DNA from: Daejeonella sp.
GTDB taxonomy: Bacteria; Bacteroidota; Bacteroidia; Sphingobacteriales; Sphingobacteriaceae
DNA length: 48,126 bases
Direction: 5' to 3'
NCBI RefSeq assembly: GCF_030695525.1
Contig: NZ_JAUYSS010000045.1
Location: forward strand, 1-48,126
Part shown: in pieces, positions 1 through 48,126 of the stretch
How positions within the stretch are numbered: position 1 is the first letter of the stretch
Layout of the letters: each line of letters opens with the position of its first letter
Made by a program: the position numbers and the translations under genes
Notes under the pieces: generated by a model
Told to the model about the DNA's origin: nothing
Database searches by the model: none
What the model saw: the letters and a program-made list of their open reading frames with translations, nothing else

Positions 1-156
1 TTGGAACTTCTCAAAGTCCGGAAAGTTTCCTGCGGTTATCAAATTTGATTTTTTGTACACCACTAAATCGCTGTTGTACAGTTTTCCAGCAGCGTCTCTA
101 CGGATTGTCCAATGGTGAGGAGTCTCCCGACTCCTCTTAACTATATTAGAACAATA
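1..156 (-). pseudogene. possible truncated or decayed reading frame running off the left edge
   Basis: The minus strand is open from position 156 down to the window edge. It gives a protein-like peptide containing HHWTIRRDAAGKLYNSDLVV and then NLITAGNFPDFEKF. An in-frame stop lies at 157-159 and there is no ATG, GTG or early TTG start between it and the peptide; the first TTG comes late in the frame. It may be the remnant of a gene that continues to the left, or a chance open frame. I do not recognise the family. The GKLYN codons are part of a 16-bp sequence that recurs inverted at 282-297. Confidence 0.25.
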
Positions 157-297
157 TCAATCAAACCTTTCCCATTTTCATACTAATCAATTCCTGAGGA
201 ATACAAATAATCCTGTTCAAATCTTGAACATATTAAGTGGACGCTGGATATTATCGGGAAAAAGACAATCATGGTAATCGATGGAAAACTGTACAAC
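73..297. repeat. 16-bp inverted repeat in a gene-poor region
   Basis: GTTGTACAGTTTTCCA at 73-88 is the exact reverse complement of TGGAAAACTGTACAAC at 282-297, with 193 bases between the arms. On the outward strands both arms can encode GKLYN. The rest of 1-517 holds no convincing gene: the only longer minus frame (217-447) has no recognisable features. An exact 16-bp match in such a short region is unlikely by chance, so this may mark the remnants of a rearranged or mobile sequence. Confidence 0.6.
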
Positions 298-383
298 TGC
301 TAATGAATGTTGTACTGAAAAATTAATTTTCGTAATCACTGGAAACTCTATGGACAGAGCGGTTTTGATTTCATAACATAAGC

Positions 384-429
384 GACTTACGAATTTACCT
401 TGTATGGAGCATAGGTAAATTCGTAAGTC
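384..429. repeat. perfect 17-bp inverted repeat (hairpin) upstream of the copper island
   Basis: GACTTACGAATTTACCT at 384-400 is perfectly complementary to AGGTAAATTCGTAAGTC at 413-429, leaving a 12-base loop. No T-run follows on either strand, so a simple terminator is not supported. It lies about 90 bases before the first gene of the metal island. It could be a regulatory hairpin, an operator-like dyad or a terminal-repeat remnant. Confidence 0.75.
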
Positions 430-517
430 TGAATCTCCCCGCACCAAATTCTATAAACATTTCAAAAAATTATATAAAATATATCAAAATATTATCCCAA
501 TCTTTGTATGTAATAAC

Positions 518-913
518 ATGAAAAAGCTTTTAATCACCGTTTTAGCTGTCTTCTACCTGAGTGTTTCATCCGGGGCGACTGTGCATTTCCATTATTGTAT
601 GGGAGAGCTGATGGAATGGGGGCTTTCAAATGACAATTCAGAAAAAGCAGCTGATTGCAGTAATTGTGGCATGAAGAAGGGCTTTTCTGAAGATTGTTGT
701 AAAGACCAAAAGCAGGAATTTAAACTAAAAGAATCTCAAAAAACTCCGCTTAACAACTTTCATCCCTTAGTTTTTGCTTTAGCACCAGTTACTTATCCTG
801 ATTTTACTCAAATTTTATTAACTGCTCCTACGGATCTGATTCCGGAGAGTAATGCTCCTCCACGAACACTGAAAACAGCTGTTTTCATTCGAAACTGTAA
901 TTTCCGTATCTGA
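518..913 (+). CDS. HYC_CC_PP family small exported protein
   Basis: A 131-residue protein that starts with a signal peptide (about residues 1-20). It shows the three hallmarks that name this Bacteroidota family: HYC at residues 25-27, CC at 60-61 and PP at 114-115. An extra CxxC pair sits at 47 and 50. The Cys and His residues after the signal peptide suggest metal binding or disulfides in the periplasm, but the family has no established function. It is the first gene of a same-strand run of metal-resistance genes, so a role in copper handling is a context inference. A weak promoter match, AATCTTTG at 499-506, lies 11 bases before the ATG. Confidence 0.85.
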   Translation: MKKLLITVLAVFYLSVSSGATVHFHYCMGELMEWGLSNDNSEKAADCSNCGMKKGFSEDCCKDQKQEFKLKESQKTPLNNFHPLVFALAPVTYPDFTQILLTAPTDLIPESNAPPRTLKTAVFIRNCNFRI

Positions 914-1050
914 TTTTTATTTCCTCCTCGTCTGATTTCCATTCGGACTGATTTCGCATGCTTTTTATTCTGATGGACTCATCGGAATATTATTCATTCA
1001 ATAAACTATTTCATCCAGTAATTTAAATTTTAACAATAAATATTATCGTT

Positions 1051-1314
1051 ATGAAAAAATTAATTTATTCAATCGCAATTTTGGGTTTATTATTTAGTTC
1101 AGCCTGTAACAGTACAGAAAAACCTGCAGAAGCAGCAACTGATTCAATAGCAACTCAAACTGCTGGAGAAGGATATACCTGTCCAATGCACCCTGAAATT
1201 AAGAGTGATAAGCCGGGGACCTGTTCCATCTGCAAAATGGATCTGGTTAAAGATTCGGATCTCGAATCGGGTAGCATGATGACTGATAGTAGCAGTCACG
1301 ATCATAAGCACTAA
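1051..1314 (+). CDS. heavy-metal-binding-domain (HMBD) lipoprotein
   Basis: An 87-residue lipoprotein with a signal peptide ending in a lipobox-like SSAC (Cys19). It contains one HMBD module at about residues 42-66, seen as YTCPMHP followed by GTCSICKMDLV. The tail is His-rich (SSHDHKH). The same module heads both RND adaptors downstream, so this is probably a free periplasmic or membrane-anchored scavenger that hands Cu or Ag ions to the pump. It ends five bases before the cusA start, consistent with one transcript. The hand-over role is inferred from the module and the position. Confidence 0.88.
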   Translation: MKKLIYSIAILGLLFSSACNSTEKPAEAATDSIATQTAGEGYTCPMHPEIKSDKPGTCSICKMDLVKDSDLESGSMMTDSSSHDHKH

Positions 1315-1319
1315 TCGCA

Positions 1320-2624
1320 ATGGTTGAAAAGATCATAGCCTTTTCATTGAGGAACCGGTTCATTGTCCTGCTTTTTGCAGTAGGATTTTTTGGATGGGGA
1401 GTCTATTCGGTCAAAACGAGTAAGATTGATGCCATTCCTGATCTTTCTGAAAATCAGGTCATTGTGTTCACCGAATGGATGGGTCGCAGTCCTCAGATCA
1501 TTGAAGATCAGATCACTTATCCTCTGGTTACCAATCTTCAGGGATTGCCCAAGGTAAACTATGTGCGCGCAAATTCCATGTTCGGAATGAGTTTTATCTA
1601 TATCATTTTTGAAGATGATGTAGATGTCTACTGGGCACGTTCCCGGGTATTGGAGCGTCTCAATTCAATCGGGAATGTTTTGCCCGAAGGTGTTAGTCCG
1701 ACTCTTGGACCCGATGGCACCGGGGTCGGCCATGTATTATGGTACACTCTGGATGCCCCTGGAATGGATCTCGGAGAGCAAAGGGCAGTTCAGGATTGGT
1801 ACATCAAATTTGCACTTCAGAATGTAGCTGGGGTGAGTGAGATCGCTTCATTTGGAGGTTTCCAGAAGCAGTATCAAATCAGTATTGATCCGAATCGCCT
1901 GAGCTATTATAAACTGAGCATCCAGGATGTGATGCAGGCGGTTAAGAGTAATAATAATGAGGCCGGAGGAAGGAAGTTTGAGATGAGTGGGATCGGATAT
2001 ATCATTAAAACCAGTGGGTACCTTAAATCGATTGAGGAGATCGAAAACCTGGCCTTACGAACTCAAAATTCTATTCCTGTGAAGATCAGGGATATTGGCA
2101 CGGTTCAGATGGCCGGAGAAAGTCGCCTCGGCATATTCGATTATAATGGTGAGGGTGAAGTGGTAGGAGGGATTGTGGTATTGCGATATGGCGAGAATGC
2201 CGATGAGGTGATCCGCCAGGTGAAAACAAAAATGACGGAAGTAGCCAGGGGTTTACCCCAGGGGATGAAGTTTAATATTGTTTATGACCGTGGTGAATTG
2301 ATCGCAGAATCAATATCTTCTATCAAAACTACCCTCATTGAAGAGATGATTGTGGTATCACTGATCGTGATCGTTTTCCTGTTTCACTGGAGAAGCGCGA
2401 TAAGTATCATCATCCAGATCCCAATAACCATAGCTGCCAGCTTTATATTATTGAATGCATTTGATATTTCATCCAACATCATGTCATTAACCGGTATCGC
2501 ACTGGCTATTGGTGTTATTGTCGATAATGGAATCATCATGGCAGAGAACTCTTATAAAAATCTTGCAGTAAGGCAGGCTGAATTAAATGAACAAAGAACA
2601 GGAGGAAATGCAGATGTGGAATAA
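1320..2624 (+). CDS. cusA: CusA/CzcA-type heavy-metal RND efflux pump, N-terminal part (frameshifted)
   Basis: This 434-residue frame holds the start of a CusA-like proton-driven pump. It has the first membrane helix, the porter segment with IPDLSENQVIVFTEW and YWARSRVLERLNS, and helices 2-4 ending at GIALAIGVIVDNGIIMAENS, which carries the conserved aspartate of helix 4. It then drifts into a non-conserved tail and stops at 2622-2624. The rest of the pump continues in the +1 frame from about 2587. A full pump has roughly 1040-1070 residues, so this frame alone cannot make a working one. The break is either a real mutation or a sequence error; both halves look otherwise intact. Confidence 0.9.
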   Translation: MVEKIIAFSLRNRFIVLLFAVGFFGWGVYSVKTSKIDAIPDLSENQVIVFTEWMGRSPQIIEDQITYPLVTNLQGLPKVNYVRANSMFGMSFIYIIFEDDVDVYWARSRVLERLNSIGNVLPEGVSPTLGPDGTGVGHVLWYTLDAPGMDLGEQRAVQDWYIKFALQNVAGVSEIASFGGFQKQYQISIDPNRLSYYKLSIQDVMQAVKSNNNEAGGRKFEMSGIGYIIKTSGYLKSIEEIENLALRTQNSIPVKIRDIGTVQMAGESRLGIFDYNGEGEVVGGIVVLRYGENADEVIRQVKTKMTEVARGLPQGMKFNIVYDRGELIAESISSIKTTLIEEMIVVSLIVIVFLFHWRSAISIIIQIPITIAASFILLNAFDISSNIMSLTGIALAIGVIVDNGIIMAENSYKNLAVRQAELNEQRTGGNADVE

Positions 2625-4548
2625 ATCGAAACTTAAAAAGAATGATGATTATGTTAAACTTTCTACTGAAGAAAGACTGAGCATCATCGAAAAGGCCTGT
2701 AAACAGGTGTCAAGAGGTGTATTTTATTCAACCATTATTATTATCACATCTTTTCTGCCGGTATTTTTACTGACAGGGCAGGAAGGTAAATTATTCCATC
2801 CGCTGGCCTATACCAAAACCTTTATTCTTATCATCGATGCGGTACTGGTACTTACACTGGCTCCCGTAATCATTTCATTTTTCATGAAGGGTCGTTTCCG
2901 TCAGGAGAATGAGAACCCGATCAACAGAGGATTAGAGAAGGTTTACCTTCCGATGATTCGTGCCTGCATCAGAAACAGAAAAACTACTATTGGAGTTAAT
3001 ATCCTTGCATTGCTTATCTCTATACCGATGATGATGAGTCTGGGGCGCGAATTCATGCCACCTTTGGATGAGCAATCTGTTTTGTTTATGCCTGTGACCT
3101 TACCTGATGTTTCCAATTCGGAGATCAAGCGAATTTTACAGGTTCAGGATAAGATTATCAAGTCTGTGCCGGAGGTCAACCATGTATTGGGCAAGGCAGG
3201 CCGTGCAAGTTCAGCAACTGATAATTCACCAATCAGCATGATTGAAACAATCATTTCGCTGAAACCAAAAAGCGAGTGGAGGCCCGGAATCAGTAAAAAG
3301 GATATCATTAATGAGCTTGATGCCAAACTTCAGATTCCGGGTGTTGTGAATGGCTGGACACAGCCCATCATCAACCGAATCAATATGCTTTCAACCGGCA
3401 TTCGTACTGATGTTGGGGTCAAGGTTTATGGGCAGGATCTGAGACAGATCAGCCATATTTCTGAAGATGTGCATACCCTGCTGAAAAATATTGAAGGAGT
3501 GAAAGATCTGTATGTTGAGCCGGTTACTGGGGGTAAATACCTGGAAATTGAAATCAGACGCGATCAGTTGGATCGTTACGGGCTAACAGTGGATGATATC
3601 AATGCCACTGTTGAATCAGCGATTGGGGGCGCTCCTTTTGCTTCTACGGTAGAAGGCCGGCAACGTTTTAACATTCATTTGCGCCTAGGTCAGGAATACC
3701 GGAACAGTATAGACCGCTTGAAACGAATTCCACTAACTTCCCCTGATGCGGGAACGATCCCATTATCAGCGGTTACAACTATCCGGTTTGTGGATGGCCC
3801 GCCGATGATCAGTTCTGAAAATGCAATCCTGCGGGGTGCAGTGATGTTCAATGTTCGTGATCGCGATCTGGGGCATACTGTTCAGGAGGCTATTGATAAG
3901 TTGAATAAGGATTTGAAACTCCCAAATGGATATTTTGTAGAATGGAGCGGGCAATACGAAAATCTGATCCGGGGACAGCAAACCCTGATCTATATTCTGC
4001 CTGTAGTAATCTTTATTATCTTTCTGGCCCTGTATCTGGCTTTTAAATCAATCAGAGAGGCATTTTTAAGTCTCGTGACTATTCCTTTCGCCCTTATCGG
4101 GGGTGCTTTCCTGGTTTATTTCTGGGGTGTGAATCTTTCAGTTGCCGTAGCGGTTGGATTTATTGCCCTTTTCGGGATCGCCGTCGAAACTGGTGTGGTG
4201 ATGGTAATCTATTTGAATGATGCAATGAGACAGCTGGTTGCTTTGAAAGGCAATTCCAGTGAAACAATTACCAAAGAAGATTTAAGGGAATACGTGATCA
4301 ATGGTGCTGCCAAACGTTTACGACCCAAGATCATGACGGTTTGTGTCGCATTATTTGGTTTGACACCTGTTTTATGGTCGGGTGGGGTGGGAAGCGATGT
4401 GATGCAGCCTATTGTGCTGCCAATGATTGGAGGGGTACTCACTTCATCCACCCATATTTTATTGGTTACACCATTGATCTTTCTGATGACAAAAGAGTAT
4501 GAATTGCGAAAATTTGGAAAACTGGAGGTACATGATGTTCAGCATTAA
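2587..4548 (+). CDS. cusA: CusA/CzcA-type heavy-metal RND efflux pump, C-terminal part (frameshifted)
   Basis: This frame supplies the rest of the pump: a cytoplasmic loop, helices 5-6 (from SRGVFYSTIIIITSFLPVF), the second porter domain and helices 7-12. NMLSTGIRTDVGVKVYG and GPPMISSEN match the Met-containing segments seen in Cu/Ag-specific CusA, which argues against a purely Zn/Co/Cd pump. The ATG at 2587 has no clear ribosome site and only follows the in-frame stop at 2584-2586, so it is probably not a natural start. The shift from frame 1320 must fall between 2587 and 2621. Joined, the two parts give about 1075 residues, the normal size. Confidence 0.9.
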   Translation: MNKEQEEMQMWNKSKLKKNDDYVKLSTEERLSIIEKACKQVSRGVFYSTIIIITSFLPVFLLTGQEGKLFHPLAYTKTFILIIDAVLVLTLAPVIISFFMKGRFRQENENPINRGLEKVYLPMIRACIRNRKTTIGVNILALLISIPMMMSLGREFMPPLDEQSVLFMPVTLPDVSNSEIKRILQVQDKIIKSVPEVNHVLGKAGRASSATDNSPISMIETIISLKPKSEWRPGISKKDIINELDAKLQIPGVVNGWTQPIINRINMLSTGIRTDVGVKVYGQDLRQISHISEDVHTLLKNIEGVKDLYVEPVTGGKYLEIEIRRDQLDRYGLTVDDINATVESAIGGAPFASTVEGRQRFNIHLRLGQEYRNSIDRLKRIPLTSPDAGTIPLSAVTTIRFVDGPPMISSENAILRGAVMFNVRDRDLGHTVQEAIDKLNKDLKLPNGYFVEWSGQYENLIRGQQTLIYILPVVIFIIFLALYLAFKSIREAFLSLVTIPFALIGGAFLVYFWGVNLSVAVAVGFIALFGIAVETGVVMVIYLNDAMRQLVALKGNSSETITKEDLREYVINGAAKRLRPKIMTVCVALFGLTPVLWSGGVGSDVMQPIVLPMIGGVLTSSTHILLVTPLIFLMTKEYELRKFGKLEVHDVQH

Positions 4549-5782
4549 GAAAATAGTTTTGTTGTTTGCTTTCCTGACTTCATACACGGTCTACGGACAG
4601 CAGATTATGAATCTGGAGGAAATATTAGCGGAGATTAGTGCCAATAATCCTTCTCTGAAGTCCTATGCAAGCCGGATTCAAAGCAAGGATTCTAAAGTGG
4701 AAGGCGCCGGCTCATGGATGGCTCCAATGGTTGGGGCAGGAACTTTTATGAGTCCTTACCCCGCACAGGGTAAGGTTGGCGATGATGAACGTGGGGCATT
4801 CATGATCACTGCTGAACAGGATATTCCCAATCCCGCAAAGGTCAGGGCAAAAAAGGAATACCTCAAAACGCAGTCACTTACCTATGAATTGGGTAGAAAT
4901 GAACGTTTTAACCAGTTAAGAGCCAGTGCAAAGTATCTCTATTTCGGACTTTTGGTAGCTCAAAAGCGTATTGTCTTCCAGAAGGAGAATCAGCAGATCA
5001 TGCAGACGATGAAAAAGCTTGCAGAGATACGTTATCCCTTTAATCAGGGGGGATTAAATCAGGTTTTTAAAGCTGAGGGAAGGGTCTATGAATCTGAGAA
5101 TATGATTCTGATGACAGAGGCAGAGATTCGTTCAAAAAAGATTGCTTTGAATGCATTGATGAACAGAGCAGCGAATGCCGAGTTTGAAATTGAAACCGGG
5201 TATCAGGTTAAGTTCAGTCCTAAAGCAGATCTCGACACTGCTTATCTGGCTGGAACAAGGAGCGATATTTTGCATATGGAACATGATATACATGCGATGG
5301 AAAGGAATATTGATCTGATGCGGCAGGAGTCAAAGCCCGATTTTAAAATTCGGTTTGATCATATGTCAAATTATTCTGCAATGATGCCAAGGCAGTTTAC
5401 GGTGATGGGAATGCTTTCCATTCCGATTGCTCCCTGGTCCTCCAAAATGTATAAATCAGAGATCAAATCCATGAATTTTGAGCGGGAAGCCATGCGGCAG
5501 GAGAAAGCGGCTATGCTTACAGAAATTTTAGGGATGAGTAAGTCTATGGAAAACGATCTGGTTAATATGCAGCAGCAGTTATTTAATTATGAGACCAAGA
5601 TTTTGCCTTCATTGGAAAAGTATCTCAAGGTTTCGATGTTATCCTATCAGGAAAATAAAACCGATTTAAATACGGTGATAGATGGGTGGGAATCGATCAA
5701 TATGTCGCAGATGAATTATCTGGATCAGTTACAGAAATATTATCAAATGATTGTGGAGTATGAGAAGAATATTGAACGTTAA
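4535..5782 (+). CDS. TolC-family outer membrane factor (CusC-like)
   Basis: An outer membrane channel for the tripartite metal pump. I chose ATG 4535 because GGAGG at 4524-4528 sits six bases upstream and a signal peptide follows directly (MFSIKKIVLLFAFLTSYTVYG, cut near GQQ). ATG 4532 is possible; the more upstream ATG at 4499 would put extra residues before the signal and overlap the cusA end further. The mature part has two long helical repeats typical of OEP proteins, with MNLEEILAEISANNPSLKSY opening the first. It is unusually rich in Met in the middle (YSAMMPRQFTVMGML), which fits Cu/Ag passage. It overlaps the 3' end of cusA by 14 bases. Confidence 0.88.
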   Translation: MFSIKKIVLLFAFLTSYTVYGQQIMNLEEILAEISANNPSLKSYASRIQSKDSKVEGAGSWMAPMVGAGTFMSPYPAQGKVGDDERGAFMITAEQDIPNPAKVRAKKEYLKTQSLTYELGRNERFNQLRASAKYLYFGLLVAQKRIVFQKENQQIMQTMKKLAEIRYPFNQGGLNQVFKAEGRVYESENMILMTEAEIRSKKIALNALMNRAANAEFEIETGYQVKFSPKADLDTAYLAGTRSDILHMEHDIHAMERNIDLMRQESKPDFKIRFDHMSNYSAMMPRQFTVMGMLSIPIAPWSSKMYKSEIKSMNFEREAMRQEKAAMLTEILGMSKSMENDLVNMQQQLFNYETKILPSLEKYLKVSMLSYQENKTDLNTVIDGWESINMSQMNYLDQLQKYYQMIVEYEKNIER

Positions 5783-7085
5783 AATCGCATATTTTCTGAT
5801 TATCGGATCATTCCTTTTAAGCTGTAATCAAGATAAAAAGCTTAGTTCTGGCAGTCAGGTGCAGAAATACACTTGCCCAATGCATCCGCAGATAGTGAAA
5901 GATGGCCCGGGTACTTGCCCTATCTGTAAAATGGATCTGGTTCCTCTGCATACTGCTGATTCACATGGTGCTGCGGATACAAGTTTAAATTCCTTAGTGA
6001 AACCAAGTAATGAGTTGGTTATATCCGGAATCAAAACAATCAGGGTAGAGAAGGGGCTTAAAAAATCTGAAATCGTCCTGAAAGGGATCATAAACTATAA
6101 TACGAATAACTGGCGGTCGGTATCGGCAAGGGTGAGTGGCCGTATTGAAAAGCTATATGTGAAATATAATTATGAGCGGGTTAGCAAAGGACAAAAGATT
6201 ATGGAGATTTATAGCCCTGATCTGGCAAATGCCCAGCAGGAATTGCTCTTTCTGAAAAACAATAATGAACCTGCACTTCTTGAATCTGCCAAAAGGAAAT
6301 TGTTACTTCTTGGTTTAAGTCTGACCCAGATAAACAGGGTCCTAAGCACAGGCAGGTTAGAAGATAGAATCGCTGTTTACAGTCCATATTCAGGTTATGT
6401 TGCTGAATTGGGTTTAAACACCCCAACTTCTTCAGGTATGGTAAACCAGGCTGGTGGAACAAGAATCAGCTCAGGAAGCGCAGGCGGAATGAGTTCTATG
6501 AATGCTACTGCATCATCCGCTACTCTGCCGGAAATACCGGATATTCCTGCAGGTGGATCTTTGCAAATCAGGGAAGGACAATATATCAATGCCGGTCAGA
6601 AGTTATTCGATCTGATCAATACAGATCAGGTCTGGGCCGAGTTCTTTGCCCGACCGGATCAATTGCAGGAGTTTAAACCGGGTAAAAGAGTACTTGTTCA
6701 GTCCATAGATCTTGCGGATCAGCGTTCAGAAGTTGCTGTGAGCCTGATTCAGCCTTATTTTAGTAACGGAATCAATTATTCCCTGATCAGAGCCAATATG
6801 CCAAACAGTACTAAAAGCTGGAAGGTGGGTCAGTTGATCTCAGTAAGCAGGGACGCCGCAATAGAAGGGAACTGGCTGCCCGCTACAGCCCTTGTTCAGG
6901 TTGGAACACAATATGTGGTATTTATCAAAAAGGATAAAGGATTTATACCGGTTTTTGTGAAGCTGAAGCATCGGGCGGACCAATGGATTGATATAGGGGA
7001 AAGTCTGGAACCTGACACAGAATTGGCAATTAATGCCTGGTTCCTCATAGATAGCGAAGGTTTTATAAAAGCAAAGCGTTTATAA
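5760..7085 (+). CDS. RND efflux periplasmic adaptor with N-terminal HMBD (CusB-like), first copy
   Basis: A membrane-fusion lipoprotein linking the RND pump to the TolC channel. From ATG 5760 there is a signal peptide with lipobox LLSC (Cys22), then an HMBD module at about 37-63 (YTCPMHP, GTCPICKMDLVP), then the barrel-sandwich hybrid, helical hairpin and beta-barrel domains. A Gly/Ser/Met-rich insert of about 45 residues (around GSAGGMSSMNATASSATLP) splits the second half of the lipoyl-like domain. TTG 5751 is an alternative start. The gene overlaps the TolC gene by 23 bases and shares TAATG with the next adaptor, so the genes are probably translationally coupled. Confidence 0.9.
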   Translation: MRRILNVKIAYFLIIGSFLLSCNQDKKLSSGSQVQKYTCPMHPQIVKDGPGTCPICKMDLVPLHTADSHGAADTSLNSLVKPSNELVISGIKTIRVEKGLKKSEIVLKGIINYNTNNWRSVSARVSGRIEKLYVKYNYERVSKGQKIMEIYSPDLANAQQELLFLKNNNEPALLESAKRKLLLLGLSLTQINRVLSTGRLEDRIAVYSPYSGYVAELGLNTPTSSGMVNQAGGTRISSGSAGGMSSMNATASSATLPEIPDIPAGGSLQIREGQYINAGQKLFDLINTDQVWAEFFARPDQLQEFKPGKRVLVQSIDLADQRSEVAVSLIQPYFSNGINYSLIRANMPNSTKSWKVGQLISVSRDAAIEGNWLPATALVQVGTQYVVFIKKDKGFIPVFVKLKHRADQWIDIGESLEPDTELAINAWFLIDSEGFIKAKRL

Positions 7086-8293
7086 TGAGAACAAAAATAA
7101 TTTTAGGGCTGATCATTCTTTATTCAGGATTCATTTTCTCCGGATGTAGTGAGGGGCATGAAAAGCATGCAGAAGCAGAAAAATATACCTGCCCGATGCA
7201 TCCTCAGATCGTTAAAAATGGCCCCGGTACTTGCCCGATCTGCAAGATGGATCTGGTTCCGGTAAATTCTGCGGGTGGTAAAAATGAGCTGTCACTTAGC
7301 GATAGCCAGATTCAGTTGGCTAATATTCATACCATGATGATCAATCGTACTGACTTCAGTACTTCAAAAGTATTAAATGGCCGTTTGATTGTAAATCCGG
7401 AACAGACTCAAGTAATTTCCAGTCGGTATGCCGGAAGGATTGAAAAATTGTTTGTGAAAGAAATGGGGCGGTCTGTTAAAAAAGGCCAGGCGATTTTTCA
7501 GATCTATAGTGAAGAACTCCAGACCCTGCAGCAGGATTATTTATTACAACTTAAGCAGGTCGCGGTATTTCCTGAAGAGAAGATCTATCAATCAATGCGG
7601 GAGGCTGCGAAAAATAAACTACGCTTGTTCGGCTATTCAGATGCTCAGATCCGGGTACTGACCGCTTCAGGAAAAGCAGCGCCATTGCTCACCGTCTATT
7701 CATCAGCGTCCGGAGTTGTGACTGAGCTGAATGTTTCGGAAGGACAGTATTTATCGGAAGGCAGTCAGATATTAAAGCTTGAAAATTTCAGTCAGCTCTG
7801 GCTTGAAATGGACGTGTATCCGAATGAAATGGGAATTATCAAACTGGGTACTAAGGTTCAGGCTTCGATCAATGGCATTAGCGAAAAAGAGCAGACGCTG
7901 ACTATCGATTTTATTTCCCCGCAGATGGATCCATCCTCCCAGGTACTAAAAGTAAGGGCTCCGATTAATAACCCGGGAAATTTACAGGCAGGGATGCAGG
8001 CAACTGTGTTTCTACCCCTGGCAGAAATATCAGATGCTATGAGTTTGCCATTGGATGCAGTGGTACGCGATGAGAAGGGCGCACATGTATGGATCAAAAC
8101 GGCAAAAAATACCTACTCTCCAAGGATGGTACTCACGGGTGAGGAAGATACGGATCGGATCATTATCCTTTCAGGGCTTGAAAATGTGAAAGAGGTGGTT
8201 GTAAGCGGGGCATATTTATTATCCAGTGAATTTATTTTGAAAAAGGGGACAGATCCAATGCTGGGTCATGATATGAGTAAGATGCAAGACTAA
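7085..8293 (+). CDS. RND efflux periplasmic adaptor with N-terminal HMBD (CusB-like), second copy
   Basis: A 402-residue adaptor of the same family as the gene before it but clearly divergent. Its signal peptide ends at lipobox FSGC (Cys21), followed by a His-containing linker and an HMBD module at about 34-59. The core follows the usual adaptor order, with RLIVNPEQTQVISSRYAGRI opening the lipoyl half and SLPLDAVVRDEKGAHVWI in the beta-barrel/membrane-proximal part. It lacks the Gly/Ser/Met insert of the first copy. Two adaptors for one pump could form a mixed hexamer or serve different loads; this is inference. The start overlaps the previous stop by one base. Confidence 0.9.
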   Translation: MRTKIILGLIILYSGFIFSGCSEGHEKHAEAEKYTCPMHPQIVKNGPGTCPICKMDLVPVNSAGGKNELSLSDSQIQLANIHTMMINRTDFSTSKVLNGRLIVNPEQTQVISSRYAGRIEKLFVKEMGRSVKKGQAIFQIYSEELQTLQQDYLLQLKQVAVFPEEKIYQSMREAAKNKLRLFGYSDAQIRVLTASGKAAPLLTVYSSASGVVTELNVSEGQYLSEGSQILKLENFSQLWLEMDVYPNEMGIIKLGTKVQASINGISEKEQTLTIDFISPQMDPSSQVLKVRAPINNPGNLQAGMQATVFLPLAEISDAMSLPLDAVVRDEKGAHVWIKTAKNTYSPRMVLTGEEDTDRIIILSGLENVKEVVVSGAYLLSSEFILKKGTDPMLGHDMSKMQD

Positions 8294-8331
8294 TTATTTG
8301 ATTATTAATAATTTATAATAAATTTATAGAT

Positions 8332-10374
8332 ATGGATCATCATCAGCACGGACATATACATCCCCATGGGGAGCATGGTAATAATCATGCAGGTTTGATG
8401 AATGAACATCCAAATTCTCATGTGGTTGATGAGCATGCAGGCCATCAAACTTCGGATTTTTTAAAAAGATTCTGGATAAGTCTCATTCTTACTATCCCCG
8501 TTCTTCTATTGTCAGAAATGATCCAGCATTGGTTTGGATTTCATATTGCATTCCCGGGTGACAAGTTTGTATTGTTAGGGCTTAGCTTAATCTTATTTAT
8601 TTATGGAGGCAAGCCCTTCCTGATAGGGATGCTACGTGAAATAAAGCAATCAAATCCAGGCATGATGACCTTGATTGGAGTTGCAATACTTGTTGCATTC
8701 GTTTACAGTACTTCCGTTATTTTTGGCTTGAAGGGTATGGATTTCTTTTGGGAGCTTGCTACCCTGATAGATATTATGTTGCTGGGACATTATTTTGAGA
8801 TGCGTTCCCAGCATGCCGCATCCCGGGCTCTTGAATCATTGGTTGCATTGCTTCCTTCAGATGTTCATGTAGAGCGCAAGGGAGTAGTTGTTGATCTACC
8901 ATTGAAAGAACTACGCAATCAAGATATTATTCTCATCAAACCCGGTGAAAAAATTCCTGCCGATGGGAAGATCATTAGTGGACATTCTTTTGTTAATGAA
9001 AGTATGCTTACCGGAGAAAGTTTGCCGGTCAGGAAGCAAAAAGAAGATCTGGTTATAGGTGGTTCGATCAACGGCGATGGATCTATAAAAGTACTCGTTA
9101 CCGGAACCGGTGAGCAAAGTTATCTTAATAAGGTAATTAATATGGTTCAGGGTGCTCAGGCTATCAAATCGAGAACACAAAATCTGGCTAATAAAGTTGC
9201 CAAATGGCTGACATATGTATCTCTGAGTATCGGTATAATTACATTTATCGTATGGTTTAGTAAGGATGGGGATATGGCCTTCGCATTGGAAAGGATGGTA
9301 ACCGTCATGGTTACATCATGTCCTCATGCCCTCGGGGTTGCAATTCCTTTGGTTGTTGCTATTTCAACGTCTCAGGCAGCGGTTAATGGCCTTTTGATTA
9401 GAAACAGAACAGCATTTGAAAATTCAAGGAATCTAAGTCTCGTAATTTTTGATAAAACAGGAACTTTAACAGAAGGCTCCCATGGTATTCAACGTATCAT
9501 TGTTATTGATAAAATCTATTCAGAAAATGATATTCTTCAATATGCTGCAGCCTTACAGCAAAATTCTGAGCATTATATCGCTCAAGGTGTAAAGAAATCA
9601 TTAGATCTTAAAAAGCTCGAACTATGGCCATCAACTGAATTTGAATATCTTCCGGGTATCGGTATTAAAGGAAAAGTGAAAGGAAAAGAAGTAATAGCCG
9701 TAGGTCCGAATTATTTCAGGAAGGAAAATATGCCGGTTCCTGAAATCCCTGAAGAAATTAACCAGTCTTCAGAAACTGTTAATTTTTTAAATATTGATGG
9801 AAAAACTGCCGGGATAATCACTCTTTCAGATACAATCCGACCATCATCCAAAGCCGCCATTGAAGAGCTTAAATCAATGGGGATCAAATCTTATCTTCTA
9901 ACCGGTGATAACGAACATGTGGCTAAATCAGTTTCCGATTCATTAGGAATGGACGGCTTTCTGGCAAATGTATTACCGGATCAGAAGCAGCAAAAGGTCT
10001 TAGAGTTTCAGCAGAAGGGTGAGATCGTGGCAATGACTGGTGATGGTGTGAATGACGCTCCTGCGCTTGCACAGGCCAATGTGGGTATTGCAGTTGGTTC
10101 AGGGACGGATGTTGCTGCTGAAACAGCAGATATTTTACTGGTTAACAGTGATCCCCGGGATATAGTAAAAATTATCAGGTTCGGCAGGGCAACTTATAAA
10201 AAGATGATTCAGAATCTATTTTGGGCAGTAGGTTATAACATAGTTGCAATTCCTTTGGCTGCTGGAGTTTTATATCCGGGTTTTTTGCTTAGCCCGGCAG
10301 CAGGGGCTGTTTTGATGAGTATTAGTACGATAATTGTGGCTATTAATGCTCAGTTATTAAAACGTAGTCTTTAA
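8332..10374 (+). CDS. copper/silver-exporting P1B-type ATPase with CPH motif (CopB-like)
   Basis: A 680-residue heavy-metal ATPase. The N-terminus has no HMA domain but 12 histidines in the first 38 residues. The membrane metal site is Cys330-Pro-His (SCPHALG), the mark of the P1B-3/CopB class, where CopA has CPC. The phosphorylated aspartate is Asp374 in DKTGT, the actuator TGES and hinge GDGVNDAPAL are intact, and about eight membrane helices are visible. CopB-class pumps export Cu(I), Cu(II) or Ag(I) from the cytoplasm; the exact ion cannot be read from sequence. It starts 38 bases after the second adaptor and is followed without a gap by the regulator gene. Confidence 0.9.
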   Translation: MDHHQHGHIHPHGEHGNNHAGLMNEHPNSHVVDEHAGHQTSDFLKRFWISLILTIPVLLLSEMIQHWFGFHIAFPGDKFVLLGLSLILFIYGGKPFLIGMLREIKQSNPGMMTLIGVAILVAFVYSTSVIFGLKGMDFFWELATLIDIMLLGHYFEMRSQHAASRALESLVALLPSDVHVERKGVVVDLPLKELRNQDIILIKPGEKIPADGKIISGHSFVNESMLTGESLPVRKQKEDLVIGGSINGDGSIKVLVTGTGEQSYLNKVINMVQGAQAIKSRTQNLANKVAKWLTYVSLSIGIITFIVWFSKDGDMAFALERMVTVMVTSCPHALGVAIPLVVAISTSQAAVNGLLIRNRTAFENSRNLSLVIFDKTGTLTEGSHGIQRIIVIDKIYSENDILQYAAALQQNSEHYIAQGVKKSLDLKKLELWPSTEFEYLPGIGIKGKVKGKEVIAVGPNYFRKENMPVPEIPEEINQSSETVNFLNIDGKTAGIITLSDTIRPSSKAAIEELKSMGIKSYLLTGDNEHVAKSVSDSLGMDGFLANVLPDQKQQKVLEFQQKGEIVAMTGDGVNDAPALAQANVGIAVGSGTDVAAETADILLVNSDPRDIVKIIRFGRATYKKMIQNLFWAVGYNIVAIPLAAGVLYPGFLLSPAAGAVLMSISTIIVAINAQLLKRSL

Positions 10375-10947
10375 ATGGAATTATATATCAAAAATATGGT
10401 ATGTAACAGGTGCATCACGGCAGTTCAAAATGTGCTGTTCAAACTTGAATTGCATCCCATAGATGTCCAGATGGGTATGGTAAGGCTTAAGGAGGATAAG
10501 TTGGATGAACAAAAGCTTCTTGAACTGAATAAACATTTAAATTCCCTTGGGTTTGAGTTGCTGGATAAAGGTAAGAGCAGGGTCATTGAACAGATCAAAA
10601 ATCTCATTATTGAAAAAATATTTCATTCAGAGTTTCTGGAGCAAAAAATAAACTGGTCGGGTCTTATTTCTGATAAGGTATTTCATGAATATAGTTATTT
10701 AAGCTCATTATTTTCTTCTGTCGAGGGTATTACCATTGAACAATACATTATTCGCCAGAAAATAGAGCGGGTTAAGGAACTCTTATTTTATGATGAATTG
10801 AACCTTGGTGAAATTGCCAACAAACTGGGATACAGCAGTATTGCTCATCTATCGGCCCAGTTCAAAAAGGTTACTGGCCAAACCCCTACCCAGTTTAAGA
10901 ATAACAGGGCCTCTGATGTGCAGAGGAGATCAATTGATAATGTTTAA
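10375..10947 (+). CDS. HMA-like/AraC-type HTH fusion, probable metal-responsive regulator
   Basis: A 190-residue protein in two parts. Residues 1-65 look like a heavy-metal-associated fold with metal motif MVCNRC (Cys10, Cys13) and the pattern MELYIKNMVCNRCITAVQ. Residues about 100-180 are an AraC-type double helix-turn-helix: IEQYIIRQKIERVKELL, LGEIANKLGYSSIAHLSAQF and the family signature FKKVTGQTPTQFK. Metal binding by the N-terminal part could switch DNA binding. The ATG directly follows the stop of the CPH ATPase, so the two are co-transcribed and it may regulate its own island. Small AraC proteins with an MxCxxC head are seen in other Bacteroidota; the ligand is inferred. Confidence 0.85.
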   Translation: MELYIKNMVCNRCITAVQNVLFKLELHPIDVQMGMVRLKEDKLDEQKLLELNKHLNSLGFELLDKGKSRVIEQIKNLIIEKIFHSEFLEQKINWSGLISDKVFHEYSYLSSLFSSVEGITIEQYIIRQKIERVKELLFYDELNLGEIANKLGYSSIAHLSAQFKKVTGQTPTQFKNNRASDVQRRSIDNV

Positions 10948-11015
10948 CTGATACAAACACAAAGTTGTATAACTCTTACCTGTAATTCTGTAAAGCCTTA
11001 AGCGCTTCTATATCA

Positions 11016-11023
11016 TAATTTTG
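11016..11023 (+). promoter_or_regulatory. Bacteroidota -7 promoter element for copA
   Basis: TAATTTTG matches the Bacteroidota -7 consensus TAnnTTTG exactly and lies 17 bases before the copA start. I see no clear -33 partner. A short dyad, AGTTgtatAACT at 10963-10974, lies about 40 bases upstream and could be an operator. Together they suggest that copA has its own start site within the 93-base gap after the regulator gene. Confidence 0.5.
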
Positions 11024-11040
11024 TATTGTAAATCAAGATT

Positions 11041-13305
11041 ATGAACGAAGAACCAAAATCTCAATCAAAGGAGACTTCCACAACGACTATCAGGGCTGTG
11101 TTCCCGGTAACTGGCATGACCTGCGCCGGATGTGCAATCAGTGTTGAGTCAATACTTAAATCTACGACAGGAGTTATTGATGCAGGGGTAAACTTTGCGA
11201 ATAATACTGCATGGGCAGAGTATGATTCTCTGAAAACAAATCCGCCGGCACTGCAAAAGAGTATTCAATCTATTGGATATGATATAATTATCGACACAGA
11301 GAATTCTGCAGAACTACAGGAGAGCTTTCAGCTTACAAATTACCTGGAACTAAAAAACCGGACAATATGGGCTTCAATACTTGCCTTCCCTGTATTTGTA
11401 ATTGGGATGTTTTTCATGGACATGCCTTATGGAACCTGGATATCTATGATACTGACTGCTCCCGTCCTGTTTTGGTTTGGCAGAAACTTCTTCATCAACG
11501 CCTGGAAGCAGGCAAGGCACGGGATGGTGAATATGGACACTTTAGTGGCTTTGAGCACCGGAATAGCTTTTGTTTTTAGCGCATTTAACACCTTCAACCC
11601 TGAATACTGGCACAGCAGGGGAATACATCCGCATGTTTATTATGAAGCTGCTGCTGTGATTATAGCCTTTATTTCCTTCGGAAAATTACTGGAAGAAAAG
11701 GCTAAGTCAAACACGACCACAGCCATTAAAAAATTAATGGGATTACAGCCTAAAACAGTTCGGATTCTTAACGATGATAAGGAAGAAGAGATTCCTGTTT
11801 CGCAGGTCGCTCCAGGTCAGATCATAGTCCTTAGACCGGGAGAAAGGGTTTCTGTTGATGGCACTGCCGTTTCAGGATCATCTTATTTGGACGAAAGCAT
11901 GATCAGTGGTGAACCTATCGCAGTTTTGAAGGAAGCGGGCGAAAAATTATTCGCAGGCACAATCAATCAGAAAGGTAGTATTCATTTTAGAGCCGAAAAG
12001 GTTGGTGCCGATACCCTGCTTGCACATATCGTAAAAATGGTGCAATTGGCGCAGGGAAGTAAAGCTCCGGTGCAAAAGCTAGTGGATAAGATAGCAGGAA
12101 TATTTGTTCCGGTTGTAATTGGTATTTCAATCCTGACATTTGCAGTCTGGATGTTAATTGGAGGGGAGCAAGCATTTTCTCATGCTTTACTTACTTCGGT
12201 AACTGTACTGGTCATTGCCTGTCCCTGTGCTTTGGGACTTGCAACTCCAACAGCAATCATGGTGGGAGTTGGTAAGGGTGCTGAAAATAATATTCTTATA
12301 AAGGATGCTGAAAGCCTTGAATTGGGATATAAAGTCAATGCGGTCATTCTTGATAAAACAGGTACTATCACAGAGGGCCGGCCTGTAGTTACCGCAATGA
12401 ACTGGTCACCTGAAATTAGTGATAAAGAGCAATATTTTAAGGTTCTTTACAGTCTGGAAATAAATTCTGAGCATCCACTGGCTGATGCGATAGTTAAGAA
12501 GTTAACAGAGGACGGAATTTCAGGTGTTCAACTAGAATCATTTGATAGTATCACAGCGCGGGGAGTAAAAGGTATTCATAATGGAATCGGGTTTTTCGTC
12601 GGGAATCATCAGTTTCTGGAAGAACAAAATATATCTTTAAATACAGATCAGTTTGAATATGTACAGAAAAGGCAACATGAAGCTAATACAGTAATTTACT
12701 TTGCAGATCAGAAAAAGGTATTGTCAATTATTTCTGTTGCCGATAAAATTAAGGATTCCTCGACTGAGGCTATCCGTCAACTGCATGATTTGGGTATTGA
12801 AGTTCATATGCTTACCGGAGATAATGAACAGACAGCTTCTGCTGTAGCAAAAGAAGTGGGAATTAAAAGTTACAGGGCTGAGGTTTTGCCATCTGATAAA
12901 GCCGATTTCATTAAGCAGCTACAGTCTGAGGGAAAGGTTGTTGCTATGGTGGGAGATGGGATCAACGATTCTCATGCCCTGGCACAGGCTGATGTTAGTA
13001 TTGCGATGGGAAAGGGTTCAGACATCGCCATGGATGTTGCCAAGATTACTCTAATCACCTCTAACCTGCAGTCTATTCCCATGGCATTGAAACTTTCAAA
13101 AAGGACCGTTCAAACTATTCGTCAAAACCTGTTCTGGGCCTTTATTTATAATATTATCGGGATTCCGCTTGCGGCAGGTGTTTTGTACAGCTACAATGGT
13201 TTTTTACTTGATCCAATGATCGCAGGGGCAGCAATGGCACTCAGTTCAGTTTCTGTAGTTAGTAACAGCCTCAGATTAAAAGCTTTAAAACTCAGGTCTA
13301 ATTAA
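11041..13305 (+). CDS. copA: copper-translocating P1B-1 ATPase CopA
   Basis: A 754-residue Cu(I)-exporting ATPase. One HMA domain lies near the N-terminus (GMTCAGC, Cys28 and Cys31). Eight membrane helices follow, with Cys394-Pro-Cys in IACPCALGLATP, the phosphorylated Asp438 in DKTGT, and the hinge GDGINDSHAL, where His replaces the more usual Pro or Gln. The C-terminal helices carry YN (FIYNIIGIP) and the MxxSS motif (AGAAMALSSVSVVSNSLRL), both Cu(I) ligands in CopA. It probably moves cytoplasmic Cu(I) to the periplasm, where the Cus-type system would take over. A CopZ-like gene follows 27 bases later. Confidence 0.95.
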   Translation: MNEEPKSQSKETSTTTIRAVFPVTGMTCAGCAISVESILKSTTGVIDAGVNFANNTAWAEYDSLKTNPPALQKSIQSIGYDIIIDTENSAELQESFQLTNYLELKNRTIWASILAFPVFVIGMFFMDMPYGTWISMILTAPVLFWFGRNFFINAWKQARHGMVNMDTLVALSTGIAFVFSAFNTFNPEYWHSRGIHPHVYYEAAAVIIAFISFGKLLEEKAKSNTTTAIKKLMGLQPKTVRILNDDKEEEIPVSQVAPGQIIVLRPGERVSVDGTAVSGSSYLDESMISGEPIAVLKEAGEKLFAGTINQKGSIHFRAEKVGADTLLAHIVKMVQLAQGSKAPVQKLVDKIAGIFVPVVIGISILTFAVWMLIGGEQAFSHALLTSVTVLVIACPCALGLATPTAIMVGVGKGAENNILIKDAESLELGYKVNAVILDKTGTITEGRPVVTAMNWSPEISDKEQYFKVLYSLEINSEHPLADAIVKKLTEDGISGVQLESFDSITARGVKGIHNGIGFFVGNHQFLEEQNISLNTDQFEYVQKRQHEANTVIYFADQKKVLSIISVADKIKDSSTEAIRQLHDLGIEVHMLTGDNEQTASAVAKEVGIKSYRAEVLPSDKADFIKQLQSEGKVVAMVGDGINDSHALAQADVSIAMGKGSDIAMDVAKITLITSNLQSIPMALKLSKRTVQTIRQNLFWAFIYNIIGIPLAAGVLYSYNGFLLDPMIAGAAMALSSVSVVSNSLRLKALKLRSN

Positions 13306-13332
13306 ATAAATAATATCAAAAAATCAGAAATA

Positions 13333-13539
13333 ATGGAAACAATTAAATTTAAAACGAATATCAAATGTACAGGATGTCTGGCTCAGGTTGGTCCGGCATT
13401 GAACGAGACTGCCGGTGAGAATAACTGGAAGGTGGATCTGGATTCAAGTGATAAAACACTAACTGTTGAGGGAGATCTTCATGAAGCTGAAATTATTGCT
13501 TCTGTGAAAAAGGCAGGATATACAGCCGAAAGGATTTGA
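13333..13539 (+). CDS. heavy-metal-associated domain protein, CopZ-like copper chaperone
   Basis: A 68-residue single HMA domain with the metal motif in TNIKCTGC (Cys12, Cys15) and the usual beta-alpha-beta-beta-alpha-beta layout ending SVKKAGYTAERI. The Met of the common MxCxxC motif is replaced by Ile-Lys (IKCTGC), as in many Bacteroidota copies. It is cytoplasmic, with no signal peptide. It follows copA and probably delivers Cu(I) to it. It is the last gene of the island and ends just before a strong terminator. Confidence 0.88.
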   Translation: METIKFKTNIKCTGCLAQVGPALNETAGENNWKVDLDSSDKTLTVEGDLHEAEIIASVKKAGYTAERI

Positions 13540-13544
13540 AAAGC

Positions 13545-13577
13545 AAAAAAGGGGTACGAAATTGTACCCCTTTTTTT
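13545..13577. terminator. bidirectional intrinsic terminator
   Basis: Stem GGGGTAC (13551-13557) pairs with GTACCCC (13564-13570) around loop GAAATT. Six A precede it and seven T follow, so it works as a rho-independent terminator on either strand. It sits between the convergent copZ-like gene (end 13539) and the DUF4382 gene (end 13594) and closes the metal island. Confidence 0.9.
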
Positions 13578-13593
13578 AATATTTAGAAGGAAT

Positions 13594-14355
13594 TTATTGG
13601 GAAATTGTGATCGTTCCCAGATCTTTTACGGAGCCTGTAACTACAGCAACATTCTCAATAGTTTTATTTATGTACGGACTTACAGGTTGAATTTCAACTT
13701 TATAAGTTCCGGCAGCTACACCAGGGAACCAAAATTTACCGGTCGCATCACTAATAGTCCCCAGAGTATCAGTTCCTGCAATTGCATAGATCTTAGGATT
13801 AGAAGCTGAAGGTGTAATTATACCTGTAATGGCTCCTGAAACTGAATTAGGAATAGCTCTGATTACAGGTTTTAAGATGTATTTGTCATTTCCTGTCTGA
13901 ACAACAGATTTTGCTGCATCAAAGTCAAGCAAAAGGGTATATGCAATGCCTGCTTCAAGAGTTTCCTGTACCTTTAATTTCACACCTGAACTCTGTCCGC
14001 TTGGTGTGGTCAGAGGATAAGTCACTCCATTAATCTTAACCTGATTTCCTGTGGTGTTTAATACAAGTCTAATTTCCTGTATCTTTCCTGAAGGGATATC
14101 CTGAGAAGCAATAAGGGTATCCTTACCCATTCTGAAATTAAGAATATTGAAAGGGGTAGGACCAACCGCAAGCGTGCTTGTTCCATCAGATGTAAGAATC
14201 TGAATTTCCTTAACACTTAAATATATTGCTTCATAAGCACCGGGGCTATCAGTGATCTTAACATTCATTCTGGTCATCCCGTCTTCATTGTTCTTCTTAC
14301 AGGCTGTCAATCCTATTGCAAGGCCTATACAGCCAATGATCATTAATTTTTTCAT
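13594..14355 (-). CDS. DUF4382 domain-containing lipoprotein
   Basis: A 253-residue lipoprotein with signal peptide and lipobox GLTAC (Cys19). Residues about 30-165 match the DUF4382 pattern: MNVKITDSPGAYEAIYLSVKEI at the start, then the PSGKIQEIRLVL segment. Residues about 173-253 look like a carboxypeptidase-regulatory-like beta-sandwich (GAITGIITP, GKFWFPGVAAGTYKVEIQP). Such proteins sit on the cell envelope of Bacteroidota and their function is not known. It is transcribed alone, convergent with the copper island and divergent from the small lipoprotein at 14469; the 113-base gap between those starts must hold both promoters. Confidence 0.85.
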   Translation of the reverse strand: MKKLMIIGCIGLAIGLTACKKNNEDGMTRMNVKITDSPGAYEAIYLSVKEIQILTSDGTSTLAVGPTPFNILNFRMGKDTLIASQDIPSGKIQEIRLVLNTTGNQVKINGVTYPLTTPSGQSSGVKLKVQETLEAGIAYTLLLDFDAAKSVVQTGNDKYILKPVIRAIPNSVSGAITGIITPSASNPKIYAIAGTDTLGTISDATGKFWFPGVAAGTYKVEIQPVSPYINKTIENVAVVTGSVKDLGTITISQ

Positions 14356-14468
14356 GATATATTTTTTTAGGTGTTTACTAGATATTCATTGTAAACCAAT
14401 TGCCGTGCCACTCCATTTTGTATTTGGAGATAAACTGGCTTGATTTATGTTGTATAGATCGTAACTAA

Positions 14469-14705
14469 ATGAAAATCAATATGAAAAGATTAATTAACTA
14501 TGCAGCTGTTCCTTTATTGGCCTTCGGGCTTTTCTCAATGGGCTCTTGTACTAATAACGCTACAAAATCTGATGAGTCAGAAGTATTTGTAATGGATTCT
14601 GTTTCAAAGGATCTTGAACAAGCTACCAAAGAGCTTGAAGATAAAAATGCAAAACTTGAGGCTTCCTTAGAAACAGTTGACAAAGAATTTGAAACCGCTA
14701 AATAA
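14469..14705 (+). CDS. small coiled-coil lipoprotein, unknown function
   Basis: A 78-residue protein. A signal peptide ends at SMGSC, so it is probably a lipoprotein; ATG 14481 is an equally good start that shortens the n-region by four residues. The mature part, from about SDESEVFVMDSVSKDLEQA to ETAK, is almost all helix-forming with Leu/Ala spaced for a coiled coil. I do not recognise a family. It is eight bases upstream of the Lys/Asp/Gly-rich gene and probably shares its transcript. Confidence 0.65.
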   Translation: MKINMKRLINYAAVPLLAFGLFSMGSCTNNATKSDESEVFVMDSVSKDLEQATKELEDKNAKLEASLETVDKEFETAK

Positions 14706-14713
14706 AAGATATT

Positions 14714-15577
14714 ATGAAAAGAAATAACATTTTAAGGATCAGCATCCTTCCATTTATTGTCATAACACTATTGGCCCTGGCAGATCCGCAAAAGGGTAAT
14801 AACGGACAGGGAAAATCAGAAGGTAAAGAAAACGATGCAAATGGAAAAGACAAGGGAAAGAACCAGTCTGATAAAAACCAGGGAAAGGATGACAAAAAGG
14901 ATAAGGACTACCGGGATGATAAAAACCAAAGACAGGATAATGATGATCGTGGTGATAAGAGAGAGCAGGGAAAGAATGAGAAGTATAATGACGATAAGGG
15001 CAAGTCCGGCAAAAACAAAGGAAATACTGATGGCGGAAATTGGGAGATTAAAAGAGGTAAGGGAAATAGTAAAGTGATGAATGGCAAAAGGGATATCGAT
15101 ATTGACTGGGGAATTAATAATTGGGCACAGCGTAAACATCCGAAAAATCAAAAGAAAGTTAGCATCTGCCATAATCCAGCCGGTAATGATTCGGGCAATT
15201 CGGTAACTATCAATATCTCCGAAAATGCAGTTCAGGCACATTTAAACCATGGTGATATCATTGGGAATTGTACAACTAATTATTCAGATCGCTGGTCTTC
15301 AAAATACATCCAATCACGTGAGACTGTTTATACTAACTATGAACAAACCTATGAGACTATGTCTTATAGTGAAGCACTTTTAAAGTATGCAATGGAGAAA
15401 CTTTTAGGAGTAAAAACAAATCTGAATACCAGCAGGGTAAATCTTAGTACTCAGGAAGTTCAACGCCGTGAAGGACTTATTCTGGATCTTCAGAATAATG
15501 TAACAGATCTCGAAAATCAATTGGCTTTAACCCGGAACAGGCTTGATTCTGATGTAAATATTATAGTGCAATTATAA
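14714..15577 (+). CDS. exported Lys/Asp/Asn/Gly-rich protein with an ICHNPxGN...HLNHGD module
   Basis: A 287-residue protein in four parts: a signal peptide (ends about residue 23, ALADP); a charged disordered segment of about 100 residues made of Lys, Asp, Asn, Gly and Gln; a small module at about 148-190 with VSICHNPAGN, then AVQAHLNHGDIIGNC; and a C-terminal coiled coil (EALLKYAMEKLLGVK to LENQLALTRNRLDSD). The module, with two Cys and three His, recurs in many secreted bacterial proteins with no assigned function and looks able to bind a metal. The low-complexity part makes a spurious 141-residue frame on the other strand. Confidence 0.75.
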   Translation: MKRNNILRISILPFIVITLLALADPQKGNNGQGKSEGKENDANGKDKGKNQSDKNQGKDDKKDKDYRDDKNQRQDNDDRGDKREQGKNEKYNDDKGKSGKNKGNTDGGNWEIKRGKGNSKVMNGKRDIDIDWGINNWAQRKHPKNQKKVSICHNPAGNDSGNSVTINISENAVQAHLNHGDIIGNCTTNYSDRWSSKYIQSRETVYTNYEQTYETMSYSEALLKYAMEKLLGVKTNLNTSRVNLSTQEVQRREGLILDLQNNVTDLENQLALTRNRLDSDVNIIVQL

Positions 15578-15584
15578 TAGTTTT

Positions 15585-15603
15585 ATAAACCTTTCAGGTT
15601 TAT
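15585..15603 (+). other. small stem-loop after the Lys/Asp-rich gene
   Basis: ATAAACC (15585-15591) pairs with GGTTTAT (15597-15603) around loop TTTCA, eight bases after the stop codon. No T-run follows directly, so it may be a transcript-stabilising 3' hairpin rather than a terminator. Confidence 0.45.
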
Positions 15604-15607
15604 ACTG

Positions 15608-15667
15608 AACACTTCCATATCTTGTGATTCATTAAGAATGAACTCAGGATATGAAAGTGTTTTTTTT
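15608..15667 (+). terminator. terminator-like hairpin that overlaps the next start codon
   Basis: AACACTTCCATATC (15608-15621) pairs with GATATGAAAGTGTT (15648-15661) with one mismatch, and the inner part can extend through TTCATT/AATGAA. A run of eight T follows (15660-15667). It has the form of an intrinsic terminator for the 14469-15577 transcript, but the ATG of the next gene (15651) lies inside the 3' arm. It could therefore act as terminator, attenuator or translation block. Confidence 0.65.
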
Positions 15668-16691
15668 ATTTGTATTTTTTAGTATTTCGATTCCATGTTA
15701 TTCACTCCTTCCTGAAACAACAATTCAGGGGCAGCAACCAAATCTTTCAATTGATACTAAAGGAGTTATTCGCGTCACATACGGGAACGGTGAAAAGATC
15801 TATTGTTTAACTTCAACCAATAATGGAATTAGTTTTTCTTCTGCAGTACTGGTGGCTGAACTTCCCGGTATGCATTTAGGGAATACCAGAGGCCCCCAAA
15901 TTGCCTCTTCTAAAAATTTTTCCATGATTAGTGCGATGGATAAGGGAGGAAATATCCATTCTTACAGATTAAACCATTCAATAGGAAAATGGATACTGGT
16001 GACAGAAATTAATGACAAAAAAGCTTCGGCTCCCGAAGGGTTAATGGCAATCGCTGCCGATAAAGAGGATAATTTTTACGCTACGTGGCTTGACATCAGG
16101 GAGGGGAAGACAAATAATGTATATTTTTCTTCAATCAATGGTAAATCTGTTAAATGGAACGCTAATTCCCTGGTTTATAAATCACCGGATAAGCATGTTT
16201 GCGAATGCTGTAAGCCAAATATTGTCGTAGCCAATCGAAAAATTGTCATTGGATTCCGTAACTGGTTAATGGGTTCAAGGGATATTTATTATACAGTTTC
16301 CAATGATAAGGGGAAATCCTTTTCTGCCGCTCAAAAATCAGGAACAGGAACATGGAAGTTAAATGCCTGTCCAATGGATGGAGGTAGTTTAGCGGTTAAT
16401 TCTTCGGGAATGGTTTCAGCGGCCTGGAGAAGAAACGGAGATGTTTATTACTGGTCGGAAAATCAGGCGGAAATCAAACTTGATTCAGGCCGGGATGTTA
16501 GTATGGCTCAAAATAATAAAGAAACATATATCGCCTGGCAGGATAAAAAAATTGTGAGTGTAATGAATTTGAATACAAAAAAGGTTACCGTGCTTGGCTC
16601 CGGTGTTTCTCCGAAAGTTTACACTCTGGACAATGGGAAAGCAATTTGTTTCTGGGAAGATGATAAACAGCTGAGATTTAAGCTAATATAA
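15651..16691 (+). CDS. exported sialidase-like (BNR-type) beta-propeller protein with CxCC motif
   Basis: A 346-residue protein with a signal peptide (MKVFFLFVFFSISIPCYS), which supports the ATG at 15651. The body is a series of propeller blades with Asp-box-like turns (SNDKGKSFS, STNNGISFS). Conserved Cys cluster in VCECCKPN (Cys184, 186, 187) and NACPMDGG (Cys240), a pattern known from secreted sialidase-like propellers; the four Cys could form disulfides or a metal site. The catalytic Arg triad and Tyr/Glu of true sialidases are not evident, so I would not call it an enzyme. It ends seven bases from the convergent adhesin gene, with no terminator between them. Confidence 0.75.
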   Translation: MKVFFLFVFFSISIPCYSLLPETTIQGQQPNLSIDTKGVIRVTYGNGEKIYCLTSTNNGISFSSAVLVAELPGMHLGNTRGPQIASSKNFSMISAMDKGGNIHSYRLNHSIGKWILVTEINDKKASAPEGLMAIAADKEDNFYATWLDIREGKTNNVYFSSINGKSVKWNANSLVYKSPDKHVCECCKPNIVVANRKIVIGFRNWLMGSRDIYYTVSNDKGKSFSAAQKSGTGTWKLNACPMDGGSLAVNSSGMVSAAWRRNGDVYYWSENQAEIKLDSGRDVSMAQNNKETYIAWQDKKIVSVMNLNTKKVTVLGSGVSPKVYTLDNGKAICFWEDDKQLRFKLI

Positions 16692-16698
16692 ATCAGAT

Positions 16699-19600
16699 TT
16701 ATCGCTTCAGGATCAGGTAACCTTTATTTAGTGCTGAAACTCTCTGCCCCCTTAATGTCCGGTGTGTAGTGATCAGGTAGTAATAAACACCATCACTCAG
16801 CGGTGAGTTGATATTTGAAAGTAATCCGGTATTGGCGAACCCCGAAAATACCCGGTCACTTTCATTATATCCATTCATTCGAAAGACTTCATTCCCCCAG
16901 CGATTGAAGATCAAAACCTCGTTATCCGGGAAAGATACTATGTTCTCTACTCTAAAAAATTCGTTACCCAATCCATCATTATTAGGGGATACCAAAGGAT
17001 CGGGGATGATATCCGGGTTTAAAGGAGGGTCATTTTTTGTGGTTATTGGAATAGTAGGTGAGGGTGGATAGATATCATTAATGATCACCGTAGCACCGTT
17101 ACCAATTCTTACCAAAGGGTCGGATGTTGATAAGATACTAAGAATAACATCTTCATCACCTTCCTGTTCATCATCTGTTAAAGCAGCCAATGTAACCTTT
17201 TGAGTAGTAAAGGTTTTCCCGCGTGGGATTTTGATATCGAGATATTGATCGAGAAGTATATAATCAAGGTCATTCTTTGCCCTGCCCTGATAATTGATCC
17301 TGATAGTTACATCATCCCTGAATGGTCTCATAAGTCTGGCAGTAACAGCTGTTTTCTTGCCTTCCGAAACATGGCTTATTGCTGGTGCCAGACTAACAAT
17401 TGTAAAAGGGATAACTTCAATAATTAATGAGGCAGTGGCACACATTCCCGAAGTATTGCACACCCGGTAGGTTATGATTTCCAGTCCCCAGAATCCAACA
17501 TTGGGGGTATAGTTGAATTTTCCATCAGGACTAAAAGTAATTGTCCCATTTTTTGCAGCTGATGTAAGTGAAAAACTAATATTTTCTCCCTGACGGTCAT
17601 AATCATTCAGTGCAACACTGCCAGAAACAGGTATTTCTTCATCGGTTTTGAAACTATCATCTATCGCGATCGGAGGACAACTTCCGCGCAGCACTTCAGC
17701 TGAAACCATCAGGGTGCATCCTCTGGCATCTTTTATAAAAAGCTCATAGATTCCGGGTGCAAGATTATCCAAGATATCATTTTTAATGGGGCTACCTTTC
17801 CAGGTCAGATCATATGGTTTTGTACCGCCAGTGATTGTCGCTGAAATCATCCCATCAATTGAAGTTTTACAAACCGTGTTTTTTACAGTGAGTGCTGCCT
17901 TAAGGATTTCAGGTTCAGATATCGGAATACTAATTGTTTCAGAACATCCGCTCGCATCAATCACCGAAAGAGAATAATTGATATTTGGTGCTAGGTTCTG
18001 CAGATTTTTTGTACTTTCATTATTAGACCATTTATAAGTATATGGTGAGGTTCCTCCTGAAACACTTACGTCTATACTGCCATCCCTTGCTCCAAAGCAG
18101 CTTGCATCAATCTTAGTAAAATTAATCTTGAGAGGTGCGGCAGGTTGCCTGATGGGTATAGATTCAGTGTATTCACATCCTTTTGAGTCTGTAATTGTGA
18201 TGGAGTAAGAACCTGCAATGAGCCCATTTAAGTCTTTTGTGATCTGTCCACCTTGCCAGCGATAGATGTATGGAGCGGTTCCTCCGCTTGCTGTAACTTT
18301 AAGTGACCCGTTGTTTCCTGCAAAACATGAAACATCAGTCCGGATGAAGCTTAAGCCCAGAGGTGCTGCAGGCTGTGAAATAGTATAGTCAGGAGATATT
18401 ACAGTAATACATTCCGGACTTCCGGCATCCCTTACATATAATTGGTAGCTTCCTGCTAAAAGGCCGTTAAATATTTTACCGCTTTGCCAGCTGATTCCTC
18501 GATTTATACTGTATTCATAGGTTCCGAAGCCCCCTGAAACAGTTTCAATCTGAATAGATCCTGTGTTCGAACCATAGCAGTTGACATTAATAATTGATGC
18601 ACTGGCTTTTATGGCTGCCAGAGGCTGAATAATTATAGCACCTCCACTACCTGAATTCGAACATGAATTTGCATCACTTACTGAGGTAATTCTATAAGTT
18701 CTGGTGGTATCAGAACTGACGTTGAATGTATAATTACTACTTCCAATTCCACTAATTGTGTTTGAGTTAAATCCATCAGTGTAGCTTATTGTCCAGGGAG
18801 CTTTTCCCGTCAGTTTGACACTCAATGTACTAATCGCACCAAAACAGGCCATTTTTCCTCCACTAAGTGTTGCCGTGGGAAGCGGGTTTACAATAATGGT
18901 GTATTTACTTTCAGGCCCGGTACAACCATTATTACCTGGAATAATCGTATAGGTTACAAACTCTGGTGTTGAGCTGCTGTTGGTAAGAAATTGAACAGGG
19001 ATAATATTTGTGCCGCTCGTGGCGTATCCTGAAACTGAAGCCGGGGCGCTCGCCGTCCAGGTGAAAGTAGTTCCGGGAATATTGGAAGTAAGTTCGACCA
19101 CTTTTGAACTGGATTGGGTACATAACATTTGGGTCAAAGATGAATTGCTAAGCTTAGGAAGTGGCTTTATGGTAATAATATAACTTGAAGAAGGTGCGGC
19201 GCAACCGTTTAATGTTGGAAATACAGTAATCAATGCCTGAATTGCTGAACTGGTGTTATTAATAGCCGTAAATGAAGGAACATTCCCATTTCCGCTGGCT
19301 GCTAGTCCGATTGATGGATTTGAATTAGTCCATTTATAAGTTACACCTGCAATATTTGCTCCAAATGAAGTAGCAGAAACCAGTGTTCCGGAACATATGG
19401 TAAAGCTTAATGGTACAGTTACAATGGGTTCAGGGTTGATAGTTATCGTATAGGTATTGGGTAGCCCAATACATCCGTTTAAACTTAGAATCACAGTGAT
19501 TGTAGCAGTGATAGGTTCTGTGGTATTATTTACAGCAGTAAAAGCGGGTACATTGCCACTTCCGCTGGCGGCTAATCCGATTGCTGGATTTGAATTTGTC

Positions 19601-22600
19601 CAGCTTATTGTGGCACCGGGTGGAGTACTGTTAAAAATACTTTGCGGCACCGTAAGCCCTTTACAATAAATTTGATTCTCTGGTACTACTAATAGGGGCA
19701 GTTGGTTTATTTTCAGTTCAAAGATTTTTGATACGCTGACACAGGAGTTAAGGGTAGCCGTTACAGCATAAGTTCCTGACATGGAAAGGTTTGAATTTGA
19801 ACGGGTTACAGATTGACCGGTTTCGGTAAAACCCATTGGCCCAGTCCATGTATAGGTGAAAAGAGGATCAGGATTGAGAATGGAAAGAATTAATGGTTCG
19901 CCCTGGCAAACCGGACTCACATAGGGATTTATATCCGGTTGAGGGGGAGCCCCCGGACTTGATACCGACAATGTGGGTCCTATAAATAGACATCCATTGG
20001 CATTTTTTACCACAACAGAATAACTTCCTGCTCTTACACCTGTGAAATTACCTCCGTTTTGTACAAAGGTAATTCCTCCATTAATAGAGTATTCAAGGGG
20101 TTGTGTCCCAACTGCTGTAATTGTGATTATTCCGTTACTTAGATTACAAGCTGTTTCATTTGTGGCTAAAGCTGCTGTAATTACCGGCAAGGGCTGAACT
20201 ATGATTGTGTAACTTATTGTGTTGCCCACACATCCATTCATTGATGGTATTATGGTAATTGTAGCTGAAATAGTAGTGCCGGATGAATTTGTTGCGATGA
20301 AACTCGGAATATTTCCTGTTCCACTCGCCGGAAGTCCAATAGCGGTATTTGAATTGGTCCAGCTATAACTTGTTCCAGGTATATTGCTTATTAAATTTCC
20401 TGCCGAAATAGTTTCTCCTGCACACACAACAGAATTTCCGGGACCGGTAACTAATGGTAATGGATTAACTGTAATTGTATACGTATATGTCTGACCGGGA
20501 CACCCGTTCAGACTTGGAGTTACACTAATACTTGCTGTGATGGCAGTATTTGTATTATTGGCTGCTGTAAATGAAGCAATATTCCCGGTTCCGCTAGCTG
20601 GAAGACCGATTGCGGGATTTGAATTTGTCCAGCTAATGGTGGCTCCCGGTGGAGTACTGTTAAAAATATGCTCAGGAACAACATTGCCTTTGCAATAATT
20701 TTGATTCATGGGAGCAATTAATGTTGGCTTCGGGTCAACCTGAATATTAAAGGTCTTAGAAGCGCTGACACACGAGTTAACAGTAGCAGTTACAGCATAG
20801 GTTCCGGACATGGAAGGATCTGAATTTGAGCGGATTATTGATGCACCGCTTGCAGTAAATCCCGATGGACCAGTCCAGGTGTAGGTTGCCATTGGGTTTG
20901 GGTTCATAATGGAGAGAATTAAAGGTTCTCCCTCGCAGACAGGACTTACATAGGCATTAATCTCAGGTTGTGGAGGTGCGCTGGGACTGGTTACAGATAG
21001 GACTGGCCCTGTAATGATGCAGCCGCTTGAATTGCGGACGACTATTGAGTAGCTTCCTGCTGCCAGGTTTGTGAAGTTCCCATTATTCTGAACAAATGTG
21101 TTTCCGCCATTGATCGAGTATTCTAAGGGCTGAAGACCACTGGCCGTTATTGTAATTGTTCCATCATCGATATTACATTGTGATTCGGGGGTTGCTATTG
21201 CCGATAAAATCACCGGTAGGGGATTAACCGTTATGGTAAAGATTATCGGCTGACCAGGGCAACCATTTGAAATAGGAATTACTGTAATTGTAGCTGAAAT
21301 AGCTGATATGGTAGAGTTTATTGCTGCAAAGCTTGGGATATTTCCGTTCCCAATGGCTGCAAGTCCGATATCTGGGTTTGAATTTGTCCAACTATATGTT
21401 GTACCTGAAACATTACTGGAAAAATTACTTGCAGCTATCGTTACTCCCGCACAAACTATCAAATCTGCCGGTTGAGCCATTACAGGCAATGGATTGACTG
21501 TAATGGTAAAGCTTGAAACGGGTCCGGTACAGACATTGTTTGTAGGTGTAACAGTAATGGTGGAAGTAATAGGAGATTGGGTGTTGTTTATTGCGGTAAA
21601 AGCTGAAATGTTCCCAATCCCGCTTCCCGCGAGTCCGATAGCGGTATTTGAATTGGTCCATGTATAAGTACTGCCAGCCGGGATGCTGCTAAATATCGAA
21701 GCCGGGATAGTGGTTCCCGAACATGCAATGATATTGGCAGGAACAGTAATGACGGGTAATGGTCTCACTGTTATCGAATAAACCGAACTTGGGCCGGCAC
21801 ACCCATTTAGAATAGGAGTCACAGTGATGTTTGCTGTAATAATTTCTGAGCTGGCATTGGTAGCTATGAATGCCGGCACAGTTCCACTTCCACTGGCAGA
21901 CAGACCAATTGAAGTGTTTGAATTTGTCCAGTTAAAAGTAGTTCCCGGCAGACCGCTGCTGAAACTGGAGGCGGGAGTACTTGTTCCTGAACATACTATA
22001 GAATTGGCCGGTACATTAACATTGGGCAAAGGGTTGACTGTGATTGTAAAACTTGAGGATGTTCCGGCACAACCATCAAAATAAGGAGTTACAGTAATGG
22101 TTGAAGAAATGGGGGAATTGCTGTTATTAACTGCGGAGAATGCAGGTAAATTGCCATTTCCGTTTGATGCCAGGCCAATAGAGGAATTCGAGTTTGTCCA
22201 GCTATAGGTAGCTCCTGAAATATTATTGCTGAAGTTACTAATTGGTACAGAAACTCCACTACAAACCGCGAAATCTGCAGGCAAGATTACAGCAGGCCTG
22301 GGATTAACAGTAATTGTAAAAGATGCCGCAGGACCGGGGCAGTTGTTTAAAGTTGGTATTACGGTTATTGTTGCTGTTATTGGTGCATTTGTATTATTAG
22401 TAGCCGTAAATGATGGTATGTTGTTCATCCCGGATGAAACCAGACCTATCGCCGTATTCGAGTTAGTCCAGGTATATGTTGCCCCGGCCGGAGTACTTAA
22501 AAAAACACCTTCGGGAATTGTGGATCCTTCACAGAAAGTCAAATTTGGGGGAACGGTAACGGTTGGTAGAGGGGAAACTGCTACTTCAAAAACTTGCGCG

Positions 22601-24534
22601 GTACCTACACATGCACCGCTGGTTGCAGTTACTGCATAGCTACCTGCATTGGAAGGAGTGACATTTGGTATAGTAACTATAGGGCCTGTCGCTGAAAACT
22701 GGGATGGCCCTGTCCAGGTATATACCAGTGACTCATCTGCATTCTGTACACTCAGTACCAGGTTTGAACTTTCACAAACTGGGTAAAGAAAGTCATTGAT
22801 AACAGGTGGGGCGGGTGCTCCCGGACTTGCTACAGTTACAGTTTGCCCTAATACTATACAGCCATACCCACTTCTTACCGCAACAGTATAACTGCCTGCC
22901 TCTAAATTCTCAAATAAATTTCCGTTACTGAACGTCGCTCCTCCATCAATTGAATATTGAAGTGGTGCTTCGCCGCTTGCCACAATGGTAATTTTACCGT
23001 CACTCAAGTCACAGTTGCTTTCGTTTTGTGGGGTAGCGGAAGTTATAACCGGAAGCGGATTTACTGTGATAGTATAAGTGCTGGGAGTTCCTGTACATCC
23101 ATTTAAAGTCGGTGTTATAGATATTGTTGCAGAAACAGGTGAAGCGGTATTATTAACAGCCGTAAAACTGGGTACATTATTGTTGCCTGATGCAGCTAGT
23201 CCTATAGAAGTATTTGAATTGGTCCAGGTGTATGTTGCTCCTGCCGGAAGGCTGCTAAAGCTGGATGATGAAACGGTGGCGCCTGAACATACACTAAAAC
23301 TACCTGGAACAATAGCTACAGGCAGTGGTTTGACAGTAATTATATACGAGGATGAAGGCCCCGCACATCCATTCAATACAGGAGTAACAGTTATCGTTGA
23401 GCTGATAGTTGTACTTCCTGAATTCAGGGCAGTAAAGGCTGGTACATTTCCAGTTCCGCTGGCTGCCAAACCAATTCCCGTATTCGAGTTTGTCCAGTTA
23501 TACGTGGCTCCGGTCGGACTGCTGCTAAAGGATGTTTCGGCTGTTGAAGCGCCTGCACATAAAGTAGAATTGCCTGGCACGGTTGCTGTAGGCAAAGGAC
23601 TGATCGTAATTACTGCAGCTGCTGAAGTAGCAGATCCGCAATCATTGTTTACTACTACATCATATGATCCGGCATCAGTATCATCTACAGTAGGGATGTT
23701 TAAGGAAGCCAGGGTCGCACCATTAATATTAATTCCGTTCCTTCTCCATTGATAAGAAGGCGCCAGGACACTTGAAGCTGTAACACTCAAATTTAAGGAT
23801 GAACCTATACAAACAGATTGACTTTGAGGAGCCGTGGTAACAATCGGTGTGGAATTTGCGGTTACACATAGGACACTTGAATATAGATCTGTTCCATTTT
23901 TATCACAGATATTATCTACCAGTGCTCTGTAACAATATGATTCGGAAAGATTTGTGTAGGTATAGGCACTTGTGGTATTATCTATAATCTCCCATATTCC
24001 GGTGCTAACCGGAGCACGCTCCCATCTCAAAATAGGGCCTGTATGACCACTTAAGCTCAAAGTACCGCTGGTAGAAATACAAGTTACCGTGGTTCCGCTA
24101 ATTGTTCCTCCCGATAAACTGGCAGCGTTTTGTGCATAATATAAATACACAGGTTCCGAAGAATTTGAACATCCGGAAGTGCTACTAACCACTCTTCGGA
24201 TTCTATAATCACCGGAGGCATTGGAATTTGGGACTATAATATGATTGGTAATATCACTTTTAGCTAATTCCGCAGTTACAATTGGGCTAATTCCATTTCT
24301 GACAACTGTATAATTCTCTCCTTTAAAAGATACCTCCCAAAAATAAGTAAGGCCGTAACCCGATGGTGTAGTAGCACGAATATCCTGATAACTTACATCT
24401 CCACATGCCGTATTGTAGATTTTATCTACTCCCTTAAATTCAATATTGTTCGGTTCACACTGACCGAATAGTTTTGAATACCCTCCAAATGAGATTAAAA
24501 GAAAAAATAATAATCTTCGTAAAATTTGTATCAT
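16699..24534 (-). CDS. giant repetitive type IX secretion adhesin with PKD-like, SprB-like and Calx-beta domains
   Basis: A 2611-residue secreted surface protein. It has a signal peptide (MIQILRRLLFFLLISFGG, cut near FGQ), then Ig-like segments. Between about residues 310 and 1790 come eleven copies of a 90-residue PKD-like repeat marked by WTNSNxxIGLxxSG and ending TITVNPLP, plus one degenerate copy, interrupted by three SprB/Ig-like modules. Four SprB-type repeats follow (about 1975-2280, e.g. VSCFAGNNGSLKVTASGGTA), then a cadherin-like domain, a Calx-beta domain (about 2380-2495) and a CHU_C gliding-type sorting tail (SPNNDG, IFNRWGNEVF, DGVYYYLI). The family acts in adhesion and gliding. 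Its cargo signal is type B of the type IX system. Confidence 0.92.
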   Translation of the reverse strand: MIQILRRLLFFLLISFGGYSKLFGQCEPNNIEFKGVDKIYNTACGDVSYQDIRATTPSGYGLTYFWEVSFKGENYTVVRNGISPIVTAELAKSDITNHIIVPNSNASGDYRIRRVVSSTSGCSNSSEPVYLYYAQNAASLSGGTISGTTVTCISTSGTLSLSGHTGPILRWERAPVSTGIWEIIDNTTSAYTYTNLSESYCYRALVDNICDKNGTDLYSSVLCVTANSTPIVTTAPQSQSVCIGSSLNLSVTASSVLAPSYQWRRNGININGATLASLNIPTVDDTDAGSYDVVVNNDCGSATSAAAVITISPLPTATVPGNSTLCAGASTAETSFSSSPTGATYNWTNSNTGIGLAASGTGNVPAFTALNSGSTTISSTITVTPVLNGCAGPSSSYIITVKPLPVAIVPGSFSVCSGATVSSSSFSSLPAGATYTWTNSNTSIGLAASGNNNVPSFTAVNNTASPVSATISITPTLNGCTGTPSTYTITVNPLPVITSATPQNESNCDLSDGKITIVASGEAPLQYSIDGGATFSNGNLFENLEAGSYTVAVRSGYGCIVLGQTVTVASPGAPAPPVINDFLYPVCESSNLVLSVQNADESLVYTWTGPSQFSATGPIVTIPNVTPSNAGSYAVTATSGACVGTAQVFEVAVSPLPTVTVPPNLTFCEGSTIPEGVFLSTPAGATYTWTNSNTAIGLVSSGMNNIPSFTATNNTNAPITATITVIPTLNNCPGPAASFTITVNPRPAVILPADFAVCSGVSVPISNFSNNISGATYSWTNSNSSIGLASNGNGNLPAFSAVNNSNSPISSTITVTPYFDGCAGTSSSFTITVNPLPNVNVPANSIVCSGTSTPASSFSSGLPGTTFNWTNSNTSIGLSASGSGTVPAFIATNASSEIITANITVTPILNGCAGPSSVYSITVRPLPVITVPANIIACSGTTIPASIFSSIPAGSTYTWTNSNTAIGLAGSGIGNISAFTAINNTQSPITSTITVTPTNNVCTGPVSSFTITVNPLPVMAQPADLIVCAGVTIAASNFSSNVSGTTYSWTNSNPDIGLAAIGNGNIPSFAAINSTISAISATITVIPISNGCPGQPIIFTITVNPLPVILSAIATPESQCNIDDGTITITASGLQPLEYSINGGNTFVQNNGNFTNLAAGSYSIVVRNSSGCIITGPVLSVTSPSAPPQPEINAYVSPVCEGEPLILSIMNPNPMATYTWTGPSGFTASGASIIRSNSDPSMSGTYAVTATVNSCVSASKTFNIQVDPKPTLIAPMNQNYCKGNVVPEHIFNSTPPGATISWTNSNPAIGLPASGTGNIASFTAANNTNTAITASISVTPSLNGCPGQTYTYTITVNPLPLVTGPGNSVVCAGETISAGNLISNIPGTSYSWTNSNTAIGLPASGTGNIPSFIATNSSGTTISATITIIPSMNGCVGNTISYTIIVQPLPVITAALATNETACNLSNGIITITAVGTQPLEYSINGGITFVQNGGNFTGVRAGSYSVVVKNANGCLFIGPTLSVSSPGAPPQPDINPYVSPVCQGEPLILSILNPDPLFTYTWTGPMGFTETGQSVTRSNSNLSMSGTYAVTATLNSCVSVSKIFELKINQLPLLVVPENQIYCKGLTVPQSIFNSTPPGATISWTNSNPAIGLAASGSGNVPAFTAVNNTTEPITATITVILSLNGCIGLPNTYTITINPEPIVTVPLSFTICSGTLVSATSFGANIAGVTYKWTNSNPSIGLAASGNGNVPSFTAINNTSSAIQALITVFPTLNGCAAPSSSYIITIKPLPKLSNSSLTQMLCTQSSSKVVELTSNIPGTTFTWTASAPASVSGYATSGTNIIPVQFLTNSSSTPEFVTYTIIPGNNGCTGPESKYTIIVNPLPTATLSGGKMACFGAISTLSVKLTGKAPWTISYTDGFNSNTISGIGSSNYTFNVSSDTTRTYRITSVSDANSCSNSGSGGAIIIQPLAAIKASASIINVNCYGSNTGSIQIETVSGGFGTYEYSINRGISWQSGKIFNGLLAGSYQLYVRDAGSPECITVISPDYTISQPAAPLGLSFIRTDVSCFAGNNGSLKVTASGGTAPYIYRWQGGQITKDLNGLIAGSYSITITDSKGCEYTESIPIRQPAAPLKINFTKIDASCFGARDGSIDVSVSGGTSPYTYKWSNNESTKNLQNLAPNINYSLSVIDASGCSETISIPISEPEILKAALTVKNTVCKTSIDGMISATITGGTKPYDLTWKGSPIKNDILDNLAPGIYELFIKDARGCTLMVSAEVLRGSCPPIAIDDSFKTDEEIPVSGSVALNDYDRQGENISFSLTSAAKNGTITFSPDGKFNYTPNVGFWGLEIITYRVCNTSGMCATASLIIEVIPFTIVSLAPAISHVSEGKKTAVTARLMRPFRDDVTIRINYQGRAKNDLDYILLDQYLDIKIPRGKTFTTQKVTLAALTDDEQEGDEDVILSILSTSDPLVRIGNGATVIINDIYPPSPTIPITTKNDPPLNPDIIPDPLVSPNNDGLGNEFFRVENIVSFPDNEVLIFNRWGNEVFRMNGYNESDRVFSGFANTGLLSNINSPLSDGVYYYLITTHRTLRGQRVSALNKGYLILKR
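19160..23605 (-). repeat. coding tandem repeats of about 270 bp with three 490-bp inserts
   Basis: The WTNSN codons recur near 23495, 23225, 22470, 22200, 21930, 21655, 21385, 20625, 20355, 19595 and 19330. The spacing is close to 270 bp, except for three steps of about 755-760 bp where an extra SprB/Ig-like module is inserted. The grouping is 2, 5, 2, 2 repeats. The last two modules with their repeat pairs form two near-copies of about 1030 bp (about 21210-20180 and 20180-19160). Confidence 0.85.
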
Positions 24535-24777
24535 TTTGCGATTGCAATTTCATGAAACAATACCTAAGTGTTTACTAAAAACATTGTTTTACGAAAAATA
24601 GACGCAAATGTTTCCCTAATTATAATTTTACAATCATTTACGTTAATAGAAAATAATTATCGTATTAATCAAACAATAATTTATTTTCGATAATGTATTT
24701 GCAAATCAGGTTGTGTTAATTGTTTCAGGTTAATGGAAAAGATATTTTTCAGACTAAACAATTACAGATTTGATAGC

Positions 24778-25212
24778 TTAAACCAACTCATCCGATAATA
24801 CTGACCTGGGCAGACTTTCAAGATAATCAACAGTTAGTAAGGTTGTAAGGAAGTCAACAACGAATGGATATTTCTTAGCCCGCTCTGAATCTATTTCATC
24901 AACCGAATAGGAAGTAATGACGATCTTGGTGTTCTTACAATATGGATATATTTCTGAGGAAAATCTGTCAAGAAACGCCCATCCGTCCATAACCGGCATA
25001 TGCAAATCAAGCAGAATCAGGCCTGGAAAGTCATTCTGAATACTTGAATTTTCATTAATCAGTTTATAAAAGTATTCGAGGCCTTCAGAACCATTTGTCG
25101 CGGTGATAACCTCTTCCGAAAATTTCGATTTATTCAGAATCTGCTTTTGAATCCACAATGTAACTTCATTATCATTGATACAAAGGACTTTTTTTAATTG
25201 TGTGTTAGGCAT
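24778..25212 (-). CDS. single-domain response regulator (CheY-like receiver), atypical
   Basis: A 144-residue receiver domain with no output domain. The phosphoacceptor is Asp69 in LLDLHMPVMDGW, Asp14 lies in CINDNEV, and Thr100/Ser101 in VITSYS fits the switch position. The lysine that almost all receivers have before the last helix (usually in a FLxKPL context) is absent: here the segment reads DFLTTLLTVDYL. Loss of it usually weakens phosphorylation-dependent switching. No histidine kinase lies beside it; its neighbours are the adhesin and the protease. It may act in a phosphorelay or have lost phospho-signalling. Confidence 0.88.
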   Translation of the reverse strand: MPNTQLKKVLCINDNEVTLWIQKQILNKSKFSEEVITATNGSEGLEYFYKLINENSSIQNDFPGLILLDLHMPVMDGWAFLDRFSSEIYPYCKNTKIVITSYSVDEIDSERAKKYPFVVDFLTTLLTVDYLESLPRSVLSDELV

Positions 25213-25362
25213 ATTCTAAAATATTTAAATATTCTGCTTTAGTTTACGTAATTGTACAGGGGAAAGTTTCATATATGTTGATACTTTACTCCATTTGTTG
25301 GGTCTCACATATAACTGAACATAATAATTGATACCCTTAGGTTCATTCTTTACTGATTTTGC

Positions 25363-25370
25363 TATTTTTG
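25363..25370 (+). promoter_or_regulatory. -7 promoter element for the S8 peptidase gene
   Basis: TATTTTTG fits TAnnTTTG exactly and lies 13 bases upstream of the ATG at 25384. No clear -33 element is visible. Confidence 0.45.
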
Positions 25371-25383
25371 GTAAACCCTATCT

Positions 25384-28191
25384 ATGAAGAGACTGTTATT
25401 GATGTTTTGGTGTTTCATCGCTTTTACAGCGTATGGACAGAATGGTTCTGTAATTGATAGAAGGACGTCATTTAAGTTGCCTCAGGGAATAAGTCAAAAA
25501 GACTATTTACCGGATGTGATTATTGTTAAGTTCAGAAAGGGGAGTACTGCAGCTCAGATACGTTCAGCAAGTTCTGCTTCAAGCTTAAGGAACCTTAATA
25601 TTAAGGAATCAGATCTTAATCTAAATCAGCTTTTCAAAAACTCACTAAAAGCAAGCAGTGTTGAGGCTATTCAGCGAATGGCTATCAAAGATACCATTGG
25701 GATTGACAGGATTTATGAATTGAGGTTCAGCTCAAAGCAAGGAATTGAGAAAGTAATTAATGAATTGTTAAGAAATCCCAATATTGATTATGCTGAGCCA
25801 AGCTACGTTCATTATGTTTCCTATACACCCAATGATCCGCTTTACCTGGGTTTTCAAAGCCAGCTTAAACAGGTGAAGGCAGAGGAATCCTGGGATCTGA
25901 TCAGAAATTCTTCCAATACCATCATTGCTATTGTTGATACAGGGACTGATATGGATCATGTTGATCTGAAAGCAAATATTATGCTTCCAGGGATAGACCT
26001 TGTCGGGCTTAGTGGTTTAAACCCGAAGGTCGATTACGATCCCGATGTTACAAGTGATTCCACAGATCATGGGGTTAGTGTTAGCGGCATTGCTTCGGCT
26101 GTTTCTGATAATGGACTTGGAATAGCCAGTATCGCTTATAATGCAAAATTAATGATTGTTAAGGCATGTGCCGATAATAATGCCTCACTTATTTATAAGG
26201 GCTACGAAGGGATTAAATATGCCGCTGATAACGGTGCTCATATTATTAATTGTTCCTTCAGCGGGCCAATGGCTTCTTCATTTGGCCAGGATATTGTGAA
26301 CTATGCCATAGCTAAGGGGAGCCTGATTATTGCTTGTGCAGGGAATTCAAATAGTTCTGCACCCGAATACCCGGCAGCTTATAAAGGTGTGCTAGCTGTA
26401 TCAGCAGTGGATCTGAATGATAAGAAGAATGATTTTTCCAGTTATGGCGGCCATATCTCACTCTCGGCCCCCGGATTGGTTTATTCTACCAAAAATGCCA
26501 ATAAATATGGATGGGTTGCAGGAACTTCTTTTTCAACTCCAATGGTATCAAGTGCAGCAGCATTGGTCAGGGCGAGATTCCCGGCTTTTGATATGTTCCA
26601 GGTAGCTGAGCAATTGAAAGTTAGCTCAGATAATATTGATCAGCTTAATCCTGGCTTTTCAGGTCAGCTGGGACATGGACGCTTAAATGTGTTCAGAGCC
26701 TTAACCGAGACATTACCATCCATTAAATATCAGAAGATTACACTTAACGATAAAGGTGATGGATCAATACCTGCCGGTGATACCCTAGCTATTTTTTTGG
26801 ATATTAAGAATTTTTTATCACCGGCCTCCGGACTTGCGATCAACCTGCAGACCAGCAATCCGAATATTCAGATAATTAATCCGCAATATATACTTAACAA
26901 CATCGGCACTATGGAAATAAAGACTTTGATTGGTCCTTTTCGGGTATATGTCAGGGCTGGTACACCAGATAATGAAACTGTCAATTTCAGCATACATTAT
27001 GCCTCAGGTAGCAATTATAAGAGTACAGAACAATTTCAGGTACGAGTTGCCCGTGATTTTATGAATATTACTGTGAATCAGGTAAGTTCTACTATAAGCA
27101 GTAATGGCCGTATCGGCTATGCCAATAGCAGTGGAGATGATGGTTTGGGATTTATTTATAAATCTGATCCTTTACTGGTTGAGGCATCTTTGATGATCGG
27201 AAACTCTGCTTCCCGGGTTTCAAATAACACCAGGTCGGGTTTTGGAACATCGGATGAACATTTCGTTAAAAAGCTGAGGGTATTTAATGATGACGATACC
27301 CAGGCCGCATTCCTGGGTCGTTCAGAATTTGATGATTCAGGAAATCCAAATCCTTTGAATCTGTATGTCAAGCATAGCCAGACCGCCTATTCAACCGGGC
27401 CTGACGATAAGTATATTATTTCGGAATATGAGATCCGTAATGACGGACTATCCGCTTTAAGCGGTGTCTATGCAGGCTTATTTACTGATTGGGATATTGA
27501 TCCGATTGGCCGCGATGTGACAAAGTATGATCCTATCAACAGAATGGCTTATGTATATGGCAGGCATGGTGGTACCTATTTTGCAGGTGTTAAGCTGCTC
27601 AGCAGGACCGGGCAGGCTGTTTACTATCCCCTGGCCAATCAGGTTTCCGCAGATCCAATTTTTGCTGATTCGGAGTTTAGTTTAGCAGAAAAATATCAAA
27701 CACTCTCTGCCGGAGTTAAATCCGCAGGTTTGGGTGAAAATTCTGCTGATGGTTACGATATATTACTGGTGAGTGGTTATGGGCCATTTACTATCCCGAT
27801 AAATGGAATTGTTAAAGTAGCTTTTGCATTAATTGGAGGAGATTCCCTGAGTGATCTGCAAGCCAGCGCTGTAGCAGCTCAAAAAAAGTATGATGAATTA
27901 ATTAAATACGAAAATACGGATATTGAAGACGGATTTGTGCTCAGTCAAAATTTTCCTAATCCTGGACTCGATCAAACTGTTATTGATTTTAGCCTGACCC
28001 GGCCCGGTCTGACCAATTTGATCTTATATAATGCAGCCGGGCAAGCGGTAAGGGAGTTAATCAGAGATAACCTTGCAAGGGGCACTTACCGAATTAATGT
28101 TGATCTTTCTGATCTTCAGTCCGGTATTTACCTTTACAAGATGCAATTTGAAGGCAAAGAAAAGACCTTGAAATTACTGGTTACAAAATAG
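25384..28191 (+). CDS. subtilisin-like (S8) serine peptidase with type IX sorting domain
   Basis: A 935-residue secreted protease. A signal peptide (to AYGQ) is followed by an inhibitor-like propeptide (about 30-145) and the S8 catalytic domain. The triad is visible as Asp185 (AIVDTGTDMDH), His229 (TDHGVSVSG) and Ser382 (GTSFSTPM), with the oxyanion Asn321 in CAGNSN. A long beta-rich region (about 440-840) follows. The last about 85 residues are a type A sorting domain (LSQNFPNPGLDQTVIDFSL, GIYLYKM, KTLKLLVTK). The His box reads HGVSVSG rather than HGTHVAG but keeps the catalytic His. It should be exported by the type IX system and anchored or released at the surface. Confidence 0.92.
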   Translation: MKRLLLMFWCFIAFTAYGQNGSVIDRRTSFKLPQGISQKDYLPDVIIVKFRKGSTAAQIRSASSASSLRNLNIKESDLNLNQLFKNSLKASSVEAIQRMAIKDTIGIDRIYELRFSSKQGIEKVINELLRNPNIDYAEPSYVHYVSYTPNDPLYLGFQSQLKQVKAEESWDLIRNSSNTIIAIVDTGTDMDHVDLKANIMLPGIDLVGLSGLNPKVDYDPDVTSDSTDHGVSVSGIASAVSDNGLGIASIAYNAKLMIVKACADNNASLIYKGYEGIKYAADNGAHIINCSFSGPMASSFGQDIVNYAIAKGSLIIACAGNSNSSAPEYPAAYKGVLAVSAVDLNDKKNDFSSYGGHISLSAPGLVYSTKNANKYGWVAGTSFSTPMVSSAAALVRARFPAFDMFQVAEQLKVSSDNIDQLNPGFSGQLGHGRLNVFRALTETLPSIKYQKITLNDKGDGSIPAGDTLAIFLDIKNFLSPASGLAINLQTSNPNIQIINPQYILNNIGTMEIKTLIGPFRVYVRAGTPDNETVNFSIHYASGSNYKSTEQFQVRVARDFMNITVNQVSSTISSNGRIGYANSSGDDGLGFIYKSDPLLVEASLMIGNSASRVSNNTRSGFGTSDEHFVKKLRVFNDDDTQAAFLGRSEFDDSGNPNPLNLYVKHSQTAYSTGPDDKYIISEYEIRNDGLSALSGVYAGLFTDWDIDPIGRDVTKYDPINRMAYVYGRHGGTYFAGVKLLSRTGQAVYYPLANQVSADPIFADSEFSLAEKYQTLSAGVKSAGLGENSADGYDILLVSGYGPFTIPINGIVKVAFALIGGDSLSDLQASAVAAQKKYDELIKYENTDIEDGFVLSQNFPNPGLDQTVIDFSLTRPGLTNLILYNAAGQAVRELIRDNLARGTYRINVDLSDLQSGIYLYKMQFEGKEKTLKLLVTK

Positions 28192-28314
28192 CCTCAAAAA
28201 ATCTGTTAAGAAATAAGCCTTCATAAGTCTGATTTATAATATCTAATCTTCCGGGAAGAAGCTTTTGGGATGTGAGAATTATTAATGAAGGAAATAGCTC
28301 AGGAGAAAAAAGGA

Positions 28315-28887
28315 TTAGGAATTGTAGCAAATCCTGCAACGGGGTTCATAACTTTCTTTTTCACCCAGTAAAATCTTCGATTCGTTTGGAACAGTACGGT
28401 ATGAATAACTTGCAGGTCCGCCACATTGTAAACAAACGGCATGAACCTTATTGACTACTTCTGCAATGGACATAAGTTCGGGCATTGGTCCAAAAGGTTT
28501 ACCCTGAAAGTCCATATCCAACCCAGCAATAATCACCCGTATCCCTCTGTTAGCCAGCGTATTGCATACGTCCGGCAATTGATCATCAAAGAACTGCGCT
28601 TCATCTATTCCAACAACTTCTGTATTTGAACTCAAGAGCAGGATCGACGCTGCATTTTCAACCGGGGTAGATTGGATGGAGTTCAGGTCATGTGAAACCA
28701 CTGAGTTTTCATCATACCGGGTATCTGTTTTGGGTTTAAATATTTCGACGTTCAGTTTAGCAATCTGGGCTCTTCGAAGTCTTCTGATCAGTTCTTCTGT
28801 TTTGCCTGAAAACATTGATCCGCAGATGACTTCGATACTTCCGCTAAGCTCTTTCCTTCGTTTAAAGTTGTGTTCGCTGAATAACAT
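28315..28887 (-). CDS. tdk: thymidine kinase
   Basis: A 190-residue type II thymidine kinase of the salvage pathway (thymidine + ATP to dTMP). The Walker A loop GSMFSGKT is at residues 23-30 and GIDEAQFF holds the catalytic Glu. The zinc-binding lasso has Cys pairs in CLQCGG and CRICYNS. Its length and the N-terminal MLFSEHNF are typical of Bacteroidota copies. It stands alone, convergent with the protease gene and divergent from the acidic protein gene. Confidence 0.96.
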
Positions 28888-29003
28888 TCTGCTCGATCCT
28901 TCCTCTTTTTTCTGGGTACTAATATCCGATTTTTAATGGATTTAAGAGTATAGAAAAGCTAAGCACTGATCACTATTTAGTCAATACATTTGATAAATGT
29001 GCT

Positions 29004-29011
29004 TATATTTG
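29004..29011 (+). promoter_or_regulatory. -7 promoter element upstream of the acidic protein gene
   Basis: TATATTTG fits TAnnTTTG exactly, 70 bases before the ATG at 29082 in the tdk-divergent gap. A TTTG at 28989-28992 is nearer than the usual -33 distance. Confidence 0.4.
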
Positions 29012-29081
29012 GGTGTGGCTTTTTGCCTTGTTGCTATTTTCGGGCTGATTCAACCTACACAGCCCCCATATTCGAACTAGA

Positions 29082-29996
29082 ATGAATAAGAAAGAAATCT
29101 TTAAGAAAGTTGCCGGAATTATTGCAGAATTGAATGAGCAATATGATTATCTATCCCAGGATCCCGAAAATCTGAATGAACTTGAACTTGAGCTTTTTGC
29201 TGCCAATGCAGATTTTTTATGTGATCATATTACAATTCTTCGGAAGCTTAATCAGAACTCGAAACCGCATAGCCTGGAACCAGAGCCTTCTATTCCTCCT
29301 GTGACCATAAGCCCGGAGACACGAATACAGGAGAAACCTGCTGAAAACCTTATAATTGAAGAAGAATCAGTGAATACTATTCCTGAATGGAAATTTGAGA
29401 TTAAGGATGAATCTATACAATCATTCGACTTTGAAGAGAAGGCTGCGCAGGATTTATTTGATCGGCCGCTCACAGTCGAAGAAATAGAGGTAATCGAGCA
29501 GAAAACGCAGTTGAAAGCTCAGACTGGAAGTGATTTTGAAATGAAAATTGAGGAATCAATAGAGCCTGAACCGGTTAAAGAAGAGTTTTCCAAGACAGAA
29601 TTAAGTCCGGAGTTTAAAATCTTTGAAGAAAATAATTTGGAAGAACCGGCCACCAGTACCGCAGGGTCTGAAGCTGAAGAAAAGCCCCGCACAATTAATG
29701 AGATACTTGCCTCTCAATCTTCTCAAGGTACGGTTTCCAGCCAGTTTGTCCACCGCCAGGTAAAAGACCTTAAAAGTCTGATTAATCTGAATGATAAATT
29801 ATTATTTGTAAGGGATCTTTTCAATGGCTACAGTCTTGCCTATAGTGAAGCTATAGAAATTTTGAATCGCTTTGAAAGTTTTGAGTCTGCTGATAATTTT
29901 CTGAAGCAAAACTATTCTTCGAAGAATAATTGGGCTGAAAAACAGATCGTTGCCGATAAATTCTATGAAATTTTGAACAAACGCTTTTCTAAATAA
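29082..29996 (+). CDS. uncharacterised acidic protein with conserved helical ends
   Basis: A 304-residue cytoplasmic protein with no signal peptide. Residues 1-60 are helical (IFKKVAGIIAELNEQYDYL, ELELFAANADFLCDHI). The middle of about 140 residues is a Glu/Pro-rich, probably disordered linker. Residues about 205-304 form a second helical domain: RTINEILASQ, KDLKSLINLNDKLLFVRDLF, SYSEAIEIL-type spacing and NWAEKQIVADKFYEILNKRF. I do not recognise a family with known function. Its end overlaps the end of rodA by eight bases on the opposite strand. A link to cell-shape or envelope machinery is a guess based only on position. Confidence 0.7.
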   Translation: MNKKEIFKKVAGIIAELNEQYDYLSQDPENLNELELELFAANADFLCDHITILRKLNQNSKPHSLEPEPSIPPVTISPETRIQEKPAENLIIEEESVNTIPEWKFEIKDESIQSFDFEEKAAQDLFDRPLTVEEIEVIEQKTQLKAQTGSDFEMKIEESIEPEPVKEEFSKTELSPEFKIFEENNLEEPATSTAGSEAEEKPRTINEILASQSSQGTVSSQFVHRQVKDLKSLINLNDKLLFVRDLFNGYSLAYSEAIEILNRFESFESADNFLKQNYSSKNNWAEKQIVADKFYEILNKRFSK

Positions 29997-31248
29997 TTCC
30001 CATTCGGTTAGAATCAAATTTAAGCAGTATAAATAGCAGGATCGTAAAACTCCACAGGGAAGACCCGCCATAACTTAAGAAGGGGAGAGGGATGCCAATC
30101 ACCGGAATTAATCCAATGGTCATCCCAATATTTATGAAAATGTGGAAGAACAAGATCGAAGCTACTCCATAACCATAGATTCTCGCAAAAGAGGATCGCT
30201 GTCGTTCTGCAATATTTACAATTCTAATTAACAGGAAGAGGTATAAGCAGATCACAAGGAAACAACCTGCAAAGCCCCATTCTTCACCAACCGTACAGAA
30301 AATGAAGTCGGTACTTTGTTCAGGAACGAAGTTATATTTGGTTTGTGTACCCTGAAGATATCCCTTACCCCATAAGCCACCTGAGCCGATAGCAATTTTG
30401 GATTGATTTAAATTATATCCTATTCCACGTGGGTCATTTACCTTTCCCAGGATGACATCAATCCGGTTCTTTTGATGGGGTTTCAGGATCTTGTTATAGG
30501 CAAAATCAACAGAAAATATAAATAAAACAGAAAAAAGAAATCCTGAACCAATGATGGTTAAGGATTTCCTGCTTTTGCGATAAAAATAAATCAGGATACC
30601 TGCCAGTGCAATAACACCAACAAGTACAATGTATTTATTGTATAAAACCGTCAGTATAAAGAGTAGGATAGAGAGCCCTTCGATGATGAGAAAATAGCCT
30701 GAAAGCCCCTCCCGATATAATACCAGAATCAGGGAACTGAAGGTCAATGCGGAACCGGCATCAGGCTGCAACAAAATAAGTGCTGTAGGCAATAGAATAA
30801 TGAATGCCGCAGTTATCTGTGTTCTGATATCCTGCACCTTAATTGTACCAGAGCTTAGATATCTTGCCAGTAATAAACAGGTGGCAAATTTGGCAAATTC
30901 TGATGGTTGAAGCCTGAAACTGCCGATAGGGATCCAGGCCTGATTTCCTCCCACATTACGACCGATGATCAGAACTAGGATAAGAAGCAAAATGGTAATG
31001 CCATAGAAGACCGGAGAAAAGGTATTGAAAAACTTGTTGTCAAACAGCAGGATAGCAAAGCCAATTATGAATGCTGAAATAATGAAGATCAGTTGTTTGC
31101 CATAATTGGTATCCAGATCAATTATACTTGGATTCATTGGGTCATAAACAGCTGCATGGATGTTGAACCAACCAATAATGCACAAGGTCACATAGGTTAA
31201 TATGATAAACCAGTCTACATTAAAAAAGAGGCTGCGTTGATTATTCAT
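29989..31248 (-). CDS. rodA: peptidoglycan glycosyltransferase RodA (SEDS family)
   Basis: A 419-residue integral membrane protein with about ten helices. SEDS signatures are visible: GGNQAWIPIGSFRLQPSEFAK in the middle and PFLSYGGSSLWSF near the end, with the catalytic-region Asp in LLQPDAGSAL. RodA polymerises glycan strands with its partner PBP2 in the Rod elongation complex. The N-terminal half is a little longer than in RodA of enterobacteria (about 370 residues), which is usual in Bacteroidota. Its start overlaps the PBP2 gene by eight bases, implying coupling. Its 3' end overlaps the convergent acidic-protein gene. Confidence 0.95.
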   Translation of the reverse strand: MNNQRSLFFNVDWFIILTYVTLCIIGWFNIHAAVYDPMNPSIIDLDTNYGKQLIFIISAFIIGFAILLFDNKFFNTFSPVFYGITILLLILVLIIGRNVGGNQAWIPIGSFRLQPSEFAKFATCLLLARYLSSGTIKVQDIRTQITAAFIILLPTALILLQPDAGSALTFSSLILVLYREGLSGYFLIIEGLSILLFILTVLYNKYIVLVGVIALAGILIYFYRKSRKSLTIIGSGFLFSVLFIFSVDFAYNKILKPHQKNRIDVILGKVNDPRGIGYNLNQSKIAIGSGGLWGKGYLQGTQTKYNFVPEQSTDFIFCTVGEEWGFAGCFLVICLYLFLLIRIVNIAERQRSSFARIYGYGVASILFFHIFINIGMTIGLIPVIGIPLPFLSYGGSSLWSFTILLFILLKFDSNRMGII

Positions 31249-33148
31249 TTGATTTCACCTTTGCTTCTGTTAAAACCGTTTTATTGTTGGTACTGTCTTT
31301 ATCAGGTTTCCTGATCACTTTGGCTGAACCCGGCAGCAGGTTTGCGTCCATTAGCCGATCCATATAGGCTTTTGGTCTGTTGATTTTTTTATTAATGTAT
31401 TTTTCAACCATCAGGCTCGCAATTGGTGCCGACCAGGTTGATCCGAACCCAGCATTCTCAACAACTACAGCAATGGCTATTTTAGGATTCTCCCGGGGTG
31501 CAAATGCAACAAAAACAGAGTGATCCTTTCCATGCGGATTTTGAACTGTACCTGTTTTACCGCACATTTCAATTTCCGGAATTCTTGAATACCAGGCTGT
31601 ACCGCTTGGCTGGTTTACCACGGCACTCATCCCATCTATAATCACATCAAAATATTGGGGATCGATGCCGGCACTGTTCTTTTTCAGGTATTCTTCTTTG
31701 ATTACATTTTTATCCCCGATTGCCTTAATCAGGTGTGGCTTATAAAAAAAGCCGCGGTTAGCTACAATAGCCATCACATTTGCCATTTGTAGCGGGGTTA
31801 TTCCCAATTCTCCCTGACCAATAGACAAGGATATCGTAAATGGAGAACCCCATTTGTCGTTCTTGAAGCGTTTGGTATAGTATTCGGCCTCAGGCAGGAG
31901 TCCATTGCGTTCTCCTGGCAAGTCAATTCCCAGGGCAGTCCCGATGCCAAATGCTGAAACGGCTGTACGCCATTTTTTATAGGCATTTACAGGTCGCATA
32001 CCTGCCTGGTCAATCATTCTGGCATAAGTATAGCCATAGTAGGTATTGCATGATTCTGTAATTGAACCTTTTAGCCCAATTGAACCATGAACATGCGTGC
32101 AGCCCATAAAACCCTGGCGTCCATAACGGTAGCCACCCGGGCAAAAGAAATAAGTATTCTCATTAATTGATCCGAACTGCTGGGCGACAAGGGCATTGAC
32201 AACCTTAAAAATTGAGCCGGGAGGATATTCTGCCTGTATCGGGCGAACAAACATTGGTTTGTACGTATCATTGAGCAAAGCCATATAATTATTGCCACGC
32301 TGACGGCCAACCATCAGGTTTGGATCATAACCCGGGCTGCTGACGAATGATAATATCTCGCCTGTGGAAGGTTCGATGGCAACAATACTGCCGATCTTGT
32401 TCTTCATCAATTGCTCTCCCAGTTTTTGCAAATCCTTATCAAGCGAGGAAATCATATGTTCACCCGCAACTGCAACCGTATCATATTTTCCGTCTGCATA
32501 GTTCCCTTTCGGACGGTTTAACGCATCTACCATTAGGTTTTGTACTCCCCGCTGACCTCTTAATAATTCTTCATAAGATCGTTCTACACCTGTAATTCCG
32601 TGATAGTCTCCTTGTGTGTAAAAGCCTTTGGAGTTTTCTATAACCTTTTGATTGACCTCCCCGATATAACCGAGAAAATGGGCAGCAATACTATCGGGGT
32701 ACCTTCTTACAGTTCTGTTTTGCACAAAAAATCCGGAAAAATTGCTAAGCTTCTCCTGAAACGAGGCGTATACCTGTACAGAAAGCTGTTTTTCAAAAAT
32801 AGAGGCTTTGTATGGTGAATAGGAACTGGCTCTTTTAAATCTTCTGTCAAATCCTGTTTTATCAATCCCGATAAGATTGCAGAATTCAATCGTATCGAAT
32901 GGCTTCACTTCCCTGGGAATAACCATCAGATCATAGACCGGCTCATTTTGTACCAATATATTTTTATTTCTGTCAAGGATAACCCCACGTGCGGGATAAA
33001 TAGGTAATCTTCTGATCACATTGTTCTCTGCAGAGAGAATGTACTCATCGCTGATTACCTGAATATAAAACAGACGCATGAGCAGTATAATGGTTATGGA
33101 AATAAAAATTCCCTGAACCACAAACTTTCTCGCAAAAAAACTATTCAT
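31241..33148 (-). CDS. mrdA: penicillin-binding protein 2 (elongation transpeptidase)
   Basis: A 635-residue class B PBP. It has one N-terminal membrane helix (VQGIFISITIILLMRLFYIQ), the pedestal domain, and a transpeptidase domain with the active Ser at about 313 in PGSIFK, SCN in ITESCNTYYGY and KTGT at about 528 (CGKTGTVQNPHG). It cross-links peptidoglycan during rod elongation with RodA, MreC and MreD. The gap of 267 bases before it is the largest in this operon, so an internal promoter is possible, but I found no TAnnTTTG there. Confidence 0.95.
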   Translation of the reverse strand: MNSFFARKFVVQGIFISITIILLMRLFYIQVISDEYILSAENNVIRRLPIYPARGVILDRNKNILVQNEPVYDLMVIPREVKPFDTIEFCNLIGIDKTGFDRRFKRASSYSPYKASIFEKQLSVQVYASFQEKLSNFSGFFVQNRTVRRYPDSIAAHFLGYIGEVNQKVIENSKGFYTQGDYHGITGVERSYEELLRGQRGVQNLMVDALNRPKGNYADGKYDTVAVAGEHMISSLDKDLQKLGEQLMKNKIGSIVAIEPSTGEILSFVSSPGYDPNLMVGRQRGNNYMALLNDTYKPMFVRPIQAEYPPGSIFKVVNALVAQQFGSINENTYFFCPGGYRYGRQGFMGCTHVHGSIGLKGSITESCNTYYGYTYARMIDQAGMRPVNAYKKWRTAVSAFGIGTALGIDLPGERNGLLPEAEYYTKRFKNDKWGSPFTISLSIGQGELGITPLQMANVMAIVANRGFFYKPHLIKAIGDKNVIKEEYLKKNSAGIDPQYFDVIIDGMSAVVNQPSGTAWYSRIPEIEMCGKTGTVQNPHGKDHSVFVAFAPRENPKIAIAVVVENAGFGSTWSAPIASLMVEKYINKKINRPKAYMDRLMDANLLPGSAKVIRKPDKDSTNNKTVLTEAKVKSNE

Positions 33149-33415
33149 TAATTCTGATCAAATAAAGATTTTTTCCTTCTCAATAGCATAATTTCAATAA
33201 ACCAAATACCCGGAAAATTTTCTTTTTAGCTGTTTATATTAAACCGTAAAAGTAAGAAAGAATTTATACTGGAGGCATAAGCCCTTTCTAATTATTTATA
33301 CTTGTTCCTGCAGATTAACTTCAGGTAAAAATTCTAATTCTGCAGCATCATGAAATCCGGCTTTAGTCAATATTCCCCTTATTTTACCGATAAGGAATCA
33401 AGAAATTCAAATAAA
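33149..33415. other. intergenic gap inside the Rod operon
   Basis: These 267 bases between mreD and mrdA hold no convincing gene, promoter consensus or hairpin that I can see. The + strand frame overlapping this gap and the mreD end looks like a chance frame. Confidence 0.5.
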
Positions 33416-33931
33416 TTACCTAACCTTCTTACGGAAAAAGGCAAATTCAGTGATCAGAATCAGGAACACGGTAAAAAAAGTACTCAGAATAACGCGAAGC
33501 AGGGTGAAACCCAGTTCCGAAAATTTAAAGGTTTCAAAACTGAATAAGATCAGATGATGAAAAAAGGTTAGGATAATTGCGTAAAAGACAAACCATCTGA
33601 ATCCCATTATCCCCAGACTGGGTTCAGGTTCATTATCAAAACCATCGCGCTGTACGGTTACAGAAATAAATACAATTCTGACAAATGCCATTACCGTACA
33701 GGCAATTGCATTCAGACCAAGAGTATCGTAAAACACATCAACAGTAATGCCTGCAAAGAAGGCCAGCATAAATAGCAGTGTATTTGGTATTCCGAATGGG
33801 AGGAGGAGAATAAACAGGATATAGAGATAAGGAATACTCAGATTATAATAACCAAGATTTTTAAACAGAAATACCTGAGCTGCAATGAGCACAATAAAAC
33901 GGATACTATTTATGATCAGTGCCCGTCCCAT
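33416..33931 (-). CDS. mreD: rod shape-determining protein MreD
   Basis: A 171-residue integral membrane protein with four to five helices and little else, as usual for MreD. The N-terminal IRFIVLIAAQVFLFKNLGYY and the PYLYILFILLLPFGIP stretch match Bacteroidota MreD. It is a membrane partner of MreC in the Rod complex. Identification rests on size, topology and position: its start shares one base with the mreC stop, and mreB lies upstream and PBP2 downstream. Confidence 0.9.
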   Translation of the reverse strand: MGRALIINSIRFIVLIAAQVFLFKNLGYYNLSIPYLYILFILLLPFGIPNTLLFMLAFFAGITVDVFYDTLGLNAIACTVMAFVRIVFISVTVQRDGFDNEPEPSLGIMGFRWFVFYAIILTFFHHLILFSFETFKFSELGFTLLRVILSTFFTVFLILITEFAFFRKKVR

Positions 33932-34758
33932 TATTCAACTTTATTTTGGGCTTCCAAATTCAACTGTTCTTCTGAAAGCAGATTAATGATTACATAAACG
34001 TATTGTAATTTTGCAAAATCGGTATCCAGTTTTACCTGAATGTTCAGGGCACTATTTCCATCCCTTGTATCCGACTCGGTTACATAACCAACATTGGTGC
34101 CCGGCGGGAAAAGCGAGAACTCCGAAGTGATTACCCTTGCCCCTTTTTTAATAGTCAAATGGCTTTGGATATCTTTCAGAAGGGCAAATCGCGAATCATA
34201 ATTCCCTTCTCCCCAGACCAGAGAGCCAATATTTCCTTCTACACTTGCACTGATTTTTGTTTCAGTGTGCAGCAGGGAACGCACAGTTGAAAAATTCGCG
34301 GAAACATTTAAAATAATGCCAACAACGCCGCTGGACGCAATAACACCCATTCCTTTCTTTATCCCATGCCTGCTGCCCCTGTTGATTGTTAAATAATTAT
34401 TCTTTTGGTGTACCGAATTATTGATTACCCTGGCAACGGTATAGGTGTATTGTTGTTTAAGTAGGCTATCCTGAACTGTTTTCTGGCTGATACTGTCACT
34501 ATAAAAGGATGATTTGAGCAGGTTTCTGAGTCGGGCATTCTCTGCCGCCAGGCTATCGTTGGTCTTCCCCAGAACAAGGTAGCTGCTAAACTCATTTACC
34601 CGTTCATATGCAGCACCTGCTAACTGATTAGATGAATTCCACACACTGGCACGCTGGTATGAATTATTATTGACCAGCAGGATTAAGGAAATAGTGAAGA
34701 AGATTACCAGCAAAAAAAATGCGTTGTACTTACTGATGAAAAGCCAGAGGTTACGCAT
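33931..34758 (-). CDS. mreC: rod shape-determining protein MreC
   Basis: A 275-residue bitopic protein. It has one membrane helix (FFLLVIFFTISLILLVN), a coiled coil of about 40 residues (NDSLAAENARLRNLL) and a C-terminal beta domain with typical MreC text (YLTINRGSRHGIKKGMGVIA, GVVGIILNVS, ARVITSE). It links cytoplasmic MreB to periplasmic PBP2. It is separated from mreB by 186 bases that contain a repeat element. Confidence 0.95.
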   Translation of the reverse strand: MRNLWLFISKYNAFFLLVIFFTISLILLVNNNSYQRASVWNSSNQLAGAAYERVNEFSSYLVLGKTNDSLAAENARLRNLLKSSFYSDSISQKTVQDSLLKQQYTYTVARVINNSVHQKNNYLTINRGSRHGIKKGMGVIASSGVVGIILNVSANFSTVRSLLHTETKISASVEGNIGSLVWGEGNYDSRFALLKDIQSHLTIKKGARVITSEFSLFPPGTNVGYVTESDTRDGNSALNIQVKLDTDFAKLQYVYVIINLLSEEQLNLEAQNKVE

Positions 34759-34763
34759 ACTCC

Positions 34764-34947
34764 AAGTTATAAGTTATAAGTATTAAGTCGTAAGTTTTAA
34801 ATGGAAATTCATTCATACTTCAAACTAAATAGCTAAAATTTGGGGTCATTTTAATGGAAAGGTTAACATTAATATGTATTGTATTAGTAATTGTAGAAAT
34901 AAACTAAACCTATAACTTACAATTTATAACATATTACTTACCACTTA
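34764..34947. repeat. AAGTTATAAG word repeats, inverted across the mreB-mreC gap
   Basis: The left cluster at 34764-34794 is made of AAGTTATAAG-like words. The right cluster at 34911-34947 has their complements (TATAACTTAC, TTATAAC, ATTACTTACC), and TAAGTTATA at 34770-34778 pairs exactly with TATAACTTA at 34911-34919. The last few bases run into the mreB 3' end. The arms could fold into a long imperfect hairpin in the mreB-mreC transcript. Confidence 0.6.
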
Positions 34948-35967
34948 TTGCATTAAAAATTTAAAATTCCCGATATTCTTCAGAGCGATACCGGTTCCCC
35001 TGACTACTGCACGCAAAGGATCTTCAGCTACGTGAACTGGAAGTTTGGTTTTTGCACCAATACGCTTATCCAATCCACGCAATAATGCACCGCCGCCTGT
35101 TAAATAAATACCAGTCTGATAAATATCTGCAGAAAGTTCAGGTGGAGTGATCTCTAATGCTTTCAATATCGCTTCCTCGATTTTCGAAATCGATTTGTCA
35201 AGGCAATGAGCGATTTCAGTATATGAAACTGTAATTTGTTTAGGAACACCGGTCATCAGATCACGACCCTGTACTGCATAGTCTGCAGGTGGATCGCTAA
35301 GTTCAGGTAGTGCGGCACCTACTTCAATTTTAATCTTCTCTGCTGTACGGTCACCGATCATGATATTATGCTGTCTCCGGATGTATTGAACAATATCACT
35401 GTCAAAATTATCCCCGGCTACACGGATAGACTGGTCGCAAACAATTCCGGAAAGTGCAATAACCGCAATCTCGGTAGTTCCGCCACCAATATCGATGATC
35501 ATATTTCCCATCGGTTCTTCCACATCAATACCAATACCCACCGCTGCTGCCATCGGCTCATGGATCAGGTAAACTTCTTTAGCCCCCGCAATCTCGGCAG
35601 AATCGCGAACCGCGCGTTTTTCAACTTCAGTAATGCCTGAGGGAATACAAATTACCATTCGAAGGGATGGGAAAAACCAGCCTTTGCCATTGTTAATCAT
35701 TTTAATCATCCCCCTGATCATATATTCTGCGGCATTAAAGTCGGCAATTACTCCGTCTTTTAATGGTCGAACTGTACGGATATTATCATGGGTTTTACCC
35801 TCCATCTGCATAGCCTGTCGCCCGATAGCAATAACTTTATTTGTAGTACGGTCAAAAGCCACAATTGAAGGCTCATCAACTACAACTTTATCGTTATGTA
35901 TTATCAGAGTATTTGCTGTACCCAGGTCAATTGCAATCTCTTGTGTAAACCAATTAAATAATCCCAT
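34945..35967 (-). CDS. mreB: rod shape-determining protein MreB (actin-like)
   Basis: A 340-residue actin-fold ATPase that organises lateral wall growth. Phosphate-binding loops are clear: DLGTANTLI near residue 14 and IIDIGGGTTEIAV near 160. The adenosine motif region TGGGALLRGLD lies near 290. The length matches the family. It is the first gene of the mreB-mreC-mreD-mrdA-rodA set and lies 97 bases downstream of purH on the same strand. I see no TAnnTTTG in that gap, so it may be read through from purH or use another promoter. Confidence 0.97.
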   Translation of the reverse strand: MGLFNWFTQEIAIDLGTANTLIIHNDKVVVDEPSIVAFDRTTNKVIAIGRQAMQMEGKTHDNIRTVRPLKDGVIADFNAAEYMIRGMIKMINNGKGWFFPSLRMVICIPSGITEVEKRAVRDSAEIAGAKEVYLIHEPMAAAVGIGIDVEEPMGNMIIDIGGGTTEIAVIALSGIVCDQSIRVAGDNFDSDIVQYIRRQHNIMIGDRTAEKIKIEVGAALPELSDPPADYAVQGRDLMTGVPKQITVSYTEIAHCLDKSISKIEEAILKALEITPPELSADIYQTGIYLTGGGALLRGLDKRIGAKTKLPVHVAEDPLRAVVRGTGIALKNIGNFKFLMQ

Positions 35968-36063
35968 TTTATTTCTTATCGTGTTGAAAATGTATTTACT
36001 AAGTTAAACTCTTTTATCAATCATGGTAGTATAAAACCATATGATTTTATCGAAAGCGTTTTA

Positions 36064-37590
36064 TTAATGTTTAAAGTGTCTGATGCCTGTTGTAACCATG
36101 CCCACTCCCTTGGCATTCGCCATATCAATGGATTCCTGATCTTTAATTGATCCTCCGGGCTGTAAAATCATCACAACTCCTGCGTCAGCAGCAATTTCAA
36201 CACAGTCAGGGAAAGGGAAAAAGGCATCAGAAGCCATGACACTTCCTTCTAGATCAAAATGAAAGGCCTTTGCCTTCACAATTGCTTGCTGAAGTGCATC
36301 AACACGGGAGGTCTGGCCAACACCACTTGCAATCAGACAAGCATTTCTGGCAAGTACAATCGTATTTGATTTGGTATGTTTTACAATCTTATTAGCAAAC
36401 ACCAGGTCTTTTAATTGTTGTTCTGTTGGTTTACGGTCAGTTACAGGTTTCATCTCTGCTGTGGTTTCCATCAGCATATCTTTATCCTGTTCAATTACTC
36501 CGTTCAACAATGTTTTAAATTGTTTAGAAGGAAGTTTAACATCATTTCTTTTAAGTAGGATTCGATTCTTCTTCGTAGTTAATATTTGTTTCGCGTGCTC
36601 TGCAAATGAAGGGGCAATAAGCACTTCAAAAAACAGATTGTTGATTTCAGTAGCTGTTTCTTCATCAATTTCCCTATTGCAGATCAAAACTCCACCAAAA
36701 GCAGAAACGGGATCACAGGCTAGTGCTGCTTTCCATGACTCAAGTATAGATTCCTTACTTGCAATTCCACAGGCATTGGTATGCTTAAGTATTGCAAAAG
36801 TAGGTTCATCAAACTCATCAATCAGGGCAACTGCAGCGTCTACATCAACTAGATTATTATAAGAGAGTTCTTTACCATTTAGCTTGTTGAACATTTTATC
36901 CAAATCTCCATAGAAAACACCATTCTGATGTGGATTTTCGCCATATCGAAGCGTACTGGACTTTTGTTCACTGTATTTAAAAACTTTTAAAGGATCTTCC
37001 TGATTAAAATATTTAAAAATCGCAGTATCATAGTGCGATGAAACGTTAAATGCCTGACGTGCAAAAGCCTTACGGTGACTAAGTGTGGTATAGCCTCCGT
37101 TTTCAGCTAAAATATCACCTAAAGTTTTATAATCATCTTTAGAAGCAATAATAACCACATCATTAAAATTCTTGGCTGCAGCACGTATCAGGGATATTCC
37201 TCCAATATCAATTTTCTCGATGATATCATCATCTGAAGCTCCTGAACTGACGGTCTCCTCAAAAGGGTAGAGGTCTACAATAACAAGATCAATTTCCGGA
37301 ATTTCATATTGACCAATCTGAGCCTTATCTTCTTTATTTTCCCGACGGTTCAGGATGCCTCCGAAAACTTTTGGATGCAAGGTTTTCACCCGTCCGCCCA
37401 AGATTGATGGGTATCCAGTCAGATCTTCAACCGCAATCACATTTATACCAAGTTCAGAAATGAATTTTTCGGTACCCCCGGTCGAATAAAAAACGACCCC
37501 CTGTTCATGTAACTGGCGAATTAGCGGTTCTAAATTATCTTTATAGTAGACTGAAATTAAAGCGTTTTTGATCTTGACAGGATGGCTCAT
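36064..37590 (-). CDS. purH: bifunctional AICAR formyltransferase / IMP cyclohydrolase
   Basis: A 508-residue enzyme for the last two steps of IMP synthesis. Residues 1 to about 140 are the MGS-like cyclohydrolase domain (ALISVYYKDNLEPLIRQL, FYSTGGTEKFI, GGRVKTLHPKVFGGIL). The rest is the AICAR transformylase, with LRYGENPHQNG, the catalytic-loop KHTNACGIAS and SDAFFPFPD. The length is normal for the family. A consensus -7 element lies 22 bases upstream of its start, like purN next to it. Confidence 0.97.
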   Translation of the reverse strand: MSHPVKIKNALISVYYKDNLEPLIRQLHEQGVVFYSTGGTEKFISELGINVIAVEDLTGYPSILGGRVKTLHPKVFGGILNRRENKEDKAQIGQYEIPEIDLVIVDLYPFEETVSSGASDDDIIEKIDIGGISLIRAAAKNFNDVVIIASKDDYKTLGDILAENGGYTTLSHRKAFARQAFNVSSHYDTAIFKYFNQEDPLKVFKYSEQKSSTLRYGENPHQNGVFYGDLDKMFNKLNGKELSYNNLVDVDAAVALIDEFDEPTFAILKHTNACGIASKESILESWKAALACDPVSAFGGVLICNREIDEETATEINNLFFEVLIAPSFAEHAKQILTTKKNRILLKRNDVKLPSKQFKTLLNGVIEQDKDMLMETTAEMKPVTDRKPTEQQLKDLVFANKIVKHTKSNTIVLARNACLIASGVGQTSRVDALQQAIVKAKAFHFDLEGSVMASDAFFPFPDCVEIAADAGVVMILQPGGSIKDQESIDMANAKGVGMVTTGIRHFKH

Positions 37591-37612
37591 GGATATTTAA
37601 TACTTGAAGCCG

Positions 37613-37620
37613 CAAAGATA
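37613..37620 (-). promoter_or_regulatory. -7 promoter element for purH
   Basis: The minus strand reads TATCTTTG (plus CAAAGATA), an exact TAnnTTTG match 22 bases before the purH start. The same eight bases precede purN at 38294-38301, which hints at common expression. Confidence 0.55.
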
Positions 37621-37697
37621 GTTTTTTTGATTGGTTTGATGTGAAAATTTTGCTGAAAAATCTAAGCTGAGTATGAATAATTACTGAAGAAAGTATA

Positions 37698-38276
37698 CTA
37701 AGACTTCATCTTTTTTAACAATTGCTCCACCACTTTCGGATAGTGTAAATGCTCCAGTTGCTGACCCTTGAACTTGACCATTTCCAGATCATCACCTGGT
37801 TCAATTCTGAAACGTGACTGATGAATAATTTCACCTTCATCAAAATGTTCATTAACAAAGTGTATGGTAATACCCGATTCTTCCTCATGGGCTTCAAGAA
37901 TTGCCCGGTGTACGCGCTCACCGTACATGCCTTTTCCGCCATATTTAGGAAGCAGTGCAGGGTGAATATTGATAATCTTATTCGGAAATGCTTTTAAAAG
38001 GTTCTCTGGAATGAGCCACATAAAACCTGCCAAAACAATCAGGTCTATTTGCAGGTTTTTTAAAATATCAACTACATTGTTTGTTTTGTAGAATTCATGC
38101 TTATCGAATATATGCGATGGAATCTCAAAATTATCGGCACGCTGCAATACGTAAGCTTCAGGATTGTTGGTCAGAACAATAACAACTTCAGCATCTATGT
38201 GTTTTTTGAAATGCTCCATAATCTTTTGAGCATTTGACCCTGACCCGGATGCGAAAATTGCGATACGTTTCTTCAA
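37698..38276 (-). CDS. purN: phosphoribosylglycinamide formyltransferase
   Basis: A 192-residue GAR transformylase using 10-formyl-THF (third step of IMP synthesis). The N-terminal phosphate loop FASGSGSNAQKI, the catalytic Asn/His in INIHPALLPKYGGKGMYG and the Asp region HFVNEHFDEGEII are all present. The start codon is TTG (38274-38276): the conserved sequence begins directly at KKRIAIFASGSG and no ATG lies nearby. It stands alone 107 bases upstream of purH on the same strand, with its own promoter element. Confidence 0.95.
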   Translation of the reverse strand: MKKRIAIFASGSGSNAQKIMEHFKKHIDAEVVIVLTNNPEAYVLQRADNFEIPSHIFDKHEFYKTNNVVDILKNLQIDLIVLAGFMWLIPENLLKAFPNKIINIHPALLPKYGGKGMYGERVHRAILEAHEEESGITIHFVNEHFDEGEIIHQSRFRIEPGDDLEMVKFKGQQLEHLHYPKVVEQLLKKMKS

Positions 38277-38293
38277 GATTGTTTTATTTTTAA

Positions 38294-38301
38294 CAAAGAT
38301 A
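38294..38301 (-). promoter_or_regulatory. -7 promoter element for purN
   Basis: The minus strand reads TATCTTTG, an exact TAnnTTTG match 17 bases before the purN TTG start and identical to the purH element. Confidence 0.55.
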
Positions 38302-38334
38302 TTATTTTGAGGGTTTTATGGAAATGATCTGAGA

Positions 38335-38500
38335 CAATTTGTCAATTTGTCCATGTGAGGAATTAGCAAATTAGCAAATTTGAAAATTAGCAAATGATGG
38401 AGAGTTGTCGATTAGGTGGATTAGGTAATTAAAAACAATCAATAGACAAATCTTAGATTGCCCCCATCTTCAAATCATCCCATCTTCAAATCATCAAATC
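38335..38500. repeat. mixed AT-rich word repeats between purN and hpd
   Basis: The spacer holds AATTAGCAAATTAGCAAA and a further ATTAGCAAATG word at 38361-38396, GATTAGG words near 38410-38425, and CATCTTCAAATCATC words at 38465-38500 beside the hpd stop. No gene is visible in the 226 bases between the two genes. The same word types recur at 39660-39695 and 46130-46195. Confidence 0.6.
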
Positions 38501-38502
38501 CC

Positions 38503-39627
38503 TTAAAGGTTCCCCCTCGCTTCCTGTTCTCTCTCCAAAGCTTCGAAAAGTGCTTTGAAATTTCCGGCTCCGAATGATTTCGCTCCTTTGCGCTGAATGA
38601 TCTCAAAAAATAAGGTGGGCCGATCCTCAACAGGTTTCGTAAAAATCTGGAGTAAATAGCCTTCTTCATCCCGGTCGACCAGAATTCCTAAGTTTTTAAG
38701 CGGCTCAATATCTTCTTCTATTTTACCTACCCTTGCTTCCAGATCATCATAGTAAATTGCAGGGACCTTTAAAAACTCTACCCCCCGGTCCTCTAATTTG
38801 CTTACGGTGTCTACGATGTCATTGGTTGCAATAGCAATATGCTGAACTCCTTCATCACCATAAAAATCCAGATATTCTTCAACCTGTGAACGTTTTTTAC
38901 CTTCTGCAGGTTCATTGATCGGAAATTTCACATAGCCATTTCCGTTACTCATCACTTTGCTCATTAAAGCTGAATATTCTGTGGAGATCTGCTTATCATC
39001 AAAAGTCAGGATATTTTTGAAGCCCATTACATCCTCATAGAATTTTACCCATTTATCCATCTGATTCCATCCCACATTGCCTACACAATGGTCCACATAA
39101 AGCAGTCCGGTCGGTTCCGGATTATAAGTGCTTTCCCATTTTTCATATCCGGGCATGAACAGGCCATTGTAGTTTTTTCGTTCAACAAACATGTGTACAG
39201 TCTCGCCATAGGTATAAATACCGCTCATTCTAACTTGTCCGTAATCATCTTCCAGCGTTTGAGGATCAAGGTAAGTTTCAGCCCCCCGGGATGTGGTTTG
39301 ATAGTGTGCATCATAGGCATCATCAACCCATAGGGCAATAATTTTAACCCCATCACCATGGCGGGTCAGTTGTTCAGAAATGGGATGATCGGGGAATAAT
39401 GGAGTGGTCAGAACCAGTCTGATCTTGTTTTGAACAAGAACGTAAGATGCACGATCTTTTACACCAGTTTCCGGGCCGGCATAGGCCAGACTTTGAAAAC
39501 CGAAGGCTGTCTTATAAAAATGTGCCGCCTGTTTAGCATTTCCAACATATAATTCTATATAATCAGTTCCTTTCAGGGGAAGAAAATCTGTTGTCTGTAT
39601 ATCTGCTGCTATAGTTCCTGTTTTCAT
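38503..39627 (-). CDS. hppD: 4-hydroxyphenylpyruvate dioxygenase
   Basis: A 374-residue Fe(II) dioxygenase that turns 4-hydroxyphenylpyruvate into homogentisate. Two vicinal-oxygen-chelate halves are visible (DYIELYVGNAKQAAHFYKTA; LLYVDHCVGNVGWNQMDKWV). The iron ligands fall in VDHCVGN (His), GVQHIAIATNDI (His) and LFFEIIQRKG (Glu). The length is typical. It lies 75 bases downstream of hmgA on the same strand, so the two central tyrosine-catabolism enzymes probably share a transcript. Confidence 0.96.
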   Translation of the reverse strand: MKTGTIAADIQTTDFLPLKGTDYIELYVGNAKQAAHFYKTAFGFQSLAYAGPETGVKDRASYVLVQNKIRLVLTTPLFPDHPISEQLTRHGDGVKIIALWVDDAYDAHYQTTSRGAETYLDPQTLEDDYGQVRMSGIYTYGETVHMFVERKNYNGLFMPGYEKWESTYNPEPTGLLYVDHCVGNVGWNQMDKWVKFYEDVMGFKNILTFDDKQISTEYSALMSKVMSNGNGYVKFPINEPAEGKKRSQVEEYLDFYGDEGVQHIAIATNDIVDTVSKLEDRGVEFLKVPAIYYDDLEARVGKIEEDIEPLKNLGILVDRDEEGYLLQIFTKPVEDRPTLFFEIIQRKGAKSFGAGNFKALFEALEREQEARGNL

Positions 39628-39657
39628 TTTTCTGGTATTAATTATTGTTTACCTAAT

Positions 39658-39694
39658 TTTGAAATCTTCAAATCTTCAAATCTTCAAATCATCC
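39658..39694. repeat. tandem AATCTTCA words between hmgA and hpd
   Basis: Four successive AATCTTCA/AATCATCC-type words fill most of the gap between the hmgA stop and the hpd start. They match the words at 38465-38500, on the other side of hpd. Confidence 0.6.
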
Positions 39695-39702
39695 AATTGA
39701 AC

Positions 39703-40869
39703 TTACTCTACATTCTCCTGCCAGCTTTTATGATAATCTTCATCCTCAATACTTAGTGCGTAATCTGTGAGCATTAAAGGTTTAAAAGGATCGATCATTA
39801 CTGCCAATTCTTCAGTTCTTTCTTTTCCAATTGATTTTTCAACCGTGCCCGGATGCGGACCATGAGGAATTCCTCCGGGATGAAGGGTTATCTGTCCCTT
39901 AACAACACTTTTACGACTCATAAAATCGCCATCCACATAATAGAGCACTTCGTCACTGTCAACATTACTATGATTGTACGGAGCAGGAATTGCATCGGGG
40001 TGATAATCATATTTTCGCGGACAAAATGAGCAGATCACGAAATTATGTCCCTCGAAAGTCTGATGAACAGGTGGCGGTTGATGAATTCTTCCGGTAATTG
40101 GTTCAAAATCGTGAATTGAAAATGCCCATGGATAATGAAAACCATCCCAACCTATAAAGTCAAAAGGATGTGTACCATAAGTATAGGGATAGATCAGGCC
40201 TTGTTTTTTAATCAGTATTTTAAAATCTCCAGCTTCGTCATGAGTTTCAAGACCGGCCGGGCGTTTGATATCACGCTCACAAAAAGGGGAATGTTCCATT
40301 AGCTGTCCCCATTCATTTCGGTAGCGTTTTGGAGTACGTATCGGACTAAAACTTTCGATTATAAACAGCCTGTTGTCTTCAGTATTGAATTCCATCTGGT
40401 AAATCGTACCCCGGGGAACCACAAGATAGTCTCCATATTGAAATGGTATTTTTCCGAAACCGGTTTTCAATGTTCCGCTGCCCTCGTGGATGAAAATAAC
40501 CTCATCAGCCTGGCTATTCTTATAATAATAGTCCGTCATTGAATGGCGGGGAGCTGCAAGCGAAATATGAAGGTCGCTGTTCACCAGCACCGGCTTACGG
40601 CTCTGCAGATAATCATCTTCGGGTTTGATCTTAAAGCCAACCAGGCTGGTATGGCGAAGATGTTTTGCTCTTGCAATCTTCGGTTCAACTGAATAAGGTT
40701 CACCCAGTTCCTTTACTATTGTTGGAGGATGGCAATGATAAACCAGGGAATACAGACTGGAAAATCCCTCAGTAGAGACCAATTCCTCAGCATACAACAC
40801 ACCATTTGGTTTGCGGAAGGCAGTATGACGCTTATGAGGAATAGATCCTAATGTATGATAAACAGGCAT
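39703..40869 (-). CDS. hmgA: homogentisate 1,2-dioxygenase
   Basis: A 388-residue ring-cleaving dioxygenase (homogentisate to maleylacetoacetate). Family text is clear: HKRHTAFRKPNGVLYAEELV at the start, FIHEGSGTLKTGFGKIPFQYGDYLVVPRGT in the cupin, then NFVICSFCPRKYDYHPDAIPAPYNHSN and LHPGGIPHGPHPG with the metal-binding His/Glu region. It is shorter than mammalian enzymes (about 445) but normal for this bacterial branch. It is divergent from the FAH-family gene; the 166-base gap has a near-consensus element (minus TTACTTTG at 40904-40911). Confidence 0.95.
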   Translation of the reverse strand: MPVYHTLGSIPHKRHTAFRKPNGVLYAEELVSTEGFSSLYSLVYHCHPPTIVKELGEPYSVEPKIARAKHLRHTSLVGFKIKPEDDYLQSRKPVLVNSDLHISLAAPRHSMTDYYYKNSQADEVIFIHEGSGTLKTGFGKIPFQYGDYLVVPRGTIYQMEFNTEDNRLFIIESFSPIRTPKRYRNEWGQLMEHSPFCERDIKRPAGLETHDEAGDFKILIKKQGLIYPYTYGTHPFDFIGWDGFHYPWAFSIHDFEPITGRIHQPPPVHQTFEGHNFVICSFCPRKYDYHPDAIPAPYNHSNVDSDEVLYYVDGDFMSRKSVVKGQITLHPGGIPHGPHPGTVEKSIGKERTEELAVMIDPFKPLMLTDYALSIEDEDYHKSWQENVE

Positions 40870-40999
40870 AGATTAGAATTTATTGTATAAATAATTGGTA
40901 ATACAAAGTAAGCGTTTCTTTATTGGAAACTGAAATATGTTTATGATGGCATCTTTCCTTGTTTTTTTGGTGAATTAATAAAGGCTAAGCAAAATTCAT

Positions 41000-41007
41000 T
41001 AGTTTTG
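41000..41007 (+). promoter_or_regulatory. -7 promoter element for the FAH-family gene
   Basis: TAGTTTTG fits TAnnTTTG exactly, 28 bases before the ATG at 41036 in the gap that divides it from hmgA. Confidence 0.45.
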
Positions 41008-41035
41008 AATAGCTGCTAACCTAATTATATCTTTC

Positions 41036-42040
41036 ATGAAATTAATTACCTATAAAACTGAAGATCGTGAACACCTTGGCTTGTTCATTAACGGACATAT
41101 TTACAATCTGAATTCCTGCGATAAACTTATCCCCGACAATATGAATGAGTTTTTGAGTGGGGGTGAGGAATTAATGGAGCGGGCCAAAAAGGTAAATGAA
41201 GAAATTAAATCGGGTAAACAGAAAGCAAAGGAAGAAATATTTTTTGAAGTATTGGCTCCGGTACCACATCCCAGTTCCTGTCGTGATGCTTATGCTTTCA
41301 GACAGCATGTTGCCTCTGCAAGAAAGAACAGGCGGGTTGAGATGATTCCTGAATTTGATCAGTATCCAATTTTTTATTTTACAAATCATAATTCTATCCA
41401 GGGAATGGGTGATGTTGAATGTATGCCTGATCATTTTGAAAAACTTGATTTTGAACTGGAGGCAGCCATTGTTATTGGCAAAAAGGGGCGGAATATCCGT
41501 GCATCTGAAGCCGATTCTTATATCGCCGGATATATGATTATGAACGATTTGAGTGCCCGCACCTTACAGATGGAAGAGATGCTGCTCAATCTGGGTCCTG
41601 CCAAGGGCAAGGATTTTTCGACAGTAATTGGCCCCTGGCTGGTTACTCCCGATGAATTGGAGCAATATAAAACGCCTGCAAAACCCGGGCATACAGGGAA
41701 TGCTTATGCGCTGGAGATGAAATGCTGGGTAAACGGGATAGAAGTATCTTCGGGGTCGATGGGGGATATGGACTGGACTTTTGCCGAGATCATTGAACGT
41801 TGTTCTTATGGGGTAGATATTCTGCCCGGGGATGTAATCGGATCAGGAACTGTTGGAACCGGATGTTTTCTTGAATTGAATGGTACTGGTTTGCTAAATG
41901 ACCCGGACTATAAAACGCAATGGTTGCAGCCGGGGGATATTGTTGAAATGGAAATTACCGGATTAGGACGTTTAACCAATACAATCAGAAAAGCAAATAC
42001 AGACTGGTCTATTTTGAAATTAAAGAAGAAAAGTTCATAG
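41036..42040 (+). CDS. fumarylacetoacetate hydrolase (FAH) family protein
   Basis: A 334-residue C-C hydrolase-fold enzyme. Metal and active-site segments are visible: DFELEAAIVIGKKGRNI (Glu ligands), MIMNDLSARTLQ (Asp), GPAKGKDFSTVIGPWLV and GSGTVGTGCFLEL near the end. Placed beside hmgA and hpd, it most likely cleaves fumarylacetoacetate to fumarate and acetoacetate as the last step. No maleylacetoacetate isomerase gene is seen here. FAH-family members also act on other acylpyruvates, so the substrate is inferred from context. Confidence 0.88.
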   Translation: MKLITYKTEDREHLGLFINGHIYNLNSCDKLIPDNMNEFLSGGEELMERAKKVNEEIKSGKQKAKEEIFFEVLAPVPHPSSCRDAYAFRQHVASARKNRRVEMIPEFDQYPIFYFTNHNSIQGMGDVECMPDHFEKLDFELEAAIVIGKKGRNIRASEADSYIAGYMIMNDLSARTLQMEEMLLNLGPAKGKDFSTVIGPWLVTPDELEQYKTPAKPGHTGNAYALEMKCWVNGIEVSSGSMGDMDWTFAEIIERCSYGVDILPGDVIGSGTVGTGCFLELNGTGLLNDPDYKTQWLQPGDIVEMEITGLGRLTNTIRKANTDWSILKLKKKSS

Positions 42041-42053
42041 TGAGTATAGATTT

Positions 42054-42113
42054 CCCTGTGGTCGGTGTTGTCACCGTACCATTACCCTGTGGTCGGTGTT
42101 GTCACCGTACCAT
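42054..42113. repeat. two tandem 29-bp direct repeats
   Basis: The 29-bp copy at 42054-42082 begins CCCTGTGGTCGGTGTTGTCA. An identical copy lies at 42085-42113, two bases further on. Each contains CGGTGttgtCACCG, a short hairpin. The repeats start 14 bases after the FAH-family stop codon. Confidence 0.8.
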
Positions 42114-42137
42114 AGCTGTCAGGAGCGGATATCATAA

Positions 42138-42224
42138 GATTGCTTCGTCGTACCTGCTCGTCCGGTCAGGCGGGCCTCCTCGCAATGACAGTCATGGTGT
42201 CATTGCGAGTGTAGAGAAGCAATC
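42138..42224. repeat. palindromic REP/MITE-like intergenic element
   Basis: Outer arms GATTGCTTC (42138-42146) and GAAGCAATC (42216-42224), and inner arms CTCGCAATGACA (42179-42190) and TGTCATTGCGAG (42198-42209), are perfect inverted pairs. A third CCTCCTCGCAAAGACAT word follows at 42244-42260. Elements built from GCTTCGTCG and TCGCAATGAC words are scattered in many bacterial genomes. The GC content is clearly above that of the neighbouring spacers. The 64-residue frame across it is an artefact. Confidence 0.75.
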
Positions 42225-42275
42225 CCCATACTGATCGTCGGGCCTCCTCGCAAAGACATACTAGTAGTTAAATAT

Positions 42276-43166
42276 ATGCTGACAATAAACACCGCCGATC
42301 TAAAGCCGGCTGAACTTCAGAATTATCTGCAATATGCAGTCGCACCAAGGCCGATTTGTTTTGTTTCGACGATTGACCAACTAGGGAATGTTAATTTAAG
42401 TCCCTTCAGTTTCTTTAATATTTTCAGCATTAATCCCCCGATATGCGTGTTTTCACCTTCACGCCGGGTAAGGGATAATACCACAAAACATAGTCTTGAA
42501 AATATTCTTGAAGTGCCTGAATGTGTGATCAATATCGTGAATTATGATATGGTACAGCAAACTTCTCTGGCCAGTGTGGAGTACCCAAAAGGTGTAAATG
42601 AGTTTGTTAAAGCAGGATTTACACAGCTTCCTTCTGAACTGGTAAAGCCACCCCGTGTTGCAGAGTCTCCTGTGCAAATGGAGTGTTTGATCAGGCAGGT
42701 GATTCCTTTGGGTGAAAATGCAGGTGCCGGTAACCTGGTTCTGGCGGAGATCAAACGAATACACATTAAGGAAGATATTCTGGATGAATCCGGTAAGATT
42801 GATCAGGCCAAAATTGATCTTGTTGCTAGATTGGGAGGGGATTGGTATTGCAGGGTTGGTATTGACAATTTATTTGAGGTCACAAAACCGGTTCGTACAA
42901 TCGGTATTGGAGTAGATTCCCTGCCTGCCTCTATCCGAAACTCAGAAATTTTGACCGGAAATAATCTGGGGCAACTTGGCAATGTAGAAAGCCTGCCATC
43001 TGATGAAGAAATTGATGCATACAGGAAAGATCCGGAGCTTAGGAATATTCTTGATGCTACAATCGGTGATTCAAAAACGAGGGAAAGGGAACTCCATCAG
43101 TATGCAAGAAAATTGCTTGAATCCAAGGAGGTGAGTAAGGCCTGGAAGGTACTTTTGATTAATTGA
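42276..43166 (+). CDS. flavin reductase family protein (FMN-binding split barrel)
   Basis: A 296-residue protein. Residues 10 to about 200 form a flavin-reductase-like split barrel (AVAPRPICFVSTIDQLGNVNLSPFSFFN, ENILEVPECVINIVNYD, ECLIRQVIPLGE). The last about 90 residues are a helical extension (DAYRKDPELRNILDATIGDS, ELHQYARKLLESKEV) seen in the longer Bacteroidota form. It probably binds FMN; the electron acceptor is unknown. It lies downstream of the FAH-family gene across the palindromic element and may belong to aromatic catabolism. Its stop codon TGA (43164-43166) is part of an intergenic repeat word. Confidence 0.88.
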   Translation: MLTINTADLKPAELQNYLQYAVAPRPICFVSTIDQLGNVNLSPFSFFNIFSINPPICVFSPSRRVRDNTTKHSLENILEVPECVINIVNYDMVQQTSLASVEYPKGVNEFVKAGFTQLPSELVKPPRVAESPVQMECLIRQVIPLGENAGAGNLVLAEIKRIHIKEDILDESGKIDQAKIDLVARLGGDWYCRVGIDNLFEVTKPVRTIGIGVDSLPASIRNSEILTGNNLGQLGNVESLPSDEEIDAYRKDPELRNILDATIGDSKTRERELHQYARKLLESKEVSKAWKVLLIN

Positions 43167-43262
43167 CAGTGGACAATTGACAGTTTGAAAGCTGCTGTTT
43201 GAAGAAAATCTGTTGTAGGTTGCCTGTAATCTCGTAATTGTCAACTATCAATTGTCAACTAT
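43159..43262. repeat. inverted TTGACAATTGA word repeats between convergent genes
   Basis: TTGACAGTGGACAATTGACA begins at 43163 and faces AATTGTCAACTATCAATTGT and following bases at 43236-43262. The two sides are imperfect inverted copies. They cover the stop codon of the flavin reductase and abut the stop of the LytTR regulator, and may act as a bidirectional 3' hairpin. Confidence 0.6.
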
Positions 43263-43263
43263 A

Positions 43264-44004
43264 TTAAAGTCCCAAAACCTGCCTCAATTTCGGGTATCCC
43301 GTTTTACTAACCGGAATCTTTTCCCCTGATTTCAGAATTGCGAGATGGGACTCTTTTTCATAGGGGTCAATTCTGGTAATTTCATTAATCCTGACAATAT
43401 AAGAGCGGTGTACCCTGACGAAATCTTCTTCTCCCAATAGCTTTTCGAAATAGGCCATGGTTTTGTTTTTTAGAAATGAGCCCTCGGGCGTATGAATTTT
43501 TACATAATCATCATCCGCAGCCAGGAAAAGAATATCATTAACCGGGATGATCTTGATCTTGGTTCCAGTTTTAACTACTACACGCTCATTTCTAAGGCTG
43601 GAGTTTTGAATATTGTCGAGGAGTTGTTTTGTGTTTTGCTTTGGCTCAGCTACCTGCCGCTGATCCATCCATTTTTGAACGGCTTTATTGAAGCGTTCCT
43701 TGGTAAAAGGTTTCAGGAGATAATCAACGGCATGCTCCTCAAAGGCCTTAATGGCATATTCATCAAAAGCAGTTGTAAATATTACAGAAGGGGGCTGTTC
43801 AATAAGTTCGAGCATCTCAAATCCGTTAATCTTAGGCATCTGAATATCCAGAAAAATAAGGTCCGGTTCATGTTGTGCAATTGCTTTTACTCCTTCAAAA
43901 CCATCACTGCATTCCTGAACAATCTCAAGATCCGGCCAGGATTGAAGATACTCAATCACTACAGAACGTGCCAGAGGCTCGTCGTCAATTAAAACTACTC
44001 GCAT
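43264..44004 (-). CDS. LytTR-type response regulator
   Basis: A 246-residue regulator. It has a receiver domain with acidic pocket IDDEP (Asp7, Asp8), phosphoacceptor Asp53 (LIFLDIQMPKINGF) and Lys in DYLLKPF. The LytTR DNA-binding domain spans about 140-246 (RVVVKTGTKIKIIPVNDILFL, FVRVHRSYIVRINEI). It is two bases downstream of its kinase gene, so the two form a LytS/LytR-type system. Targets are unknown, but the LiaF-like gene upstream on the same strand is a candidate. Confidence 0.94.
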   Translation of the reverse strand: MRVVLIDDEPLARSVVIEYLQSWPDLEIVQECSDGFEGVKAIAQHEPDLIFLDIQMPKINGFEMLELIEQPPSVIFTTAFDEYAIKAFEEHAVDYLLKPFTKERFNKAVQKWMDQRQVAEPKQNTKQLLDNIQNSSLRNERVVVKTGTKIKIIPVNDILFLAADDDYVKIHTPEGSFLKNKTMAYFEKLLGEEDFVRVHRSYIVRINEITRIDPYEKESHLAILKSGEKIPVSKTGYPKLRQVLGL

Positions 44005-44006
44005 AT

Positions 44007-45071
44007 TTATACCTGAGGGATTTTTACAATAGTTGTAAATATATGGCTATATGATGTTGTTTCCAATAGGTCGGTCCTTCCAAATAATAAATGCAATCTC
44101 CGTTTCACTCCGCTAAGTCCGAACCCGGTTCCATGTTTAGGACGTGTAGTATCCGGGTCATAAGGGTTTTGAACGGTGATTTGCAGCTCATTGTCAAGGC
44201 ATTCGGCAAAAATACTGATGGTAACTACACCTGTTGTGTCATAAAGACCAAATTTTATTGCATTTTCTACAATAGGCTGAAGCAGCATTGGTGGAAGTAA
44301 TTTCGATTTGCAAGCCTCGTTATATGATATTTCAGTAGATAGACGATGCCCAAATCTGACTTTTTCTATGTCAAGATATAATTGCAAATGTTCCAGTTCA
44401 TCAATAAGTGAAACCGGCTGCTGATCTTCCTTTTTTAGCGTTCCCCGAAGAAAATCTGATAATTGATGGATCATTTTTCTGGCTTCTTCAGGCCTGCTAC
44501 CGATTAATGCAGTAATAGAGTTTAGACTGTTAAATAGAAAGTGTGGTTGTAATTGCTGTCTCAGGTTATAGAGTTCTGCATCTCTGGCCAGGGTTTCAGC
44601 TTCAAGTTTTCTTTTTTCTGTCTCTTTCTGATCTTCCTGTGTATACCATACCACACTAACCATGGCCATCAGACCTATAATGAGGAGTCCGATGAAAAAT
44701 CGAACAGGTAATGAATTGTATAAAAACTCATTATAATGCGGGTCATTTAAAATGATGCTGTCAAGTACCCAATTATTGACCAGCAGCCAAAGGGATGCAA
44801 GAATCGAGCAATACATCAGCATGAGCAGATACCTGTTTTTCTCCGGCCGGTAATATTTCAGATTGTTTCCGATCAGATAGCAGGCGATTGCAAGCAGTAA
44901 AATACTGACAGTACTGTCCAATAATGAAGTTTGAAAACTGAATCCAAACCATAAAAGTATTGCCGATTGGGATAAAATACTCGCAACAATACATTGGACA
45001 ATGACCAGCAGGATCTTGTTTCTTGACAAAACCCCGTTATGGGGGTTTCTATTAGATTGTTGTTGTGACAC
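44007..45071 (-). CDS. LytS/YehU-type sensor histidine kinase
   Basis: A 354-residue membrane kinase. About four helices lie in the first 150 residues, a short coiled linker follows, and the His_kinase domain has the phosphorylated His177 in LRQQLQPHFLFNSLNSI. The ATP-binding region includes PPMLLQPIVENAIKFGL and GTGFGLSGVKRRL. The start is GTG (45069-45071): the frame is closed by stops upstream and no ATG fits. There is no recognised extracellular sensor domain, as is usual for this class. Confidence 0.93.
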   Translation of the reverse strand: MSQQQSNRNPHNGVLSRNKILLVIVQCIVASILSQSAILLWFGFSFQTSLLDSTVSILLLAIACYLIGNNLKYYRPEKNRYLLMLMYCSILASLWLLVNNWVLDSIILNDPHYNEFLYNSLPVRFFIGLLIIGLMAMVSVVWYTQEDQKETEKRKLEAETLARDAELYNLRQQLQPHFLFNSLNSITALIGSRPEEARKMIHQLSDFLRGTLKKEDQQPVSLIDELEHLQLYLDIEKVRFGHRLSTEISYNEACKSKLLPPMLLQPIVENAIKFGLYDTTGVVTISIFAECLDNELQITVQNPYDPDTTRPKHGTGFGLSGVKRRLHLLFGRTDLLETTSYSHIFTTIVKIPQV

Positions 45072-45119
45072 CTGTTTGTTGATTTTGGCCGATCAATAGT
45101 GCTTTTTGATGACTCAGTT

Positions 45120-45127
45120 CAAAAATA
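45120..45127 (-). promoter_or_regulatory. -7 promoter element for the histidine kinase gene
   Basis: The minus strand reads TATTTTTG, an exact TAnnTTTG match 48 bases before the GTG start, in the 136-base gap after the LiaF-like gene. Confidence 0.4.
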
Positions 45128-45207
45128 AGTTTAGCGACATACCAGTTCATAGGTATATAATTTATAGGTTAATAGATGTTTTTTTAACAGAAAATCCTTC
45201 TGCTAGT

Positions 45208-45981
45208 CTAAAAGCTCTTAATATCTATTCCTCCAAATATGGATGTACCCTCTATTATAAGGATCTTATCCGGTATTGCATTAAGCTGAGGAGGACGTTT
45301 GTCTTCAATCCCCCCGAAAACTGCGACCATCTCTGAATGTATGGTCCAGTTTGCAGGGACAATAATTTTAGTGCCTCCAAATACCTGTACTACTTCTATT
45401 TTTACCCTGCCTTTGATGTCAGCCTGCATCAAATTGATCTCACAGCCTCCAAAGAAATTTACTATTTCCCCGCCCTGGAAGTCTTTAGAGACTATATTCT
45501 TTTTTACTCCCCCAAAAATGGAGACGGATTCAATTTTGTCTTCAGTTAATGGGCCGGAAGCAGGTCTCTCATGAGATTCGCCGGTAAAGTTTGTTTCAGA
45601 ATTTTCAGGGTCTACTCTTTTATCCCAACTCATAAAATTTTCAGCATGAGAGCCCTTCTTTCGGCCAAATACCAACCAGGTTCCAAGTCCGATAATTAGA
45701 AAGGGCCAGAAAAATCTGCTAAGTTCCATATCGGGAATAATCTTATTGCTCAGGAATAATGCACCGATCGCAATAGGCATAAACGCTGAGGGACGATCAT
45801 ATCCCTGACGAGATCCTATGAAAACACCTATCAGTATCAGAAATACAGGCCAGCTGAAAATCCATGATGGAATAAAGAAAATGTCTAAAGTGCGCAATAA
45901 AAGTATGAACCCCAGTCCAAGTAAAACTAAGCCGACTAAGGCTTTGCCTGATTTTTGATTTGAGCTGTTAAAATTCTGCAT
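45208..45981 (-). CDS. LiaF/LiaI-like membrane protein
   Basis: A 257-residue protein with four predicted membrane helices in the first about 110 residues (LVGLVLLGLGFILLLRTLDI, FSWPVFLILIGVFIG, AIGALFLSNKII, FFWPFLIIGLGTWLVF). Its soluble C-terminal part has repeated strand units ending in FGG (SIFGGVKKNI, NFFGGCEINL, QVFGGTKIIV, AVFGGIEDK, SIFGGIDIK), as in the LiaF C-terminal domain. In Firmicutes, LiaF controls a wall-stress kinase. Here it is followed on the same strand by a LytTR two-component pair, which suggests a related role; this is inferred. Confidence 0.85.
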   Translation of the reverse strand: MQNFNSSNQKSGKALVGLVLLGLGFILLLRTLDIFFIPSWIFSWPVFLILIGVFIGSRQGYDRPSAFMPIAIGALFLSNKIIPDMELSRFFWPFLIIGLGTWLVFGRKKGSHAENFMSWDKRVDPENSETNFTGESHERPASGPLTEDKIESVSIFGGVKKNIVSKDFQGGEIVNFFGGCEINLMQADIKGRVKIEVVQVFGGTKIIVPANWTIHSEMVAVFGGIEDKRPPQLNAIPDKILIIEGTSIFGGIDIKSF

Positions 45982-45998
45982 GGCTATATTATTTGATT

Positions 45999-46006
45999 CA
46001 AAACTA
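45999..46006 (-). promoter_or_regulatory. -7 promoter element for the LiaF-like gene
   Basis: The minus strand reads TAGTTTTG, an exact TAnnTTTG match 17 bases before the ATG. No -33 partner is clear. Confidence 0.45.
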
Positions 46007-46094
46007 AGGTCTTATGATCGGATGTAAAATACATATTAGGCGAGTTTACTGCTCTTCTCGGTGAATGTCGTAAAAATGTCGGTGAAAAAATTAA

Positions 46095-46195
46095 TTGAGT
46101 TGACAGTTGACAGTTGACAATTGACTACTGGTAATTTGCTCATTTGCTAATTTACTAATTTGCACATTACTCATTTGCTAATTTATCAATTTGCG
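46095..46195. repeat. TTGACAGTTGACA and AATTTGCTAATTTGC word repeats
   Basis: TTGAGTTGACAGTTGACAGT and following bases (46095-46124) are three to four tandem words. Then come repeated CATTTGCTAATTTACTAATT-type words up to about 46195. The second cluster runs into the 3' end of the NYN gene and includes its stop codon. No gene is seen in this spacer. Confidence 0.65.
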
Positions 46196-46971
46196 CCTTT
46201 CAACCTTATATAAACGTGTTTGATATTCCCTTTACCGGATACCCTTTCATCAAATTCAAATTTATTCAGGTTTTTGATCAGGGGAAGCAGCTTGGGATAA
46301 TTATAATTTCTGGAGTCGAAATCAGGTTTCTTTTTCAGTAGTAAATTCCCAAGGTTCCCCAGGTAAGCCCATCCATTCTCATCTTCGAGATCAGAAATAC
46401 TGTCGCTGATTAGTTTGATTAGCTCTTTATCAATATTGCTCAGTGGGGCATTTTTTTTCTTTACGATTTTTTTTGATTGTTTCGCCAAAGGTGTTTCATC
46501 TGATGCATGATCCTCTGTTATGCTTTCTTCTGCACTCAGGATCTCGATATAGATAAATTTATCACATGCTGTGATAAAAGGTATCAAGGTTTTCTTTTCT
46601 CCAATTCCAATAACCATCATACCAGCTTCCCTTAAGCGGGTAGCAAGCCTGGTAAAATCACTGTCGCTTGAAACAATACAAAATCCATCCACCTTTCCCG
46701 AATATAAAATATCCATCGCATCAATGATCATCGCACTGTCGCTCGCATTTTTGCCCGTTGAATAGCTGTATTGCTGAATTGGGGTGATGGCATTCTCCAG
46801 TAAAACCTTTTTCCAGCCTGATACAGTTGGTTTTGTCCAGTCGGCGTAAATTCTTTTAAATGTTGGAGTGCCATATTTTGCAATTTCCTGAAACATGGGT
46901 TTCACATTCGCATAGGGGACATTGTCAGCATCTATGAGAACTGCTAGCCTAAGATCTTTGGTTATTTCCAT
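46186..46971 (-). CDS. NYN-domain (LabA-like) protein with OST-HTH/LOTUS-type C-terminus
   Basis: A 261-residue protein. Residues 5 to about 150 form a NYN (PIN-like) nuclease domain with the acidic site in AVLIDADNVP, NASDSAMIIDAMDIL and CIVSSDSDFTRLATRLRE. A Lys-rich linker leads to a small C-terminal domain (about 180-261: LIKLISDSISDLEDENGWAYLGNLGNLLLKKKPDF) that resembles OST-HTH/LOTUS, a likely RNA-binding fold. Such proteins are predicted RNases; the target is unknown. Its stop codon lies in a spacer repeat. It is divergent from the oxidoreductase gene. Confidence 0.9.
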   Translation of the reverse strand: MEITKDLRLAVLIDADNVPYANVKPMFQEIAKYGTPTFKRIYADWTKPTVSGWKKVLLENAITPIQQYSYSTGKNASDSAMIIDAMDILYSGKVDGFCIVSSDSDFTRLATRLREAGMMVIGIGEKKTLIPFITACDKFIYIEILSAEESITEDHASDETPLAKQSKKIVKKKNAPLSNIDKELIKLISDSISDLEDENGWAYLGNLGNLLLKKKPDFDSRNYNYPKLLPLIKNLNKFEFDERVSGKGNIKHVYIRLKGAN

Positions 46972-47096
46972 TTACTCTTAATTTTATTATGTATTCTCAT
47001 AAAGGTAGAGCTTTTAGCAATATTAATATCCGTTTTTGTTTCCCTGCTTTCAGAAATTTCATTATTCTTTGTATCATTGATAAGATAATTTCCTGC

Positions 47097-48008
47097 ATGT
47101 TAAAAATTGGTATCATCGGACTGGGAGATATAGCTCAAAAGGCATATCTGCCGATATTATGCAGTAAAGACCTTGAAATTCATCTTTTTACCCGTAATCA
47201 GGAAAGTCTTGCAAGGATCGGAAGGCAATACAGAATCTCAAATCTTCATTCCAGCCTTGAATCTATCCTTAGGAGCGGAATTAATGGAGCTTTTGTACAT
47301 ACCGCTACCGAATCACATGAGAGTATCATTGTGCAGCTACTTATGCATAATATTCATGTATATGTGGATAAGCCTATCACTTATGATTATGCTTCTTCAA
47401 AAAGGCTCCTTGATCTCGCAGAAAAAAGGGGATTGAATTTGATGGCGGGCTTTAACAGGAGGTATGCTCCGGCATATCAGGAACTGAAGCGGATTGAAAA
47501 CCCCAATATGATCATTCTTCAAAAGAATCGGCATTCTCTGCCGGGTGATATAAGAACCTTCGTTTTCGATGATTTTATCCATGTTATTGATACCATGCGC
47601 TACCTTTTTGCTGTGCCAATTAAGGAAATTTTGGTGAGTGGTATGAAAAGGGATGGATTATTGATTCATGCTGTGCTTCAACTGATTGCTGAGAATGGGG
47701 CCACGGCAATTGGAATTATGAACAGGGATTCGGGCACTCTTGAGGAGAAAGTAGAAGTGTTCAGTAGCGAGGTGAAGAAAACCGTTGTTAATATGACTAA
47801 TCTAAGTACCATGCGTCAAAAGACCGAAATTTCAAGCGGGATTAACGACTGGGAATCGACCTTGTCGAAACGAGGTTTTGAAAATATTATTCAGGATTTT
47901 CTTCAGGTACTCGAGAAAGGAACAAACCCTCAATTCAGTATGCAGGATGCCTTACTTACTCATGAGATGTGTGAGAATGTGGTTAGTCAGTTGATAATTG
48001 ATAATTGA
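47097..48008 (+). CDS. Gfo/Idh/MocA-family oxidoreductase
   Basis: A 303-residue NAD(P)-dependent oxidoreductase. I chose ATG 47097 because the Rossmann fold begins at once (MLKIGIIGLGDIAQKAYLPI, with GxGxxA-like GLGDIA). The upstream ATG at 46989 would add 36 residues with no family character. The cofactor-side VDKPITYDYASSKRLLDLAE and NRRYAPAYQEL (EKP-type motif as DKP, plus catalytic-region Arg/Tyr) are present. The C-terminal domain is shorter than in many sugar dehydrogenases and the substrate is unknown. The last residues, QLIIDN and stop, are encoded by a TTGATAATTGA repeat word. Confidence 0.9.
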   Translation: MLKIGIIGLGDIAQKAYLPILCSKDLEIHLFTRNQESLARIGRQYRISNLHSSLESILRSGINGAFVHTATESHESIIVQLLMHNIHVYVDKPITYDYASSKRLLDLAEKRGLNLMAGFNRRYAPAYQELKRIENPNMIILQKNRHSLPGDIRTFVFDDFIHVIDTMRYLFAVPIKEILVSGMKRDGLLIHAVLQLIAENGATAIGIMNRDSGTLEEKVEVFSSEVKKTVVNMTNLSTMRQKTEISSGINDWESTLSKRGFENIIQDFLQVLEKGTNPQFSMQDALLTHEMCENVVSQLIIDN

Positions 48009-48048
48009 CACACGATAGCTATCGGGTTGACAGTTGAGAATGAAGAGT
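47991..48048. repeat. TTGATAATTGA/TTGACAGTTGA word repeats at the right edge
   Basis: TTGATAATTGATAATTGACA (47991-48010) overlaps the stop of the oxidoreductase. CGATAGctATCG, a short palindrome, follows, then GTTGACAGTTGAGAA and GTTGATAATC words. It is the same family as at 43163 and 46095. No gene is visible from 48009 to the window end. Confidence 0.6.
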
Positions 48049-48126
48049 TGATAATCACTAGTGTCCGGGGAAATTGAAATCGTAAGATTAAAAATCAAAT
48101 CTCATAATTTTCTCTCTACTTTTCCT

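What the first reader, a model, noticed from the sequence alone, without database searches (positions are those of the whole stretch)
10375..10947. Metal-binding HMA-like head fused to an AraC helix-turn-helix inside the copper operon
Copper sensing in bacteria is mostly described for CueR, CsoR, CopY and CusRS. Here none of these is present. Instead a 190-residue protein has an MVCNRC head and an AraC tail, and its start codon directly follows the CPH ATPase stop. This suggests a one-component copper or silver sensor of a little-studied type, made by grafting a CopZ-like domain onto a DNA-binding domain.
Basis: partly seen in the sequence, partly recalled or inferred. Interest (0 to 1): 0.7.

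Follow-up and report, generated by a model that had tools for sequence, protein, structure and literature searches.

The report
Copper-chaperone head on AraC-type activator
A short bacterial gene switch carries a copper-chaperone-like head on a DNA-binding tail, and a matching DNA signal in front of the neighbouring copper-pump genes suggests that it is a widespread copper sensor of the Bacteroidota that still awaits experimental test.

Summary
ORF 10375-10947 (190 aa) starts directly after the CPH-ATPase stop codon and joins an HMA-like head (MVCNRC) to an AraC helix-turn-helix. It is not rare: 96 of 198 genomes sampled from the phylum hold the family.

New here is a predicted operator: two direct half-sites AATnnTRTAA, 21 bp apart. 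A matrix built without the window and its genus ranks two window sites on top, 443-482 (before the cus operon) and 10959-10998 (before copA), 27.8 bits each; the next hit scores 5.8 and 30 shuffles reach 15.0. Held-out family members have it in 71 of 110 cases, other AraC loci in 0 of 29. A Bacteroidota -7 box follows at a nearly fixed distance, the position of an activator. Of 90 first genes behind such sites 63 encode P1B ATPases or other HMA proteins.

Metal genes lie near 115 of 163 members with CxxC and 0 of 22 without, though only about four changes on the tree underlie this. Most likely a Cu(I)/Ag(I)-responsive one-component activator. Metal and DNA binding are untested.

The parts
443..482 (+). 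predicted operator 1 (half-sites at 447-456 and 468-477, 21 bp apart) before the cus operon
   Evidence: one of the two top hits of the window, 27.8 bits, matrix built without window and genus (28.7); exact consensus match
499..506 (+). predicted -7 box AATCTTTG (consensus TAnnTTTG, one mismatch)
   Evidence: sequence; position within one base of the offset
518..913 (+). HYC_CC_PP family small Cys-rich protein, first gene of predicted operon
   Evidence: NCBIfam NF047658, 46.7 bits, cut-off 28
1051..1314 (+). small protein with heavy-metal-binding HMBD domain (lipoprotein by inspection)
   Evidence: Pfam PF19335 2.5e-14
1320..2624 (+). CusA/CzcA-type RND pump, first part (separate ORF)
   Evidence: TIGR00914 profile positions 1-431, 2.9e-136, below the whole-protein cut-off
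2587..4548 (+). CusA/CzcA-type RND pump, second part (overlapping ORF)
   Evidence: TIGR00914 profile positions 430-1036, 2.7e-185, below the whole-protein cut-off
4499..5782 (+). outer membrane efflux protein (CusC-like by position)
   Evidence: Pfam OEP 4.4e-20
5751..7085 (+). CusB-type membrane fusion protein with HMBD
   Evidence: Pfam HlyD_D23 1.6e-40, HMBD 1.8e-13
7085..8293 (+). second CusB-type membrane fusion protein with HMBD
   Evidence: Pfam HlyD_D23 1.9e-52, HMBD 1e-12
8332..10374 (+). P1B ATPase with CPH motif (CopB-like)
   Evidence: TIGR01511 572.9 bits, cut-off 397; CPH by sequence
10375..10947 (+). HMA-AraC regulator (the finding)
10375..10566 (+). HMA-like head, residues 1-64
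10396..10413 (+). MVCNRC, residues 8-13, predicted metal site Cys10/Cys13
   Evidence: M8 V9 C10 R12 C13 invariant in 66 sequences
10570..10914 (+). AraC-type DNA-binding domain, residues 66-180
10959..10998 (+). predicted operator 2 (half-sites at 10963-10972 and 10984-10993) before copA
   Evidence: one of the two top hits of the window, 27.8 bits (28.2); one mismatch to the consensus
11016..11023 (+). predicted -7 box TAATTTTG
   Evidence: sequence; spacing
11041..13305 (+). CopA-type P1B ATPase (CPC) with N-terminal HMA
   Evidence: TIGR01511 599 bits, Pfam HMA 2e-12
13333..13539 (+). small HMA protein, possible copper chaperone
   Evidence: Pfam HMA 1.8e-6

Best explanation
The protein is a cytosolic one-component copper (probably also silver) sensor and transcription activator. 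Inferred: Cys10 and Cys13 of the HMA head take up Cu(I), perhaps from a chaperone such as the small HMA protein at 13333-13539. Supported by sequence comparison: its binding site is two direct half-sites AATnnTRTAA, 21 bp apart, about two helical turns, so two molecules would sit on one face of the DNA. The inner half-site ends about 22 bp before the -7 box, so that the -33 position falls at its edge. Inferred: the metal-loaded protein recruits RNA polymerase there and switches on (a) the cus-copB operon at 518-10947, which ends with the regulator's own gene, giving positive feedback, and (b) copA plus the small HMA protein at 11041-13539.
For: Head. Operator: direct repeat found in flanks of family members; matrix seeded and trained on 26 distinct sites from outside the window and its genus gives both window sites 27.8 bits, the next hit 5.8, and at most 15.0 in 30 shuffles (like result). 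Held-out test: 71 of 110 members have a site of 14 bits or more, 70 of the 71 on the regulator's strand, against 0 of 29 other AraC loci (Fisher p 2e-11). Half-site pairs on the regulator's strand: 35 at 21 bp, none at any other distance from 11 to 60 bp. A -7 box not used in training appears behind the site: TTTG in 59, 60, 52 and 51 of 62. Its consensus TAnnTTTG was seen in passages of PMC6847099, PMC9723704 and PMC7366714. Genome-wide: exact consensus in 47 of 96 genomes with the family against 8 of 102 without, p 5e-11; 174 sites against 17 for the reversed pattern with the family, 8 against 5 without. Targets: of 90 first genes behind sites of CxxC members 43 are P1B ATPases, 20 other HMA proteins, 2 HYC_CC_PP. 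Of 61 genes just downstream of the regulator 33 have HMA domains, of 15 behind other AraC genes none. Motifs read in 70 ATPases of the loci: 67 CPC, 3 CPH. Metal genes within 1.5 kb: 115 of 163 CxxC members, 0 of 22 without CxxC.
Against: No metal, DNA-binding or expression data. The window protein alone has no Pfam HMA match. 39 of 110 held-out members have no site of 14 bits, and 48 of 163 CxxC members have no metal gene nearby by the test used. The own-genome paralog on C47 has CxxC and the motif but faces a gene for a large exported protein, not a metal gene. CxxC-less paralogs use nearly the same operator, so the site alone does not show a copper response. The CxxC/neighbour link rests on about four changes on the tree, and the independent-pairs test cannot reach significance. 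One genus supplies 115 of the 174 exact sites. The starting consensus of the held-out test came from the whole data set. Kinases of CusS type below cut-off exist in the genome, so another copper sensor is not excluded.
Confidence: 0.77

Rival explanations
1. It is a metal-dependent repressor: the apo protein blocks the promoters and Cu(I) releases it.
For: CsoR and CopY, cytosolic copper sensors, act by derepression (recalled). The site lies close to the promoter.
Against: The site ends about 22 bp upstream of the -7 box at a nearly fixed distance, leaving box and start site free, and the stretch between shows no conserved -33 TTTG. AraC-family proteins at such sites are usually activators (recalled).
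Confidence: 0.1
2. The head is a protein-protein or differently gated HMA domain: it detects loaded CopZ or ATPase HMA domains, or another metal or thiol signal (Zn, Hg, oxidants), rather than binding Cu(I) itself.
For: HMA domains dock with each other (recalled). Ten of 22 CxxC-less paralogs are followed directly by a hybrid histidine kinase or a receiver protein, so the head can probably take other inputs. One member (L090) sits beside mer-like genes (by inspection).
Against: C10, C13, M8 and R12 are invariant in 66 members; members without CxxC have no metal neighbours, 0 of 22; neighbouring ATPases are of Cu type, 67 CPC and 3 CPH.
Confidence: 0.1
3. It is an ordinary AraC regulator with an unrelated ligand that merely hitchhikes in the island.
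For: Other members of the family stand before non-metal genes.
Against: Both island promoters carry the family's operator, and the association with copper pumps holds across the loci examined.
Confidence: 0.03

Closest known systems
AraC/XylS family transcription activators (AraC, MarA/SoxS, YesN-type)
   Same: C-terminal two-helix-turn-helix domain; direct-repeat operator next to the promoter, with the 21-bp spacing of araI1-I2 (recalled)
   Different: N-terminal HMA-like head instead of the cupin or receiver domains known in the family (recalled)
CopZ/Atx1 copper chaperones and HMA domains of Cu ATPases
   Same: profile match over positions 3-61, fold, MxCxxC after strand 1
   Different: fused to a DNA-binding domain; signature MVCxRC with invariant Arg in 66 members; no match to Pfam's HMA model in the window protein
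CueR (MerR family)
   Same: also a cytosolic Cu(I)-responsive activator of copA (recalled)
   Different: unrelated fold and operator; no CueR over cut-off in this genome
CsoR and CopY copper repressors
   Same: control copper export genes (recalled)
   Different: unrelated proteins; no CsoR in this genome; the present operator is placed as for an activator

Membership tests
AraC/XylS family | helix-turn-helix DNA-binding domain (HTH_18/HTH_AraC) over the curated cut-off | tested here: met
AraC/XylS family | direct-repeat operator bound by the protein | tested here: inconclusive
   21-bp direct repeat predicted; binding itself not testable here
HMA domain (Pfam PF00403) | score over the Pfam gathering cut-off | tested here: not met
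   no HMA match for the window protein; 27 of 66 aligned members at E<=1, best 1.6e-4
HMA superfamily by remote homology | profile similarity to HMA domains with CxxC after strand 1 | tested here: met
   ATP7B 7.4e-11, a CopA-type domain 3.4e-7, CopZ 7e-4; order of elements
HMA superfamily by remote homology | fold match that stands clear of unrelated folds | tested here: inconclusive
HMA superfamily by remote homology | binds Cu(I) or another soft metal at CxxC | not testable with these tools
   cysteines invariant in 66 members, no binding data
CueR | match over NCBIfam TIGR02044 cut-off | tested here: not met
   not among the 25 best of 26 NCBIfam matches of the protein; genome has none over cut-off
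CsoR | PF02583 domain | tested here: not met
   none in the protein or genome

The most novel reading that the evidence does not exclude
Cu(I) acts as a chemical dimeriser: two HMA heads share Cu(I) through their CxxC pairs, as CopZ dimers do (recalled), and only this joins two DNA-binding tails rigidly enough to hold the 21-bp direct repeat. In other branches the CxxC is gone and the head has been rewired to neighbouring hybrid histidine kinases or receiver proteins, which directly follow 10 of the 22 CxxC-less members, while the operator grammar stayed. This gave wider regulons with up to 20 exact sites per genome in one genus. One DNA code would then serve a metal-gated and a kinase-gated branch of one family.
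Probability: 0.3. Interest if true: 0.82.

Novelty: new variant of a known kind. Interest (0 to 1): 0.66.

Why it matters
How Bacteroidota sense copper in the cytosol appears unsettled: a study of Bizionia argentinensis lists MerR-, CopY- and ArsR-type candidates, reports that the first two lack the known copper sites, and has no occurrence of 'AraC' (passages of PMC11213822). The present family, its operator and its promoter geometry give a phylum-wide, directly testable answer, a regulon predictor that works from DNA sequence, and a possible copper biosensor part for Bacteroidota.

Tried and rejected
Chance: rejected for the head (CxxC invariant in 66 members) and for the operator (shuffles and other AraC loci). 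Word counts upstream of the regulator gave only weak words; 60 of 62 distinct sites lie downstream. Words such as ATGACCTGC were set aside, as they fit the GMTCxxC codons of CopA rather than an operator. CsoR, CueR and CusS/CopS alternatives were searched in the genome and not found over cut-off; BlaI/MecI/CopY-family proteins exist elsewhere in it and were not pursued. Literature: searches listed no paper that I could recognise as describing an HMA-AraC copper sensor. The library holds open-licence PMC papers only, listings were capped and judged by title and start of abstract, and passages were read in five papers. The independent-pairs test of CxxC against metal neighbours has no power here. 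In one search the training sites had been picked with a matrix that included window sites; I therefore repeated the scan from two seed sites of other families with the window and all loci of its genus left out, with the same result. The second structure job was not used.

Full report

How common it is. Of 198 genomes drawn from the phylum 96 have the family at E<=1e-35. The window's genome has three members: the present one, one on C55 before a second CopA-like ATPase, and one on C47 before a gene for a large exported protein. The nearest named relatives include Daejeonella. Among the 15 best plasmid matches, 14 lie under annotated features, called AraC, helix-turn-helix or response regulator proteins.

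The operator. Word counts in the flanks of family members turned up TTCTGTAA-like words downstream of the gene. Iterative matrix building gave a 40-bp site with two direct half-sites AATnnTRTAA, 21 bp apart. The clean test is: two seed sites from other families, training only on flanks from outside the window and its genus (26 distinct sites), then both strands of the window. The two top hits are 443-482 and 10959-10998, 27.8 bits each; the third scores 5.8, and 30 first-order shuffles of one strand reach 15.0 at most. An earlier matrix gave 28.7, 28.2, then 5.5. These sites lie in front of the cus operon and of copA. In a five-fold test by clusters, 71 of 110 held-out members had a site of 14 bits or more within 1.5 kb, in 57 of 80 clusters; 70 of the 71 lie on the regulator's strand; 29 loci of other AraC genes from related genomes had none, their maximum being 12.5. 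The starting consensus of that test came from all data and the clustering was simple, so it is not fully blind. All three members in the window's genome have a site. Half-site pairs (AGT allowed for AAT) occur 35 times at 21 bp and never at another distance between 11 and 60 bp.

Promoter geometry. When 62 distinct sites are lined up on the operator alone, the Bacteroidota -7 box appears behind them, TTTG with 59, 60, 52 and 51 of 62 at one offset; single sites vary between 21 and 23 bp, and not every site has a box that fits the simple pattern used there. The stretch between operator and box shows no conserved TTTG. The box is described in passages of PMC6847099, PMC9723704 and PMC7366714. 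In the window, TAATTTTG stands at 11016-11023 and AATCTTTG at 499-506. With the numbering of PMC6847099, where the last G of the box is -5, the inner half-sites cover about -44 to -34, the edge of the -33 position. This is where AraC-type activators touch RNA polymerase (recalled), so activation is the likelier mode. Of 62 sites 60 lie downstream of the regulator gene: it usually controls the next gene rather than itself. In the window the regulator ends the cus-copB run of genes, whose gaps are at most 137 bp, so it should feed back on itself.

Whole genomes. The exact consensus occurs in 25 of 38 related genomes with the family and 5 of 22 without; 22 of 49 sites lie within 10 kb of a listed family gene. 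In the phylum sample it is in 47 of 96 genomes with and 8 of 102 without the family; 174 sites against 17 of the reversed pattern with the family, 8 against 5 without. One genus supplies 115 of the 174. Elsewhere in the window's genome the site precedes a DUF305 lipoprotein rich in Met and His, a family that includes the copper protein CopM (recalled), and a DUF2383 protein.

Targets. In 73 of the 80 loci (seven held a protein already counted), 61 had a gene on the same strand within 400 bp downstream of the regulator. Of these 61, 33 carry HMA, 17 are P1B-type ATPases by E1-E2_ATPase, 11 match MauE, 6 are AraC-type genes. Of 29 loci of other AraC genes, 15 had such a gene and none of the 15 matches HMA, E1-E2_ATPase or MauE. 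Of 90 first genes behind sites of CxxC members 43 are P1B ATPases, 20 other HMA proteins, 2 HYC_CC_PP, 15 the regulator or a paralog, 10 others. Of 70 ATPases whose motif could be read, 67 have CPC and 3 CPH, which points to Cu(I)/Ag(I).

A natural experiment. Of 185 different members, 163 have CxxC in the head and 22 do not, mostly MVSxRC, four FD[IF]NTxC. Metal genes (my own HMA profile, or similarity to the window's copper proteins) lie within 1.5 kb of 115 of the 163 and of 0 of the 22. Of the 22, six are followed directly by hybrid histidine kinases, most with PAS domains, and four by single-domain receiver proteins, two of these below Pfam's cut-off. The others stand before CsbD-like, desaturase, MlaE, ice-binding and other genes, or have no gene close behind. 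Eleven of the 22 have the operator at 14 bits or more. The tree needs four changes of CxxC state, three of them forced by well-supported branches, and cannot tell gain from loss, so this is suggestive and not independent proof.

Judgement. Head homology, operator and promoter geometry are well supported by comparison. Copper as the signal and activation as the mode are inferred. Nine searches of the held library listed no description of such a sensor that I could recognise; subscription papers are not covered.

Noticed in passing
window 1320-2624 and 2587-4548; L040, L041, L060, L061, L092: The CusA-type pump is two overlapping ORFs that match TIGR00914 positions 1-431 and 430-1036. The same split after about 435 residues recurs in five relatives, while L064, L065, L066 and L091 show one ORF. 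It may be a real two-gene form or a frameshift.
   Followed up: partly
L245, L288, L246, L218, L216, L226, L267, L268, L243, L270: Paralogs with MVSxRC or FD[IF]NTxC heads are followed directly by hybrid histidine kinases or receiver proteins; several have the operator, often upstream of themselves.
   Followed up: partly
genomes G078, G082, G123, G138, G194, G206, G222, G226: Eight of nine sampled genomes of one genus (g44) have 7 to 20 exact operator matches each, against 0 to 2 for the reversed pattern; the ninth, G112, has 4: a possible large regulon.
   Followed up: no
L120 (own genome C5:40108): Operator 128 bp before the start of a Met/His-rich DUF305 lipoprotein gene; a nearly identical site is in relative G019, whose gene was not examined.
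   Followed up: partly
L250 (own genome C47), L235, L232, L237: A branch of the family faces genes for large exported proteins with the operator in front; in L237 the protein has Ig-like, InlB-type and ice-binding domains.
   Followed up: partly
L046, L047, L049, L050, L070: Two family genes in tandem, followed by a CPC ATPase in four loci and an RND pump gene farther on in L070.
   Followed up: no
L090 5989-9355: Family member beside ArsR-, MerT- and MerA-like genes, named by inspection.
   Followed up: no
window 16699-24534 (-): Very long ORF of 2611 residues with repeats that look Ig-like by inspection.
   Followed up: no
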